From Tahibacter amnicola (GTDB taxonomy: Bacteria > Pseudomonadota > Gammaproteobacteria > Xanthomonadales > Rhodanobacteraceae), in contig NZ_CP104694.1 in the NCBI RefSeq assembly GCF_025398735.1, forward strand, positions 3,435,001 through 3,499,000: a stretch of 64,000 bases of DNA. Reading direction: 5' to 3'. A program made the position numbers and the translations under genes. Below, piece after piece: positions 1-64,000 of the stretch; position 1 is the stretch's first letter; each line of letters starts with the position of its first letter. Below the pieces are notes generated by a model. That model had not been told where the DNA came from. It ran no database searches and saw only the letters and a program-made list of their open reading frames with translations.

Positions 1-748
1 CTGGGCGTATGGCGCAGGTCGAGGCCGAAGATTTCCAGCCGATGGCCCCACTCGGCGAAATCCGGCTCCTGCGCGTAGCGGGCGGCCGAGTCGCGCGGAA
101 AACGCGTGGTGACAATCAGCTCGGCGCCAGCACGCAGCAGCTTCAGGCCAGCCTGGTAGCCGATCTTCACGCGGCCGCCGGTCAACAGGGCCACGCGGCC
201 GCGCAGGTCGGCGAGCTCGGTGCGCTTGGTGAAATTGAATGCAGCGCAGGTCGGGCAGAGTTGGTCGTAGAAATGGTGGATCAGCGAATACTTCTGCTTG
301 CAGACGTAGCAGTGCTGCGGCTGGATCGACTCGCGTGGTTCCTCAACCTCGCCGAGCGAATCCTGCGGGTCGAAGTTCTCGGGGGGAACACGTTCGGCGT
401 GGTGAAGACCGGCTTGCGCCGCAGCACGCGAATGCCGGTTTCGTGCAGGACAGCGTCGTCGCTGCGAATCTGCGCCTTGCTGCGTTCCTTGGCGGCCGCC
501 TTGCGGCGTTGCCGGCGGGCAACCGGGTCGGGGATGAAGATCTGTCCCGCCATCTCGTGCAGACGCTGGCGATCTTCGGCCGGCAATTTCTCCAGCAGGG
601 CGTGGTTGTTTGCCAGTAGTTCCAGCACAGACACGGCCCCGCGCACGCGTTCCAGCAAGTCGCGGTCGTCGATTGCGGCGGCGGGGGATGGTGCAGTCGT
701 ATTCACAGCAGGAAATCCGTAATGGGTGAGCGGCAGGCCGTCGGTCAT
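1..748 (-). CDS. SDR-family oxidoreductase with N-terminal Cys-pair domain, partial and frameshifted
   Basis: Read on the minus strand from ATG at 748, running off the left edge. The first ~120 codons are in one frame (MTDGLPLTHYGF...). Near 381-386, a run of six G on the plus strand, the sensible frame changes by one base. The new frame gives FDPQD, then a Cys-pair segment (CYVC ... CPTC) like a small zinc-binding region, then the Rossmann start RVALLTGGRVKIGYQAGLK and VTTRFPRDSAARYA. Seven G instead of six would restore one reading frame. Bacterial and plant SDR proteins with this N-terminal Cys-rich extension are known to me as an uncharacterised oxidoreductase group; the substrate cannot be told. 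The frameshift is either a homopolymer error or a true lesion. The catalytic Tyr-Lys part lies outside the window. Confidence 0.7.
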
Positions 749-886
749 CGCAGGCGGGGGGCGGTTTCACCAGCCTGTCCTGCCGGACCGGCGGCCGAGG
801 GGCGAACCCGATAGTGTGAGGCATTTTCACCCGAAAGGGGCGATGGCGCAGCAACGCCGCCCGCCGGATTGCAACCCGTAACCATC

Positions 887-905
887 GGCGCCAGAGGCTG
901 GCGCC
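887..905. other. GC-rich stem-loop downstream of the DUF1579-like gene
   Basis: An 8-bp perfect inverted repeat (ggcgccag / ctggcgcc) with a 3-nt loop lies about 30 nt beyond the stop of the minus-strand gene ending at 938. No T-run follows in either direction, so it is at best a weak or Rho-assisted transcription end. The rest of 749-937 shows nothing I recognise. Confidence 0.3.
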
Positions 906-937
906 GCGTCACGCCAAAGGGAGAATCTCACGAGTAT

Positions 938-1609
938 TCAATAATTTGCCGGGAATTGTTGATCATCGGGCTGTTGCACTTCAGGTGTGGCGCCCTTCCC
1001 TGGGGGCAGTGTCACGACGCGCGGAAATGGCTCGCGGCTGTACTCCATCACCCAGTTGGTTTCCCAGGTCTTGCCGCCATCGCCGGAGAAGGCTTGCTCC
1101 CACCGGGCGCTGGCTGCGGTGATGTCCTTCCAGGTGTAGCGCGTCAGGATGGCGCGGCCATCGAGCTGGTCCGGGCCTTCGAATACGCCGACGCCATCGC
1201 TGAAGCGGCCGAGCAGCGGGGGAGTCATGGCGCCTTGCCGGTACCAGTAGGCGCGCCACTGGCGGTGGTCAGGGTCGTAGATCTGCAGGGCAAGGCCGAG
1301 GAAATCCGGCCGGCCCTCGATCCGATAGTCGTCGGCAACGCCCAGCCCGCCGGGTAGCAGGACACCATCGTGAACGGAGTAGAACGCCTCCCACTGGTCA
1401 GACTGCTGCAGGGGGCGTACCAAGCGGCGGGTATGCGCGTACCAGCGGCCGACCAGGAAATCGAAATCATGACGTCCGTCGGCGTGGACTGTGCCGGGCG
1501 GCCCGGCGTTGGCGGCGTGAACGGGCTCCGGTGCGGCCGCAGCCAGAGGCGATGCCAGTCCAACGGCGAACAGCGATTTCACAAAGCGAGTGTGGAGCAG
1601 CGGACGCAT
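938..1609 (-). CDS. Exported DUF1579-like (lipocalin-fold) protein
   Basis: A 223-aa protein. The open frame extends further upstream, but ATG at 1609 is preceded by a purine-rich GAAGGAAG and opens a plausible signal peptide (MRPLLHTRFVKSLFAVGLAS, cleavage probably after the AAA...HA segment). The mature part starts with HDFDFLVGRWYAHTRRL and has a run of W/Y-rich beta strands (WRAYWYRQG, RYTWKDI, WEQAFSGDGGKTWETNWVME). This is the pattern of DUF1579-type beta-barrel proteins of unknown function. It is probably periplasmic. The family call rests on the FDFLVGxW motif and strand pattern only. It is divergent from the next gene. Confidence 0.6.
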   Translation of the reverse strand: MRPLLHTRFVKSLFAVGLASPLAAAAPEPVHAANAGPPGTVHADGRHDFDFLVGRWYAHTRRLVRPLQQSDQWEAFYSVHDGVLLPGGLGVADDYRIEGRPDFLGLALQIYDPDHRQWRAYWYRQGAMTPPLLGRFSDGVGVFEGPDQLDGRAILTRYTWKDITAASARWEQAFSGDGGKTWETNWVMEYSREPFPRVVTLPPGKGATPEVQQPDDQQFPANY

Positions 1610-1964
1610 AGCACTTCCTTCGAGGTGAGATGTGCGCACGCTAGGTCGCATTCCGGTCGGTATCCGCCCTGTTTGCAGGAGGCGCTCGACAGTACCCGTG
1701 AGGACGCGCATTTCCGCACAGTGCGATAGCCGCCCACTGGTACCGACGGGCTGACCGTCCGTGAACGCGATTCTCCCGATTCCGGGGCTAGCACCGTATG
1801 ACAACCCCTCACACGCGGTACCGATGGTCGGATACGTCCGCACGTTGATCGCGTCATCACCGACGGACCGAGAGATCGACGCTAGCCTCGCCGCTAGCCT
1901 CGCCCACGCGGCAAACCGCGTGGCGGTACTTCGTTTGCTATCGATGACTGACAAGGAGCGTTCC
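1610..1964. promoter_or_regulatory. Divergent intergenic region with a 12-bp tandem duplication
   Basis: This 355-nt gap separates the start codons of two divergent genes (1609 minus, 1965 plus) and must hold both promoters, although I cannot point to clear -35/-10 boxes. An exact tandem repeat of gctagcctcgcc occupies 1881-1892 and 1893-1904. The open frames that cross this gap lack any recognisable protein and are rejected as N-terminal extensions. Confidence 0.4.
1953..1960 (+). promoter_or_regulatory. Ribosome-binding site that decides the start at 1965
   Basis: AAGGAGCG sits 4 nt before ATG 1965. It favours that start, which gives an immediate twin-arginine signal, over the upstream in-frame starts at 1761 and 1944. 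Confidence 0.6.
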
Positions 1965-3287
1965 ATGAGCAAAGCCGACGACGAAGGCCGTCGCCGTTTT
2001 CTGCGGGCTGCTGGTGGACTGGGCTGCCTTCCGTTCGTTTCGCTCGTCGCGACGGCAGGCAGTACGCCTGCATCGATTCAACGCAGCGCGCGCGGTACGC
2101 CGTGGCCCACGTGGCGACGCACCATGGCGGTCAACACCTGGCGCGCCATTCCGTCTGCGAATACCTTGCGCGCGATCAATCCGGCGCGCGATCCCGCGCT
2201 CAATCCCGCACTGGCGACCGATCCAGACAACGAACGCGGTCCATGGGGGGGCAACGTCGGGCAGCCCGGCGTCATCCTGCCCTGGTGCGGCGCCTGCTAC
2301 GACAGCGATAGCGAAACCCTGTGGCTGCCGTTGAGCGGCGGTCATGCGGACTATGCCGGCAACGAGGCGTATGCGATCTGCCTGGCGGATGAAACGCCGC
2401 GGTGGCGAATGCCGCGTCCGCCATCGGGCTCGATTCCACTGGGATTGATCAACCTCAACGACGGTCAGGAAGGCACCGGCAACTACGCCGACGGGCGGCC
2501 GCGCGCCATTCACAGCTACAACAAGCACGTCTATGTGCCTGGACGCGGTCCCTTCTGCGCCATGCAGGGAAATACCTACTCCAGCGGGCAGGCGGGAACG
2601 CCACGCAGCCTGCTGTTGAATCCCCAAAACGGCGAATGGGAAGTACGAGGCTCACACCCGGCGGCGGGCCTGGGTTACGGCGGCTCTGCCTATGACCAGA
2701 CCCGCGACGCAGTCTGGTGGCTCGGTGGCGGAACAACGCGCCTGAGTCGCTTCAATTTCTCCACCAGCCAGTGGCAAGTGTTCACTTCGGGGTCGGTGGC
2801 CAATGTATGGAGCTATCACGCGCTCGTGCACGTGCCGGAGCACGACGTGCTGGTCATGATCAGTGCGCTGCTGCCGCACTCCTTTTCGGTCTGGGATACG
2901 ACGACGGCGCAAATGCTGCAGCCCGGCTCCAGCAATGCGCTTCCTGCCCACTTGCAACTGGGCGGTCAGGCGGGGGCGTGGGTGCCCTCCCTGAATGCGA
3001 TAGCCATCTGGCACAACGTGACGCCTGGCACGACCGGCGTCGTCACGTTGCTGCGTGCGCCTGCCAATCCCCGCACGCAACCGTGGACCTGGGACACACT
3101 GCCGCTTGCCGCCGGAAACACCGTGGTGCCGACGGTCGCCACCGCCAATGGCACCTACGGCCGGTTCGGCTATTCGCCCGGACTGAACGGGTTCTATGTT
3201 CTGAACGGTACGGACCAGCCAGTCTATTTTTACGCACTGAGCGGCGGTGACCTGATTTTCGCGAATGGCTTCGAAGCGCCCCGGTAA
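1965..3287 (+). CDS. Tat-exported beta-propeller-like protein with IFANGFE C-terminal tail
   Basis: A 440-aa protein from ATG 1965. The N-terminus carries a twin-arginine signal (DDEGRRRFLRAAGGLGCLPF), so export in folded form through Tat is likely. The body has repeated W/G-rich strands with kelch-like spacing (DSETLWLPLSGGHADYAGNE, AVWWLGGGTTRLSRF, GRFGYSPGLNGFYVLNG), which suggests a beta-propeller of the galactose-oxidase/kelch type. I see no catalytic signature. The protein ends GGDLIFANGFEAPR; tails of the form D-x-IF-x-x-GFE recur, to my memory, at the ends of exported proteins in Lysobacterales. Its function is unknown. The minus-strand terminator at 3318-3341 lies just downstream. 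Confidence 0.6.
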   Translation: MSKADDEGRRRFLRAAGGLGCLPFVSLVATAGSTPASIQRSARGTPWPTWRRTMAVNTWRAIPSANTLRAINPARDPALNPALATDPDNERGPWGGNVGQPGVILPWCGACYDSDSETLWLPLSGGHADYAGNEAYAICLADETPRWRMPRPPSGSIPLGLINLNDGQEGTGNYADGRPRAIHSYNKHVYVPGRGPFCAMQGNTYSSGQAGTPRSLLLNPQNGEWEVRGSHPAAGLGYGGSAYDQTRDAVWWLGGGTTRLSRFNFSTSQWQVFTSGSVANVWSYHALVHVPEHDVLVMISALLPHSFSVWDTTTAQMLQPGSSNALPAHLQLGGQAGAWVPSLNAIAIWHNVTPGTTGVVTLLRAPANPRTQPWTWDTLPLAAGNTVVPTVATANGTYGRFGYSPGLNGFYVLNGTDQPVYFYALSGGDLIFANGFEAPR

Positions 3288-3317
3288 GCGTGCAGGACCG
3301 GAATAGTCCGCAAAAAA

Positions 3318-3341
3318 ATCGGGGCCCATCCGGGCCCCGAT
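3318..3341 (-). terminator. Intrinsic terminator for the minus-strand surface-protein gene
   Basis: A 10-bp stem (atcggggccc / gggccccgat) with loop atcc. On the minus strand it is followed by a run of seven T (plus-strand A tract 3312-3318), 30 nt past the stop of the gene ending at 3371. The plus side lacks a T-run, so it is only a poor terminator for the plus-strand gene ending at 3287. Confidence 0.85.
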
Positions 3342-3370
3342 TCGTCACGATCAATAGTGATCAGTGGCCG

Positions 3371-6300
3371 CTACTTGAAGTGTACCCGGCGACGCATGTA
3401 GGTGCCGACACCAGCCAGCAGCGCAACCAGGGCCATCAGCATCTGCCAGGACAAGGCCGGCAGCGGAACGACCGCCTGGACGCCGCCGAAGGTGACGGTG
3501 CCATCTGTGCTGGTGGAAGCCAGGTTCGGATTGCCCGCGGTATCCGTGGCCACGCCGGCGGCAATGCTGACGGTCACGGTTCCGTTAGCCGTCATGCCGC
3601 TCACTGCCACGTTGTACACGGTCGGCCCACCCGTGACGGTCGCGGTAGTCGCCCCCGCCGTGCCGCCGATGGTGACGTCGCCGGTGGTGAAACCAGTGAC
3701 GGGTTCACTGAAGGTCACGGTGAAGTTGATCGTCGCGCCAAATGCCGGGTCTGGTTGTCCGACGGCCTGCTCGATCGTGACGCTCGGCGAGGTCACGTCG
3801 AATCCGTCGAAGGTGACGGTGTTGTCCACGCTGGTCGAGGCAAGGTTGGCATTGCCGGCACCATCAGTGGCCACGCCCGCGGCAACCGAGGCAGTCACTG
3901 TGCCGTTGGTCGTCATGCCACTGACGGCGACATTGAACACCGTCGGGCCGCCCGTCACTGTCGCCGTCGTCGCACCCGCCGTGCCGCCGAGGGTGACGTC
4001 GCCCGTGGCGAAGTCCGCCGTGGGTTCGCTGAAGGTCACGGTGAAGTTGATCGGAGAGGTGGCCGTCGGGTCTGCCTGGCCAACAGCCTGTTCGACCGTC
4101 ACCGTGGGCGGCGTCAGATCGAAGCCGTCGAACGTGACGGTGTTGTCCACGCTGGTGGAGGCGAGGTTGGCATTGCCCGCACCGTCGGTGGCCACGCCAG
4201 CGGCAACCGAGGCGGTCACCGTACCGTTGGTCGTCATGCCACTCACGGCGACGTTGAAGACCGTCGGGCCGCCCGTCACCGTCGCTGTCGTCGCACCCGC
4301 CGTGCCGCCGAGGGTGACGTCGCCCGTGGCGAAGTCGGCCGTGGGTTCGTTGAAGGTCACGGTGAAGTTGATTGGCGAGGTGGACGTCGGGTCTGCCTGG
4401 CCAACAGCCTGTTCGACCGTCACGGTGGGTGGCGTCAGGTCGAAGCCGTTGAAGGTGACGGTGTTGTCTGTGCTGGTGGAAGCGAGATTGCCGTTGCCCG
4501 CCGCGTCGGTGGCAACACCCGCGCCGACCGAAGCGGTCACCGTGCCGTTGGTCGTCATGCCGCTGACCGCGACGTTGAATACGGTCGGTCCGCCGGTCAC
4601 CGAGGCGGTGGTCGCGCCCGCTGTACCGCCCAGCGTGACATCACCCGTGGCGAAATTGGCTGTGGCTTCACTGAAAGTGACGGTGAAATTGATGGGTGAC
4701 GTGCCCGTCGGATCAGCTTGGCCGACGGCCTGCTCGACCGTAACCGTGGGCGGCGTCGTATCCGCGCCGGTGAAGGTGACAGTGTTGTCGGTGCTGGTGG
4801 AAGCCACGCTGGCATTGCCCAGGGCATCGGTACCCGCGGCCGCGTTGACGCTGGCCGTTACCGTGCCATTGGCGGTCATGCCGCTGACGGCAATGTTGTA
4901 GGTGGTACCGCTTCCCGTCACGAAGGCTGTCGTGGGCAGGGCAGTTCCGCCGAGGGTGACGCTGGCATTCGTGAATCCGGTGACCGCCTCGCTGAAGACC
5001 ACCGCGAAGTTGATCGGCGATGCGGCCGTCGGATCCGCCTGCGCGCCGTCTTGCTCAACGGTCACTGTTGGCGATTCGCGATCAACGTCGTAGACCTCGC
5101 CAGTGAGGAAGTCACCGTTGTCGACACCGGGCCCACCCAAGGGCTCGTTGCCCGTCGTGCCCGTGATCGTATTGTTGTCTTGCAGATCCAACCGCAGGGT
5201 GCCCGCACCCGTACCCGTGTTCACCGTGACCGTGCGCGTGGCGCCCGTACCGGTGACGCTGCCGACGGACGCGCCGGCCAGCGAGCCCGTGGTCGTAATG
5301 GCGAAGTCGGCGGCGTCCACATTGTCGACGCTTTCGCTGAAGGTCACCGTGTAGTCGACGGTGGCGGAACCGGTCGGCGTGGGATTGACCCGAACGATCG
5401 AACTGACGAACGGACAGGTGTCGGTACACCCCTCGTAGTAGGTGAACCCACCACCTGTCGGCAGACCTTCCGCGATGATGCCGAACTTGAAGGTACCCGT
5501 CTGCTGGATACCGAAGAGGAAGCGCACATCGATACTGGCGCCGTTGGCCAGAGGAGTAGCCAGCGTGACGGTGCCCGCACTCATCGTGCTGTCGAAACCA
5601 CCGCCATTGGGTTGCGATGGGGGTTGTTCCAGTGTCGTGCCATTGACGGTGACGTTGCTGGTGCCGGACCCGCATGGCGGGCGATCTACCGTGACAACGA
5701 CGGCCGTCGAGGTGCGTGGGCGCAAGTCAGAAATGCCGGACGGCGCCGGAAAGGTCGTGAGATCGACAATGCGGAAGCGCAGCCGGGTCTGGTTGCCACC
5801 GGTGTTGTTGGTATAGGTGTAGCGGACATCCAGTGTGCCAAATGTGGAATTGTTGGCTGGGTCGCTGGTGAAATCGCGCACGATATTCGGCGGCGATTGC
5901 TGTCCGACGCAGCTGTCCAGCACCGCGGCAGTGTTGCCGCCCTGGTTCAACGGCGAGGAAAGGTTTTCCGGGCTGGGCGCACCCAGCCGCTGGCCGGCAC
6001 CTGCACTGGTGCCGTTGGTGTCGACGAAAACGAAATCTGCCGCGTTATTGTTGGTGTCCGCGACGGCATTGGGCGATGGGCAGGTCGCGAACGTGGTGAT
6101 GCTGCCGCCCTTGCCGCAGAGATCGCGATAGAACGCGTAGTCGATCGAGAAGGGCGTCAGCGCCGGATAGCCGGTACCTTCCTTGTAGAGCGTGTTGGCC
6201 TCGCTGGTGGAACCAACCGCATCCATTCGATTGGCAAGGGTGAAGTCGACTGCGACACTGGTATTGAAGAGCGCGATGCCGGCGTTGTCCGGAATGTCGG

Positions 6301-6649
6301 TGGTATAGGTCGCATCGCCCGTGGCCGTGGTGCCGTTGCCAGCGGGATAAGACGCCAGCGAATAGCCGACGGAATTGACGGCCAGATAATGGCCCTTGTT
6401 TGGAATGACCGTGCCGTTGGGAATGACCGCGCGGGCGACGCCGTCAGACGCGGCGATCGCATAGCCCGTACCGCCGCCCGCGACAGTGTGGTCCGCGCCG
6501 CTAATGTTCTGGACCTCGATGAATTCATCGTTGGCCCCGTTAGGGCCGCGGACGCGGAACTCGCTGATGATGAGCTGTCCGCTGGCTTGACTGGCCGCCA
6601 GGATGGCGAGCACCGCGGAACCCAAACGCCACATCCTTCCACCTGCCAT
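3371..6649 (-). CDS. Secreted LTD/Ig-like repeat protein with IPTL-CTERM-like sorting tail
   Basis: A 1092-aa protein. An in-frame ATG exists at 6655, but AGGAG at 6656-6660 is correctly spaced (6 nt) for ATG 6649, so that start is preferred. A Sec signal peptide (MWRLGSAVLAILAASQASG) is followed by a lamin-tail-like domain (LIISEFRVRGPNGANDEFIEVQNISG), a middle region of beta strands, and about five tandem Ig-like repeats of about 107 aa, each beginning TPPTVTVEQAVGQADPT and containing VSGMTTNGTVTASV. The end (VPLPALSWQMLMALVALLAG then YMRRR) is a hydrophobic helix plus Arg cluster after a PLPALSW box, a variant of the IPTL-CTERM signal processed by an exosortase. Likely a cell-surface adhesive or structural protein. 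It is transcribed divergently from yaeQ. Confidence 0.75.
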   Translation of the reverse strand: MAGGRMWRLGSAVLAILAASQASGQLIISEFRVRGPNGANDEFIEVQNISGADHTVAGGGTGYAIAASDGVARAVIPNGTVIPNKGHYLAVNSVGYSLASYPAGNGTTATGDATYTTDIPDNAGIALFNTSVAVDFTLANRMDAVGSTSEANTLYKEGTGYPALTPFSIDYAFYRDLCGKGGSITTFATCPSPNAVADTNNNAADFVFVDTNGTSAGAGQRLGAPSPENLSSPLNQGGNTAAVLDSCVGQQSPPNIVRDFTSDPANNSTFGTLDVRYTYTNNTGGNQTRLRFRIVDLTTFPAPSGISDLRPRTSTAVVVTVDRPPCGSGTSNVTVNGTTLEQPPSQPNGGGFDSTMSAGTVTLATPLANGASIDVRFLFGIQQTGTFKFGIIAEGLPTGGGFTYYEGCTDTCPFVSSIVRVNPTPTGSATVDYTVTFSESVDNVDAADFAITTTGSLAGASVGSVTGTGATRTVTVNTGTGAGTLRLDLQDNNTITGTTGNEPLGGPGVDNGDFLTGEVYDVDRESPTVTVEQDGAQADPTAASPINFAVVFSEAVTGFTNASVTLGGTALPTTAFVTGSGTTYNIAVSGMTANGTVTASVNAAAGTDALGNASVASTSTDNTVTFTGADTTPPTVTVEQAVGQADPTGTSPINFTVTFSEATANFATGDVTLGGTAGATTASVTGGPTVFNVAVSGMTTNGTVTASVGAGVATDAAGNGNLASTSTDNTVTFNGFDLTPPTVTVEQAVGQADPTSTSPINFTVTFNEPTADFATGDVTLGGTAGATTATVTGGPTVFNVAVSGMTTNGTVTASVAAGVATDGAGNANLASTSVDNTVTFDGFDLTPPTVTVEQAVGQADPTATSPINFTVTFSEPTADFATGDVTLGGTAGATTATVTGGPTVFNVAVSGMTTNGTVTASVAAGVATDGAGNANLASTSVDNTVTFDGFDVTSPSVTIEQAVGQPDPAFGATINFTVTFSEPVTGFTTGDVTIGGTAGATTATVTGGPTVYNVAVSGMTANGTVTVSIAAGVATDTAGNPNLASTSTDGTVTFGGVQAVVPLPALSWQMLMALVALLAGVGTYMRRRVHFK
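3480..4770 (-). repeat. In-frame tandem repeats of about 321 bp encoding Ig-like domains
   Basis: At least four units of about 321 bp (107 codons) follow each other, with a more divergent unit on the N-terminal side (to about 5070). Two neighbouring units (about 3800-4120 and 4121-4440) are almost identical in DNA and protein, pointing to recent unequal exchange. Such arrays vary in copy number between strains. Confidence 0.7.
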
Positions 6650-6865
6650 GATCATCTCCTGGCGGCAGTAGCCGCTGTCGTCGATCGAATCGGGGGCGTA
6701 CTTCGAGGGCTTGCGTCGGACGGGGAATATAAGCGGACGAACGGAATTGGTCTATGCCCGGACGGACTTGCAGCGATCCTGTCGAGACCGCTATGACCCG
6801 CACGCCGGCACCGCCGCAGCCATCACCACTGCCGTAGAATGCCGCCCCCGGTAGCGGACACATCC

Positions 6866-7414
6866 ATGGCTCTCAAAGCGACCATCTACAAAGCCGAACT
6901 GCAGATCAGCGACATGGATCGGCACTACTACGCGACCCATTCGCTGACACTGGCCCAGCATCCTTCTGAAACCGACGAGCGCCTGATGGCGCGTCTGGTG
7001 GCGTTCGCCTTGTTCGCGGACGAACGCCTGGAGTTCGGCCGTGGACTGTCCACGGATGATGAGCCGGACCTCTGGAGACGTGAGCTGGATGGCACGATCA
7101 CCCAATGGATCGAAATGGGGCAGCCGGACGAGTCACGGCTTCGCCGAGCCAGCGGGCGCGCCGACGAAGTGGTGGTGGTCACCTATGGCGGACGCGCGGC
7201 GGATCTGTGGTGGGAGAAGAATTCAGCCGGTTTGTCGCGCCTGAGGAATCTGTCCGTCGTCAGCATCAGCACCGGGGACCTTGCTGCGTTGGGCAGCCTG
7301 CTTTCGCGCACGATGCGCTTGCAATGCCTGGTCCAGGACGGGCAGGTCCAGCTGCTCAGCGATACGGCTTCGATAACCCTTCAGCCCCGGCGGCGCACTT
7401 CTCCCGGCAACTGA
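6866..7414 (+). CDS. yaeQ: YaeQ family protein
   Basis: A 182-aa protein matching the usual YaeQ length. I start it at ATG 6866 (MALKATIYKAELQISDMDRHYY) rather than at the upstream in-frame ATG 6839, because the family begins MALKxTIYKxxL. Conserved stretches seen are HSLTLAQHPSETDERLMARL, LEFGRGLS and WIEMGQPDESRL. YaeQ has a PD-(D/E)XK nuclease-like fold; its role is poorly defined (a link to RfaH suppression was reported for the E. coli protein). The stop is only 12 nt before the macrodomain gene, so the two are probably one transcription unit. Confidence 0.9.
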   Translation: MALKATIYKAELQISDMDRHYYATHSLTLAQHPSETDERLMARLVAFALFADERLEFGRGLSTDDEPDLWRRELDGTITQWIEMGQPDESRLRRASGRADEVVVVTYGGRAADLWWEKNSAGLSRLRNLSVVSISTGDLAALGSLLSRTMRLQCLVQDGQVQLLSDTASITLQPRRRTSPGN

Positions 7415-7426
7415 CGACGCACCGGC

Positions 7427-7945
7427 ATGAAGCCGCTTGTCCACGCCGTCCAGGCGAACATCGCCTCGCTGCGCGTCGACGCCATTGTCAACGCCGCCAA
7501 TTCGTCGCTACTGGGCGGAGGCGGGGTGGATGGTGCGATTCACCGGGCAGCAGGCCCTGAGCTGGTGCACGAATGCCGGCTGCTCGGCGGCTGCAAGACG
7601 GGCGAGGCGAAGATCACCAAAGGCTATCGGCTGCCGGCACGGTACATCATTCACACGGTAGGCCCCGTATGGCGCGGTGGCACGAGCGGCGAGCCTGCCT
7701 TGCTCGCATCGTGCTACCGGCAATCCCTGGCGCTGGCGGTCAAGCACGAACTGGTATCGGTCGCGTTTCCCAGCATCAGCACAGGCATATTCGGTTACCC
7801 CATTGCGTTGGCAGCGGCTGTCGCGGTGGACACCATTCGCACGGCGTTGCCAACACTCGGCAGTGTCCCGGAGATCGTCTTCTGCTGTTTCACTGCCGCT
7901 GATCTATCGGTGTATGAGCGCATGCTGGGCGATAGCGCGTCCTAG
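7427..7945 (+). CDS. Macrodomain protein, O-acetyl-ADP-ribose deacetylase (YmdB-like)
   Basis: A 172-aa single macrodomain. The ADP-ribose-binding signature is clear: [20 protein letters not shown] near residues 18-37, then [10 protein letters not shown], the IIHTVGPVW strand, and the second loop [12 protein letters not shown]. The family hydrolyses O-acetyl-ADP-ribose and can remove ADP-ribose from proteins; it acts in the cytosol. The start ATG 7427 lies 12 nt after yaeQ without a strong Shine-Dalgarno, so translation may be coupled. It meets the next gene (minus strand) tail to tail with a 27-nt gap. Confidence 0.9.
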
Positions 7946-7972
7946 TCCGAGGGCAGGCGCGGCATGGCGGCG

Positions 7973-8440
7973 CTAAAAGTCCACGTATCTGGCCCAGCGC
8001 ATGCCGACGTAGCCCAGGCCTGCAAACACCACCACCGATGAGACGATGCCTTCGGCGGTCCACCGCCAGAAGAGCGCAAGAATGAGCCCGGCAAGGGCGC
8101 TCAGCCCGACGCGAAGCATCGTGTTGTTTCCGACGCTGACGCTAGCCTCCGAATCGAATGCATAGATGGCGCCGAGCAGCATGCCGACGCACCCGAAACT
8201 GATCGCCAGTGGCAGCAGTGTCGATTGCGAACGGCCTTCACTCAACGATAGCCAAGCGGCATATAGACCAAGCCCGACGGCGGTGCCGGCGATCCACAGA
8301 ATGGCCTGCAGGGCACGCCTGGTACTGCTGCGCAGTGCGACACGCTCCGCGACAGGTCTGTTCCGTCGTCGCACGGCGATACGCCGAGAAGTTCGGCAGT
8401 TCTTGTGTTTCATTTCAACGTTGCGGTGGTACCGGGTCAT
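7973..8440 (-). CDS. Small membrane protein of unknown function
   Basis: Up to 155 aa, with an alternative start at ATG 8413 (MKHKNCRTSRRIAV). A strongly basic N-terminus (many Arg) precedes four hydrophobic stretches: LQAILWIAGTAVGLGLYAAW, LLPLAISFGCVGMLLGAIYA, LRVGLSALAGLILALFW and IVSSVVVFAGLGYVGM. It is therefore probably an inner-membrane protein with four helices. No family is recognised and no ribosome-binding site is obvious for either start. Its reading frame is supported by the hydrophobic periodicity rather than by similarity. Confidence 0.5.
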   Translation of the reverse strand: MTRYHRNVEMKHKNCRTSRRIAVRRRNRPVAERVALRSSTRRALQAILWIAGTAVGLGLYAAWLSLSEGRSQSTLLPLAISFGCVGMLLGAIYAFDSEASVSVGNNTMLRVGLSALAGLILALFWRWTAEGIVSSVVVFAGLGYVGMRWARYVDF

Positions 8441-9698
8441 TGGCTAACGCGCGTGGGGACGTCGCGTTGACGTTGAGTGCTGGCAAACGTGGGGGCGAGT
8501 ACCGTCGGCGGGTCAGACGGATCCGCGTTCTAGCCCGCGTGTCAGATTTAGTAATAAAGGTGCACCTTTGCTTGCTTCTGCCGTGAGGCGGCATCTACCT
8601 CGCCGGTTCGACAATGCACTTCGGCGAGTCCTCCCGGACGAGTATTGCGAAGTTGCCCTACGACGCCGACACCATTTTCCGCAACGGATTTCAGTGACAC
8701 GGGGCTTGTGTATTCGCGTTCCAGCGCGATCGAGGTTGTACACGACCAGATCAACTTCGGTCGCGTCGACCGATGACTCGTAGACGCCTCATGGCGGACA
8801 AACAGCCCGCTGCCGGGTGGGCAGCGGGCTGCGGATTCCAGCGAAATAGCGCCCGATCGACAGCGTCGCGTGCATGAGCAAGATCTGCTGCGTCGTATCC
8901 GTCGTGCGTAGGCGAACTGTCCAGACGATGCCAGGTTACCGCCCAGCCGATTGACTCACTGCCAGTCCAGATAGTTGTCCGGCGCATCGTGGCGATCCCA
9001 CCGCAGGGCCGTGGTGCCATCCGGGGCGATCAGCCCGGTCGCAATTTCTGGCCCGCATCCAGGGCGGAATCGAACAGCGCCGTCGCATCCGCTACGCGTT
9101 TGTTCGAGGCGCGTCTGCACAATGCTGCGTGCTGCTCGGGGTGTAGCGGTGTGAGTTCCGGCGCAGAAGCCACCAGGGAAGTGCCGTGTCGATGCGCGGC
9201 AGTGGGCTTGGAGAACGCCTGCTATCGGATCCCGTGTCCACGGTGGCAAGCGGGGCTCTATCGCGGCCCCGGAACAGGCTGAATCGATATAAGGCGGTGA
9301 AAATCGGCGGGATCGCTGGGAAAATTCCCGGCCGGGAGTTTATTCGGCCTGGACTGCTGAAAGCCAGGCGATGTGCTTTGCGGAAAATGGGGTGGAACTG
9401 CCGGATTTTTTCGCGCGCTTAATATCTTGTTTTTGAATGTATTTATGGTTTCTGGCCGGATGTTCGCGCGGCTGGCTGCAGATTCACCGGCTCTCGGACA
9501 CTCCAGCTGGTGCCCTTGGCAGATGTCCTGTGCGCAAGCCCATTCATCCGGGCGAGGACGCGCAATCCAGGTTTGCTATTCGCCCGAAAGGCGCGGCTCA
9601 GCGGGTTGCCGAGGCGAGGGCAACAGCCAATTTTCACTTTAAATTTCCGGGCGCGGCGACTAATGTTGCCGGCTGGCAAATCGCAGGGGGGCATTTTG
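8441..9698. other. 1.26-kb region without a convincing gene, left border of the PKS cluster
   Basis: All open frames here are short and show no recognisable protein. A hairpin with an 11-bp stem (cagcccgctgc 8803-8813, gcagcgggctg 8821-8831) could be a weak transcription end for leftward transcription (TTTG follows on the minus strand). An AT-rich island at about 9405-9452 contrasts with the GC-rich surroundings and lies about 250 nt upstream of the acyltransferase gene, so it is the best place for the cluster promoter. I see no canonical -35/-10 pair. Confidence 0.4.
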
Positions 9699-10562
9699 AT
9701 GACGGCGTTCGTATTTCCTGGCCAAGGATCGCAGGCGCGAGGGATGGGCGGAGAGCTCTTTGACCTCAAGGAATACTGTGCAGTCGAGCGCGATGTCGAT
9801 GCGCTGCTGGGCTATTCGTTGCGGAGACTGTGCCTGGACGATCCGGAAAATCGTCTCAAGGAGACACAGTACACGCAGCCGAGTCTCTACGTCGTCAATT
9901 CCCTGCATGTGTTCAAGGCCGTCGTCGACGGCGCCCGGCCTACCCATGTCGCCGGCCACAGCCTTGGTGAATACAATGCCCTGTGTGCCGCCGGCGTATT
10001 CGACTTCATGACCGGCCTGCGCCTGGTCAAGATGCGCGGCGAGCTGATGGCACAGGCCAAGGACGGGGGAATGGGCGCGGTCATCGGGCTGGATCGCGAC
10101 ACGATTGCGGCGGTCGTGCGCGACAGCGGACTGGCTGGCGTCGACGTTGCCAACTTCAATTCTCCGGTGCAGACCGTGATTTCCGGCCCGGTTGCCGAAA
10201 TCGCCCGCGCCGGCCAGCTGCTCGAGCAGGCGGGGGCGCGCATGTATATGCCGTTGCCGGTCAGCGCGGCGTTTCATTCGCGCTACATGCGCGAGTTCGC
10301 TGATCAGTTCGAGGAATTTCTGCGTCCGTTCTCCTTCGCGCCGCCGCGGATACCGGTTATTTCGAACGTCACCGCGGAGCCGTACCCGGCCGATAGCGAG
10401 TCGATCAAATCGCTGTTGGTGCGGCAGATCACCCAGTCGGTCGAATGGACGCGGAGCATCCGCTGGTTGCTCGCCCAGGGCGTGACGGATATCCGTGAAG
10501 TCGGCCCTGGAAAGGTATTGACCCGACTGGTGCAGCAGATCCAGCAGGATCCCGCCCGCTAG
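9699..10562 (+). CDS. Free-standing malonyl-CoA:ACP acyltransferase (trans-AT)
   Basis: A 287-aa FabD-like acyltransferase. It starts at ATG 9699 (MTAFVFPGQGSQARGMG), preceded by the G-rich AGGGGGG at 9685-9691; upstream in-frame codons (from 9510) show no family similarity. The active-site motif GHSLGEYNAL holds the nucleophilic Ser, and the catalytic His is in AAFHSRYM. The segment HSLGEYNALCAAGVFDF is typical of the stand-alone ATs of trans-AT PKS clusters (PedD, PksC, BaeC type). All PKS modules in this window lack an AT, so this enzyme is expected to load malonyl units onto every ACP, including the loading module. It is the first gene of the cluster and is followed at 49 nt by the phosphotransferase gene. 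Confidence 0.95.
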   Translation: MTAFVFPGQGSQARGMGGELFDLKEYCAVERDVDALLGYSLRRLCLDDPENRLKETQYTQPSLYVVNSLHVFKAVVDGARPTHVAGHSLGEYNALCAAGVFDFMTGLRLVKMRGELMAQAKDGGMGAVIGLDRDTIAAVVRDSGLAGVDVANFNSPVQTVISGPVAEIARAGQLLEQAGARMYMPLPVSAAFHSRYMREFADQFEEFLRPFSFAPPRIPVISNVTAEPYPADSESIKSLLVRQITQSVEWTRSIRWLLAQGVTDIREVGPGKVLTRLVQQIQQDPAR

Positions 10563-10611
10563 CAAGGAGCATTGCCGTACAACCTGGACGTTTCCTCAGC
10601 GCGAGGCCGCA

Positions 10612-13158
10612 ATGAGCGTGATACTTGATTGGGCAGCCGCTGCTGCCGCCGGCGCCGCGCATGCCGGGGGCAAAGGCTGGCACCTTGGCATGCTGTCCGA
10701 GTTCGGCATTCCCGTGCCGCCGGGCTTTGTCGTCGACTCTGCCGCGTTGGCCGGACGCCATCGCGGCGAAGTGTTGAATGAGGCGCTGGTCGCCTCGCTG
10801 GTCGATGCGTTGGACGTGCGCGGCTGGAACGACGTGCCGCTTGCGGTCCGATCGTCCGCGGCGAGCGAAGATTCGACGCGCACTTCGTTTGCGGGCGTCT
10901 ATAAAACCCACCTCCATGTGCGCGGAATGCCCGACCTGGTGCACGCTGTGCAAGCGGTCCTGGATTCGTACTGGAGCCCGGCCGCTGCGGCGTATCGCGA
11001 GCGGTTCGGACTGTCCGACGAAACGGCGCGGATGGCAATCATCGTGATGCCGATGCTGGCGCCGGTAGCGTCGGGCGTGGCCTTTACCTGCGATCCCGTC
11101 GCCGGACGCGAAGATCAGCTCATCATTCATGCGAATTGGGGGCTGGGCGACAGTCTGGTCGGCGGGCTCGCCGAAGCCGACGAGTACCGGCTCCAGGTGG
11201 GCTACCCGCAGGAAAATCTCTCGCTGGTGGGTCAGACCTGCGGGTCGAAAGCCCGGATGACCGTGCCCCGCGCTGGCGGGGGCACCGAACTGGCGGATAC
11301 GCCCGATCATCTTGTTTCCCGTGCTGCATTGAGTGCGGCGCAGGCGATCGAGCTTGGCGAGCTTGTCCGCGAGCTGGCGACGACACTGGACTACTCCAGG
11401 CCGTTTTACGACGTGGAATGGGTTTGGGACGGGGAAAGGTTCTGGATCGTGCAGGCCAGGCCGATCACGGTGCGCAACCGGCAGACGTATGCGGCGCTCA
11501 AGACTCAGCCCACGGTCTGGTCCCGCGGCAATTCCCGCGATGTCGTGCCGGATCCGCTTCCGGCGCTGGACCGCAGCGTGTCGCTGCCGCTGATCAACCA
11601 TATGCTGACCCGGAGCGCCGCGCGTGCCGGATATGCGACGCTCCCGGGCGTGCAGCGGACCGCCACGCATCACGGCCGTGTCTATTTCGAGACCTCGATA
11701 CTCCAATGGGAGTCGTTCGACGGCTTTGGCGTGCCGCCGAAGGTATACAACCGCCTGCTGGGCGGACATCAGCCGGAGATCACGGTTCCAGAGCCCACGC
11801 TTGGCGACCGGGTGCGGCGTGCGTGGCACGGCATGCGCTTCCTGCAGGCCTGTGTGCGTCCGCGGCTCCAGGCAAGGGCCATACTCGCGGCCGCTCACCA
11901 GGCGGCGGCGAACCACCTTGAACAACCCTTGCCCGGCAACCCTCGCGAACTCGCGGAGCGGCTGCGTGCACGCGTCATGGCCACGCGCACCAACGACGAT
12001 CTCCTGCTGTTGCAAGCGGCCGGCAGCGCGATGCTGGTACTGCTCGACTTGCTGGAAGGACACTTCCCGGGAGAAGGCGGCGCCCGCGCTGCCTCGCTCA
12101 TGAGCGGTGGCGAACCCAGTGTGACGGCGGCGCAGGGGCATGCGCTCGTACAGTTGGCGCAGATCGCCGCCGCAGATCCTGTTGCGCTTGCGTGGCTGCA
12201 GTCGCCGCAGCGCGACGGACGGGAATGGCGTCAACGGCTGGGTCGCGATAGCGCGTTTGGTCATGGCCTCGAAGCATTCTTGCAGCGATATGGCCACCGT
12301 GCTGTCTACGAAAGCTACCTCCAGCATCCGCGATGGCGGGAGGATCCCGGCTTCATCCTGGATGCTGTCGCTTCCTTGATCGACGGTGGTGTTGAACCCG
12401 GTCGCGAATCGGTCTCCAACGGCAACGCGGCGCGGGAGCGCGTTCTCGCGCAATTGCCGATCTGGGACCGGCCGCTTGTTCCATGGCTGGTGAAAATGGC
12501 AATCGCCGAACGCAACATGCGTGAGGGCGCGCGCAGCGCATTGACGGCCCAGTTGGGTGTCATGCGGCGGATTGTCACGGCGCTGGCTGACCAGTGCGTC
12601 GCTGCCGGGCATCTGGAGTCGGCAAATGACGTGTTCCACCTCACCTGGATGGAGTTGCAGGCGCTGGCAGAGGGGCGACTGGCCGCGCAACACGCCATGC
12701 AGCGCGTTCGCCTGCGTCGTCGTCAATTCGCTGCATTTGCGGCCGCCGACGCGCCCGACGTCATTCTGGAATCCGGTGGTTCGCTGTCTGCGAGCCGCCC
12801 TGCCGCGCGGACCGCGACGCCGGGCGCTGAGGAATGGCAGGGGGTCGTGGTCGCCAGTGGCTTTGCAAAAGGCGCCGCGGTGCTTGCTCATCACCCCGGC
12901 GAAGCACTGAATCTGGCGGCCGGTTCCGTCCTCGTGGCGCCCGCCACCGATCCCTCATGGACGCCGGCCTTTTTCAAGGCAAGCGCCATCGTGATGGAAA
13001 CGGGAGGCTATCTCTCTCACGGCGCAATTGTTGCCCGCGAACTGGGGATTCCGGCAGTCGCGAATGTCCCCGGGATTCTCGGGGCATTGAAGAGCGGCGA
13101 TGACCTGGAAGTTGACGCGAACCAGGGCCTGGTCAGGCGTGTGGCCCCGGGCTCCTGA
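10612..13158 (+). CDS. PEP-synthase / rifampin-phosphotransferase-like enzyme
   Basis: An 848-aa protein with the layout of PEP-utilising phosphotransferases. An N-terminal ATP-grasp half has GGKGWHLGMLSEFGIPVPPG (residues ~19-38), VRSSAASEDSTRTSFAGVYK, GVAFTCDPVAG and WIVQARPIT. A central helical region follows. The C-terminal swivelling domain carries METGGYLSHGAIVARELGIP, where the His (about residue 803) is the phosphocarrier. The family transfers a phosphate from ATP via His to pyruvate or, in rifampin phosphotransferases, to a drug hydroxyl. The calyculin trans-AT pathway has phosphotransferases of this general type. In this position it most likely phosphorylates the polyketide or an intermediate, as tailoring or self-protection. 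It could also be an accessory metabolic enzyme. Confidence 0.85.
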   Translation: MSVILDWAAAAAAGAAHAGGKGWHLGMLSEFGIPVPPGFVVDSAALAGRHRGEVLNEALVASLVDALDVRGWNDVPLAVRSSAASEDSTRTSFAGVYKTHLHVRGMPDLVHAVQAVLDSYWSPAAAAYRERFGLSDETARMAIIVMPMLAPVASGVAFTCDPVAGREDQLIIHANWGLGDSLVGGLAEADEYRLQVGYPQENLSLVGQTCGSKARMTVPRAGGGTELADTPDHLVSRAALSAAQAIELGELVRELATTLDYSRPFYDVEWVWDGERFWIVQARPITVRNRQTYAALKTQPTVWSRGNSRDVVPDPLPALDRSVSLPLINHMLTRSAARAGYATLPGVQRTATHHGRVYFETSILQWESFDGFGVPPKVYNRLLGGHQPEITVPEPTLGDRVRRAWHGMRFLQACVRPRLQARAILAAAHQAAANHLEQPLPGNPRELAERLRARVMATRTNDDLLLLQAAGSAMLVLLDLLEGHFPGEGGARAASLMSGGEPSVTAAQGHALVQLAQIAAADPVALAWLQSPQRDGREWRQRLGRDSAFGHGLEAFLQRYGHRAVYESYLQHPRWREDPGFILDAVASLIDGGVEPGRESVSNGNAARERVLAQLPIWDRPLVPWLVKMAIAERNMREGARSALTAQLGVMRRIVTALADQCVAAGHLESANDVFHLTWMELQALAEGRLAAQHAMQRVRLRRRQFAAFAAADAPDVILESGGSLSASRPAARTATPGAEEWQGVVVASGFAKGAAVLAHHPGEALNLAAGSVLVAPATDPSWTPAFFKASAIVMETGGYLSHGAIVARELGIPAVANVPGILGALKSGDDLEVDANQGLVRRVAPGS

Positions 13159-13900
13159 ATGCGCTTCGATCTGGGGTTCGCGTCGTTTCGCCGGGGGGCG
13201 CGCCCTCCGGGGCTCCCGGGGGCATCGCGTTGCCGCACTCGGGACTGACGCCGCTCCCGGGAAGGGCGCAGGCGCAGGAGGGGTGTAGCCGCTATACTCG
13301 GGGTTTGGCGAACAAGGGTTGATGACTCAGCCAAGGTCGCCTCAGTCCATACGCATTCGAATAAGTGAGGGGGTCGGCATGCGTGCTCGTGTGATATCAG
13401 GTTTCCGGTATACGGGGATTTTCCCGATGCCAGGTGCTGCGGAAAACCTCGTCACACAGGGGAAGGGCGCAGCGTAGAAGCCCCGTCGGCGACAGAGGCC
13501 GGCGTCGGGCGAAAGCCCAACGACCTCCGCCAGCGACCAGACCTTGCTGTCACGAAGACTTGGTCATCGCAATCTCGCCGAACGGCCGGCATCCAGCGAG
13601 TCCGCATCTCCCGCCAGGCGCTCCGCCACGAGCTGACGGGGAGGAAGCCGGACAGGCACTCGCCGGAACTGAATCCGAATAAGTCACTCAACGCCATCCC
13701 GGGTCTGCGGTGCACGCGAGCGTGCGGCCGTGCGATGCGTTGATCAGCGGTCGTGTCAAAACGCGTAGAACCGGGTGGCTGGCGGTCTGACGTCGGGGGA
13801 AACGGGCTTTGGATGCCCGGAATGCAGCATGTAGTGCGGATTGCTCACGCGTCCGTCGTGAGCCTGGCCCACTACTGGACCAATTGTTAGGGAAGTGAAG
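13159..13900. promoter_or_regulatory. 742-nt leader region upstream of the giant PKS gene
   Basis: No open frame here resembles a protein. The region probably contains the promoter or untranslated leader of the 31-kb PKS gene. A TATACT at 13293-13298 could be a -10 box but has no good -35. The 9-mer cgaataagt occurs twice (13358-13366 and 13676-13684), a possible binding site but weak. No terminator-like hairpin with a T-run was found after the phosphotransferase gene, so read-through from upstream is possible. Confidence 0.3.
13889..13895 (+). promoter_or_regulatory. Ribosome-binding site of the giant PKS
   Basis: AGGGAAG lies 5 nt before ATG 13901. The in-frame GTG at 13895 overlaps this motif, so ATG 13901 is the better start. 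Confidence 0.55.
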
Positions 13901-16900
13901 ATGCTCGAGTTACTGAACCGGTACGCACACGGCTTGGCGGTCGTTCCGTTGGTGGACGCGCTCCGAGGGCGAGGCTGCCTGCAGTCCATTGCGGATGCCG
14001 TAGCGGTTCAGCCGGCTCTGTTGGCAGAAACGTTTCGCATCAATCCGGGGTATCTCGCGGTCGCCCTGCGCCTATTTGAGTCCCTGGGCTGGCTCAAGGC
14101 CCTTGACGACGGCACCTACGCACCGACGCCTGCATTCCGGGACGTGGACCTTATCCCCGACGATGTGATGACGGCGTACCGCCTACCATTCGAGCAGTAC
14201 GCGCTGGATGATGACCCTGCACTGCTCGGATCCTGGCTGGAACGTTCGGCAGCGCGCTGGGGCGGCGATCACGACTACCTGGCGGACTATATCGACGGCA
14301 CTTTCGTGATTCCGTTGCTGCTCGCCCTCAAGCAGAACACGCACGTCCGCCTCGTCGAGCAGGACTGCGAGGGCCGCAAGATATCCGTTCTTGATCTGGC
14401 GCTCGGACAGCGGACCCGTAACGAAATCGTGTCGCTGTTCTGTTCCCGGGGATGGGCGCAGGTCGCAGCTGATGGAACGCTCATTCTCACTGGCGCCGGC
14501 GACTACGTTTGGGGACGGATCCACATCACGGCGGCCTTCGCTTCCTACCGCCCGATGTTCCTGCGTGCGGAAGAGCTCTTGTTCGGCGATCCGAAGGCCG
14601 TTTTCACGTACGACGCGAATGGCCATGAACTGCATCTGGACCGCGCCCTGAACGTGCTGGGCAGCGGCTTCCAGCATGAAAAATACTTCGTTGACCTGAG
14701 CGCCCTGATCGTTTCGGTGTTCGATTCGACAGAGCTGGCCGAGCAACCCAGGTACATCGCGGATACGGGATGCGGCGACGGCACGCTTTTGCGGGAAATC
14801 TACGAAACCATCAAGCGCCGCACGCTGCGCGGCCGCTTCCTGGATCGTCATCCACTCGTGCTGATCGGCATTGACGCGAACGCCAAGGCGCTGGAGGCAA
14901 CTGCGAGAACGTTGCAGAAGTACGAGCATCTGACGCTGACCGGCGATATCGGCGATCCCGCGGGTATCGTCGCAACGCTCGCCAGTGAGGGAATTGATGC
15001 GGACAGCGTGCTCCACGTTCGCTCGTTCCTCGATCACGACCGCACATACCGGCCTCCGACAGACAGTGCGGGCGTGGCTGGTTGGGAGCGGGTTCCCGTA
15101 TCCGGCGTTCACATCGACGCCGACGGAAAACTGATTTCTCCGGCGCTGGTTGCGCAGAGCACCGTTGAGCATCTGCGGCGTTGGTCGGATGCTGCCGGCC
15201 GTCACGGACTGGTCATGCTGGAGGTTCACAGCCTGCCGGCGGCGACAACCGCACGCTTTCTGGACGAAGCGGAGAGTCTGCACTTCGACGCCTATCACGC
15301 GATGTCGCGGCAATTGCTGCTGGATGCCAAGACATTCCTGATGTGCGCGGCGCAGGCGGGCCTGTTCTGCGACGCCGGTGCCTGGCGCCGCTATCCGAAA
15401 ACGCTGCCATTTGCGCGTATCAGCCTGAGCCTGCTCAAGCCACGGGCATTCTCGGTGCGATTCGCACGCGCCGATGATGATTCGCAGATCGCAATTCTCG
15501 AGCATTCCTGGCGTGCGGAAGAGGGGCTTGGCGAGCCTGTTCACGGCGTCGCAGCGGGGCCTGCTGTGACGGGCTTCCCGGAGGGGCAGTTCGTCGTCGT
15601 TTCTGACGGCCAGGTAGTAGCGTCCGCTACTTGTTCACGGCGTTCCGCGCGCGGCGAGCCAGGTCGCGACGGGGCATCGAGCCCGTTGCAGGCGGCACCG
15701 GAAGCCCTTCGACTGGAGACCGCGCGCTGGGCCGGCTCTGCCGGAACAGAGGTGGTGACGGTACTGGTCGACTTCATCGAGCAGTATTTCGCCTACGAGG
15801 GCGGCGGTATCGACAAGGCGGGCCTGGACGAGTGCAAGTCGATCGCCGTATTCGGCTCTGCGTTGACCTCGGACCATGGACGCCGTGTATCCAAGGGCGT
15901 CCGCCGCCTGAAAGCCGTGATTGGCACGTCGCCCGGCCTTGATCCGAGCCTGGCGGAAGCGGACCTCGCGACATTCGTGCTGCGGGCGATCGTTTCCGGA
16001 CTGCAGCGCAAGGGCGTGTTTCTGGCCGGTAACGAATCCTACGAACGGGAGCGGTTCCGCGCTTTGCTCCGCGTGCCGCCCAAGTACGAGCGCTACATCG
16101 ATTCCCTGTTGAATCGCCTGCGCCTGAGAGGACTTGTCTCTATCCAGGACGGGCGGATCACGTCTCATGCATCGATCGCCGCGTTTGCGTTGCGCGATGC
16201 CGAATCGGAGACGGCGGCCTTCGAGCGGACTTTTCCCGTTCGTCATCCGCATTTTGCGGAAGCGATGAACTTCGTACTGCCGATTCTTCGCGAATACACC
16301 CGGGTCATCGGCGGTGAGATCGATGCAGCGGCAGTGATGTTCGCGGGCGGCAATATCGACCGGTTCGGCGGCATCTTCCAGGGCGAGCCTGCATCGGAGT
16401 ACTACAACCGGCTGGTCGTCGAAGCGGTTGCCAGCTACGTTCACGAAAAGCTGGCGTCGGCCGACCCGTCGCTCCCGCAGCGGAAGATACGCATTCTCGA
16501 GGTGGGCACCGGATCCGGAGCCACCGCCAATGCGCTGCTGCGAACGCTCGGGCAACGCCCCGAACATGTGGAACTGTGCCTGTCCGACATTTCGCCGGCC
16601 TTTCTTCGCTATACACAGCGGCGCTTTTCCGCGGCTTATCCCTGGGTCACCTACAAGGTGCTCGATATCGGTACTGATGTCGTTGCCCAGGGCATGGAGG
16701 CGCATTCGTGGGACATCGTCGTCGCCGGAAATGTGCTTCACGACACGCGAAACATCGTCTTTACACTTGAGCAGACGCGGCGGTTGCTCAGAGGTGGCGG
16801 GCTGCTCGTCGCTAACGAATACACCGAAGTCAAGGAGTGGCATTTTGCAGGCGGCGCACTGCTGCATGGCATGTGGCTCTTTGACGATCCGGAAATGCGC

Positions 16901-17785
16901 CTGGACCAGTTCTGCCTGCTGGGGGTTGAACAATGGCGGCATGCCATCGTCGAGGCAGGCCTCGTACCGCTCGACGCGCTCGCCCTGCCTTCGCAATCAA
17001 TCACCGGCAGGTGCGGACAGTGCGTATTGCTGGCCGAAGCGCCAGCACACGTCGCGGAGCCGCAGATCGAACCGACGTCGTTGGACCCAGGTCCGGTGCC
17101 GGTGGCGTTCCCCGCTCCCGGCAATCATGCCGAGCCGGGTTCGATCCGTTCGTCCGGCCGTAGCGCTGTTGAATTGGCGGTCACTGTAGAAGAGCAGGTG
17201 CGCGCGCTGCTCGGCGTCGAGCGGGCTGATCGCTACTGCGCATCAAGCCCCCTGATGGAACTGGGTCTGGATTCGGTCGAGCTGGTCGAGTTGAAGAGTC
17301 TTCTCAGTGCCCGATTTGGCATCGCATTGCCCCCGGCGTTCTTGTTCGAGTGCGAAACGACGGAAAAGGTCATCGCGGGACTCGAGGCGCGGTTGCCAAA
17401 GTCGACACCTATTGCAGATGCGCCCAATGTCGGGCCGGCCGCTGCTGCACCCGTGGTGGTGGAATCGAAAGCCGGTGATCCGGGAGTCGGGGCGCCTGTG
17501 TCCCGTTCGCGACCTGCGCAGCCAGTCGCGATCGCCACGCCACACCGCAGCGCCGTCGAGGTTGCGGTAATCGTAGAGGAACAGGTTCGTACCCTTCTCG
17601 GCGTCGAGCGGGCTGCTCGCTACGCTGCGTCAAGCCCGTTGATGGAACTGGGGCTGGACTCGGTTGAACTGGTCGAGCTGAAGAGCCTTCTCAGCACGCG
17701 TTTTGGCGTTGCGCTTCCGCCGGCCTTCCTGTTCGAGTGCGAAACGACGGAAAAGGTCATCGCCGGGCTCCAGGCGCGGTTGCCG
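13901..17785 (+). other. Loading module: MT1-pseudoGNAT-MT2-ACP-ACP (AprA-like)
   Basis: MT1 (13901-15440) joins a helical/winged N-part (LLNRYAHGLAVVPLVDAL) to a methyltransferase core with IADTGCGDGTLL and HVRSFLDHDRTY, the hallmark of the mononuclear-iron MT1 family of GNAT loading modules. A short GNAT-like piece follows (FSVRFARADD ... FPEGQFVVVSDGQVVASATC, about 15446-15650) without a recognisable acetyl-CoA loop, as in the truncated pseudo-GNAT of apratoxin AprA. MT2 (about 16216-17045) has RILEVGTGSGATANALL and GNVLHDTRNI. Two similar ACPs carry GLDSVEL serines S1125 and S1254. In AprA this set makes dimethylmalonyl-ACP and then pivaloyl-ACP by coupled decarboxylation and methylation. 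A tert-butyl, or less likely isobutyryl or propionyl, starter is inferred. Confidence 0.8.
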
Positions 17786-20700
17786 AAAGAAGGCACTGCT
17801 CGCGTTGCGCCCAACGGTGCACCTGTGGCGGTGGTACCTGGGCCGGTCTTCACTGAGTGCGTGGTGACAGAAACCAGACCGACCTTTTCCTCGTCGGAGT
17901 TGCAAGTGCCCGGCTCACGCAAAGCCGTGGCAGTGGTCGGTGTTTCCTGCCGGTTTCCCGGCGGAGCGAACTCTCCTTCGGAGTACTGGAACTTGCTGAG
18001 CAGCGGCCGGGAGGCCGTAGCGGCAGTGGATGGCCGCTGGCAGTGGCCGGCGACCGTCGATCTGGAGGGCAGCCACCGGGCGATCAATCAGGTGGGGCAT
18101 CTGTGGCGGATCGACGAGTTCGACGCGCAGTTCTTTCGCATTTCACCGCGCGAAGCCGAGCTGATGGATCCGCAGCATCGATTGCTGCTGGAGCTGAGCT
18201 GGGAGGCGCTCGAAGATGGCGGCTACGCACCGTCGAGCCTGGGCGGAAAGAGTGTCGGTGTATTCATCGGCGTCTGCCACGATGACTATCGCGATCTGCT
18301 GGCACGGCAGTTGACGTCGATCGATGCCTACGTGGGCTCCGGCAGTGCGCGTGCCGCGATCGCGAACCGCATGTCGCATTTCTACGATATCTGCGGGCCC
18401 AGTGTGTCGATCGACACGGCGTGCTCCAGCTCACTGGTGGCCTTGCACTATGCGGTCGAATCGATCAACAACGGTGACTGCACGCAAGCCCTGGTGGGAT
18501 CGGCCAACCTGATTTGTTCGGCGACGAACAGCATGGCCTACTACTCGGCGGGAATGCTGTCGCGGACCGGCGTCTGCAGCGCCTTTGATGCCAGCGCGGA
18601 CGGGTTTGTGCGTGGCGAAGGCGGCGCCATGTTGCTGCTCAAGCCGCTGGACATGGCGATTGAAGCCGGCGACACCATTTATGGCCTGGTGATCGGCAGC
18701 GCAGTGGGGCACGGTGGCCAGTCCGCATCGCTGACCGCGCCAAAGCCGGCGTCGCAGGCCGCCGTGATCGAGCGCGCCATCCGCAAGGCCGGTGTCGACG
18801 TTTCCACGGTGCAGTACATCGAGGCGCATGGAACCGGCACCACGCTGGGCGATCCGATCGAGATCGCCGGCCTGGCCGAGGCGTTCGACCGACTGGGCGC
18901 GCGTGAAACGGCGCAGCGGAAGGCGTTCCGGTGTGGAGTCGGCACCGTCAAGCCGAGCATCGGGCATCTGGAGGCGGCCGCTGGCTTCGCCGGGCTGATC
19001 AAGGTGTTCCTCGCCATGCGAAACCGGCGCATGCCGAAGACATTGCGGTTCAATCGCTTGAATCCCGGGATCGACCTGACCGGAACACCGTTCTACATCG
19101 TTGCCCAGGATGAGCCGTGGAAGTGCCTGGTGGATGAGAACAACGCACCTCTTCCACGCCGCGCCGGTGTCAGCAGCTTCGGCTCAGGCGGCATGAACGC
19201 GCATGTGGTGGTCGAGGAGTATTGCGAGCCTGCGACCGCCCAGCTGCCCGCAGCCCCGCTTCCGTCAGCCTGTCTCATCGTTCTGTCAGCCAGAACGGCG
19301 GAGCGTCTGGACGAGCAGGCCCGCCGGCTTCTGGTGGAAATCTCATCCGGACGCTTCATTGACGGGCAACTGCGCGATCTTGCGTACACGCTGCAGGTCG
19401 GGCGAGCGCCGATGGAACATCGCCTGGCGTTTTCGGCATCGTCGATCGACGATGTGATTCGGAAACTGTCGGCCTTCGTCGAACGCGGAACCGTTCCGTC
19501 TGCAAAGCCCGGAATTCACGTGGGCAACGTGAAGGAGAGCCGCGAGGTCATTGCTGTCCTGAACGAGGATTCGGGTCTCCAGGCTGGAATTTCTGCGGCT
19601 GTTGCCGCCGGCAAGTACACCAAGCTGCTGGACCTGTGGGTGCGGGGCTTGTCGTTCGACTGGGAGGTGCTGTACGCCGGTTCGGCGCAGCGTCCGCGCC
19701 GGATATCGCTGCCGACGTACCCGTTTGCGCGCGAGCGCTACTGGGTGCAGGCGGAGGAAGGGTTCGCCGCGGAGGCGGGCGCCACGTCGCACCTGCACCC
19801 GCTGGTGCACCGGAACAGCTCGGATCTGCAGGCGCAGCGTTTCAGCACGGATTTCACCGGTGAGGAGTTCTTCCTGCGGGATCATCGCGTGCAGGGATCA
19901 CCGGTGTTGCCGGGGGTTTGTTACCTCGAGATGGCGCGGGTGGCGGTGGAACACAGTGCCGGCCGGCGTGTGAACGTGCTCAGGGACGTGGTCTGGACGC
20001 GCCCGTTGCGCGTGTCGGAGCGCTGCGAGGTGCAGCTGGAGGTGTATCCGGCCGGTACGGACGAAGCGGAGTTCGTGGTGTTCTGCGGCGACAGCGAGTC
20101 GGGCCTGCACGCGCAGGGCCGTGCGTCGTGGCAGGAGCCATCGCGGGTGTCGGCGCAGCTGGACCTGGCGAGCCTGCGTGCGGGTTGTGTCGACGTGCTG
20201 GACCCGGAAGCGTGCTATGCGAGGTTCCGCGCGATGGGCCTGGATTACGGTCCGGCGCACCAGGGCCTGAGCTGGGTTGGCCGCGGCGTGAACGGCGTGC
20301 TGGCGCAGGTGCGCCTGCCGGTGAGCGTGGCTGCGACAGCCGATGCGTATGTGCTGCATCCGGGCCTGCTCGACAGTGCGCTGCAGGCCTCGGTGGCGCT
20401 GTGGAACCAGGACGGTACCGGTGCGGCACTGCCGTTTGCACTGGATCGGCTGGAAGTGCACGCGGCGATTCCGGCCGAAGCATGGGTGCAGGTCCGGGAT
20501 ATGACACCAACCGGCAGCCGCGTGCAGAAGCTCGATGCGGTGATCTGCGATGCGTCCGGCCGTGTGTGTGTGCAGCTGACGGGATTGGTACTGCGGCGCC
20601 TGGAGCCGGCGGTGCCGGCGCGGACGCTGCTGCTGGCGCGGCGCTGGCAGGCGCAGCCGGCAGCCATCGGCACGGGTGCCACCGGCGGTGTGCAGGGTGT

Positions 20701-23700
20701 CATTGTGGATCCGGCCTACGCCGGCCATGTCGCCACACTGGCCCAGCGCGACCCACAGGTGCGCTGGAGCGTGTTGGCGGACGTGCCGGACGCGGCGGCG
20801 CGGGTGAACGCCTGGGGAGAACAGGTGTTGTCGCAGGTGCAGCAGCTGCTGCGCGAGCACCCGCGCGAGGCGCTGCTGCAGGTACTGGTCGCGCAGGACA
20901 GCGAAGCGGCGTTCGCGCTCAGTGGCCTGCTCAAGAGCGTGCAGCGCGAGAACCCGGATGTGGTGGGCCAGGTCATCGGCCTGCCGGCCACGGCGGATGT
21001 CGCGGCGATAGAGCGGGCGGTGGCGGAGAACCGGACAGTGCGCCGCGATGCGGAGATCCGCTACGTGGCCGGCGAGCGCCGGGTGTGTGTGCTGGAAGAG
21101 TTGCCCACCGCAGAGGGCACTGTGTCGCTGCCGTGGAAGGCGGACGGTGTGTACCTGGTGAGTGGTGGCGGTGGTGGCCTGGGGCTGCTGCTGGCCGAGG
21201 AGATCACCCGTCGTGCGCCGCGCGCGCGCGTGGTGTTGCTGGGTCGCAGTGCGCTCGATGCACAGCGGGCGGAACGGCTGGCGGCCTGGCAGGGCGAGGG
21301 GCGTCGGATCGATTACCGGCGTGTGGATGTGAGCGATGCGGGCGCGGTGCAGTCCTGTGTCGCGGCGCTCGTCGCCGAGCACGGCCGCCTGGACGGCGTG
21401 GTGCACGCGGCTGGCGTGCTGCGCGACAGCTTCGCGCGGAACAAGACCGCGGCCGAGCTGCAGGCGGTGCTGTCGCCGAAGGTGAATGGGGTGGTGAACC
21501 TGGACCGGGCGGTGGCTGGCCTGGATCTGGATTGCTTCGTGCTGTTCTCGTCGATGTCGGGCCAGGTGGGGAATGTGGGCCAGGCCGACTATGCCCTGGC
21601 GAACGCCTACCTGGATGGCTATGCGCAGGATCGCCAGGCGCGGGTGATGCGTGGCGAAGCGCATGGCCGGACGCTGTCGGTGAGCTGGCCGCTGTGGCGC
21701 TCGGGCGGTATGCAGGCGGAAGCGGCGACGCTGGCGTGGATGGCGCGCGAGGGGCTGGAGTCGCTGGAGAACGCGGCGGGCCTTGCGGCGCTGTATGCGG
21801 CATGGAACAGCGGTGAATCGCATGTGGGCGTGGTGGTGGGGCGTGGCTGGTCCGCGGATGCGGCAACGGCATCCATCGTCGCAAACGTGGCAAATGCCAC
21901 ATCGCTGGATGTGACACCCGTGGTCGATATCCATGGGGACGACACTGAAGCCCTGCGTGACCAGGCCGTGCGCTATGTGACGCGCCGCCTGGCGGCAACG
22001 CTGAAGCTGTCGCCGGACCGGATGGCGCCGGACGAGGGCCTGGAGCGCTACGGGATCGACTCGATCCTGGCGCTGAAGCTGGTGGACGAACTGGAAGCGC
22101 TGTTTGGTCCGCTGTCCAAGACGTTGTTGTTCGAATACCAGAGCGTGGCGGCGTTGACGGACTACTTCCTGGAGCGGCACCGGGAGACGCTGGTGGCGCA
22201 GCTGCGGCCGCGTACGCGTGCGGTGGCCGCAACACCGGCGGTGTCGGTCAGTGAGCCGATGCCCCGCGCCCGCGAGGCTCGGCCGGTGCGGACACGCGCG
22301 GTTGAACCACTGTCGATGCCCCAAACCGAAGGCATGGCCATCGCCATCGTGGGGCAGAGCGGTCGCTATCCGCAGGCGGCAACGGTCGAGGAATACTGGA
22401 CGAACCTGAGCCAGGGCCGGGACTGCGTGACCGAGATTCCGCCGGAACGGTGGGATCATCGCCCGTACTTCGATCCGCAGAAGGGCGTGCCGGGCAAGAC
22501 CTACAGCAAATGGGGCGGCTTCATCGATGGTGTCGATGAGTTCGATCCGCTGTTCTTCAATATCGCGCCGCGGGAAGCGGAGTTCATGGATCCGCAGGAG
22601 CGGTTGTTCCTGCAGTGTGCCTACGCGACGCTGGAAGATGCGGGCTACACACGGGAGCGCCTGCGCGGCGGACAGCCGCAGGGTGCGCGTGTCGGCGTGT
22701 TCGTCGGCGTGATGTACGAGGAGTACCAGCTGTACGGCGCACAGGCGCAGGCGGCGGGAGAGGGCTTTGCACTGGGCGGCAATGCCTCGTCGATTGCCAA
22801 CCGGGTGTCGTATTGCCTGAACTTCCAGGGCCCGAGCCTGGCAGTGGACACGATGTGTTCCAGTTCCCTCACGGCGCTGCACCTGGCCTGCCAGAGCCTG
22901 CAGAACGGGGAATGCGAAGCGGCACTGGCGGGTGGCGTGAACGTCTCGGTGCACCCGAACAAGTACCTGATCCTGGCTCAGGGGCAGTTCGCCTCGAGCA
23001 CGGGGCGCTGCGAGAGCTTCGGCCGGGGCGGTGACGGCTACGTGCCGGGCGAAGGCGTCGGTGCGGTGCTGCTCAAGCCGCTGGCGCAGGCGATCGAAGC
23101 GGGTGACCGGATTCATGGCGTGATCCGCGGCACGAGCATCAATCACGGCGGCAAGACCAACGGCTACACGGTGCCCAATCCACAGGCACAGACCCAGTTG
23201 ATCGCGGAAACGTTGCGCAAGGCCGGCGTGGATGCGCGGACGATCAGCTATGTCGAAGCGCACGGTACGGGCACGTCGCTGGGCGATCCCATCGAGATTG
23301 CGGGCCTGACCCAGGCCTATGCGGCGCACACGGAAGAGCGCCAGTACTGCGCGATCGGGTCGGCGAAGTCGAACATCGGTCACCTGGAAAGCGCCGCGGG
23401 TATCGCCGCGCTGGCCAAGGTGCTGCTGCAGATGAAGCACGGCCAGCTGGTGCCGTCACTGCATGCGGAGGCGCTGAATCCGAATATCCCGTTCGAGCAG
23501 ACACCGTTCCGCGTGCAGCGCACGCTGCAGGCCTGGAACCGACCGCAGCTGGAGGTGAATGGGCAGCTGCAGGAACAGCCGCGTCGCGCCGGCATCTCGT
23601 CGTTCGGGGCGGGTGGATCGAATGCGCACCTGATCCTCGAAGAGTACGTAGCGCCCGCGGAACCGCCGGCCTTGCCATTCACGCCGGATCGGCCGGCGCT

Positions 23701-26700
23701 GATCGTGGTGTCGGCACGCACCGATGACCGGCTGCGCGAACGCGTGCAGCAACTGCTGGCACACACGGCGACGCTGGAGGACGCCTCGCTGGCCAGCCTG
23801 GCCTACACGCTGCAGGTGGGCCGCGAAGCGATGGACCACCGCCTGGGCCTGCTGGTGACGAGCCTGGCCGAGCTGCGCGGCAAGCTGCAGCAGTACCTGG
23901 CCGACGACGCCGCTATCGAGGAGTGTTACCGGGGCGAGGTGCGCAAGCACCGCGAGGCCATGGCCCTGTTCGCGATCGATGCTGATCTGCGCGCGACCGT
24001 GGAAGGCTGGGTAACGAAGGGCAAGTACGACAAGCTGCTGGACGTGTGGGTGAAGGGCCTGCCGATCGACTGGGAGAAGCTCTATGCCGACGCGCCGGTG
24101 CGACCGCGCACACTGTCGTTGCCGACCTATCCGTTTGCGCGGGAACGCTACTGGGCAGAGACTGGCCTCGCGGCGCACGCAATGGCCGCTCAAATGCCGT
24201 CCGTTGCCGTCGATGCTGGGCCGGACAATGCCTGCAACCTGCTCGTCGAAGAATGGCGCGACAGCGAACTCAGAACAGGCGGCCAGTCGACGCACACCGT
24301 CGCTGTGCTGTTGTCGGATCCGCAGCTTCGCCAAGTGCTCGTCGAAACGCTGGAGCGCCTGGGATCTTCCATCCGCGTTGTCTTTCCCGATACGGACCTG
24401 CTCAGGTCGACCGGCGAGAACGGGCAATCGACTCCGCGATATGCCGACGCTTCGGCGGAGCGCTTCGCGGCGCTGTTTGCATCGGCCCAGATCAGTCACT
24501 TCGCGATCGATGCGGTGTGGTACCTGTGGCCGCTGGAAGACCAGGCGGTCATCGAAGACGACACGCTCGTTCTGCGGCTGCTCCAGGGAATGGTGCGCGC
24601 GGGGATGGGCAAGGGCAGGTTGCTGCTGGCGGCGGAGTATGCGTCGCCGCTGCAACGCTGTTACCTGGAGTCCTGGATTGGTTACGCCAATTCCATCCGT
24701 CGCACGCAGCCCGGGCTTGCCGTTGCTGTGGTTCATGGGCAGGCGCACGCCACGGATGATCAGAGTGGACGCATCGCCACGTGGGCGGCGCGAATGCTGG
24801 TCGAGCAGCAGGCTGATCACGTGGAAAGCGCGCACTATGCGGGCGGCCGACGCCAGACGCTCTTCACCCGTTCCAGCACGGCGCAAAGCCAATCTGCACG
24901 TCCTGCATTCCGCCATGGGGGCACCTATCTGATCACTGGTGGCCTGGGCGGGATCGGATTCGCGCTCGCGAAGCACCTTGCGGGCCGATACCAGGCTAGC
25001 CTTGTGCTGACCGGGCGCTCGGCAATCGACGACGACAAGCGGCGTCAGCTCGACACGCTGCGCGCCCTGGGTGGGAGCCCCCTGTACCGCAGCGCCGATG
25101 TGAGCTCTCCGGCGCAGATGGAATCGGCGCTTTCGGTGGCCGAGCATGAATTCGGCGCGCTGCACGGCGTGATCCATGCCGCCGGCAGCAAGGCCGGCGT
25201 GAATTTCCTGGATGCGGACCCCGCGGAGTTTGAAGCCGTCCTGTCCGCAAAAATCTCAGGCACGCGCGTGCTCTCCGGCCTGCTTCAGCACCGTGACGTC
25301 GACTTCCTTTGCTATTTCTCCTCCATTGCCGCATCGCTGGGTGATTTCGGTTCCTGCGACTACGCCGTTGCGAATCGGTTTGAACTGGCGTTCGCCAAAT
25401 ATGCCGCCCGGAACGCCATGGCGATCTGCTGGCCCCTGTGGAGCGATGGCGGGATGGGGCTCGGCGACGCCGCAGGCACCCGCATGTATCTCCAGTTGAC
25501 CGGCCAACGGGCGCTATCGACCAGGGAAGGTATTGAACTGTGTGAATACCTGCTTGCCGAGCGCCAGGAGACGGGCGCTACGCACGCGCTGGTCATGGTT
25601 CCGCGAGCACACGGTACGACGCCTACAGACAACGAGCGTGCCAGCACGATCCGCTTGCCTCGCGATACCGATGTGGCTGTCGGAGCACGCACGGCCCCGG
25701 CGTTCGTCGAACGCGTGAAGCGTGATGTGGCGATACTGGCAGGCGAGGTGCTCAAGCTGCCGATCGAGCGACTGCACACCGACGACAGCTTTGCGGACCT
25801 TGGTTTCGACTCCGTTAGCCTCGTGGCGTTCGCCAACAAGTTGTCGACGCATTTTGGCCTGGATCTTCTGCCATCCGTGTTCTTCAGCTACTCCAGCGTC
25901 AATGCGCTGTCCGACGCGCTGGTTTCGCAGCGGTTGGGCGCCTTAGAGCACGCCTATCCGCAACAGGCGTCCCACGACGATGAAGCATTGTCCGCACTGG
26001 TCGTCGATTCCGCCAACGCCGGCGATCTGTCGTCGCGCCCTCGCGATGGGGAGCCGGGTCCTTCCGCTGCGCGGGAACCCATCGCCATTGTTGGCATGAG
26101 CGGACGCTTTCCGGGTGCACGCACGATCAGCGAGTTCTGGAACCTGCTCCTTGCTGGCACCAATGCGGTGGGCGAGATACCGGCGGATCGATTCGACTGG
26201 CGCCGCCACTATCAGCCCGGCAACCCGCTCCCGCCGGGGGCGATCAGTGCCAGGTGGCTGGGTGCACTCTCCGGGATCGACGAGTTCGACCCGGCATTTT
26301 TCGAGATTTCGCGCCCCGAAGCGGAGTTGATGGACCCGCGACAGCGTCTGCTCCTGCAGGAAGCGTATTCCGCATTGGAAGACGCAGGCTGTGGTGACGC
26401 CGGTGCCGACCCGCGGCGCGTGGGCGTCTTCGTCGGTGTGGAGCAGGGGGACTATCGGCAGTCGTCACCGCACAGCGAGAATTTCAGCGGAATTCATGAC
26501 GGTATCCTGGCAGCCAGGCTCTCGTACTTCCTGAACCTGACCGGCCCCACGATGGCCATCAATACGGCCTGCTCCTCGGGTCTGGTGGCTTTGCACCAAG
26601 CCTGTATGAGTCTGCGTGAAGGCGGATGCGACAGCGCGATTGCCGCAGCAGCCAATCTACTGCTGACGCCGAAGAACTACATCGCCATGAGCCATGCGGG

Positions 26701-29700
26701 CATGCTCTCGGCAGATGGCCAGTGTCGCGCCTTCGACCGTCGCGCTGACGGCATTGTGCCGGGTGAAGCGGTCGTCGCCGTCGTGCTCAAGCCGTTGTCG
26801 CGCGCCCTCGCGGACAACGACAGGATCTACGCGCTCATCGAAGGCAGCGGGATCAACGGCGACGGCCGGACCAATGGACTGACCGCGCCCAACGGCACCG
26901 CCCAGGCCGAGTTGATCGAGGATGTATACCGGCGCGCCGGCGTTGCGCCGGACGATATCGGCTACATCGTTGCCCACGGCACCGGCACGCGGCTCGGTGA
27001 TCCCGTCGAAGTCGGCGCGTTGAATCAGGTCTTTGCGAACAGCCGCAGGCGTGGACCCTTCTGCGCGTTGACCTCCACGAAGACCAATATTGGACACACG
27101 TTTGCTGCGTCAGGATTGGTCAGCCTCGTCAATGCGGTGCTCGCTCTCAGGCATGGCGTGATTCCGGCGAGCCTGAACTGCGAGGCGCTGAGTGACTATG
27201 TCGACTGGTCCAGCAGTCCGTTTTACGTCAATCGGAAGACCTCGACATGGCCGGATGACGCGGGCAGGCAGCGTTTCGCTGCCGTGAGCGCATTCGGCAT
27301 GAGCGGCACCAATGCGCACGTTGTCCTGCGTGCATTCTCAAACGCCCATGCGGCGACCACGCCAACGCACGTGCCGAATATCCTGGTCCCGCTTTCCGCC
27401 AAGACCGAACAGGCTTTACAGAATCGCGCGGTGGACCTTCGGAACCTGCTACTGCAGCACCGCGGCGAGTGGACACCGGAGCAGATGACCGCTCTGAGCT
27501 ACACGCTGCTTTCGCGCCGGCCGCATTTCCCTGTCCGCCTTGCGTTTGTCGCAACGGATGTGTCGCAGGCAATTGAGGTGCTGTCCGCAATCAGTGCCGG
27601 CGACGTTTCGCCTGCCGTTCGACGCGGCAAGGTTTCAAAGGGATTCTTGAAGGAAAGTGCAAACGCCGCGCAGGTCGCGCGACTGATCGCGGCGCTTGCG
27701 TCGCAGGCAGACGATGCGCGGGCTCATCGGGCGTCCCTGGAAGAACTCGCCCGTTGGTACTGCCAGGGCTATACCCTGGATGCTGAAGCGCTGTTCTCCC
27801 CGGGAGCACGGCAACTGCTGTCGCTGCCGACGTACCCGTTTGCGCGCGAACGCTACTGGGTGCAGGCGGAGGAAGGATTCGCCGCGGAGGCGGGCGCCAC
27901 GTCGCAGCTGCACCCGCTGGTGCACCGGAACAGCTCGGATCTGCAGGCACAGCGTTTCAGCACGGGGTTCACGGGCCAGGAGTTCTTCCTGCGGGATCAT
28001 CGCGTGCAGGGATCACCGGTGTTGCCGGGGGTTTGTTACCTCGAGATGGCGCGGGTGGCGGTGGAACACAGTGCCGGCCGGCGTGTGAACGTGCTCAGGG
28101 ACGTGGTCTGGACGCGCCCGTTGCGCGTGTCGGAGCGCTGCGAGGTGCAGCTGGAGGTGTATCCGGCCGGTACGGACGAAGCGGAGTTCGTGGTGTTCTG
28201 CGGCGACAGCGAGTCGGGCCTGCATGCGCAGGGCCGTGCGTCGTGGCAGGAGCCATCGCGGGTGTCGGAGCAGCTGGACCTGGCGAGCCTGCGTGCGGGT
28301 TGTGTCGACGTGCTGGACCCGGAAGCGTGCTATGCGAGGTTCCGCGCGATGGGCCTGGATTACGGTCCGGCGCACCAGGGCCTGAGCTGGGTTGGCCGCG
28401 GCGTGAACGGCGTGCTGGCGCAGGTGCGCCTGCCGGTGAGCGTGGCTGCGACAGCCGGTGCGTATGTGTTGCATCCGGGCCTGCTCGACAGTGCCTTGCA
28501 GGCCTCGGTGGGATTGTGGAACCAGGACGGTACCGGTGCGGCACTGCCGTTTGCACTGGATCGACTGGAAGTGCACGCGGCGATTCCGGCCGAAGCATGG
28601 GTGCAGGTCCGCGACGTGACCGTGGCGGGCAGCCGCATGCAGGCGCTCGATATCGATGTCTGCGATGCCTCGGGCACCGTGTGTGTGCGTTTGCAGGGCT
28701 TCCGGGCCCGGGTGCTGGAGGCTGCACCCGTTGGCACTGGCCTCGATCGTCCCGACGAGGACGAATCGCCGCGCGAGGCGCTGACCTTGCTGCCGCATTG
28801 GGAACCGCAGTGGCCGCCGGTGGGCGCGCCATGGCCGTCGCCCGAGTGCCGGGTGTTGCTGATCGGTGCGACGCCACGCCAGCAACAGGCCTGGAGCGCA
28901 CGTCATGCGCAGGTGCATTGCCTGAACATGGCTGCGGCGACCTTGATCGATGAGCTGGCCGGGCAGATCGCGACGCTTGGTGGTATCGACCATGTGGTGT
29001 GGATCGCTCCGCAGTGCACCGACGAGGACCTGATCGAGGCCCAGTCCGTCGGCGTGATCGGTCTGTTCCGGCTGGTAAAGGCGCTGTTGTCGCTGGGCCA
29101 CGGCCGCTCGGCGCTGGCGATGAGCATCGTGACGCGGCAGGCGCAGGCGGTTCGCCGCGGCGATCGTCTCGACCCGGCGCACAGTAGCGTGCACGGCATG
29201 GTGGGTTCACTCGCCAAGGAGTACCCGCACTGGAAGATCCGCCTGGTGGACGTGCCGGCAGAGGAATCGACTGAAGCGGATCTGCATCGGGACGCCTGGC
29301 TGTCGCTGCCGGCAGATCCGCAGGGCGACGCCTGGGTCTACCGCGGCGGCGAGTGGTATCGGCAGCAGCTGTTGCTGTGCGAACAACCGCCGGCAACGGC
29401 GAGTGCGTACCGGCGTGGCGGTGTGTATGTCGTGATCGGCGGTGCCGGCGGCATTGGCGAAGTGTGGAGCGAACACCTGATTCGTCGCTACGACGCCCAG
29501 GTGATCTGGATCGGCCGGCGCGCACAGGACGCAAGGATCGCCCGCACGATCGAACGGCTCGCGGCGTTCGGCCCGGCGCCGCAGTATCTGCAGGCCGATG
29601 CGGCCGATCGTGTTTCGCTGCAGGCTGCCTACGAAACCATCAAGCGACGCTACGGGCAAATCCACGGTGTGGTTCATGCAGCGATCGCGCTGCTGGACCA

Positions 29701-32700
29701 GAGCCTCCTGCAGATGGACGAGGCGCGCTTCCGGCAAAGCCTGCGGGCCAAGGTCGACGTCAGCGTGCGCCTGGCCCAGGTGTTCGCGGAAGAACCACTG
29801 GATTTCGTGCTGTTCTTCTCGTCGCTGCAAAGCCTTTCCAAGCTGCCGGGCCAGAGCAACTACGCGGCCGGCTGCACGTTCAAGGATGCCTTTGCCCGGC
29901 AGCTGGGACAGCGCTGGTCGTGTGCGGTCAAGACGATGAACTGGGGTTACTGGGGCAGCGTGGGCGTAGTGGCCACCGATGACTACCGGGCCCGGATGGC
30001 ACAGCAGGGCGTGGGTTCGATCGAGCCTGCGGAAGCCATGCGGGCGCTTGAAGGACTGATGCGCCACCGCTCGGAGCAACTCGCCTACGTGGCGATCGAC
30101 AAGCCAGGGGCCGTATCCGTCGTGAACGGTGTGACCGAGCGCATCATCCAGTCGCAGAGCGATCTTACGGCACTCGGCGAAGAATCATTGCTGCGCGCGA
30201 TCGGCCCGCGCGCACCGGCGGGCAACACGGCTGCAGAAGATATTTGCCATGTCATTGCGAACGCCGTTGTCGGGTTTCTGCGCAGACAATGCGAAAGCCT
30301 GGGGCCTACTGCTTTCCGACTGCTGGAAATCGGTGCAGGCGCGGGCGCAACCAGCGGGAAAGTTTTCGAACACATCGCGCAAGCCCGGCTGGCGGTGGTG
30401 GAGTATACGTGTACCGATAGTTCCGCGGGACTCGTCGATCGGGCCAGGCATGAGCATGCCGCCCTTGCACCCTACGCGACCCACCGCGTAGCGGACCTCG
30501 AGCGAGCGCTTGATCTGCAGGGAATCGCGGTTGCTGCCTACGATGTGCTCATTGCAACGAGCCTTCACGCCACGCAGAACATTCGCCACGCGCTGCGTCA
30601 TGCCAAGGGTGCCTTGAAGGCCAACGGCCTGCTCGTGTTGACCGTTGCCACATCGCCGTCACTCCCTGCACAGACATGGGGGCAGATTCTCGCTGAGGAA
30701 GGATTCACTCCGGTTGTGACGCCGGATGCGGGTACAGGCCTGGAAAAGCCGGTTCTGTTCGCCGTCAGTGACGGTGTGATCCGGCAGCGCCTGCAAGGCC
30801 GGCGCCCCGGGGTGACGAGTGACGCCGTGCAGGTGCTCATGCCGATCAGACGCGAGGAAAGCACGCGTGCCGCGAGCGACGTACCTGTAGCTGTCGCTGT
30901 CGCCAACGACCTCGGGGCAAAGGTAGATACGGCGGTCCGTGGTGCGATCGCAAAGTACCTGCGCCTGAGCATCACTGATATCGACCAGGATGCCGCCTTC
31001 CAGGAACTCGGCTTCGACTCGATCAGTTTCGTCGACCTGTGCAATGCGCTGAACGAGCGCTTCGGTCTCGCGCTGAGCCCCACGGCGTTCTTTGAATTTC
31101 CGACCGTCGAGCAATACATCAACCACCTGGTCAGTGAGCACGGTCCGGCATTGTCGAAGGTGTTCGGAATCGATGCGTCTCCGACGGAGGTCGCTCCAGT
31201 CATCGGGCCAGCGCGATCCGTCGCGCGCGCGGTCACCCACCGGATTTCACGGGCGGGCACGGAGAACACCGAGGCGGAAGCCCAGGCGGTGCGCAGGCAC
31301 GAGCCGATCGCGATCATCGGCGTCAGCTGTGCGTTCCCCGGCGCCGCTGATCTCGACACGTTCTGGAACGTTCTTGATTCCGGCACGCAGTGCATCACGG
31401 AAATCCCGTCGTCGCGCTGGGACTGGAGAGCGCTCTGGGGTGACCCCCTGGCCGAGCCGAACCGGACGAACGTGAAATGGGGCGGTTTCGTTGACGGTGT
31501 AGACGAATTCGATTCGCTGTTCTTCGGCATATCGCCACGCGAAGCGGAGCTGATGGACCCGCAGCAACGGCTTCTGCTGACACATGCGTGGAACGCGATC
31601 GAGGATGCGGGCTATTCACCCCGGAGTCTGCGCGGCATGCGCGCCGGGGTGTTCGTCGGAACCGACGACACCGGATACGGAAGACTGCTCGCGGAAATGG
31701 GCGTTGCGATCGAGTCGTACAGTGCGACCGGCGCCGTCTCGTCCATCGGCCCGGCACGCCTCAGCTTCCTGTTCGACTGGCATGGCCCCAGCGAACCGGT
31801 CGAAACTGCCTGCTCGAGCTCACTGGTGGCAATCCAGCGTGCAGTGGAAGCCCTGCGCCGTGGTGATGCCGAGCTGGCACTGGCCGGTGGCGTCAACACG
31901 ATCGTGAGCCCGTGGGCGCACATCAGCTTCAACAAGGCCGGCATGCTGGCGGATGATGGCCGCTGCAAGACGTTTTCGCACGACGCGGACGGGTATGTAC
32001 GCGCGGAAGGCGTCGGCATGCTGCTGCTCAAGACGCTCTCCGCAGCGGAACGCGACGGCGATTCCGTTTACGCGTTGATTCGCGGAGCGGGGATCAACCA
32101 TGGCGGGCGCGTGGGTTCGCTCACTGCGCCAAATCCGCGCGCGCAAGCGGACGTCGTAAAGGCTGCACTCGCGGATGCGGGGGTCAAGCCGGGCGAGATC
32201 ACCTATATCGAGGCCCACGGGACCGGTACGGCGCTCGGTGATCCCATCGAGATCCATGCCCTCAAGATGGCGTTCAAGGAATCGAACGAAGGGTTCGCAT
32301 CAGTGGGCCAGGCTGTGTGCGGCATCGGCTCGGTCAAGACCAACATCGGTCATGCGGAACTGGCAGCCGGCGTCGCGGGCGTGATCAAGGTCCTGCTGCA
32401 GCTCAGGCACAGGACACTGGCGCGAAGCCTGAATTTCGATGCGATCAATCCGCATATCCAGCTCGACGGCAGTCCGTTCTACATCGTCGATGAACGCAGG
32501 CCCTGGGTTGCCCGCATGGACGACCGCGGCAACGAGCTGCCGCGAATCGCTGGCGTCAGTTCATTCGGATTTGGTGGCGTAAACGCACATGTCATTGTGG
32601 AGGAGTATCGCGGTTCTGCGCAGCATCGCAGCGACGTGGACGCCGCCGCGCCCGCGTCCGCGATGATCCTGCTGTCGGCAAGGAGCGCGAGCGCTCTGGA

Positions 32701-35700
32701 GGCACGATCGCGGCAGCTGCTGCGGCATATCGAGACCCGGCGCTACACCGACCAGGACCTCGATGCGCTCGCCTACACGTTGCAGACTGGCCGTGAAGCC
32801 ATGGAGCACAGGCTCGCTTTCGTCGCAGGATCGATGGACGAGGTGCGACGCACGCTGGCACGAATTCTGGAAGCGGGTTCGCGCGACGACGGCGCGATCT
32901 TCCGCGGCGAGGCGGACAAGAATCGGGAGCTGACCGCCGTCCTCAATCAGGACGACGCGACGCAGGCACTGATGGAGGGCTGGATCGGAAGCGGCCGCAA
33001 CACGGATGTGCTGAAGCTCTGGACCAACGGTGTGTCGCTCGACTGGCAGCGTCTGTACGAAACCGGTTCAGTGTTCGCCGGCAGAACGCGGCGCCGCCTC
33101 TCGCTGCCCGCGTATCCCTTCGACCGCGTGCGACATTGGCCCGACCTGGCGAAAAGCCGCCGCAGTCCCGCATCTGACCGCGATTCCGGCGCAGCGGCGT
33201 TCGACAGCAGCGTTTTCGTTCCCGAGGACCACCGGGTAAACGGCGTCGCGATTCTTCCGGCCGTCGCGCAGCTGGAATTGGCGCGCGCCGCCGTGATGCG
33301 AACTTTGCAGCCTGAACAGGCGCATCTGCGCATGCGGCACGTATCCTGGGTGCGGCCGGTGGCCGGCGAGGCATGCAGTGCTGTTCGGGTTGTGCTTGCC
33401 GGAGCAGTGAGTGACGACGCGACGTTCCGCATCGTTGCCGGCCCTGCTGGCGAAGAATGCGTGCTCCACGCACAGGGACGTGTACAGTGCGCCGCGCTCG
33501 CCGCGCCGCCTGCACTCGATCTCGACGCGCTGCAGGCCCGCATGACGGGTGAGCTGGCTACGGGCGCACAGTGCTACGCCGCGCTGCGGTCAACCGGCGT
33601 GCAGCACGGTCCGGCGTATCAAGCCCTCGTCGCCGTGTATCGCGGCGCCGATGAAGGGCTCGCGCGATTGAGCCTGCCGCAGCACGGGGCACTGTGTGGT
33701 GCGGAAGCGATACTTCATCCGGCCGTGCTCGATAGCGCGCTCCAGGCCGGTGTCGCGATTGTCGCGGGTGACATGACCAGGTTGGATTCTGCTGAAACGC
33801 TTACGCCGACGCTGCCGTTCGGACTCGACGAATTCGTGATGTATGCGGCGTGCCCCCGTGAGGCATGGGCGTGGGTACGTCACGCGAAGCCGCCGGTACG
33901 CGGCGACAGAGTCACGACGCTGGACATCGATATCTGCGACGACACGGGCGCGGTGTGCGTGGCGTTCCGCGGGCTGGCATTTGTCGCCGCCGGGCCGGCC
34001 GGCGGCGCCGGCGCGAGCGCGCATGAGACGGTACTGGCATCCCCGTCGTTCAGCTGCGCGCTGTCGAGCGCGCAGTTCTTCCTCGAAGATCACGGCAATG
34101 TGCTGCCGGCGGTGGTTTCCCTCGAAATGGCGAGAGCGGCGGGCGCCGCGAATGCGAACGCAGATGTCGTCGGTATCTCCCGGGTGGCCTGGTCGGCGCC
34201 CGTGACGGTATCAACGGGTTCCCGCACGATGGACATCCGATTGACAGGCGACGCGCGCGAACCGGACTTTGAGATCGCTGTAGGCGCATCCGGGTCCGGC
34301 GCGCCTGCCGGGCATGTTCACGCCCGCGGCACCTTGCACGCCGGCGAGACGACGAGCAGGCCGACCGTTCCGGTTGTGGATCTGGATGATGTGCGTTCCC
34401 GATGCCCATTCCGCGTTGACGGCGACGCGGTCGGCGGACGGGCGCTGGTGCAGGCGCACGGTACGCGTATGCGCGCGATCGAGCACCTGGTGCACAACGA
34501 CACCGAGGCGCTCGCGCGGCTGCGACTGCCGGAAGCGGCGGGATCCTGCGCAGATTACGTGCTGCATCCGAGCATGGCGCACGGCGCCATCATGGCCGCC
34601 GTCGGATTCGGCGTCGTGCTGGATGGCGGAGAGAATGCGCTACGGGTCCCCGCCGCGCTCGACGCGGTGTGGATCTATGGCGCATTGCCGCCAGCGTGCG
34701 ATGCCTACGTTCGCCTGCGCGAGGGGAAGCCCGGATTGGCGCGGGTCTTTGATATCGACATGGTGGATGACGGTGGTAGCTGTGTGATGGCGTTCCGAGG
34801 GTTGTCGCTCGCGTCGTCTGCGGGCGGGCCGGAGAATGGACTGGTCCTCGCGACGCCGTTCCGTGCACGCGAGCCGTTGACCGAAGCGCGCGATGCAGAG
34901 ACTCCCGATTCGACGGTGTTCGTGCTGCTCGACGACAGCACCACGCTGTACGAGGCACTGGCCGCTTGTACGGAAGGCGAACCGGTCGTGCAGCTTCCGG
35001 CCGGGCATGCGAATGCGGGACAGGCTGCTGAAGAGGTAGCGCTCGCGCTGCTCGATGTACTGCGGGAGGTGATACGCAGCCCGGTGCAGCACGCACGTGG
35101 CCTGTGCGTGCTGGTCAGCGACGAGCAACCGTCACGGGTGTACGCGCCGCTGGCTGGCATCCTCCGCAGCGCACAGAAGGAGCAGGCACGACTTGCCTGC
35201 CGGATCGTCCGTTTCGGAGCCGATGAGCGCGCCGATCCGGCACGGCTGCTGCAAATTGCGCGGTCGGAGCTTCGCTCCACGCGGGGGGATGTGGAGATCC
35301 GCTACACCGCAGGTGAGCGCGAGGTCATCGGCTGGCGCGAGAGTCCGCCGGCGGTTGGCGTCCACGAGCCGGGGTTCGGTCTTTCCGGTGGCACCGTGCT
35401 GATCACGGGCGGCCTCGGCGCACTCGCACAGATCGTCGCCCGTGGCTTCAAGGCAGTGCCTGGCATCAAGCTGGTACTGGCAGGCCGCTCCGACCTGGGC
35501 GAGCGCGAGCGCGGCGCGGTGAATGCGTTGCGCCGGGAGGGGCTGGACGTTTCCTATGTCTGCTGCGACGTGACCGACGTGTCACGGCTCACTTCGGTCG
35601 TGAATGACGTGCAGACGGTGCACGGCAACCTGGTTGCGGTGTTCCATTGTGCCGGCCTGATCCGCGACGCCTACCTCGCGCACGTGCAACGCGATGACCT

Positions 35701-38700
35701 TCTGCAGGTGATGGCGCCGAAGATTCGCGGAACAGTCGCACTGGACGAGGCGACGCGGAACCTGCCGCTGCAACTGTTCGTACTGTTCTCGTCGCTATCG
35801 GCCGTGGCGGGAAATGCGGGTCAGGCAGCGTATGCCGGCGCGAATGCGTTCATGGATGCATTCGCGCACGATCGCAACGAACGCGTTCTGCGCGGGGAGC
35901 GCCACGGACACACGGTATCGATCAACTGGCCGTTGTGGAAGGACGGCGGCATGGCGGTCAGCGCTGCGGCGGCCAGCGCAATGTGGCTCCAGGCTGGGCT
36001 TCGGCCAATGGATGCGGCGACGGGCCTGGATGCGCTGGGTGCTGCCATTCTGCAGCGCAAGGCGCAGGTGCTCGTTGCCTACGGTGACGTCGGGAAGATT
36101 CGCGGACGCATTCTGGGGTCGGAGCCCGTTGGCGCTGCATCGGAGGCTGGCGCCGCTCCGGGCACGGTCCATTCATCAGCCAGCGGTTCGCCTCATCCTT
36201 TCAAGGATGGAGATAGGGTGGGGAATAGGGAGGAGCGCGTCGTCGCCGCGCTGACGGAGTCGCTTGCGCGCCTGCTGAAGATGGAAGTACACGCGTTGTC
36301 CCCGGAGGTGGAATTGTCCCGGTATGGCTTCGATTCGATTGCGATGCTCGAATTTACGAGCGTGCTCGGCCGCGAACTGGCCATCGAGCTGAGCCCGACG
36401 GTGTTCTTCGAAAATGCCAACGTCGCCAGTCTCGCGCGCTATTTGCTGAGACATCACGGGGCGTCGCTGCGGCAGACGTTGGAGGGTCGCGCAGAACCAC
36501 GGTCTTCTTCAGCGCAGTCCCCACGACTGGAAGTGCTGCGGCAGCACACACCCGCGCAGGTTCCCCCGAGCGCTCCCGTTGTGAGGGATCGCTATAGCGG
36601 CACAGTTCCCGGCGTCGCTCCGGCGGAACCGATCGCGATCATTGGCATGAGCGGTCGGTTCCCTGGAGCCGCGAGTGTCGATGAACTGTGGCGGCACGTT
36701 TCCGCCATGAACGACCTCGTCAGTCCTGCGCCGGTTGATCGATGGGAGGCGTGGACGCGCGCAGCGGAGGCAGGCGCTGGTTCCGCGGAATACCGGGACC
36801 ACCTCAAGCCGGGCGGCTACATGGCCGGCGTTGATCAGTTTGATCCCCTGTTCTTCGGGATCTCGCCGCGCGAAGCCGAGGTGATGGACCCGGCGCAACG
36901 CTTGTTCATCGAGACGGCCTGGGCCTGCCTCGAAGATGCGGGTTATCGGCCCGGTGCTATTGCGGGATCTCAGACGGGCGTCTACGTCGGGGTGTCCATC
37001 TCCGGATACGCCGAGTTGTGTCAGCTACTGCGCGCACAACGGCCCGCCGAGAGCGAGATGTCGTTCCCGTTCATGATCGCCAATCGCGTGTCCTATCTTC
37101 TTGACGTGCGCGGTCCCAGCGAAGCGATCGACACGGCGTGTTCGAGCTCGCTGGTCGCCATTCATCGTGCGGTACGCAGCCTGCGGTCGGGCGAGTGCGA
37201 CCTGGCGCTTGCCGGTGGCGTCAACATCATCGCCAGCCCCAGCGTCACGGTCAGCTTGAGTGTCGCAGGCATGCTGAGCCCCGATGGACGCTGCAAGACC
37301 TTCGATGAAGCGGCCGATGGCTATGGCCGCGGCGAAGGCGTCGCGGCCGTGCTGCTCAAGCCGCTGTCGAAAGCGCGTGTCGATGGCGACCATATCTACG
37401 GACTCATTCGTGGCAGCGCCGAGAATCATGGCGGCAAGGCAACGTCTCCTACGGCGCCAAATGCGCTGGCACAGAAGGAGGTGATCGTTGCGGCCCACAC
37501 CGAAGCCCGCGTAGATGTGCGTACCGTAGGCTATGTCGAGGCCCACGGCACCGGAACGCTGCTGGGCGACCCGGTCGAGCTGAGTGCGCTGGGAGCGGCA
37601 TTCTCCGAGCTGCGTTCGAAACAGGGTGGCGCTGCCGAAGACGCTGCGCGCTGCGCGGTCGGTTCGATAAAGACGAACGTCGCGCACCTGGAATCTGCAT
37701 CCGGTATTGCCGGGTTCATCAAGGTGCTGCTGATGATGAAGCACCGCACCATTCCCGGGAATGTCCACCTCAAGCAGCCCAATCGCTTCCTGAAGCTGGA
37801 CGCGTCGTCGTTCTATCTGGCTGCTGAGACGCATGCGTGGGAAGAATGCCTGGATGACAGGCGCCAACCCGTTCCGCTGCGCGCCGGCGTGAGCAGTTTC
37901 GGCGTGGGCGGTTCAAATGCGCACGTCGTGCTGGAAGCGTATCGGCAGGACAAGGGTGCGGATGAAATCGCGGCTACGCTCGATCGCCCCGCACTCGTGG
38001 CGATATCCGCGAGAACGCCGCAGCAGCTACGCGAACAGGCCGCGCAGCTGCTGTCGGCCCTGGAGGACGACGTCGCGCTACGTGACGTGGCGTACACGCT
38101 GCAGGTGGGCCGTGAGGCGATGAACCACCGGCTGGGTCTGCTGGTGACGACGCTGGCCGAGCTGCGCGAGAAGCTGACGCGGTATCTGGCTGGCGAAGGT
38201 GATATTGCCGGTTGCTACGCGGGTGAAGTGAAGAAGGGCCGGGATGCGGCGTCGCTGTTTGACGCGGACGATGACCTGCGCTCGACGGTGGAAGGCTGGG
38301 TGGCGAAGGGCAAGTACACCAAGCTGCTGGACCTGTGGGTGCGGGGTTTGTCGTTCGACTGGGAGGTGCTGTATGCCAGTTCGGCGCAGCGTCCGCGCCG
38401 GATATCGCTGCCGACGTACCCGTTTGCGCGCGAACGCTATTGGGTCCAGCCGGAACAGGGATTCGCACCGCAGGCGGGTACGTCCTCGCCGCTGCATCCG
38501 CTGGTGCACCGGAACAGCTCGGATCTGCAGGCACAGCGTTTCAGCACGGAGTTCACGGGCCAGGAGTTCTTCCTGCGGGATCATCGCGTGCAGGGATCAC
38601 CGGTGCTGCCGGGGGTTTGTTACCTCGAGATGGCGCGGGTGGCGGTGGAACACAGTGCCGGCCGGCGTGTGAACGTGCTCAGGGACGTGGTCTGGACGCG

Positions 38701-41700
38701 CCCGTTGCGCGTGTCGGAGCGCTGCGAGGTGCAGCTGGAGGTGTATCCGGCCGGTACGGACGAAGCGGAGTTCGTGGTGTTCTGCGGCGACAGCGAGTCG
38801 GGCCTGCACGCGCAGGGCCGTGCGTCGTGGCAGGAGCCATCGCGTGTGTCGGAGCAGCTGGACCTGGCGAGCCTGCGTGCGGGTTGTGTCGACGTGCTGG
38901 ACCCGGAAGCGTGCTATGCGAGGTTCCGCGCGATGGGCCTGGATTACGGTCCGGCGCACCAGGGCCTGCGCTGGGTTGGCCGCGGCGCGAACGGCGTGCT
39001 GGCGCAGGTGCGCCTGCCGGTGAGCGTGGCTGCAACAGCCGATGCGTATGTGCTGCATCCGGGCCTGCTCGACAGTGCGCTGCAGGCCTCGGTGGCGCTG
39101 TGGAACCAGGACGGTACCGGTGCGGCACTGCCGTTTGCACTGGATCGGCTGGAAGTGCACGCGGCGATTCCGGCCGAAGCATGGGTGCAGGTCCGGGATA
39201 TGACACCAACCGGCAGCCGCGTGCAGAAGCTCGATGCGGTGATCTGCGATGCGTCCGGCCGTGTGTGTGTGCAGCTGACGGGATTGGTACTGCGGCGCCT
39301 GGAGCCGGCGGTGCCGGCGCGGACGCTGCTGCTGGCGCGGCGCTGGCAGGCGCAGCCGGCAGCCATCGGTACGGGTGCCACCGGCGGTGTGCAGGGTGTC
39401 ATTGTGGATCCGGCCTACGCCGGCCATGTCGCCGCACTGGCCCAGCGCGACCCACAGGTGCGCTGGAGCGTGTTGGCGGACGTGCCGGACGCGGCGGCGC
39501 GGGTGAACGCCTGGGGAGAACAGGTGTTGTCGCAGGTGCAGCAGCTGCTGCGCGAGCACCCGCGCGAGGCGCTGCTGCAGGTACTGGTCGCGCAGGGCAG
39601 CGAAGCGGCGTTCGCGCTCAGTGGCCTGCTCAAGAGCGTGCAGCGCGAGAACCCGGATGTGGTGGGCCAGGTCATCGGCCTGCCGGCCACGGCGGATGTC
39701 GCGGCGATAGAGCGGGCGGTGGCGGAGAACCGGACAGTGCGCCGCGATGCGGAGATCCGCTACGTGGCCGGCGAGCGCCGGGTGTGTGTGCTGGAAGAGT
39801 TGCCCACCGCAGAGGGCACTGTGTCGCTGCCGTGGAAGGCGGACGGTGTGTACCTGGTGAGTGGTGGCGGTGGTGGCCTGGGGCTGCTGCTGGCCGAGGA
39901 GATCACCCGTCGTGCGCCGGGCGCGCGCGTGGTGTTGCTGGGTCGCAGTGCGCTCGATGCACAGCGGGCGGAACGGCTGGCGGCCTGGCAGGGCGAGGGG
40001 CGTCGGATCGATTACCGCCGCGTGGATGTGAGCGATGCGGGCGCGGTGCAGTCCTGCGTCGGGGCGATCGTCGCCGAGCACGGCCGCCTGGACGGCGTGG
40101 TGCACGCGGCCGGGGTGCTGCGCGACAGCTTCGTGCGGAACAAGACCGCGGCCGAGCTGCAGGCGGTGCTGGCGCCGAAGGTGAACGGCGTGGTGAACCT
40201 GGACCGGGCGGTGGCCGGCCTGGCGCTGGATTGCTTCGTGTTGTTCTCGTCGATGTCGGGCCAGGTGGGGAATGTGGGCCAGGCCGACTATGCCTTGGCG
40301 AACGCCTATCTGGACGGCTATGCGCAGGATCGCCAGGCGCGGGTGATGCGTGGTGAAGCGCATGGTCGGACGCTGTCGGTGAGCTGGCCGCTGTGGCGCT
40401 CGGGCGGTATGCAGGCGGAAGCGGCGACGCTGGCGTGGATGGCGCGCGAGGGGCTGGAGTCGCTGGAGAACGCGGCGGGCCTTGCGGCGCTGTATGCGGC
40501 ATGGAACAGCGGTGAATCGCATGTGGGCGTGGTGGTGGGGCGTGGCTGGTCCGCGGATGCGGCAACGGCATCCATCGTCGCAAACGTGGCAAATGCCACA
40601 TCGCTGGATGTGACACCCGTGGTCGATATCCACGGGGACGACACTGAAGCCCTGCGTGACCAGGCCGTGCGCTATGTGACGCGCCGCCTGGCGGCAACGC
40701 TGAAGCTGTCGCCGGACCGGATGGCGCCGGACGAGGGCCTGGAGCGCTACGGGATCGACTCGATCCTGGCGCTGAAGCTGGTGGACGAACTGGAAGCGGT
40801 GTTCGGTCCGCTGTCCAAGACGTTGTTGTTCGAATACCAGAGCGTGGCGGCGTTGACGGACTACTTCCTGGAGCGGCACCGGGAGACGCTGGTGGCGCAG
40901 CTGCGGCCGCGTACGCGTGCGGTGGCCGCAACACCGGCGGTGTCGGTCAGTGAGCCGATGCCCCGCGCCCGCGAGGCTCGGCCGGTGCGGACACGCGCGG
41001 TTGAACCACTGTCGATGCCGCAAACCGAAGGCATGGCCATCGCCATCGTGGGGCAGAGCGGTCGCTATCCGCAGGCGGCAACGGTCGAGGAATACTGGAC
41101 GAACCTGAGCCAGGGCCGGGACTGCGTGACCGAGATTCCGCCGGAACGGTGGGATCATCGCCCGTACTTCGATCCGCAGAAGGGTGTGCCGGGCAAGACC
41201 TACAGCAAGTGGGGCGGCTTCATCGATGGTGTCGATGAGTTCGACCCGCTGTTCTTCAATATCGCGCCGCGGGAAGCGGAGTTCATGGATCCGCAGGAGC
41301 GGTTGTTCCTGCAGTGTGCCTACGCGACGCTGGAAGATGCGGGCTACACACGGGAGCGCCTGCGCGGCGGACAGCCGCAGGGTGCGCGTGTCGGCGTGTT
41401 CGTCGGCGTGATGTACGAGGAGTACCAGCTGTACGGCACGCAATCGCCGCTCAGCGGTAGCGCCTCGTCGATTGCCAACCGGGTGTCGTATTGCCTGAAC
41501 TTCCAGGGCCCGAGCCTGGCAGTGGACACGATGTGCTCCAGCTCGCTGACGGCGCTGCACCTGGCCTGCCAGAGCCTGCAGAACGGGGAATGCGAAGCGG
41601 CACTGGCCGGTGGTGTAAACGTCTCGGTGCACCCGAACAAGTACCTGATCCTGGCGCACGGACAGTTCGCCTCGAGCACGGGGCGCTGCGAGAGCTTCGG

Positions 41701-44700
41701 TCGGGGCGGCGACGGCTACGTGCCGGGCGAAGGCGTCGGTGCGGTGCTGCTCAAGCCGCTGGCGCAGGCGATCGAAGCCGGTGACCGGATTTATGGCGTG
41801 ATCCGCGGCACGAGCATCAATCACGGCGGCAAGACCAACGGCTACACGGTGCCCAATCCACAGGCACAGACCCAGTTGATCGCGGAAACGTTGCGCAAGG
41901 CCGGCGTGGATGCGCGGACGATCAGCTATGTCGAAGCGCACGGTACGGGCACGTCGCTGGGCGATCCCATCGAGATTGCGGGCCTGACCCAGGCCTATGC
42001 GGCGCACACGGAAGAGCGCCAGTACTGCGCGATCGGGTCGGCGAAGTCGAACATCGGTCACCTGGAAAGCGCCGCGGGTATCGCCGCGCTGGCCAAGGTG
42101 CTGCTGCAGATGAAGCACGGCCAGCTGGTGCCGTCACTGCATGCGGAGGCGCTGAATCCGAATATCCCGTTCGAGCAGACACCGTTCCGCGTGCAGCGCA
42201 CGCTGCAGGCCTGGAACCGACCGCAGCTGGAGGTGAATGGGCAGCTGCAGGAACAGCCGCGTCGCGCCGGCATCTCGTCGTTCGGGGCGGGTGGATCGAA
42301 TGCGCACCTGATCCTCGAAGAGTACGTAGCGCCCGCGGAACCGCCGGCCTTGCCATTCACGCCGGATCGGCCGGCGCTGATCGTGGTGTCGGCACGCACC
42401 GATGACCGGCTGCGCGAACGCGTGCAGCAACTGCTGGCACACACGGCGACGCTGGAGGACGCCTCGCTGGCCAGCCTGGCCTACACGCTGCAGGTGGGCC
42501 GCGAAGCGATGGACCACCGCGTGGGCCTGCTGGTGACGACCCTGGCCGAGCTGCGCGCAAAGCTGCAGCAGTACCTGGCCGACGACGCCGCTATCGAGGA
42601 GTGTTACCGGGGCGAGGTGCGCAAGCACCGCGAGGCCATGGCCCTGTTCGCGATCGATGCTGATCTGCGCGCGACCGTGGAAGGCTGGGTAACGAAGGGC
42701 AAGTACGACAAGCTGCTGGACGTGTGGGTGAAGGGCCTGCCGATCGACTGGGAGAAGCTCTATGCCGACGCGCCGGTGCGACCGCGCACACTGTCGTTGC
42801 CGACCTATCCGTTTGCGCGGCAACGCTACTGGCCGAAGACGACGGAGTTGGTGCAGGAGGCGAGTTTGTTCCCGCACCTGCATCCGCTGGTGCACCGGAA
42901 CAGCTCGGATCTGCAGGCACAGCGTTTCAGCACGGAGTTCACGGGCCAGGAGTTCTTCCTGCGGGATCATCGCGTGCAGGGATCACCGGTGTTGCCGGGG
43001 GTTTGTTACCTCGAGATGGCGCGGGTGGCGGTGGAACACAGTGCCGGCCGGCGTGTGAACGTGCTCAGGGACGTGGTCTGGACGCGCCCGTTGCGCGTGT
43101 CGGAGCGCTGCGAGGTGCAGCTGGAGGTGTATCCGGCCGGTACGGACGAAGCGGAGTTCGTGGTGTTCTGCGGCGCCAGTGAGTCGGGCCTGCATGCGCA
43201 GGGCCGTGCGTCGTGGCAGGAGCCATCGCGGGTGTCGGAGCAGCTGGACCTGGCGAGCCTGCGTGCGGGTTGTGTCGACGTGCTGGACCCGGAAGCGTGC
43301 TATGCGAGGTTCCGCGCGATGGGCCTGGATTACGGTCCGGCGCACCAGGGCCTGAGCTGGGTTGGCCGCGGCGTGAACGGCGTGCTGGCGCAGGTGCGCC
43401 TGCCGGTGAGCGTGGCTGCAACAGCCGATGCGTATGTGTTGCATCCGGGCCTGCTCGACAGTGCCTTGCAGGCCTCGGTGGGATTGTGGAACCAGGACGG
43501 TACCGGTGCGGCACTGCCGTTTGCACTGGATCGACTGGAAGTGCACGCGGCGATTCCGGCCGAAGCATGGGTGCAGGTCCGCGACGTGACCGTGGCGGGC
43601 AGCCGCATGCAGGCGCTCGATATCGATGTCTGCGATGCCTCGGGCACCGTATGTGTGCGTTTGCAGGGCTTCCGGGCCCGGGTGCTGGAGGCTGCACCCG
43701 TTGGCACTGGCCTCGATCGTCCCGATGAGGACGAATCGCCGCGCGAGGCGCTGACCTTGCTGCCGCATTGGGAACCGCAGTGGCCGCCGGTGGGCGCGCC
43801 ATGGCCGTCGCCCGAGTGCCGGGTGTTGCTGATCGGTGCGACGCCACGCCAGCAACAGGCCTGGAGCGCACGTCATGCGCAGGTGTATTGCCTGAACATG
43901 GCTGCGGCGACCTCGATCGATGAGCTGGCCGGGCAGATCGCGACGCTCGGTGGTATCGACCATGTGGTGTGGATCGCTCCACAGTGCACCGACGAGGACC
44001 TGATCGAGGCCCAGTCCGTCGGCGTGATCGGTCTGTTCCGGCTGGTAAAGGCGCTGTTGTCGCTGGGCCACGGACGCTCGGCGCTGGCGATGAGCATCGT
44101 GACGCGGCAGGCGCAGGCGGTTCGCCGCGGCGATCGTCTCGACCCGGCGCACAGTAGCGTGCACGGCATGGTGGGTTCACTCGCCAAGGAGTACCCGCAC
44201 TGGAAGATCCGCCTGGTGGACGTGCCGGCAGAGGAATCGACTGAAGCGGATCTGCATCGGGACGCCTGGCTGTCGCTGCCGGCAGATCCGCAGGGCGACG
44301 CCTGGGTCTACCGCGGCGGCGAGTGGTATCGGCAGCAGCTGTTGCTGTGCGAACAACCGCCGGCAACGGCGAGTGCGTACCGGCGTGGCGGTGTGTATGT
44401 CGTGATCGGCGGTGCCGGCGGCATTGGCGAAGTGTGGAGCGAACACCTGATTCGTCGCTACGACGCCCAGGTGATCTGGATCGGCCGGCGCGCACAGGAC
44501 GCAAGGATCGCCCGCACGATCGAACGGCTCGCGGCGTTCGGCCCGGCGCCGCAGTACCTGCAGGCCGATGCGGCCGATCGTGTTTCGCTGCAGGCTGCCT
44601 ACGAGACCATCAAGCGACGCTACGGGCAGATCCATGGTGTGGTCCATGCGGCGATCGCGCTGCTGGACCAGAGCCTCCTGCAGATGGACGAGGCGCGCTT

Positions 44701-45199
44701 CCGGCAAAGCCTGCGGGCCAAGGTCGACGTCAGCGTGCGCCTGGCCCAGGTGTTCGCGGAGGAACCACTGGATTTCGTGCTGTTCTTCTCGTCGCTGCAA
44801 AGCCTTTCCAAGCTGCCGGGCCAGAGCAACTACGCTGCCGGCTGCACGTTCAAGGATGCCTTTGCCCGGCAGCTGGGACAGCGCTGGTCGTGTGCGGTCA
44901 AGACGATGAACTGGGGTTACTGGGGCAGCGTGGGCGTAGTGGCCACCGATGACTACCGGGCCCGGATGGCGCAGCAGGGCGTGGGTTCGATCGAGCCTGC
45001 GGAAGGCATGCAGGCACTCGAGGGGCTGCTCGCCGGGCAACTGGACCAGGTCGCACTCGTCAAGCTGAGCAAAGACCGTGCGGCAGCACTCGGAGTAGGC
45101 CAGGAAGCCCTCGTCGTGCATTCCGAAGAAGTGCCGGCGATGCTCGACCAGCTAGACCTCAGCGCCGTCGACGATCCCTTTGAATTCGCCGAACCCTAG
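13901..45199 (+). CDS. Giant trans-AT polyketide synthase, loading module plus modules 1-6 (PKS-1)
   Basis: One uninterrupted 10,432-aa frame, among the longest bacterial proteins. Domain order (residues from ATG 13901): MT1 1-513, pseudo-GNAT ~516-583, MT2 ~772-1048, ACP 1088-1165, ACP 1217-1295; KS1 1342-1774, DH 1965-2234, KR 2247-2657, ACP 2683-2766; KS2 2811-3250, KR 3446-3903, ACP 3939-4013; KS3 4060-4482, DH 4668-4934, KR 4947-5404, decayed cMT 5417-5627, ACP 5674-5749; KS4 5800-6238, DH 6420-6697, DH-like 6707-6974, KR 6983-7407, ACP 7444-7524; KS5 7577-8013, DH 8198-8468, KR 8481-8890, ACP 8916-8998; KS6 9044-9477, DH 9659-9930, KR 9944-10397. It ends without an ACP; the missing cMT and ACP open the next protein. 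Every KS keeps Cys-His-His (C1508, C2986, C4224, C5971, C7747, C9212). No AT domain is present; each KS is followed by the LPTYPF-type remnant linker. The end TAG 45197-45199 is 132 nt before PKS-2. Confidence 0.95.
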   Translation: MLELLNRYAHGLAVVPLVDALRGRGCLQSIADAVAVQPALLAETFRINPGYLAVALRLFESLGWLKALDDGTYAPTPAFRDVDLIPDDVMTAYRLPFEQYALDDDPALLGSWLERSAARWGGDHDYLADYIDGTFVIPLLLALKQNTHVRLVEQDCEGRKISVLDLALGQRTRNEIVSLFCSRGWAQVAADGTLILTGAGDYVWGRIHITAAFASYRPMFLRAEELLFGDPKAVFTYDANGHELHLDRALNVLGSGFQHEKYFVDLSALIVSVFDSTELAEQPRYIADTGCGDGTLLREIYETIKRRTLRGRFLDRHPLVLIGIDANAKALEATARTLQKYEHLTLTGDIGDPAGIVATLASEGIDADSVLHVRSFLDHDRTYRPPTDSAGVAGWERVPVSGVHIDADGKLISPALVAQSTVEHLRRWSDAAGRHGLVMLEVHSLPAATTARFLDEAESLHFDAYHAMSRQLLLDAKTFLMCAAQAGLFCDAGAWRRYPKTLPFARISLSLLKPRAFSVRFARADDDSQIAILEHSWRAEEGLGEPVHGVAAGPAVTGFPEGQFVVVSDGQVVASATCSRRSARGEPGRDGASSPLQAAPEALRLETARWAGSAGTEVVTVLVDFIEQYFAYEGGGIDKAGLDECKSIAVFGSALTSDHGRRVSKGVRRLKAVIGTSPGLDPSLAEADLATFVLRAIVSGLQRKGVFLAGNESYERERFRALLRVPPKYERYIDSLLNRLRLRGLVSIQDGRITSHASIAAFALRDAESETAAFERTFPVRHPHFAEAMNFVLPILREYTRVIGGEIDAAAVMFAGGNIDRFGGIFQGEPASEYYNRLVVEAVASYVHEKLASADPSLPQRKIRILEVGTGSGATANALLRTLGQRPEHVELCLSDISPAFLRYTQRRFSAAYPWVTYKVLDIGTDVVAQGMEAHSWDIVVAGNVLHDTRNIVFTLEQTRRLLRGGGLLVANEYTEVKEWHFAGGALLHGMWLFDDPEMRLDQFCLLGVEQWRHAIVEAGLVPLDALALPSQSITGRCGQCVLLAEAPAHVAEPQIEPTSLDPGPVPVAFPAPGNHAEPGSIRSSGRSAVELAVTVEEQVRALLGVERADRYCASSPLMELGLDSVELVELKSLLSARFGIALPPAFLFECETTEKVIAGLEARLPKSTPIADAPNVGPAAAAPVVVESKAGDPGVGAPVSRSRPAQPVAIATPHRSAVEVAVIVEEQVRTLLGVERAARYAASSPLMELGLDSVELVELKSLLSTRFGVALPPAFLFECETTEKVIAGLQARLPKEGTARVAPNGAPVAVVPGPVFTECVVTETRPTFSSSELQVPGSRKAVAVVGVSCRFPGGANSPSEYWNLLSSGREAVAAVDGRWQWPATVDLEGSHRAINQVGHLWRIDEFDAQFFRISPREAELMDPQHRLLLELSWEALEDGGYAPSSLGGKSVGVFIGVCHDDYRDLLARQLTSIDAYVGSGSARAAIANRMSHFYDICGPSVSIDTACSSSLVALHYAVESINNGDCTQALVGSANLICSATNSMAYYSAGMLSRTGVCSAFDASADGFVRGEGGAMLLLKPLDMAIEAGDTIYGLVIGSAVGHGGQSASLTAPKPASQAAVIERAIRKAGVDVSTVQYIEAHGTGTTLGDPIEIAGLAEAFDRLGARETAQRKAFRCGVGTVKPSIGHLEAAAGFAGLIKVFLAMRNRRMPKTLRFNRLNPGIDLTGTPFYIVAQDEPWKCLVDENNAPLPRRAGVSSFGSGGMNAHVVVEEYCEPATAQLPAAPLPSACLIVLSARTAERLDEQARRLLVEISSGRFIDGQLRDLAYTLQVGRAPMEHRLAFSASSIDDVIRKLSAFVERGTVPSAKPGIHVGNVKESREVIAVLNEDSGLQAGISAAVAAGKYTKLLDLWVRGLSFDWEVLYAGSAQRPRRISLPTYPFARERYWVQAEEGFAAEAGATSHLHPLVHRNSSDLQAQRFSTDFTGEEFFLRDHRVQGSPVLPGVCYLEMARVAVEHSAGRRVNVLRDVVWTRPLRVSERCEVQLEVYPAGTDEAEFVVFCGDSESGLHAQGRASWQEPSRVSAQLDLASLRAGCVDVLDPEACYARFRAMGLDYGPAHQGLSWVGRGVNGVLAQVRLPVSVAATADAYVLHPGLLDSALQASVALWNQDGTGAALPFALDRLEVHAAIPAEAWVQVRDMTPTGSRVQKLDAVICDASGRVCVQLTGLVLRRLEPAVPARTLLLARRWQAQPAAIGTGATGGVQGVIVDPAYAGHVATLAQRDPQVRWSVLADVPDAAARVNAWGEQVLSQVQQLLREHPREALLQVLVAQDSEAAFALSGLLKSVQRENPDVVGQVIGLPATADVAAIERAVAENRTVRRDAEIRYVAGERRVCVLEELPTAEGTVSLPWKADGVYLVSGGGGGLGLLLAEEITRRAPRARVVLLGRSALDAQRAERLAAWQGEGRRIDYRRVDVSDAGAVQSCVAALVAEHGRLDGVVHAAGVLRDSFARNKTAAELQAVLSPKVNGVVNLDRAVAGLDLDCFVLFSSMSGQVGNVGQADYALANAYLDGYAQDRQARVMRGEAHGRTLSVSWPLWRSGGMQAEAATLAWMAREGLESLENAAGLAALYAAWNSGESHVGVVVGRGWSADAATASIVANVANATSLDVTPVVDIHGDDTEALRDQAVRYVTRRLAATLKLSPDRMAPDEGLERYGIDSILALKLVDELEALFGPLSKTLLFEYQSVAALTDYFLERHRETLVAQLRPRTRAVAATPAVSVSEPMPRAREARPVRTRAVEPLSMPQTEGMAIAIVGQSGRYPQAATVEEYWTNLSQGRDCVTEIPPERWDHRPYFDPQKGVPGKTYSKWGGFIDGVDEFDPLFFNIAPREAEFMDPQERLFLQCAYATLEDAGYTRERLRGGQPQGARVGVFVGVMYEEYQLYGAQAQAAGEGFALGGNASSIANRVSYCLNFQGPSLAVDTMCSSSLTALHLACQSLQNGECEAALAGGVNVSVHPNKYLILAQGQFASSTGRCESFGRGGDGYVPGEGVGAVLLKPLAQAIEAGDRIHGVIRGTSINHGGKTNGYTVPNPQAQTQLIAETLRKAGVDARTISYVEAHGTGTSLGDPIEIAGLTQAYAAHTEERQYCAIGSAKSNIGHLESAAGIAALAKVLLQMKHGQLVPSLHAEALNPNIPFEQTPFRVQRTLQAWNRPQLEVNGQLQEQPRRAGISSFGAGGSNAHLILEEYVAPAEPPALPFTPDRPALIVVSARTDDRLRERVQQLLAHTATLEDASLASLAYTLQVGREAMDHRLGLLVTSLAELRGKLQQYLADDAAIEECYRGEVRKHREAMALFAIDADLRATVEGWVTKGKYDKLLDVWVKGLPIDWEKLYADAPVRPRTLSLPTYPFARERYWAETGLAAHAMAAQMPSVAVDAGPDNACNLLVEEWRDSELRTGGQSTHTVAVLLSDPQLRQVLVETLERLGSSIRVVFPDTDLLRSTGENGQSTPRYADASAERFAALFASAQISHFAIDAVWYLWPLEDQAVIEDDTLVLRLLQGMVRAGMGKGRLLLAAEYASPLQRCYLESWIGYANSIRRTQPGLAVAVVHGQAHATDDQSGRIATWAARMLVEQQADHVESAHYAGGRRQTLFTRSSTAQSQSARPAFRHGGTYLITGGLGGIGFALAKHLAGRYQASLVLTGRSAIDDDKRRQLDTLRALGGSPLYRSADVSSPAQMESALSVAEHEFGALHGVIHAAGSKAGVNFLDADPAEFEAVLSAKISGTRVLSGLLQHRDVDFLCYFSSIAASLGDFGSCDYAVANRFELAFAKYAARNAMAICWPLWSDGGMGLGDAAGTRMYLQLTGQRALSTREGIELCEYLLAERQETGATHALVMVPRAHGTTPTDNERASTIRLPRDTDVAVGARTAPAFVERVKRDVAILAGEVLKLPIERLHTDDSFADLGFDSVSLVAFANKLSTHFGLDLLPSVFFSYSSVNALSDALVSQRLGALEHAYPQQASHDDEALSALVVDSANAGDLSSRPRDGEPGPSAAREPIAIVGMSGRFPGARTISEFWNLLLAGTNAVGEIPADRFDWRRHYQPGNPLPPGAISARWLGALSGIDEFDPAFFEISRPEAELMDPRQRLLLQEAYSALEDAGCGDAGADPRRVGVFVGVEQGDYRQSSPHSENFSGIHDGILAARLSYFLNLTGPTMAINTACSSGLVALHQACMSLREGGCDSAIAAAANLLLTPKNYIAMSHAGMLSADGQCRAFDRRADGIVPGEAVVAVVLKPLSRALADNDRIYALIEGSGINGDGRTNGLTAPNGTAQAELIEDVYRRAGVAPDDIGYIVAHGTGTRLGDPVEVGALNQVFANSRRRGPFCALTSTKTNIGHTFAASGLVSLVNAVLALRHGVIPASLNCEALSDYVDWSSSPFYVNRKTSTWPDDAGRQRFAAVSAFGMSGTNAHVVLRAFSNAHAATTPTHVPNILVPLSAKTEQALQNRAVDLRNLLLQHRGEWTPEQMTALSYTLLSRRPHFPVRLAFVATDVSQAIEVLSAISAGDVSPAVRRGKVSKGFLKESANAAQVARLIAALASQADDARAHRASLEELARWYCQGYTLDAEALFSPGARQLLSLPTYPFARERYWVQAEEGFAAEAGATSQLHPLVHRNSSDLQAQRFSTGFTGQEFFLRDHRVQGSPVLPGVCYLEMARVAVEHSAGRRVNVLRDVVWTRPLRVSERCEVQLEVYPAGTDEAEFVVFCGDSESGLHAQGRASWQEPSRVSEQLDLASLRAGCVDVLDPEACYARFRAMGLDYGPAHQGLSWVGRGVNGVLAQVRLPVSVAATAGAYVLHPGLLDSALQASVGLWNQDGTGAALPFALDRLEVHAAIPAEAWVQVRDVTVAGSRMQALDIDVCDASGTVCVRLQGFRARVLEAAPVGTGLDRPDEDESPREALTLLPHWEPQWPPVGAPWPSPECRVLLIGATPRQQQAWSARHAQVHCLNMAAATLIDELAGQIATLGGIDHVVWIAPQCTDEDLIEAQSVGVIGLFRLVKALLSLGHGRSALAMSIVTRQAQAVRRGDRLDPAHSSVHGMVGSLAKEYPHWKIRLVDVPAEESTEADLHRDAWLSLPADPQGDAWVYRGGEWYRQQLLLCEQPPATASAYRRGGVYVVIGGAGGIGEVWSEHLIRRYDAQVIWIGRRAQDARIARTIERLAAFGPAPQYLQADAADRVSLQAAYETIKRRYGQIHGVVHAAIALLDQSLLQMDEARFRQSLRAKVDVSVRLAQVFAEEPLDFVLFFSSLQSLSKLPGQSNYAAGCTFKDAFARQLGQRWSCAVKTMNWGYWGSVGVVATDDYRARMAQQGVGSIEPAEAMRALEGLMRHRSEQLAYVAIDKPGAVSVVNGVTERIIQSQSDLTALGEESLLRAIGPRAPAGNTAAEDICHVIANAVVGFLRRQCESLGPTAFRLLEIGAGAGATSGKVFEHIAQARLAVVEYTCTDSSAGLVDRARHEHAALAPYATHRVADLERALDLQGIAVAAYDVLIATSLHATQNIRHALRHAKGALKANGLLVLTVATSPSLPAQTWGQILAEEGFTPVVTPDAGTGLEKPVLFAVSDGVIRQRLQGRRPGVTSDAVQVLMPIRREESTRAASDVPVAVAVANDLGAKVDTAVRGAIAKYLRLSITDIDQDAAFQELGFDSISFVDLCNALNERFGLALSPTAFFEFPTVEQYINHLVSEHGPALSKVFGIDASPTEVAPVIGPARSVARAVTHRISRAGTENTEAEAQAVRRHEPIAIIGVSCAFPGAADLDTFWNVLDSGTQCITEIPSSRWDWRALWGDPLAEPNRTNVKWGGFVDGVDEFDSLFFGISPREAELMDPQQRLLLTHAWNAIEDAGYSPRSLRGMRAGVFVGTDDTGYGRLLAEMGVAIESYSATGAVSSIGPARLSFLFDWHGPSEPVETACSSSLVAIQRAVEALRRGDAELALAGGVNTIVSPWAHISFNKAGMLADDGRCKTFSHDADGYVRAEGVGMLLLKTLSAAERDGDSVYALIRGAGINHGGRVGSLTAPNPRAQADVVKAALADAGVKPGEITYIEAHGTGTALGDPIEIHALKMAFKESNEGFASVGQAVCGIGSVKTNIGHAELAAGVAGVIKVLLQLRHRTLARSLNFDAINPHIQLDGSPFYIVDERRPWVARMDDRGNELPRIAGVSSFGFGGVNAHVIVEEYRGSAQHRSDVDAAAPASAMILLSARSASALEARSRQLLRHIETRRYTDQDLDALAYTLQTGREAMEHRLAFVAGSMDEVRRTLARILEAGSRDDGAIFRGEADKNRELTAVLNQDDATQALMEGWIGSGRNTDVLKLWTNGVSLDWQRLYETGSVFAGRTRRRLSLPAYPFDRVRHWPDLAKSRRSPASDRDSGAAAFDSSVFVPEDHRVNGVAILPAVAQLELARAAVMRTLQPEQAHLRMRHVSWVRPVAGEACSAVRVVLAGAVSDDATFRIVAGPAGEECVLHAQGRVQCAALAAPPALDLDALQARMTGELATGAQCYAALRSTGVQHGPAYQALVAVYRGADEGLARLSLPQHGALCGAEAILHPAVLDSALQAGVAIVAGDMTRLDSAETLTPTLPFGLDEFVMYAACPREAWAWVRHAKPPVRGDRVTTLDIDICDDTGAVCVAFRGLAFVAAGPAGGAGASAHETVLASPSFSCALSSAQFFLEDHGNVLPAVVSLEMARAAGAANANADVVGISRVAWSAPVTVSTGSRTMDIRLTGDAREPDFEIAVGASGSGAPAGHVHARGTLHAGETTSRPTVPVVDLDDVRSRCPFRVDGDAVGGRALVQAHGTRMRAIEHLVHNDTEALARLRLPEAAGSCADYVLHPSMAHGAIMAAVGFGVVLDGGENALRVPAALDAVWIYGALPPACDAYVRLREGKPGLARVFDIDMVDDGGSCVMAFRGLSLASSAGGPENGLVLATPFRAREPLTEARDAETPDSTVFVLLDDSTTLYEALAACTEGEPVVQLPAGHANAGQAAEEVALALLDVLREVIRSPVQHARGLCVLVSDEQPSRVYAPLAGILRSAQKEQARLACRIVRFGADERADPARLLQIARSELRSTRGDVEIRYTAGEREVIGWRESPPAVGVHEPGFGLSGGTVLITGGLGALAQIVARGFKAVPGIKLVLAGRSDLGERERGAVNALRREGLDVSYVCCDVTDVSRLTSVVNDVQTVHGNLVAVFHCAGLIRDAYLAHVQRDDLLQVMAPKIRGTVALDEATRNLPLQLFVLFSSLSAVAGNAGQAAYAGANAFMDAFAHDRNERVLRGERHGHTVSINWPLWKDGGMAVSAAAASAMWLQAGLRPMDAATGLDALGAAILQRKAQVLVAYGDVGKIRGRILGSEPVGAASEAGAAPGTVHSSASGSPHPFKDGDRVGNREERVVAALTESLARLLKMEVHALSPEVELSRYGFDSIAMLEFTSVLGRELAIELSPTVFFENANVASLARYLLRHHGASLRQTLEGRAEPRSSSAQSPRLEVLRQHTPAQVPPSAPVVRDRYSGTVPGVAPAEPIAIIGMSGRFPGAASVDELWRHVSAMNDLVSPAPVDRWEAWTRAAEAGAGSAEYRDHLKPGGYMAGVDQFDPLFFGISPREAEVMDPAQRLFIETAWACLEDAGYRPGAIAGSQTGVYVGVSISGYAELCQLLRAQRPAESEMSFPFMIANRVSYLLDVRGPSEAIDTACSSSLVAIHRAVRSLRSGECDLALAGGVNIIASPSVTVSLSVAGMLSPDGRCKTFDEAADGYGRGEGVAAVLLKPLSKARVDGDHIYGLIRGSAENHGGKATSPTAPNALAQKEVIVAAHTEARVDVRTVGYVEAHGTGTLLGDPVELSALGAAFSELRSKQGGAAEDAARCAVGSIKTNVAHLESASGIAGFIKVLLMMKHRTIPGNVHLKQPNRFLKLDASSFYLAAETHAWEECLDDRRQPVPLRAGVSSFGVGGSNAHVVLEAYRQDKGADEIAATLDRPALVAISARTPQQLREQAAQLLSALEDDVALRDVAYTLQVGREAMNHRLGLLVTTLAELREKLTRYLAGEGDIAGCYAGEVKKGRDAASLFDADDDLRSTVEGWVAKGKYTKLLDLWVRGLSFDWEVLYASSAQRPRRISLPTYPFARERYWVQPEQGFAPQAGTSSPLHPLVHRNSSDLQAQRFSTEFTGQEFFLRDHRVQGSPVLPGVCYLEMARVAVEHSAGRRVNVLRDVVWTRPLRVSERCEVQLEVYPAGTDEAEFVVFCGDSESGLHAQGRASWQEPSRVSEQLDLASLRAGCVDVLDPEACYARFRAMGLDYGPAHQGLRWVGRGANGVLAQVRLPVSVAATADAYVLHPGLLDSALQASVALWNQDGTGAALPFALDRLEVHAAIPAEAWVQVRDMTPTGSRVQKLDAVICDASGRVCVQLTGLVLRRLEPAVPARTLLLARRWQAQPAAIGTGATGGVQGVIVDPAYAGHVAALAQRDPQVRWSVLADVPDAAARVNAWGEQVLSQVQQLLREHPREALLQVLVAQGSEAAFALSGLLKSVQRENPDVVGQVIGLPATADVAAIERAVAENRTVRRDAEIRYVAGERRVCVLEELPTAEGTVSLPWKADGVYLVSGGGGGLGLLLAEEITRRAPGARVVLLGRSALDAQRAERLAAWQGEGRRIDYRRVDVSDAGAVQSCVGAIVAEHGRLDGVVHAAGVLRDSFVRNKTAAELQAVLAPKVNGVVNLDRAVAGLALDCFVLFSSMSGQVGNVGQADYALANAYLDGYAQDRQARVMRGEAHGRTLSVSWPLWRSGGMQAEAATLAWMAREGLESLENAAGLAALYAAWNSGESHVGVVVGRGWSADAATASIVANVANATSLDVTPVVDIHGDDTEALRDQAVRYVTRRLAATLKLSPDRMAPDEGLERYGIDSILALKLVDELEAVFGPLSKTLLFEYQSVAALTDYFLERHRETLVAQLRPRTRAVAATPAVSVSEPMPRAREARPVRTRAVEPLSMPQTEGMAIAIVGQSGRYPQAATVEEYWTNLSQGRDCVTEIPPERWDHRPYFDPQKGVPGKTYSKWGGFIDGVDEFDPLFFNIAPREAEFMDPQERLFLQCAYATLEDAGYTRERLRGGQPQGARVGVFVGVMYEEYQLYGTQSPLSGSASSIANRVSYCLNFQGPSLAVDTMCSSSLTALHLACQSLQNGECEAALAGGVNVSVHPNKYLILAHGQFASSTGRCESFGRGGDGYVPGEGVGAVLLKPLAQAIEAGDRIYGVIRGTSINHGGKTNGYTVPNPQAQTQLIAETLRKAGVDARTISYVEAHGTGTSLGDPIEIAGLTQAYAAHTEERQYCAIGSAKSNIGHLESAAGIAALAKVLLQMKHGQLVPSLHAEALNPNIPFEQTPFRVQRTLQAWNRPQLEVNGQLQEQPRRAGISSFGAGGSNAHLILEEYVAPAEPPALPFTPDRPALIVVSARTDDRLRERVQQLLAHTATLEDASLASLAYTLQVGREAMDHRVGLLVTTLAELRAKLQQYLADDAAIEECYRGEVRKHREAMALFAIDADLRATVEGWVTKGKYDKLLDVWVKGLPIDWEKLYADAPVRPRTLSLPTYPFARQRYWPKTTELVQEASLFPHLHPLVHRNSSDLQAQRFSTEFTGQEFFLRDHRVQGSPVLPGVCYLEMARVAVEHSAGRRVNVLRDVVWTRPLRVSERCEVQLEVYPAGTDEAEFVVFCGASESGLHAQGRASWQEPSRVSEQLDLASLRAGCVDVLDPEACYARFRAMGLDYGPAHQGLSWVGRGVNGVLAQVRLPVSVAATADAYVLHPGLLDSALQASVGLWNQDGTGAALPFALDRLEVHAAIPAEAWVQVRDVTVAGSRMQALDIDVCDASGTVCVRLQGFRARVLEAAPVGTGLDRPDEDESPREALTLLPHWEPQWPPVGAPWPSPECRVLLIGATPRQQQAWSARHAQVYCLNMAAATSIDELAGQIATLGGIDHVVWIAPQCTDEDLIEAQSVGVIGLFRLVKALLSLGHGRSALAMSIVTRQAQAVRRGDRLDPAHSSVHGMVGSLAKEYPHWKIRLVDVPAEESTEADLHRDAWLSLPADPQGDAWVYRGGEWYRQQLLLCEQPPATASAYRRGGVYVVIGGAGGIGEVWSEHLIRRYDAQVIWIGRRAQDARIARTIERLAAFGPAPQYLQADAADRVSLQAAYETIKRRYGQIHGVVHAAIALLDQSLLQMDEARFRQSLRAKVDVSVRLAQVFAEEPLDFVLFFSSLQSLSKLPGQSNYAAGCTFKDAFARQLGQRWSCAVKTMNWGYWGSVGVVATDDYRARMAQQGVGSIEPAEGMQALEGLLAGQLDQVALVKLSKDRAAALGVGQEALVVHSEEVPAMLDQLDLSAVDDPFEFAEP
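17923..22195 (+). other. Module 1: KS1-DH-KR-ACP
   Basis: KS1 (17923-19222) has IDTACSSS, EAHGTGT and SIGHLEAAAG. DH (19793-20600) has DHRVQGSPVLPG and HPGLLDSALQA, both catalytic motifs intact. KR (about 20640-21870) has the NADPH loop SGGGGGLG, active-site FSSMSG and GQADYALAN, and LRD after HAAG, which predicts a B-type (D) alcohol. The ACP serine is S2721 in GIDSIL. Expected outcome is an alpha,beta-double bond. The stretch from 19610 onward belongs to the triplicated block. Confidence 0.85.
19610..24154 (+). repeat. Block A copy 1 (DH-KR-ACP-KS, ~4.5 kb)
   Basis: Near-identical to 38310-42832 and 53517-57873. The block starts in the post-KS linker (GKYTKLLDLWVRGLS then LPTYPF) and ends in the next post-KS linker at LPTYPFARERYW. 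Differences are scattered single bases, many of them synonymous. Confidence 0.9.
22331..25940 (+). other. Module 2: KS2-KR-ACP
   Basis: KS2 (22331-23650) has the unusual VDTMCSSSL around Cys 2986, with EAHGTGT and NIGHLESAAG intact. The KR (24235-25610) has TGGLGGIG, FSSIAA and GSCDYAVAN and lacks the Asp after HAAG (HAAGSKAGVNF), so an A-type (L) alcohol is predicted. ACP S3971 is in GFDSVS. No DH is present, so a beta-hydroxyl should remain. Confidence 0.85.
26078..31145 (+). other. Module 3: KS3-DH-KR-(decayed cMT)-ACP
   Basis: KS3 (26078-27345) is of the NTACSSGLVAL type with VAHGTGT and NIGHTFAASG. DH (27903-28700) is a near copy of the module-1 DH. KR (28740-30110) has IGGAGGIG, FSSLQS, GQSNYAAGC and HAAIALLDQ (B-type). 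The methyltransferase-like region (30150-30780) has LLEIGAGAGATSG and SLHATQNI but lacks the NEI...FGLLEGWW segment seen in the active cMT of PKS-2. ACP S5707 is in GFDSIS. Expected outcome is an unmethylated double bond. Confidence 0.8.
27903..30035 (+). repeat. Block B copy 1 (DH-KR, ~2.1 kb)
   Basis: Near-identical to 42873-45005 at a constant offset of 14970. Its DH part (to about 28611) is shared with all block A copies while the KR part is not, so DH is a five-copy element. Sequence like block A copy 1 begins already at LPTYPF (about 27822). Confidence 0.9.
31300..36470 (+). other. Module 4: KS4-DH-DH*-KR-ACP
   Basis: KS4 (31300-32615) has VETACSSS, EAHGTGT and NIGHAELAAG. The first DH (33160-33990) keeps EDHRVNGVAILP and HPAVLDSALQA. 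A second DH-fold domain (34020-34820) has a shortened first motif, EDHGNVLP, four residues fewer between His and LP, and HPSMAHGAIMA in place of HPxxLDSALQA, so the catalytic Asp is replaced by His. KR (34850-36120) has TGGLGALA, FSSLSA, GQAAYAGAN and LIRD (B-type). ACP S7479 is in GFDSIA. The tandem DH suggests pyran-synthase or double-bond-shift chemistry. Confidence 0.75.
36628..40895 (+). other. Module 5: KS5-DH-KR-ACP
   Basis: KS5 (36628-37940) has IDTACSSS, EAHGTGT and the variant NVAHLESASG in place of the usual NIGH. DH, KR and ACP (38491-40895, S8954) are almost the same sequence as in module 1, with LRD (B-type). Expected outcome is a double bond. Confidence 0.85.
38036..42832 (+). 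repeat. Block A copy 2 (DH-KR-ACP-KS, ~4.5 kb core)
   Basis: The core 38310-42832 matches copies 1 and 3. Copies 2 and 3 share a further ~274 bp upstream (38036 pairs with 53243), including most of the post-KS linker. Copy 2 lacks about 22 bp net in the KS loop region near 41440. Confidence 0.9.
41030..45199 (+). other. Module 6, first part: KS6-DH-KR
   Basis: KS6 (41030-42330) is nearly the same as KS2 (VDTMCSSS) but has TQSPLSGSASSI in place of the longer AQAQAAGEGFALGGNASSI loop. DH and KR (42875-45090) are near copies of those in module 3. The protein then ends after an acidic tail (LSAVDDPFEFAEP) with no ACP. The cMT and ACP that complete the module start the next protein. Confidence 0.8.
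42873..45005 (+). repeat. Block B copy 2 (DH-KR, ~2.1 kb)
   Basis: Near copy of 27903-30035. Similarity ends inside QQGVGSIEPAEG near the C-terminus of PKS-1, after which the two modules differ (cMT-like region versus protein end). Confidence 0.9.
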
Positions 45200-45331
45200 T
45201 ACCGATATCGCACCTCCTGAACGCCTCAGGTCGCGGGTTTGGCTCACTACCGGCCCGCGACCGGCAGACAAACTGAAAACCGAGCGCCGCGCAGAGCGTG
45301 GCTGCGGAAACCGGATCGAAAGGCAGTAGCA

Positions 45332-46780
45332 ATGAAACACACGATTGACACCATTTCACTGCTGGTACTTCGCGAGCAATTGCGCCTGTCGATCGGTTCG
45401 CCGACGACGAGGATCACGCACGAGGCCATCGCGAAATGGCAACGCGACATCGCACTGCCGCCGACCTACCAGCGGTGGATGACGGAAAGTTTCCGGATAC
45501 TCGTGCTCAATGGCCTTCTCATCGAGGTCGACGGCGGGTACGAATTCGCCACGCACGCCACGCGGGGTGAAACGGTCGTCTGGCGCGAGTGGGAAACGAC
45601 AAAGGCGACATTGCAGACCGATCCGGCCCACACCGCGCAGCTGACGCTGCTTGATGCCACCTTGCGCGCGCTGCCGGCGATCCTCTCCGGCCAGACGCTG
45701 GCGACGGACGTCATCTTTCCCGAGTCCTCGATGGCGCTGGTGGAAGGGCTCTACCGCAATAATCCGACGGCCGACTACTTCAACGCGGCCCTCGCATCCA
45801 CGCTCGTTGCGTATGTGAAGGCGCGGCTTTCGCATCGGGCCGACGCAACGCTGCGGATCCTCGAGATCGGCGCAGGCACGGGCGGAACGAGTGCGGCGGT
45901 CTTCGAACGCCTGCGTCCCTACGCGGCATCAATCCGGAATTACTGCTACACCGACGTTTCTCCCGCATTTCTGCATCACGCGCGGACGACCTTCGGGCCC
46001 CATGTTCCGTACCTGACTTACCACCTCTTCGACGTCGAGCAGCCGCTGGCCGCCCAGGGTATCGAGAGCGGCGCCTACGATGTGGTGATCGCCGCGAACG
46101 TGCTGCATGCGACGCGCAACATCCGCACGACAGTGCGCAATGCGAAAGCCGCGCTGAAACGCAACGGGCTGCTGCTGATCAACGAGATCACCGCGCACAG
46201 CCTATTCGCTCACCTGACCTTCGGGCTGCTCGAAGGCTGGTGGCGATACGAGGATGAGAACGAGCGTATTACGGGGACACCGGCGCTGTCCGCCTCGGGC
46301 TGGCAACGGGTCCTCGAAAGCGAGGGTTACTCGAAAATCCGGTTTCCGACGGAACACTCTGGCGCGCACGGACAACACATCATTCTCGCCGAGAGCGACG
46401 GACAGGTACGGCAAGGACGCGCGGGACGCGTATCGGCGTCACCGATTTCGCGCGCGCGTCGATCCGATGCCGGCGCATTGAATGACCGGCCTGAACGCGC
46501 TGTTCCCACGCCTGGTCCGGGTGCAGCCTCGGGAGATATCAGCGCGCACGTTCGAAGCACCGTCATCCAGCAGCTTTCGGACGCGCTCAGCGTCGATACG
46601 AACGATTTCGATGCGGATGAGTCGTTCGCGGACTACGGACTGGACTCCATCAGCGGCGTGCGCACGGTGGATGCCATCAACAAGGCGCTGTCCATCCGCT
46701 TGCAGACGACGACGCTCTTCGACTATCCCACCATCAATACGCTCGTTTCCCACATCGTCGCTGAACACCGTCCCGAGGTG
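45332..46780 (+). other. Module 6, second part: cMT-ACP
   Basis: A complete C-methyltransferase: RILEIGAGTGGTSAAVFE at about residue 176, NVLHATRNI (His) and NEITAHSLFAHLTFGLLEGW (Glu and lid helix) are all present. These are the His and Glu positions described as catalytic in PKS C-methyltransferases such as CurJ. ACP S439 is in YGLDSIS. With KS6-DH-KR of PKS-1, the predicted unit is an alpha-methyl alkene. Confidence 0.8.
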
Positions 46781-49700
46781 CGCATTGCCCCGGCAGTATC
46801 CAGCGCCGCGGACCGCGATGTTCCGCGCAACGATGTGGCTGGACGAGCCGAAATGCCGTCAGTCGCCCTTCGGCAGCGCGTCCCGCGTGTTGCGGAACAA
46901 GCGCCTGTCCCGAAGGCCGTTTCGAGCGAACCGGTACCGACGGATGTGGACGTACCGGAACCGATCGCGATCATCGGCATGAGCGGACGCTATCCGCAGT
47001 CGGGAACGCTCGATGAGCTCTGGCAACATCTGGCCAGTGGGCGTGAGCTGACCGGGGACATTACCCGCTGGGACCTCCCGCAGGACCGGCAGAACGTCTG
47101 CCGCCGCGGCGGATTTCTTGATGGCATCGACCAGTTCGATCCCGTTTTCTTCGGTATTTCCGGAGCGGAAGCAGCCTACATGGACCCGCAGCAGCGCCTG
47201 CTTCTGCAGGAGGCCTGGAAGGCCCTGGAGGACGCCGGCTATGCCGGTACCGCCGTCGAGGGCACGCGCTGCGGCGTGTATGTCGGATGCGGTACAGGCG
47301 ACTACCTGGAACTTTTCGACGACGAGGTTCCGGCGCACGCATTCTGGGGGAATTCCAGCTCGGTCATTCCCGCGCGCATTTCCTATCACCTCAACCTGCA
47401 AGGCCCGGCCATCGCGGTCGATACGGCCTGTTCGAGCTCGCTGGTTGCCGTGCACCTGGCCTGCCAGGGGCTATGGCGCGGCGAAACGGAACTCGCCCTG
47501 GCAGGCGGCGTGTATGTGCAATGCACGTCACGGTTCTACCGGATGGCAGCGCGTGCCGGCATGTTGTCGCCGCAAGGACGCTGCCATGCATTTGACGACC
47601 GCGCAGATGGCTTCGTGCCCGGCGAAGGCGTTGGCGTGGTCGTACTGAAGCGACTGAGTGACGCGCTCGCCGATCGTGACAACATCTATGGTGTCGTTCG
47701 CGGCAGCGGTATCAACCAGGATGGTACGACGAACGGCATTACAGCCCCCAGCTCGCTTTCGCAGGAACGACTCGAGACCGCTGTCTACACGGAATTCGGC
47801 ATCAACCCGGACAACATCGGGATGGCCGAGGCGCACGGAACCGGCACGAAGCTGGGTGACCCGATTGAATGGCGGGCGCTGACCAACGCATTCCGTGCAG
47901 CCACTTCCCGGCAGCAGTTCTGTGCGCTCGGGTCGATCAAGGCGAACATCGGTCATGCGATTACGGCGGCGGGTATCGCCGGCGTCCACAAGGTGCTGCT
48001 GTCGCTCAAACATTCGCAGATCCCACCGTCGCCGCATTTCCGCACCGCGAATGCCCACATCGATCTGGTCAGCAGCCCGTTCTACGTCAATGCCGATCTG
48101 CGCGACTGGCCGGCGAAGCCAGGTGTTCCGCGGGCCGGGTTGGTCAGCTCGTTCGGCTTCAGCGGAACGAATGCCCACCTGGTGATCGAGGAAGCTCCGG
48201 CGCGCGCCCTGGCGACGGCGGCGCATCCGGCGTATTTGCTGGCGCTGTCCGCGCGCACCGGCGCGCAGCTGCGTGAGCTCGCCGAAAAATACCTTGGATT
48301 CTTTGAAAGCGAGCCGGGCGCCGAGTGCGGCAATGTGGCGTACACGCTGATGACAGGGCGCAAGCACTTCAGTCATCGGCTCGCCTGCGTCGCCCGGACC
48401 TTTAGCGAAGCTGCGACGGCATTGCGGGAGTGGTTGGCAACCGGTACCGGAACGGGCCTCTACGCGGCGGAGGTGGACGCTGGCCAGGACCAGGGTATCG
48501 CCAGAGAGGAAGGAGTCCGTTGCCTGTCTGATTGCGTCCATCGCGCCGCCGCTGACTACCGCGCCGGCTTGAACAAACTCGCCCGGTTCTATGCGACCGG
48601 CTGTGATCTGGAATATGCCAGTCTGTTCTCCGCGGACGCGTTTGCCCGCGTGAGCCTGCCAACCTATCCCTTCGAAAAGCGGCGCTGCTGGGGAGAACTG
48701 CCTGCCGGCACGGATGCCGTCATCAACGAACCGAACAAGGCCGCCGAGTTTTATGCCTCGGTCGCGGAAACGTTTGACGAGCGCTTTGACGAGGAATTCC
48801 TGACGTTCTGTCCGTTCGAGGAACGAATTCCGTCGTTTTCGATGACACAGGTGCTGCTGCAACCTGACCGTTTTCCGCAGGAAGTGGCGTACCTGAAGGA
48901 GCGGCAGCGCCAGATGCGCAGCGTGCTCTTCTACAAGGAGCCTTTCGCGCAGATCCGGCGCGTGCTCGACATCGGCTGCGGACACGGCACCGACCTGATC
49001 CAGCTGGCGGGCTATTACGATCACCTGCGGGCTGACGGTTTCACCATCACCAGGGAACAGGCGATCCTCGGAAACAAGCGAATTGCCGCGCTCGGCCAGT
49101 CGGAGCGGGTCCGGATTTTCAACAAGGACAGCACCAGGGACGCATTCCCCGAGAAGTACGACCTCGCCATCGGTGTCGAGGTGACGTGCCACATCCACGA
49201 AAAGCACGCCCTGTTCCAGAACATCGCTGCGGCGCTCCAGCCGGGCGGCCGGCTGTTGATGGCCGATTTCGTCGTCAACCTGCGGGGTGCGATCCAGGAC
49301 AAGAGCGTTGAGGTCAGTATTCCGACCATTCGCGATTTCATGGACATCCTGGCGACCCATGGCCTGGTCTTCGACGAGGTCATCGACGTTTCTCCACAGA
49401 TTGCCAATTACACACACGATCCGAATTTCGAAGCCAACACCGTTGGCATGCCCGAGGTCGTGCGTGACCAGTTCCGCGTTTACGCAAACCAGTCTATTGC
49501 CCTGGAGAGACGGTGGATCAGCTACTGCCTGTTCAAGATCCGGAAGACAGTGGGGCTCACGCGCGAGGAATGCCTGGCGCGTAACCAGTCCGCCTGGGAA
49601 ACAAGGATTCCGTACCCGGTCGCGCTCGATCAGATGAAACAGTCCGGCATACGCACGCACCTGATGCGCGCCGATGACACGGCAACCAGGCTTGCACCGG

Positions 49701-52700
49701 TGGGCGCCCGGTCACTTCCGTCTGATGCGCCCGCAGCGCCCGATGCGGTGCGGCAGGATCTGGGGACATTTGAAGAAACGTGGACGCCAGTGCCTCTCGT
49801 TCCCGGTTTCACGCGGGAACTGCGCACCGTCGTGTGCTTCCTGGACGGCCCTCATCACCAGGATTCCGTCCGGCGATCGCTGCAGTTCGCTGCACCGGCC
49901 ACGCAGGTCGTTTTCATCTCACTGGGAGCGACGCCGCTGACCAATACAGGCCCGGCCTGTCACTGGGTCGCGGACACGAGCCGGGATAGCCTGACGTCCG
50001 TCTTCGCGCGTATTGCGCAGCAGCATGGCCCGATCGATGCGGTCCTCTACCTGTGGGCGTTGCAGCGAACCCAGCTTGTCGAAGACGGTTCGATCATCTT
50101 GCACATACTGCAGGCCATCGCGACGCAGAAGCAAAGCTGCAGCGCGGTACTGCTTGCGGCGGAACCCGCGGAGGGAATCGCCGCCTGCCATGCGCACTCG
50201 TGGATCGGCTTCGAGCGTTCCATCAGCCAGACATTGCCGCGGACTCGCGTCGCCGTGGTCACCGAGTCCGTGACGCATTCCGGTCAATCGGTCGATATGG
50301 CGGCATGGGCTCGCCGGCTGCACGCGGAGCTACAGGCGCAGCGCATCGAGAGTGCGGACTACCGGAATGGGGAGCGGCACGTGCTGCGCGCCCGCCGAGT
50401 GGCGCTCGATCAGTCGTTCCATGCGTTCAAACGGGACGGCGTCTACTGGGTGATTGGCGGTCTGGGTGGACTGGGGTTTCCGCTCGCCCGGCGTCTCGCC
50501 CGTCTGGGAAATGTCACGCTCGTTCTTTCCGGTCGTTCGGTGCCGGACGCGAAGGCGCATGAAAAGCTACGACTGCTGCAGGAGCTGGGTGCGCGAGTTC
50601 ACTATCGCGTCCTGGACGTCAGTGATTCCGGCGCCACCCGGGACGCTGCGCAGGCGATCGTCGCGGAGTTCGGCCGCCTGGCCGGAGTGTTTCATACGGC
50701 CGGTGTCGAAAACCCCGTCGGCCTGCTGGCCAGCGATGCCGCACAGTTTAATGCCGTGCTTGCAGCGAAGGGGCGCGGCACGCTGGCACTGGCGGAAGCA
50801 CTGCGCCACGAGCCGCCGGACTTCATCTGTTTGTACTCGTCTACGGCGGCGATTCTGGGCGACTTCGGATCCTGCGACTACGCGGTGGCGAACCGCTTCC
50901 AGTCGGCCTTTGGTAACTGGCTGTCTGCTCAGCCGGACGGCATCCGGACCGTCGTCGTGCACTGGCCCGTATGGGATGCAGGCGGGATGAGGCACCGTGC
51001 CGGGGAGTTCCTGGATCGCTATCTCCAGACCACCGGACAGCGCGCCCTTGGCATCGAAGAAGGACTCGATCTGCTGGAGCGCCTGCTGGCGCAAGCCCGC
51101 ACGCAGCACGTGGTCATCGCCGGCGAGGAAAGCGCCGCTGAACGCCTCCTCGGAATCTCTGCGAGGTCCGGATCTTCCGGACACGAGCGCAGCCAGCCCT
51201 CGGTCCGTTCGCCGCAGGAGCGTGCGGAGAGTCAGAGCGTCGGCACGGACGTGCAACAGGAGCTCCAGCGTATCGTCTGCAGCGTCCTGCGGTTGCGAAT
51301 GGATGACTTCTCCGGGAAAACCCGCTTCCAGGAACTCGGGATCGATTCGATCAACGCCGTGGAGCTGCTGGAAGCGATCAACACCCGCTTCGACCTGTGC
51401 CTGCCGACGAGCGTCATGTTCGAGTTCGGCACGATCGAGGCGTTGGCCCGTTACGTGGAAAGCCAACGTAGGACAAGTGCACCCATCGTTACCGCAGCGG
51501 CGGTTGATCCATCGTACAGATCCCCGGACCGGCAGGAATCCGGCGTAGCCGTGCAGCATGAGCTCGAATCCATCGCCTGTAGCGTCCTGCAATTGCGCAG
51601 GGATGACTTCTCCGGAAAGACGAGCTTCCAGGAGCTCGGGATCGATTCGATCAATGCCGTGGAGCTGCTGGAAGCGATCAACGCCCGCTTCGACCTGCGC
51701 CTGCCGACGAGCGTGATGTTTGAGTTCGGCACGATCGAGGCGTTGGCACGTTATGTCGAGAGCAGGCCCGGGATAACGCTGTCTGGCGCTTCAGCGCCCG
51801 CTGCGGTGCTGCGCGAGGAGCCTGTGACCGTGCCGACGGTCTTTCGCCGGGAGCCGGACGTGTCGCCGGCTGACCGGGGTGCGGCGCCGTCCGTCCGCGA
51901 TGGCGACGCTATCGCGATCGTCGGCTTGTCGTGCCGTTGCGCGGGGGCCGGCGATCAGCGCGAGTTCTGGTCTGTCGTGGCGAACGCGAAGGATTGCATC
52001 AGCGAAATTCATGAGCCGTCGTGGCTGGAAGTGTTCAGGAGTAACGCCGTAGAGGCCCGTATCTGCCGCGGTGCCCTGGTGGATGCGGAATGCTTCGATG
52101 CTGCGTTCTTCGACATCTCGCCGATTGAAGCCCAGGTGATGGATGTTGCGCAGCGCCTTGCGCTGGAAGAGTGCTATCACGCGATTGAAGATGCCGGGTA
52201 TGCACCGGGGTCGTTCGCAGGTCGCCAGGTTGGCGTCATCATGGGCGCCATGCAGTCCGCGCCGATGCATCGTGACTGCTCGCACTTTTCGATGCTGGGC
52301 CAGGACAACAGCATCCTCGCGGCACGGCTGTCGTACTTCCTTGATCTCAAGGGGCCATCGCTTGCGGTGAACACCGCATGCTCGTCGTCGCTCGTGGCGG
52401 TTGACCTGGCGTGCCAGAAGTTGAAATCGCGCGATATCGATGTTGCCTTGGCCGGCGGCGTGTCCGTGTTCAATCATCCGGGGTCCTTCGTGTCGATGTA
52501 CAACGCGGGGATGCTCTCGCCAACCGGTCGCTGCCGTCCATTCGACAAGGAGGCGAACGGCATCGTCGTCGGCGATGGTGTCGGCGTGGTGGTGCTCAAG
52601 CGGGTGGCGGATGCGGAGCGCGACAACGATCACATTTACTGCGTGATTCGAGGTAGCGGAACCAATCAGGACGGCCGCACGTCGGGCATCACCGTGCCGA

Positions 52701-55700
52701 GTTTCATGGCACAGGCGGATCTGGAAACCACGGTGTACCGGAAGCATGGCATCAACGTCGAAGCTATCCAGTACATTGAGACGCACGGTACCGCAACCAG
52801 GCTGGGGGACCCGGTAGAAGCGCATGCGCTGACGCAGTCGTTTTCGGCGTTTACCGGCAAGAAGCAGTTCTGTGGCATCGGGTCCCTGAAAGCCAATATC
52901 GGACATACCGCCGCCGCGGCGGGCGTGCTGAGTCTGATCAAGGTATGCCTGAGCATGCAGAAGGGGCAGATGCCCCCCAGCATCAACTGGCAAGCGGCGA
53001 ATGAACACATCGACTTCTCTGCCAGTCCGGTCTATGTGAATACCCGGCTCAAGCCCTGGCCCGAGCACGCGGATGGCTCGCGGCTGGCTGCCATCAGCTC
53101 GTTTGGTTTCAGCGGCACCAATGCGCATGCCGTTGTTGAACAACGCGCTTGCGATCGCAGGCCGCGTTCCGTGTTGCCACTACAGTCGGGCGAGCCGGCC
53201 CTTGTCGTCCTGTCGGCGAAGAGCAGGGAGCAGTTGGCGACCCAGGCCGCGCAGCTGCTGTCGGCCCTGGAGGACGACGTCGCGCTACGCGACGTGGCGT
53301 ACACGCTGCAGGTGGGCCGTGAGGCGATGAACCACCGGCTGGGTCTGCTGGTGACGACGCTGGCCGAGCTGCGCGAGAAGCTGACGCGGTATCTGGCTGG
53401 CGAAGGTGATATTGCCGGTTGCTACGCGGGTGAAGTGAAGAAGGGCCGGGATGCGGCGTCGCTGTTTGACGCGGACGATGATCTGCGCTCGACCGTGGAA
53501 GGCTGGGTGGCGAAGGGCAAGTACACCAAGCTGCTGGACCTGTGGGTGCGGGGCTTGTCGTTCGACTGGGAGGTGCTGTATGCCGGTTCGGCGCAGCGTC
53601 CGCGCCGGATATCGCTGCCGACGTACCCGTTTGCGCGCGAGCGCTACTGGGTGCAGGCGGAGGAAGGGTTCGCCGCGGAGGCGGGCGCCACGTCGCACCT
53701 GCACCCGCTGGTGCACCGGAACAGCTCGGATCTGCAGGCGCAGCGGTTCAGCACGGATTTCACCGGTGTGGAGTTCTTCCTGCGGGATCATCGCGTGCAG
53801 GGATCACCGGTGCTGCCGGGGGTTTGTTACCTCGAGATGGCGCGGGTGGCGGTGGAACACAGTGCCGGCCGGCGTGTGAACGTGCTCAGGGACGTGGTCT
53901 GGACGCGCCCGTTGCGCGTGTCGGAGCGCTGCGAGGTGCAGCTGGAGGTGTATCCGGCCGGTACGGACGAAGCGGAGTTCGTGGTGTTCTGCGGCGACAG
54001 CGAGTCGGGCCTGCACGCGCAGGGCCGTGCGTCGTGGCAGGAGCCATCGCGTGTGTCGGAGCAGCTGGACCTGGCGAGCCTGCGTGCGGGTTGTGTCGAC
54101 GTGCTGGACCCGGAAGCGTGCTATGCGAGGTTCCGCGCGATGGGCCTGGATTACGGTCCGGCGCACCAGGGCCTGCGCTGGGTTGGCCGCGGCGCGAACG
54201 GCGTGCTGGCGCAGGTGCGCCTGCCGGTGAGCGTGGCTGCAACAGCCGATGCGTATGTGCTGCATCCGGGCCTGCTCGACAGTGCGCTGCAGGCCTCGGT
54301 GGCGCTGTGGAACCAGGACGGTACCGGTGCGGCACTGCCGTTTGCACTGGATCGGCTGGAAGTGCACGCGGCGATTCCGGCCGAAGCATGGGTGCAGGTC
54401 CGGGATATGACACCAACCGGCAGCCGCGTGCAGAAGCTCGATGCGGTGATCTGCGATGCGTCCGGCCGTGTGTGTGTGCAGCTGACGGGATTGGTACTGC
54501 GGCGCCTGGAGCCGGCGGTGCCGGCGCGGACGCTGCTGCTGGCGCGGCGCTGGCAGGCGCAGCCGGCAGCCATCGGCACGGGTGCCACCGGCGGTGTGCA
54601 GGGTGTCATTGTGGATCCGGCCTACGCCGGCCATGTCGCCGCACTGGCCCAGCGCGACCCACAGGTGCGCTGGAGCGTGTTGGCGGACGTGCCGGACGCG
54701 GCGGCGCGGGTGAACGCCTGGGGAGAACAGGTGTTGTCGCAGGTGCAGCAGCTGCTGCGCGAGCACCCGCGCGAGGCGCTGCTGCAGGTACTGGTCGCGC
54801 AGGGCAGCGAAGCGGCGTTCGCGCTCAGTGGCCTGCTCAAGAGCGTGCAGCGCGAGAACCCGGATGTGGTGGGCCAGGTCATCGGCCTGCCGGCCACGGC
54901 GGATGTCGCGGCGATAGAGCGGGCGGTGGCGGAGAACCGGACAGTGCGCCGCGATGCGGAGATCCGCTACGTGGCCGGCGAGCGCCGGGTGTGTGTGCTG
55001 GAAGAGTTGCCCACCGCAGAGGGCACTGTGTCGCTGCCGTGGAAGGCGGACGGTGTGTACCTGGTGAGTGGTGGCGGTGGTGGCCTGGGGCTGCTGCTGG
55101 CCGAGGAGATCACCCGTCGTGCGCCGGGCGCGCGCGTGGTGTTGCTGGGTCGCAGTGCGCTCGATGCACAGCGGGCGGAACGGCTGGCGGCCTGGCAGGG
55201 CGAGGGGCGTCGGATCGATTACCGCCGCGTGGATGTGAGCGATGCGGGCGCGGTGCAGTCCTGCGTCGGGGCGATCGTCGCCGAGCACGGCCGCCTGGAC
55301 GGCGTGGTGCACGCGGCCGGGGTGCTGCGCGACAGCTTCGTGCGGAACAAGACCGCGGCCGAGCTGCAGGCGGTGCTGGCGCCGAAGGTGAACGGCGTGG
55401 TGAACCTGGACCGGGCGGTGGCCGGCCTGGCGCTGGATTGCTTCGTGTTGTTCTCGTCGATGTCGGGCCAGGTGGGGAATGTGGGCCAGGCCGACTATGC
55501 CTTGGCGAACGCCTATCTGGACGGCTATGCGCAGGATCGCCAGGCGCGGGTGATGCGTGGTGAAGCGCATGGTCGGACGCTGTCGGTGAGCTGGCCGCTG
55601 TGGCGCTCGGGCGGTATGCAGGCGGAAGCGGCGACGCTGGCGTGGATGGCGCGCGAGGGGCTGGAGTCGCTGGAGAACGCGGCGGGCCTTGCGGCGCTGT

Positions 55701-58279
55701 ATGCGGCGTGGAACAGCGGTGAATCGCATGTGGGCGTGGTGGTGGGGCGTGGCTGGTCCGCGGATGCGGCAACGGCGTCAATTGCGGCAAATGGTAAAAA
55801 CTATGCTGGTCCGGCGGCGGCAGATACGGAACGTACGGTCGACGCGGGTTGGAATGACACGGAGGCCCTGCGTGACCAGGCCGTGCGCTATGTGACGCGC
55901 CGCCTGGCGGCAACGCTGAAGCTGTCGCCGGATCGGATGGCGCCGGACGAGGGCCTGGAGCGCTACGGGATCGACTCGATCCTGGCGCTGAAGCTGGTGG
56001 ACGAACTGGAAGCGGTGTTTGGTCCGCTGTCCAAGACGTTGTTGTTCGAATACCAGAGCGTGGCGGCGTTGACGGACTACTTCCTGGAGCGGCACCGGGA
56101 GACGCTGGTGGCGCAGTTGCGGCCGCGTACGCGTGCGGTGGCCGCAACACCGGCGGTGTCGGTCAGTGAGCCGATGCCCCGCGCCCGCGAGGCTCGGCCG
56201 GTGCGGACACGCGCGGTTGAACCACTGTCGATGCCCCAAACCGAAGGCATGGCCATCGCCATCGTGGGGCAGAGCGGTCGCTATCCGCAGGCGGCAACGG
56301 TCGAGGAATACTGGACGAACCTGAGCCAGGGCCGGGACTGCGTGACCGAGATTCCGCCGGAACGGTGGGATCATCGCCCGTACTTCGATCCGCAGAAGGG
56401 TGTGCCGGGCAAGACCTACAGCAAGTGGGGCGGCTTCATCGATGGTGTCGATGAATTCGATCCGCTGTTCTTCAATATCGCGCCGCGGGAAGCGGAGTTC
56501 ATGGATCCGCAGGAGCGGTTGTTCCTGCAGTGTGCCTACGCGACGCTGGAAGATGCGGGCTACACACGCGAGCGCCTGCGCGGTGGACAGCCGCAGGGAG
56601 CGCGCGTCGGCGTGTTCGTCGGTGTGATGTACGAGGAATACCAGCTGTACGGCGCACAGGCGCAGGCGGCGGGAGAGGGCTTTGCACTGGGCGGCAATGC
56701 CTCGTCGATTGCCAACCGGGTGTCGTATTGCCTGAACTTCCACGGCCCTAGCCTGGCAGTGGACACGATGTGCTCCAGCTCGCTGACGGCGCTGCACCTG
56801 GCCTGCCAGAGCCTGCAGAACGGGGAATGCGAAGCGGCACTGGCCGGTGGCGTGAACGTCTCGGTGCACCCGAACAAGTACCTGATCCTGGCGCAGGGGC
56901 AGTTCGCCTCGAGCACGGGGCGCTGCGAGAGCTTCGGCCGGGGCGGCGACGGCTACGTACCGGGCGAAGGCGTCGGTGCGGTGCTGCTCAAGCCGCTGGC
57001 GCAGGCGATCGAAGCCGGTGACCGGATTTATGGCGTGATCCGCGGCACGAGCATCAATCACGGCGGCAAGACCAACGGCTACACGGTGCCCAATCCACAG
57101 GCACAGACCCAGTTGATCGCGGAAACGTTGCGCAAGGCCGGCGTGGATGCGCGGACGATCAGCTATGTCGAAGCGCACGGTACGGGCACGTCGCTGGGCG
57201 ATCCCATCGAGATTGCGGGCCTGACCCAGGCCTATGCGGCGCACACGGAAGAGCGCCAGTACTGCGCGATCGGGTCGGCGAAGTCGAACATCGGCCACCT
57301 GGAAAGCGCCGCGGGTATCGCCGCGCTGGCCAAGGTACTGCTGCAGATGAAGCACGGCCAGCTGGTGCCGTCACTGCATGCGGAGGCGCTGAATCCGAAT
57401 ATCCCGTTCGAGCAGACACCGTTCCGCGTGCAGCGCACGCTGCAGGCCTGGAACCGACCGCAGCTGGAGGTGAATGGGCAGCTGCAGGAACAGCCGCGTC
57501 GTGCCGGCATCTCGTCGTTCGGGGCGGGTGGATCGAATGCGCACCTGATCCTCGAAGAGTACGTCGCGCCGACGGAACCGCCGGCCTTGGGGTTCACGCC
57601 GGATCGGCCGGCGCTGATCGTGGTGTCGGCACGCACCGATGACCGGCTGCGCGAACGCGTGCAGCAACTGCTGGCACACACGGCGACGCTGGAGGACGCC
57701 TCGCTGGCCAGCCTGGCCTACACGCTGCAGGTGGGCCGCGAAGCGATGGACCACCGCCTGGGCCTGCTGGTGACGACCCTGGCCGAGCTGCGCGGCAAGC
57801 TGCAGCAGTACCTGGCCGACGACGCCGCTGTCGAGGAGTGTTACCGGGGCGAGGTGCGCAAGCACCGCGAGGCGCTGGCGGGGCTCCACAACGATCCGGA
57901 TGCTGATGGCCTGGTCGACCGTTGGATCGAGAAGGGCAAGTTCGGAAAGGTGCTGGAACTCTGGACGAAGGGGCTGAGTCTGGATTGGTCCCGCCTGTAC
58001 GGCACCCGGTCCACCTATCAGACGGTGATTCCGCGCCGGATGGGGCTACCCACCTACCCGTTCACACGCGACAAGTACTGGTTCGCCCAGACCGGCCAGA
58101 CCCAAAACGCTACCCTAAACGGCGTTCCGCTGGCGGAACCCGCGGCGGATGGTGCCGGCGCTGCCGCAAATACGGTGTTCGACGAGGGGGCAGTCCGGTC
58201 CGTGCTGCGAAAAGTCGCGAGCGATCAGGCAGATATTTCCTCGGCGGCAGCGGAAGTGAGCAAGCTGATGTTCGGTTGA
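45332..58279 (+). CDS. Trans-AT polyketide synthase, cMT-ACP of module 6 through KS of module 9 (PKS-2)
   Basis: A 4,315-aa protein. ATG 45332 (MKHTIDTISLLVLREQL) is chosen; the frame opens earlier at TTG 45239, but that extension is Arg-rich and unlike any domain. Order (residues from 45332): cMT 1-363; ACP 403-483 (S439); KS7 542-957 (C700), oMT 1137-1438, KR 1477-1938, ACP 1973-2047 (S2006), ACP 2075-2145 (S2106); KS8 2191-2608 (C2350), DH 2789-3060, KR 3073-3483, ACP 3508-3592 (S3549); KS9 3637-4077 (C3814), LPTYPF linker, and a short helical tail (VRSVLRKVASDQADISSAA) that may dock to PKS-3. No AT is present. The protein begins in the middle of one module and ends in the middle of another, so it must contact both neighbours. 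It is followed by methyltransferase and P450 genes. Confidence 0.95.
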   Translation: MKHTIDTISLLVLREQLRLSIGSPTTRITHEAIAKWQRDIALPPTYQRWMTESFRILVLNGLLIEVDGGYEFATHATRGETVVWREWETTKATLQTDPAHTAQLTLLDATLRALPAILSGQTLATDVIFPESSMALVEGLYRNNPTADYFNAALASTLVAYVKARLSHRADATLRILEIGAGTGGTSAAVFERLRPYAASIRNYCYTDVSPAFLHHARTTFGPHVPYLTYHLFDVEQPLAAQGIESGAYDVVIAANVLHATRNIRTTVRNAKAALKRNGLLLINEITAHSLFAHLTFGLLEGWWRYEDENERITGTPALSASGWQRVLESEGYSKIRFPTEHSGAHGQHIILAESDGQVRQGRAGRVSASPISRARRSDAGALNDRPERAVPTPGPGAASGDISAHVRSTVIQQLSDALSVDTNDFDADESFADYGLDSISGVRTVDAINKALSIRLQTTTLFDYPTINTLVSHIVAEHRPEVRIAPAVSSAADRDVPRNDVAGRAEMPSVALRQRVPRVAEQAPVPKAVSSEPVPTDVDVPEPIAIIGMSGRYPQSGTLDELWQHLASGRELTGDITRWDLPQDRQNVCRRGGFLDGIDQFDPVFFGISGAEAAYMDPQQRLLLQEAWKALEDAGYAGTAVEGTRCGVYVGCGTGDYLELFDDEVPAHAFWGNSSSVIPARISYHLNLQGPAIAVDTACSSSLVAVHLACQGLWRGETELALAGGVYVQCTSRFYRMAARAGMLSPQGRCHAFDDRADGFVPGEGVGVVVLKRLSDALADRDNIYGVVRGSGINQDGTTNGITAPSSLSQERLETAVYTEFGINPDNIGMAEAHGTGTKLGDPIEWRALTNAFRAATSRQQFCALGSIKANIGHAITAAGIAGVHKVLLSLKHSQIPPSPHFRTANAHIDLVSSPFYVNADLRDWPAKPGVPRAGLVSSFGFSGTNAHLVIEEAPARALATAAHPAYLLALSARTGAQLRELAEKYLGFFESEPGAECGNVAYTLMTGRKHFSHRLACVARTFSEAATALREWLATGTGTGLYAAEVDAGQDQGIAREEGVRCLSDCVHRAAADYRAGLNKLARFYATGCDLEYASLFSADAFARVSLPTYPFEKRRCWGELPAGTDAVINEPNKAAEFYASVAETFDERFDEEFLTFCPFEERIPSFSMTQVLLQPDRFPQEVAYLKERQRQMRSVLFYKEPFAQIRRVLDIGCGHGTDLIQLAGYYDHLRADGFTITREQAILGNKRIAALGQSERVRIFNKDSTRDAFPEKYDLAIGVEVTCHIHEKHALFQNIAAALQPGGRLLMADFVVNLRGAIQDKSVEVSIPTIRDFMDILATHGLVFDEVIDVSPQIANYTHDPNFEANTVGMPEVVRDQFRVYANQSIALERRWISYCLFKIRKTVGLTREECLARNQSAWETRIPYPVALDQMKQSGIRTHLMRADDTATRLAPVGARSLPSDAPAAPDAVRQDLGTFEETWTPVPLVPGFTRELRTVVCFLDGPHHQDSVRRSLQFAAPATQVVFISLGATPLTNTGPACHWVADTSRDSLTSVFARIAQQHGPIDAVLYLWALQRTQLVEDGSIILHILQAIATQKQSCSAVLLAAEPAEGIAACHAHSWIGFERSISQTLPRTRVAVVTESVTHSGQSVDMAAWARRLHAELQAQRIESADYRNGERHVLRARRVALDQSFHAFKRDGVYWVIGGLGGLGFPLARRLARLGNVTLVLSGRSVPDAKAHEKLRLLQELGARVHYRVLDVSDSGATRDAAQAIVAEFGRLAGVFHTAGVENPVGLLASDAAQFNAVLAAKGRGTLALAEALRHEPPDFICLYSSTAAILGDFGSCDYAVANRFQSAFGNWLSAQPDGIRTVVVHWPVWDAGGMRHRAGEFLDRYLQTTGQRALGIEEGLDLLERLLAQARTQHVVIAGEESAAERLLGISARSGSSGHERSQPSVRSPQERAESQSVGTDVQQELQRIVCSVLRLRMDDFSGKTRFQELGIDSINAVELLEAINTRFDLCLPTSVMFEFGTIEALARYVESQRRTSAPIVTAAAVDPSYRSPDRQESGVAVQHELESIACSVLQLRRDDFSGKTSFQELGIDSINAVELLEAINARFDLRLPTSVMFEFGTIEALARYVESRPGITLSGASAPAAVLREEPVTVPTVFRREPDVSPADRGAAPSVRDGDAIAIVGLSCRCAGAGDQREFWSVVANAKDCISEIHEPSWLEVFRSNAVEARICRGALVDAECFDAAFFDISPIEAQVMDVAQRLALEECYHAIEDAGYAPGSFAGRQVGVIMGAMQSAPMHRDCSHFSMLGQDNSILAARLSYFLDLKGPSLAVNTACSSSLVAVDLACQKLKSRDIDVALAGGVSVFNHPGSFVSMYNAGMLSPTGRCRPFDKEANGIVVGDGVGVVVLKRVADAERDNDHIYCVIRGSGTNQDGRTSGITVPSFMAQADLETTVYRKHGINVEAIQYIETHGTATRLGDPVEAHALTQSFSAFTGKKQFCGIGSLKANIGHTAAAAGVLSLIKVCLSMQKGQMPPSINWQAANEHIDFSASPVYVNTRLKPWPEHADGSRLAAISSFGFSGTNAHAVVEQRACDRRPRSVLPLQSGEPALVVLSAKSREQLATQAAQLLSALEDDVALRDVAYTLQVGREAMNHRLGLLVTTLAELREKLTRYLAGEGDIAGCYAGEVKKGRDAASLFDADDDLRSTVEGWVAKGKYTKLLDLWVRGLSFDWEVLYAGSAQRPRRISLPTYPFARERYWVQAEEGFAAEAGATSHLHPLVHRNSSDLQAQRFSTDFTGVEFFLRDHRVQGSPVLPGVCYLEMARVAVEHSAGRRVNVLRDVVWTRPLRVSERCEVQLEVYPAGTDEAEFVVFCGDSESGLHAQGRASWQEPSRVSEQLDLASLRAGCVDVLDPEACYARFRAMGLDYGPAHQGLRWVGRGANGVLAQVRLPVSVAATADAYVLHPGLLDSALQASVALWNQDGTGAALPFALDRLEVHAAIPAEAWVQVRDMTPTGSRVQKLDAVICDASGRVCVQLTGLVLRRLEPAVPARTLLLARRWQAQPAAIGTGATGGVQGVIVDPAYAGHVAALAQRDPQVRWSVLADVPDAAARVNAWGEQVLSQVQQLLREHPREALLQVLVAQGSEAAFALSGLLKSVQRENPDVVGQVIGLPATADVAAIERAVAENRTVRRDAEIRYVAGERRVCVLEELPTAEGTVSLPWKADGVYLVSGGGGGLGLLLAEEITRRAPGARVVLLGRSALDAQRAERLAAWQGEGRRIDYRRVDVSDAGAVQSCVGAIVAEHGRLDGVVHAAGVLRDSFVRNKTAAELQAVLAPKVNGVVNLDRAVAGLALDCFVLFSSMSGQVGNVGQADYALANAYLDGYAQDRQARVMRGEAHGRTLSVSWPLWRSGGMQAEAATLAWMAREGLESLENAAGLAALYAAWNSGESHVGVVVGRGWSADAATASIAANGKNYAGPAAADTERTVDAGWNDTEALRDQAVRYVTRRLAATLKLSPDRMAPDEGLERYGIDSILALKLVDELEAVFGPLSKTLLFEYQSVAALTDYFLERHRETLVAQLRPRTRAVAATPAVSVSEPMPRAREARPVRTRAVEPLSMPQTEGMAIAIVGQSGRYPQAATVEEYWTNLSQGRDCVTEIPPERWDHRPYFDPQKGVPGKTYSKWGGFIDGVDEFDPLFFNIAPREAEFMDPQERLFLQCAYATLEDAGYTRERLRGGQPQGARVGVFVGVMYEEYQLYGAQAQAAGEGFALGGNASSIANRVSYCLNFHGPSLAVDTMCSSSLTALHLACQSLQNGECEAALAGGVNVSVHPNKYLILAQGQFASSTGRCESFGRGGDGYVPGEGVGAVLLKPLAQAIEAGDRIYGVIRGTSINHGGKTNGYTVPNPQAQTQLIAETLRKAGVDARTISYVEAHGTGTSLGDPIEIAGLTQAYAAHTEERQYCAIGSAKSNIGHLESAAGIAALAKVLLQMKHGQLVPSLHAEALNPNIPFEQTPFRVQRTLQAWNRPQLEVNGQLQEQPRRAGISSFGAGGSNAHLILEEYVAPTEPPALGFTPDRPALIVVSARTDDRLRERVQQLLAHTATLEDASLASLAYTLQVGREAMDHRLGLLVTTLAELRGKLQQYLADDAAVEECYRGEVRKHREALAGLHNDPDADGLVDRWIEKGKFGKVLELWTKGLSLDWSRLYGTRSTYQTVIPRRMGLPTYPFTRDKYWFAQTGQTQNATLNGVPLAEPAADGAGAAANTVFDEGAVRSVLRKVASDQADISSAAAEVSKLMFG
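46955..51765 (+). other. Module 7: KS7-oMT-KR-ACP-ACP
   Basis: KS7 (46955-48200) has VDTACSSS, EAHGTGT and NIGHAITAAG. A methyltransferase between KS and KR (48740-49645) begins EFYASVAETFDERFDEEFL, has VLDIGCGHGTDLIQLA at residue 1211, GVEVTCHIHEKHALF and LLMADFVVN. This is the form found as integrated O-methyltransferase in several trans-AT PKSs. KR (49760-51145) has IGGLGGLG, YSSTAA and GSCDYAVAN with no Asp after HTAG (A-type). Two ACPs of almost the same sequence follow (GIDSINAVELLEAIN, twice). Expected outcome is a beta-methoxy group. Confidence 0.75.
51903..56105 (+). other. Module 8: KS8-DH-KR-ACP
   Basis: KS8 (51903-53155) has VNTACSSS, ETHGTAT (variant of EAHGTGT with His kept) and NIGHTAAAAG. 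DH, KR and ACP (53698-56105) are block A copy 3; KR keeps LRD (B-type). The KR-ACP linker (AANGKNYAGPAAADTERT) is unlike the other copies. Expected outcome is a double bond. Confidence 0.85.
53243..57873 (+). repeat. Block A copy 3 (DH-KR-ACP-KS)
   Basis: Matches copy 2 at a constant offset of 15207 from 53243 until the inter-domain linker at about 55785-55855, which is unrelated (VANVANATSLD versus AANGKNYAGPAA). The match resumes through ACP and KS and stops at EVRKHREA (57873), earlier than in copies 1 and 2. Confidence 0.9.
56240..58279 (+). other. Module 9, first part: KS9 and docking tail
   Basis: KS9 (56240-57560) is again the VDTMCSSS type, near-identical to KS2 and KS6. After block A ends, an independent linker (LHNDPDADGLVDRWIEKGKF ... 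MGLPTYPFTRDKYW) leads to a short C-terminal helix-forming tail. DH-KR-ACP of this module are encoded by PKS-3, starting 3 kb downstream after two tailoring genes. Confidence 0.8.
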
Positions 58280-58471
58280 TGCACGTACCATCCGGGCGCC
58301 GTGGCGGCGCGCTGCCGCTCCGGTACCGACCCGGGAATGCCGGGAAAGCAGGGGCGGCAGGCGACCGCCAGGGGTGGGGCAAGGTATCATCTACAGGATG
58401 CATGCCTGCGGTCGGTGCGCCGGCGCGTGGGGGTGTTTGGCGATTTCTCGATGGGGCGGGGTGCTGTTGAA

Positions 58472-59446
58472 ATGAAGAAGTCAGGGGCTCTGGCAGCAGA
58501 CGATATCCACAAGTTTTGGCACAGCATTTTCTTGATCAACAGCGGCCACGCCGTGGCCTCCGACGAGGCAAAGCAGGCGTGCAAAGAAGCCATCAAGGCG
58601 CTGTACGACTTCGGTAGCAGGAATCTGCACGATGGCATGGTGTGGAACTGGGGCTGCAGTGATGCGGCCGTTGACGCGCGGATCAAAAAGTCAGTTCCCC
58701 TCTACGACGCGGTGTCGAGCGACGGCTTTTCCGAGCAGCTCTATTGCTTCGCGCTCAACGCGATCGGGCTTGACGATCTGTCCGACAAGCGTGTGCTGGA
58801 TGTGGGATGTGGCTTCGGCGAGGGACTGAACTTCGCGTCGCGCGTGTTCGGCTTCCAGAACGCCGTCGGCCTGGATCTGTGTCGGAACGCCATCGATCGC
58901 GCCAATGCGCGCCTGTCGCGACCGGGGCTGCTGTTCGTCTGCGGTGACGCCGAGGAGTTGCCGTTCGACGACGGCGAGCTGGACATCGTGGTCAATATCG
59001 AAAGCTCGCACACCTATCCCGACCTGTCGCGGTTTCTCAAGGAAGTCGCGCGCGTGCTGCGGCCCGGCGGGTACTTCTCCCATGTCGACCTCTTCACCGA
59101 CGACAGATACCGGCAGTTTGTGGCGCTCAAGCCGGAAAGCGGCCTCGAATGGCTTGCCGAGACGGACATCACAGACCGGGTGAAAGAGGCGATTCGTGCC
59201 CGCATGCGCCCCGGCAGTTTTCTACGCAGAGCGCTGGCGAAACAGCAGCGTGATACGCCGATGCTGCTGCGGATGCTCTCGGGATCGCTGGCTCTGGCCA
59301 ACTTTGGCGCGGACTTCGCCGGCCACCAGTACACCCGGTGGGAGCGCCTCATGCAGTCGATGTTTGTGCGCATGCTGAAGCGTTCGGGATCGCTGCAGCC
59401 GGTCCGCTTCACCCGCTACCTCCATCACCTGGCGCGCAAGGTCTAG
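58472..59446 (+). CDS. SAM-dependent methyltransferase (probable polyketide O-methyltransferase)
   Basis: A 324-aa class I methyltransferase. ATG 58472 (MKKSGALAADDIHKFWHS) is taken; ATG 58451 and 58301 are in frame but show no family features and no better ribosome site. Motif I is RVLDVGCGFGEGLNFAS, followed by GLDLCRNAIDRANARL, the acidic DAEELPFDDGELDIVVNIES and VLRPGGYFSHVD. This arrangement is of the Methyltransf_11 kind found in macrolide and lipid O-methyltransferases. Lying between PKS-2 and the P450 gene in the same direction, it most likely methylates a hydroxyl of the finished or growing polyketide. Substrate and position cannot be told. The gap 58280-58471 holds nothing I recognise. 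Confidence 0.85.
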   Translation: MKKSGALAADDIHKFWHSIFLINSGHAVASDEAKQACKEAIKALYDFGSRNLHDGMVWNWGCSDAAVDARIKKSVPLYDAVSSDGFSEQLYCFALNAIGLDDLSDKRVLDVGCGFGEGLNFASRVFGFQNAVGLDLCRNAIDRANARLSRPGLLFVCGDAEELPFDDGELDIVVNIESSHTYPDLSRFLKEVARVLRPGGYFSHVDLFTDDRYRQFVALKPESGLEWLAETDITDRVKEAIRARMRPGSFLRRALAKQQRDTPMLLRMLSGSLALANFGADFAGHQYTRWERLMQSMFVRMLKRSGSLQPVRFTRYLHHLARKV

Positions 59447-59684
59447 GCGCCTTTAACCCAAGAATTTGGAGTGACCGGCTGAGGCCGGCCGCGCGGGACA
59501 GCGCTTCGGAGCGACGGATTCGCTCCGGCACGCACCAGGCACTGCCGAGTCGGTGGTGCAGGCCGCTTGCTCGACGATTCGAGGGATCTAGGGGCAAGCC
59601 TGGACGAGCACCTGCGCGCTCAGGTGCATCGCGACGAGCCCTGCGCCAAGGAATGGACGTTCACGCGCTTCCGGAGCACGATCA

Positions 59685-61103
59685 ATGACCACCAAGCCGA
59701 CTGCCGGCGTTTCAGCAATCCGATCGGGCCCGATGGGCCTGTCGCTGCTTGCCGACATTCAGAAGGATCCGCTCGGTGCAGCCGGTCGACTCCATGGCTG
59801 CTTCGGCGACGTTGCGCGACTCACCATTCTTTTTCGCCGCATCTACTACTTCTTCGATCCGGAGGCCGTCCGTCAGATCCTGGTCGGCCATCACGCGGAC
59901 TTTGCCCGGGAAACGCGGCTTCTGCGGATCCTGGAGTCGTTTCAGGGAAGGAACGTGCTGACGTCCGAGGGGCAGGACTGGGAGCGCCAGCGTCGCATCC
60001 TGGCTCCGGGCTTCTCGCCGAAGCGCGTCGCCGGCTATGTGGAACTGATGGATGCCGCGATCAACGACAGCGTCCGGGAGGAACTGCCGGCGCTGATCGG
60101 CCAGAGCGCGGTGGTTGATGTCGACTTCCTGACGACCCGCGTCACCATGGACGTCATCCTGCGTACATTGTTCTCGCATGTCACGACGCGCGAGGAGACA
60201 AGCCGGATTTCAACGGCGATCCGCACGCTGACACGGCAAAGCATGCGCGAAGTGTTCTGGCCCTTCATCCCGCCAAAGTGGCTTCCTTACCCGGGGCGTG
60301 CCGCAAAGCTGAAATCCCGGCAGGTCATCCATTCGCTGATCGCGTCACAGGTGGATGCGCGAACCCGTGCACCCCGGAGTGCAGACGCGGCAGGTCAGGA
60401 CGTGCTCGACATGATGCTGGCAGCGCGCGACGACAACCCGACGACGGGCAGTGCGACGCTCTCCTCGCAGGAGATCCACGACAATTGCTTCCTGCTCTTC
60501 AGCGCAGGCTTTGATACGGCATCCTCGGCACTGACCTGGTGGATTGGCCTCATGGCGAAGTATCCATCGGTTGTCGATCAGCTGCGCGCCGAGATGTGCA
60601 GCGAGGGCGTGACCCCGTCGTCGATGGAGGCGGTCGCCCGCCTGCCGTATCTGAATGCGACGATCAAGGAGGCCATGCGCCTTTATCCACCTTCCACGGC
60701 GCTCATTACCCGTGTAGCGCTTCGCGACGTCGTGATTGGCGAAACACCTGTTCCAAAGGGCACGCTGGCCATAGTTCCGATCTGGCAGCTGCATCACGAC
60801 CACAGATCCTTCGCGGAACCCGGCGAATTTCGGCCCGGGCGTTTCATGCCCGGCGCTCCGGAAATCCCCCGCAGCGCGTATCTACCCTTTGGCGCCGGAC
60901 CGCATTTCTGCCTCGGCCAGCACTTCGCCAGCATGGAGATGGCCCTGATTGCCGCCCACATCGTGCGGAATTTCGACCTGAGCCTGGAACCGGGCGCTGT
61001 ACTGCCCGAACCCGTCGTCGATATCGCACTGAAGCCGAAGACGACGTTGCGCGTGCGATTCACGCGTCGCCAGGGAGATATCGGGGCATCACGTGTCCAG
61101 TAA
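59685..61103 (+). CDS. Cytochrome P450 monooxygenase
   Basis: A 472-aa P450. ATG 59685 has GGAG about 10 nt upstream. Family signatures seen: LFSAGFDTASSALTWW (I-helix, AGxxT), EAMRLYPPS (ExxR), FRPGRFMPG and the heme loop LPFGAGPHFCLGQHFASMEM with the Cys ligand; His replaces the usual Arg/Lys two residues before Cys. There is no N-terminal membrane anchor, so it is probably soluble and served by external redox partners, none of which is in the window. Its place between PKS genes suggests hydroxylation or epoxidation of the polyketide. It lies 238 nt after the methyltransferase gene and 186 nt before PKS-3. Confidence 0.92.
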   Translation: MTTKPTAGVSAIRSGPMGLSLLADIQKDPLGAAGRLHGCFGDVARLTILFRRIYYFFDPEAVRQILVGHHADFARETRLLRILESFQGRNVLTSEGQDWERQRRILAPGFSPKRVAGYVELMDAAINDSVREELPALIGQSAVVDVDFLTTRVTMDVILRTLFSHVTTREETSRISTAIRTLTRQSMREVFWPFIPPKWLPYPGRAAKLKSRQVIHSLIASQVDARTRAPRSADAAGQDVLDMMLAARDDNPTTGSATLSSQEIHDNCFLLFSAGFDTASSALTWWIGLMAKYPSVVDQLRAEMCSEGVTPSSMEAVARLPYLNATIKEAMRLYPPSTALITRVALRDVVIGETPVPKGTLAIVPIWQLHHDHRSFAEPGEFRPGRFMPGAPEIPRSAYLPFGAGPHFCLGQHFASMEMALIAAHIVRNFDLSLEPGAVLPEPVVDIALKPKTTLRVRFTRRQGDIGASRVQ

Positions 61104-61289
61104 GGCGCCACTGTATTGGCAGGGATGGCGCGCGGGTCCGGTCCTGCCGGGGTTGCTGTGCCTGCCGTTGCCGTCACCCGGTGCGGGCGGGCGTTGCCGT
61201 AAAGATAGTCCCCGTGGCCTCTCGATGGACGCGCCCGGGATTGAGCATTTGACAAAACCCCGCAAGATGCAGGGGCGGAATCTCACGTC

Positions 61290-64000
61290 GTGATCAAGTT
61301 TATTGAGTACCTTTTGAAGGACGTCGGCAGCAACGCCGTCGCCGAAGCCGACGTACTGCATCTGCTGCAGGAGCTGTCGGGTTCCAGGCAGGCCGAGTCA
61401 GATCGCCTGCATCCGCTGTTGCACCGCCATGCATCGACCCCCAGCGCACTGCGGTTCACGTCCTCGCTCAGCCACGACGATCCGCTGGTTGCCGGCCATG
61501 TCCTGAACGGCAACCCGGTGCTGCCGGGAGTCGCCTATCTGGAGATGGCGCGTGCGGCCTGGTCGCGACTCGCGGCGCTCACCGTCGACGTGGCCAGCTC
61601 CACGCTCGTTCTGAGGAACGTCGTGTGGACGCGCCCGCTCGTGCTGGCGAAGCGGCGCGACATCTGTATTGAGCTGTCCGTGGATTCCAGCGGCGTTGCC
61701 GACTTCAGCGTGTATGCCACGGGGGACGCATCGGCCGGCCTTTCGAATCTGCCGGTATTTGCGCAAGGTTCCGTTTCCTATCAGCCGCGCGTTCATTGCG
61801 AAACCCGCAACGTCGACGAGTTGCGACGCCGATGTGACGTTGCAGTGGACGTCGACGAATGCTACGCGGCGTTCGAATCGATGGGACTGGCCTACGGACC
61901 GGCCTACCGATCGCTCCGGAACGTCCACGTTGGCAGTGATCCCGCCGGCAAGGCCTATGTGCTGGCACGGCTGCGGCTGGCGCAGCAACACTGCGCTGAT
62001 GCGGCACAGTGCGGGCTGTCTCCTGACTTTCTGGACAGCGCACTGCAGGCCTGCATCGGTCTGTCGCTGGCCGAGTTGCGCGCCAAGGGGGCGATCCTGG
62101 CGCGATGGATCCCGCGGTACCGTTTGCCGTTGACACGGTGGAAGTGTTCGGGTCTACCGGCGAATCCGGTTGGGCCTATGTCCGGCCATCATCGTCGAGC
62201 AGTGACGTCGGAAGGACAGGGGTGCGAAAGCTGGATATCGACGTCTGCGACGACGGGGGTGATGTCCTGGTGCGGCTGACAGGATTGGCTGCGAGGACGT
62301 TGTCAAACCGCGACCAGGCATTGCAGGCACCCGATGTCACGCCTCTGTCCGAAGCACAGGCCCGTCCGGTTGAATTGCTGGCTCCCCGATGGGAGCGCGC
62401 AACACCAGCCGGCACCCCGGCGTCTTCCGTCATCGCGAAAGGACATTGGGTAATTCTGGACAATTCCTACAAGGACTCGCTCCCCGCGCTGGCACAGCAG
62501 TATGCGGCGATCCAGTGGGAAATGCTGCCGGAGCAGGGCGACGACGTCCTGCGCGCCGCGGATCAGTTCGTCGTCCAGGCGGAGCACGTATTCAGTCGGG
62601 TGCGATCCATCCTGGCCAGCAAGCCCGCCGCCCCGGTGCTCGTGCAGGTTCTCCTGGATTCGCGCGACAGTGAGGTCACGGCAGCATTGAGTGCCTTGTT
62701 GCGTAGCGCCCGCCACGAAAACCGGAATTTTGCAGGCCAGGTCATTTGCGTTGATGGCCACGCGACGGTTGCCGAGCTGGCCGGCATGGCCCTCGGGGCG
62801 ACATCGGATCGCGACGAGGAAGTCCGCTATGTCCAGGGTGCCCGCCAGGCTAGGCGCCTGCGCCGGCTGCAGATCCCGGAGGCCCCTGGCCGCGCCGGGC
62901 TGTGGAAGGATGACGGGGTATACCTGATCACCGGCGGCGCCGGTGCGCTGGGGTTGATCGTTGCCAAGGAGATCACGCGTCGGGCGAGGCGGGCAACCGT
63001 CATCCTGTCGGGACGTTCGCGCCTGGATGACGGTCGGCGGTCGGCGATTGCGGCGCTCCAGCATGATGGCGCGCGGATTGATTACCGCACGCTGGACGTT
63101 ACCGATGCATCAGCCGTGGACGCCTGTATTGCAGATGTCGTTGAAGGCTACGGCCGGCTGAGCGGGATCGTGCATGCCGCGGGAATTGTCCGGGACAGTT
63201 TCATCCTGAAGAAAAGCCCCGACGACTTCCGCGCCGTCCTGGCTCCCAAGGTGAGCGGGACGCTGCACCTGGATCACGCGACGAAGCATCTGGATCTCGA
63301 CTTCTTTATCCTGTTTTCGTCGATGGCCGGTGCGGTGGGAAATGTCGGCCAGGCGGATTATGCGACTGCCAACGCCTTCCTGGACCGGTTCGCCCATGCC
63401 CGCAATGGGCAGGTCGAACGCGGCGAACGCCGGGGCGCCACGCTCTCGATCAACTGGCCGCTCTGGAGCGACGGCGGCATGGAACTGCCGGCCAGCCTGC
63501 GCGAACAGCTTCGTGCACAAGGTATTCGCGAACTGACCAGCGAAGAAGGCGTAGCCGCGCTCTATGCGGCGTGGCAGAGCGGAGAATCGCAGGTTGCCGT
63601 CGTGGCTGCCGATCCTGCATTTCTGGCAGCGGAAGCGGCGAACACACCGGCTCAGAGCCCCGCCGCGAGTGCGCCGGTGGCCGAGGTTGGCGACCGCCGG
63701 GAGCTTCAGCGCAGAATCGAACGTGCGCTGATCGAGGCCATTGCGCTGCAGCTGAAGGTGAGAGTCGAAGAGATCGACCCGGATTCCGAGTTCAGCGAGT
63801 TCGGATTCGACTCGATCAGTCTCACGGCCTTCGGCAGCGGGCTCAAGACCTCACTTCAACTGGAAGTCAGCCCGACGATCTTCTTCGAGTACCCGACGGT
63901 GCGCGCATTCGCGGCATACCTGTTGGGCGCCCACGGGCCGCAGATCGCGAAGGTGCTCACTCCGTTGGTACCTTCGCCCGAAGCGCGCCCCACGGGCGCA
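61290..64000 (+). CDS. Trans-AT polyketide synthase, DH-KR-ACP of module 9 onward, partial and frameshifted (PKS-3)
   Basis: Starts at GTG 61290 with a short helical docking-like region (IKFIEYLLKDVGSNAVAEAD, ~30 aa). DH (61410 to about 62290) has GHVLNGNPVLPG and LSPDFLDSALQA. At the five-G run 62087-62091 the frame shifts: the original frame continues in nonsense to a stop at 62279, while the frame one base over reads GAMDPAVPFAVDTVEVFGST, matching the DH C-terminus, and stays open to the end of the window. One more G would join them. KR (about 62350-63620) has ITGGAGALG, FSSMAG, GQADYATAN and IVRD (B-type). ACP (63700-63950) has GFDSIS with Ser at 63812-63814. The start of the next linker runs off the edge. 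It completes the KS at the end of PKS-2. A single-base sequencing error is more likely than a real lesion. Confidence 0.85.
62087..62091 (+). other. Putative -1 frameshift site in PKS-3 (G tract)
   Basis: Before the tract the frame reads LSLAELRAKG. After it, only the frame one base over continues the DH and the following KR-ACP. Restoring a sixth G gives AKGGDPGAMDPAVPFA without interruption. Confidence 0.75.

Follow-up and report, generated by a model that had tools for sequence, protein, structure and literature searches.

A predicted pivaloyl-forming, AprA-type loading module that opens a trans-AT PKS-NRPS in Tahibacter amnicola

Introduction

The window analysed here, a 64,000-nucleotide stretch of the Tahibacter amnicola genome, contains a 10,434-aa PKS that opens with methyltransferases, which raises the question of what starter unit this line is given. 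In apratoxin, the reactions of MT1, MT2 and FabD lead to a pivaloyl starter, and the end product of GphF- and SxtA-type MT1-GNAT modules is isobutyryl or propionyl. According to a 2017 paper, the polyketide tert-butyl group had until then been reported from marine cyanobacterial metabolites only, with the exception of butyrolactol A from Streptomyces, a polyketide that likewise has a tert-butyl start (PMC5355916). The butyrolactol A group derives from valine and one methionine methyl, and the PKS of that compound has no gene for a C-methyltransferase in its vicinity (PMC5355916).

Results and discussion

Domain order of the loading module

The PKS frame (13895-45199, + strand) is open throughout. 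Its GTG at 13895 sits two codons before the ATG at 13901, where MT1 homologues begin, and residue numbers are counted from this GTG. The N-terminal order is MT1 - GNAT remnant - MT2 - ACP - ACP - KS, with the following features:

9699..10562, + strand: free AT; TIGR00128 at 327.2 bits against a cut-off of 260.9; motifs GQG, GHSLG, RGELM and AFHS
13901..15430, + strand, aa 3-512: MT1, predicted AprA-type malonyl-ACP C-methyltransferase; A214, Y467, H468
15431..15964, + strand, aa ~513-690: pseudo-GNAT, a remnant lacking the Thr and His of the decarboxylase
15965..17044, + strand, aa ~691-1050: MT2, AprA MT2 branch; EVGTGSG SAM motif, NVLH His and conserved Glu
17165..17374, + strand, aa 1091-1160: ACP1; LGLDS
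17552..17761, + strand, aa 1220-1289: ACP2; LGLDS, shares 86% identity with ACP1 across 80 aa
17915..19174, + strand, aa 1341-1760: KS1, the first condensing domain; DTACSSSL, groups with Acidobacteriota KS1

Each of MT1, MT2, ACP1, ACP2 and KS1 retains its motifs. The domain order and the family membership of MT1 and MT2 are clear, domain matches with E-values far beyond chance having confirmed the sequence-only reading of two methyltransferases flanking a GNAT-like piece and followed by two ACPs. A weak methyltransferase match at aa 5443-5584 of this first PKS was excluded from the quick MT2 tree, being shorter than 150 aa.

Related loading modules

The order MT1 - GNAT remnant - MT2 - ACP is shared with AprA of apratoxin A (Moorena bouillonii, L044; PDB 6b39/6b3a/6b3b/7uch, 6d6y), and both systems have homologous MT1 and MT2, a degenerate GNAT and putative dimethyl-type MT1 residues. 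AprA continues with one ACP and a cis-AT KS-AT module, whereas T. amnicola has two ACPs, an AT-less KS1 and a neighbouring free AT. The same set without a cis AT is present in eight of the best 80 of 96 confirmed public loci, all uncharacterised, with the whole architecture as in T. amnicola and MT1 40-54% identical: three from Acidobacteriota (L017, L064, L096), and others from Verrucomicrobia (L019), Ca. Endobugula sertula (L020), Anaerolineae (L038), Chromobacterium piscinae (L062) and Alteromonadaceae (L063). Three of them (L062, L063 and L096) also have tandem ACPs. MT1-GNAT-ACP modules (the gephyronic acid GphF type, the thiamyxin type and SxtA) have a homologous MT1, but with a full GNAT and no MT2 before the ACP. 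The T. amnicola module is thus not unique and is a variant of the AprA-type loading module already known.

The sequence-only reading knew of no characterised trans-AT PKS with the full set plus tandem ACPs, and none with this module was found in an open-literature search, which was weak in that the main AprA papers lay outside its reach; the rarity implied was overstated, as uncharacterised public loci exist. In the main text of PMC7930024, the terms GNAT, t-butyl and tert-butyl do not occur.

MT1

The Pfam families AprA_N, WH_AprA and Methyltransf_36 all match MT1 above cut-off (best E 7.5e-103). Among solved structures, AprA MT1 (6b39) is matched at E 2.3e-128, with 41% identity, and the SxtA MT slightly better, at E 1.3e-137. 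When the predicted model of aa 1-690 (pLDDT 86.5) was matched to solved structures, TM by target length was 0.87-0.89 for the four entries of AprA MT1-GNAT, among whose titles are complexes with Mn2+, SAM, malonate and dimethylmalonate; TM was 0.94 against one SxtA entry. H261, D290 and E443 are invariant in an alignment of 46 of 68 stretches, and H445 aligns with AprA H456, which we take to be a metal ligand. The set of 68 leaves out 11 loci that were short, frame-broken or near-duplicate, plus L036 and L095, which had no ACP match; two alignments drew on 47 and 46 of its stretches.

At positions 214, 467 and 468 the alignments give A/Y/H in T. amnicola, T/Y/H in AprA and I/F/Q in SxtA, so that at the positions separating MT1 types the T. 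amnicola enzyme is of the AprA kind, as the proposal of a dimethylating MT1 had implied. According to PMC10784701, an active-site Ile-to-Thr change lets SxtA add a second methyl, mimicking AprA. Position 214 probably corresponds to this site, and MT1 would accordingly carry dimethyl-type residues, the deciding positions being deduced partly from that paper (PMC10784701) and partly from general knowledge of these enzymes.

Among the best 80 of 96 confirmed loci, from which the YH and GNAT counts were drawn, YH at 467-468 is present in 13/13 MT1-MT2 modules (T. amnicola included) versus 28/58 MT1-GNAT modules (Fisher p 0.0004, uncorrected for kinship), and YH with a small residue at 214 in 11/13 versus 23/58; L017, an MT1-MT2 module, has Val at 214. 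The module of a congener (L098) reads YR, bringing YH to 13 of 14 MT1-MT2 modules. Since YH is also frequent in MT1-GNAT modules, it argues for two methylations and not for the presence of MT2. Three independent pairs were available for testing YH against MT2, too few to give the test any power.

In a tree built without the partial L096 MT1, the T. amnicola MT1 groups with Acidobacteriota MT1, and it belongs to a different MT1 lineage from that of AprA. That MT1-MT2 modules arose once, as whole units, was rejected for MT1 (AU p 1.65e-76, in a quick tree of 79 rows with long branches). In a second tree of 47 of those rows, with long branches and near-duplicates removed, the MT1 of MT1-MT2 modules did not form one clade, and the starred branches forced at least three changes. 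For MT2, a single origin was not rejected.

Pseudo-GNAT

The GNAT remnant keeps 20 of 61 consensus columns, with no Thr or Ser at the Thr column, a gap at the His column, and an Arg at the Arg column that lies within a weakly aligned stretch; 46 of 58 aligned MT1-GNAT modules have Thr, His and Arg (58 of 60 GNAT loci passed the length filter). The model of aa 1-690 lacks the second half of the GNAT and is of low confidence at 550-557, at 586-601 and from 653 on. Foldseek alignments of this 690-aa model to AprA and SxtA MT-GNAT chains span 636-667 columns, indicating that the GNAT fold is retained in part. The remnant is longer in T. amnicola (179 aa) than in the Acidobacteriota modules (111-122 aa). 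Sequence and model thus agree with the earlier expectation of an incomplete GNAT, which is predicted to be inactive and truncated.

MT2

Among solved C-methyltransferases, MT2 best matches AprA MT2 (6d6y, E 6.1e-66), ahead of 6cca (DisA/DszA, 9e-46) and CurJ (4.8e-33), and the stretch of GNAT remnant plus MT2 is about 28% identical to AprA. It keeps the SAM motif EVGTGSG, together with the NVLH His and the Glu that are invariant across the MT2 alignments. The predicted model of aa 513-1062 (pLDDT 78.3) has AprA MT2-GNAT as its best match (E 7.7e-35, TM 0.72 by target), in keeping with the earlier assignment.

The 14 loading MT2, that of AprA included, formed one branch against 23 module cMTs (support 100/99; 100% of 200 bootstrap trees), these cMTs including two of the third PKS protein of the cluster and one of its second. 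L082 was dropped from this tree for its long branch and is present in the quick tree, where the same branch has support of 98; MT2 rows below 150 aa were left out of the quick tree. Within this branch, the T. amnicola MT2 groups with Acidobacteriota loading MT2. The trees rule out an ordinary module cMT, and by sequence MT2 is of the AprA MT2 lineage.

ACPs, KS1 and the free AT

The tandem ACPs are identical at 69 of 80 positions between the 80-aa stretches compared. No AT domain was matched in the three PKS proteins (16 KS) by phmmer with the AT of the locus itself as query, a search that does detect ATs in cis loci. The free AT is of FabD type and lies 3.3 kb upstream of the PKS. It exceeds the cut-off of TIGR00128, the FabD equivalog, and its motifs are intact, the Arg presumably being the malonate-binding one of FabD; malonyl loading is accordingly predicted, as had been proposed. 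With AT-less KS modules and a free AT, this is a trans-AT PKS; after loading, module 1 is KS-DH-KR-ACP, and the line is a trans-AT PKS-NRPS.

In the KS1 tree (41 of 72 KS rows; rows below 300 aa were left out of KS comparisons), T. amnicola groups with three Acidobacteriota KS1 of PKSs loaded by MT1-MT2 modules (100/99). The branch joining eight of the nine trans-AT MT1-MT2 modules has support of 45/63. One clade for the KS1 of all nine was rejected (AU p 2.9e-27) because L038 falls elsewhere.

Proposed starter chemistry

The module is likely to be an AprA-type starter-building module that heads a trans-AT PKS-NRPS and makes pivaloyl-ACP. Loading of malonyl onto the tandem ACPs would fall to the free AT (9699-10562) or to the FabD of the cell, standing in for the presumably dead GNAT. 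Metal-dependent MT1 would then carry out two methylations, from malonyl-ACP to dimethylmalonyl-ACP, and MT2 would couple decarboxylation to a third methylation, giving pivaloyl-ACP, which KS1 would accept and module 1 extend. We infer the pivaloyl product and the tert-butyl starter by analogy, since the reactions of MT1, MT2 and FabD are transferred from the apratoxin work.

An isobutyryl or mixed isobutyryl/pivaloyl starter, which would result if MT1 dimethylates and MT2 is inactive or decarboxylates without a third methylation, is unlikely. Thiamyxin-type modules end at isobutyryl, according to PMC10100342, and the identity between this MT2 and AprA MT2 is about 28% over the aligned stretch; however, MT2 retains the SAM motif, the NVLH His and the Glu and falls in the AprA MT2 branch, and the GNAT, which is the decarboxylase in isobutyryl modules, is without Thr and His here. 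It is quite improbable that isobutyryl arises by a single, SxtA-like methylation by MT1 with a second methyl from MT2, as the slightly higher score against the SxtA MT is set against Y-H and Ala in place of the SxtA F-Q and Ile. A monomethylating MT1 of SxtA type was rejected on residues, with no Gln at 468 and no bulky residue at 214.

The altered MT1 motifs of the congener module L098 would fit a decayed or silent module, in which the starter chemistry is lost and the line is primed otherwise, but the open 10,434-aa frame and the intact MT1, MT2, ACP and KS1 motifs make this highly improbable for T. amnicola. That the middle region is a working GNAT which decarboxylates or loads acetyl, the methyltransferases acting later, is scarcely credible: the Foldseek alignments do indicate a partly retained fold, yet such a GNAT was ruled out by the low consensus retention, the missing Thr/Ser and His, the weakly placed Arg, and a model with low-confidence stretches and no second half of a GNAT.

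A loading module of the AprA kind predicts a tert-butyl-capped product, and this gammaproteobacterial trans-AT line would thus make a tert-butyl-capped polyketide-peptide outside marine cyanobacteria, an isolation target. If a free AT charges its ACPs in trans, the module may lend itself more readily to excision and assay. Should the residue and tree signatures hold up, they could allow propionyl, isobutyryl and pivaloyl loading modules to be separated by sequence.

Occurrence and spread

In a sample of 369 genomes from the class, each scored at no more than two candidate places, the T. amnicola genome alone had a match spanning MT1 to MT2; within the genus, two of eight genomes had one (T. 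amnicola and G399). Among plasmids, 262 records match some part of the module and none covers 80% of it in one place; phages gave no megablast match. A GNAT-type and an AprA-type module of Okeania/Moorena share the coding segment of MT1, and only that segment, at ~90% DNA identity.

The balance tips slightly towards MT1-pseudoGNAT-MT2 being a dispersed, general tert-butyl starter device, in which one MT2 lineage is joined to MT1 of differing tree, and perhaps to a KS1 sub-branch in trans-AT lines, spread over Pseudomonadota, Acidobacteriota, Verrucomicrobiota, Chloroflexota and Cyanobacteriota. Under this view, polyketides with a tert-butyl group would be a broad, overlooked class, open to mining with MT2 and KS1 type as guides.

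Methyltransf_36 matches once in the T. amnicola genome, at MT1, and among 398 genomes sampled from the order it is found in 4, T. amnicola counted. Its Pfam label is 'AprA MT2-like domain', yet here it falls within MT1.

Loading module and biosynthetic cluster

The loading module at the N-terminus of the first PKS quite probably supplies a pivaloyl starter, and it is a sound and specific prediction, by analogy, that this trans-AT PKS-NRPS is loaded in the AprA manner. What is new lies chiefly in the trans-AT setting, for which there are eight public parallels, in the single MT2 branch and in the MT1 residue test. The genome around the window is a single contig of 6.46 Mb, and the features are as follows, with residues (aa) of the first PKS counted from the GTG at 13895:

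9699-10562: free AT, FabD equivalog; GQG, GHSLG, RGELM and AFHS present
13895-45199, + strand: first PKS ORF, 10,434 aa
aa 3-512: MT1
aa 513-690: GNAT remnant
aa 691-1050: MT2
aa 1091-1160: ACP1
aa 1220-1289: ACP2
aa 1341-1760: KS1
from 45239: second PKS frame
from ~62027: third PKS frame, extending ~28 kb past the window end
after the third PKS frame: NRPS protein, matching 2 C, 2 A and 2 carrier domains

Domain positions in the 10,434-aa PKS confirm the order given by the sequence-only reading, in which two methyltransferases surround a GNAT-like piece and two ACPs follow. The trans-AT setting proposed there also holds, with no AT match in the three PKS proteins (16 KS) and a separate malonyl-type AT at 9699-10562, whose RGELM Arg is presumably the malonate-binding Arg, as in FabD. 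Between KS1 and KS2 there is a KR motif, along with DH and ACP sequences recognised by eye.

By analogy with AprA, for which Skiba et al. (2017 and 2018) reportedly described the same steps, a separate malonyl transferase would load the module, MT1 would form dimethylmalonyl-ACP and MT2 would couple a third methylation to decarboxylation. PMC3075265 had earlier proposed malonyl-CoA and three SAM methyls for apratoxin.

A PEP-synthase/rifamycin-phosphotransferase-like protein (PPDK_N and PEP-utilizers) is encoded between the AT and the PKS (10612-13158); it scores below the cut-off of every listed NCBIfam model and could have a tailoring or self-protection role. Three PKS-gene stretches of ~4.4-4.6 kb (19610-24154, 38036-42832 and 53243-57873) share 97-98% DNA identity, contain DH-KR-ACP-KS units by position and encode three KS domains with nearly identical protein sequences, which points to recent duplication or conversion of PKS module parts. 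An additional repeat links 27818-30065 with 42791-45034 (97% identity), and the genome has a second KS-rich PKS region (C1:3633794-3700023), ~106 kb past where the third PKS frame ends.

The GNAT remnant and MT2

The GNAT-like piece had been read as incomplete. In agreement with this, it retains 20 of 61 consensus columns (conservation of 75% or more across 58 full GNAT domains from MT1-GNAT loci) and lacks Thr/Ser and His at the respective GNAT columns. Its model covers the initial GNAT strands and helices; confidence is low in residues 550-557 and 586-601, and no segment from 653 onwards is predicted confidently. Full GNATs keep 20-60 of these columns (second lowest 37) and the 13 MT1-MT2 modules 6-32. 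The GNAT Thr, His and Arg columns match the CurA triad (T355, H389 and R404) in their spacing, which is 34 and then 15 residues by an eye count on locus L018. Arg and Thr are needed for GNAT decarboxylation according to PMC10100342. The triad is complete in 46/58 full GNATs. Among the 13 MT1-MT2 modules, none has Thr/Ser at the first column, three have His at the second (L030, L036 and AprA itself, L044), and only the window has Arg at the third, in a weakly aligned region.

The best solved relative of the window MT2 is AprA MT2 (E 6.1e-66; next 9e-46), again the best match when the predicted fold is compared. In the careful tree, 14 loading MT2 domains, AprA and the window included, are separated (100/99) from 23 module cMTs, 3 of them from the window's own cluster. 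The window MT2 clusters with those of the congener locus L098 and three Acidobacteriota (100/97).

Number of methyl groups added by MT1

The window MT1 matches the SxtA methyltransferase (7uci, E 1.3e-137) and AprA MT1 (6b39, E 2.3e-128), and the model of aa 1-690 (pLDDT 86.5) gives TM scores, by target length, of 0.87-0.89 against four AprA MT1-GNAT entries and 0.81-0.94 against SxtA entries. The two enzymes differ in the number of methyls added, and in the alignments AprA has Tyr-His at window 467-468 and Thr at 214, whereas SxtA has Phe-Gln and Ile. The window reads Ala214, Tyr467 and His468; its H445 aligns with AprA H456, presumably a metal ligand. In PMC10784701, an active-site Ile-to-Thr change in SxtA led to addition of a second methyl, mimicking AprA, at a site that we infer to be position 214. 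Across 81 MT1 rows (80 loci plus the window), Tyr-His occurs in 13/13 MT1-MT2 modules, 28/58 MT1-GNAT modules and 4/10 rows outside both classes. Its combination with a small residue at 214 (Thr, Ala, Ser or Gly) is found in 11/13 and 23/58, the two remaining MT1-MT2 rows having Val (L017) or a gap (L096).

A supporting parallel comes from Corallococcus terminator, whose MT1-GNAT locus L055 has Thr214 and Tyr-His, with a GNAT outside the 12/58 that lack the full triad. According to PMC10100342, this species has a thiamyxin-like cluster, and feeding indicated two methionine methyls in the thiamyxin isobutyryl starter; L055 is probably this cluster.

Evolution of the module

On the trees, MT2 is one lineage and MT1 is not. 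AprA MT1 falls among cyanobacterial MT1-GNAT modules, beside L033 and L091 (100/100). In the Okeania/Moorena loci L030, L033, L044 and L091, AprA-type and GNAT-type modules have ~90% DNA identity over the MT1 coding segment only, and the shared segment ends sharply at the MT1 borders. Between L030 (AprA-type) and L033 (GNAT-type) of one Okeania MAG, it covers positions -19 to +1511 relative to where MT1 begins, at 90%, and the sole further match above 150 bases (70.7%) starts more than 4 kb further on. Because this identity is confined to MT1, the domain seems to move between modules as one block, bounded at the MT1/GNAT junction. The window MT1 groups with L017, L064 and L098 (100/99), and since its MT1, MT2 and KS1 trees agree, the window module looks inherited whole.

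The window KS1 forms one group with three Acidobacteriota KS1 (100/99; careful tree, 41 KS). In the best KS tree, 8/9 KS1 following trans-AT MT1-MT2 modules fall together on a branch at 45/63, from which KS1 of the MT1-GNAT locus L024 is not resolved, and KS1 of L038 is placed elsewhere; a quick tree joined the eight and L024 at 87. A separate branch (99/97) holds 17/25 KS1 of trans-AT MT1-GNAT modules. This is suggestive of a starter-specific KS1; co-inheritance of KS1 with its module would be expected to look the same.

Distribution

Among the best 80 of 96 MT1 loci, MT1 is followed by MT2 in 12 (L017, L019, L020, L030, L036, L037, L038, L062, L063, L064, L096 and L044), of which 8 have a KS1 without an adjoining AT match. 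Tandem ACPs occur in three of these eight (L062, L063 and L096), and L030 and L037 have two and four ACP matches. The full set with tandem ACPs, which the sequence-only reading knew from no characterised trans-AT PKS, is thus rare but not unique. No characterised trans-AT PKS with an MT1-MT2 module was found in the open literature searched, whose coverage excluded the primary AprA papers, and we know of no such characterised locus.

The congener genome contributes an additional, fourteenth MT1-MT2 module (L098), the second in the genus, at 44% identity. Its MT1 has YR for YH and RSFLEHDR for RSFLDHDR, changes that might affect the metal site. Dyella flagellata L095 contains exactly L010 of genome G307, a genome from the same family as the window's, which points to Rhodanobacteraceae as that family. 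In the bryostatin symbiont Candidatus Endobugula sertula, an MT1-MT2 module is followed by an AT-less KS1 (L020:10001-13165). Pivalate esters occur on some bryostatins, and this module would be a candidate source of their pivaloyl group. The contigs L036 and L038 belong to a single Anaerolineae MAG and have near-identical MT2, but MT1 and MT2 are joined by 47 aa in one and 171 aa in the other, a difference that may reflect deletion of the GNAT remnant, strain variation or an assembly fault.
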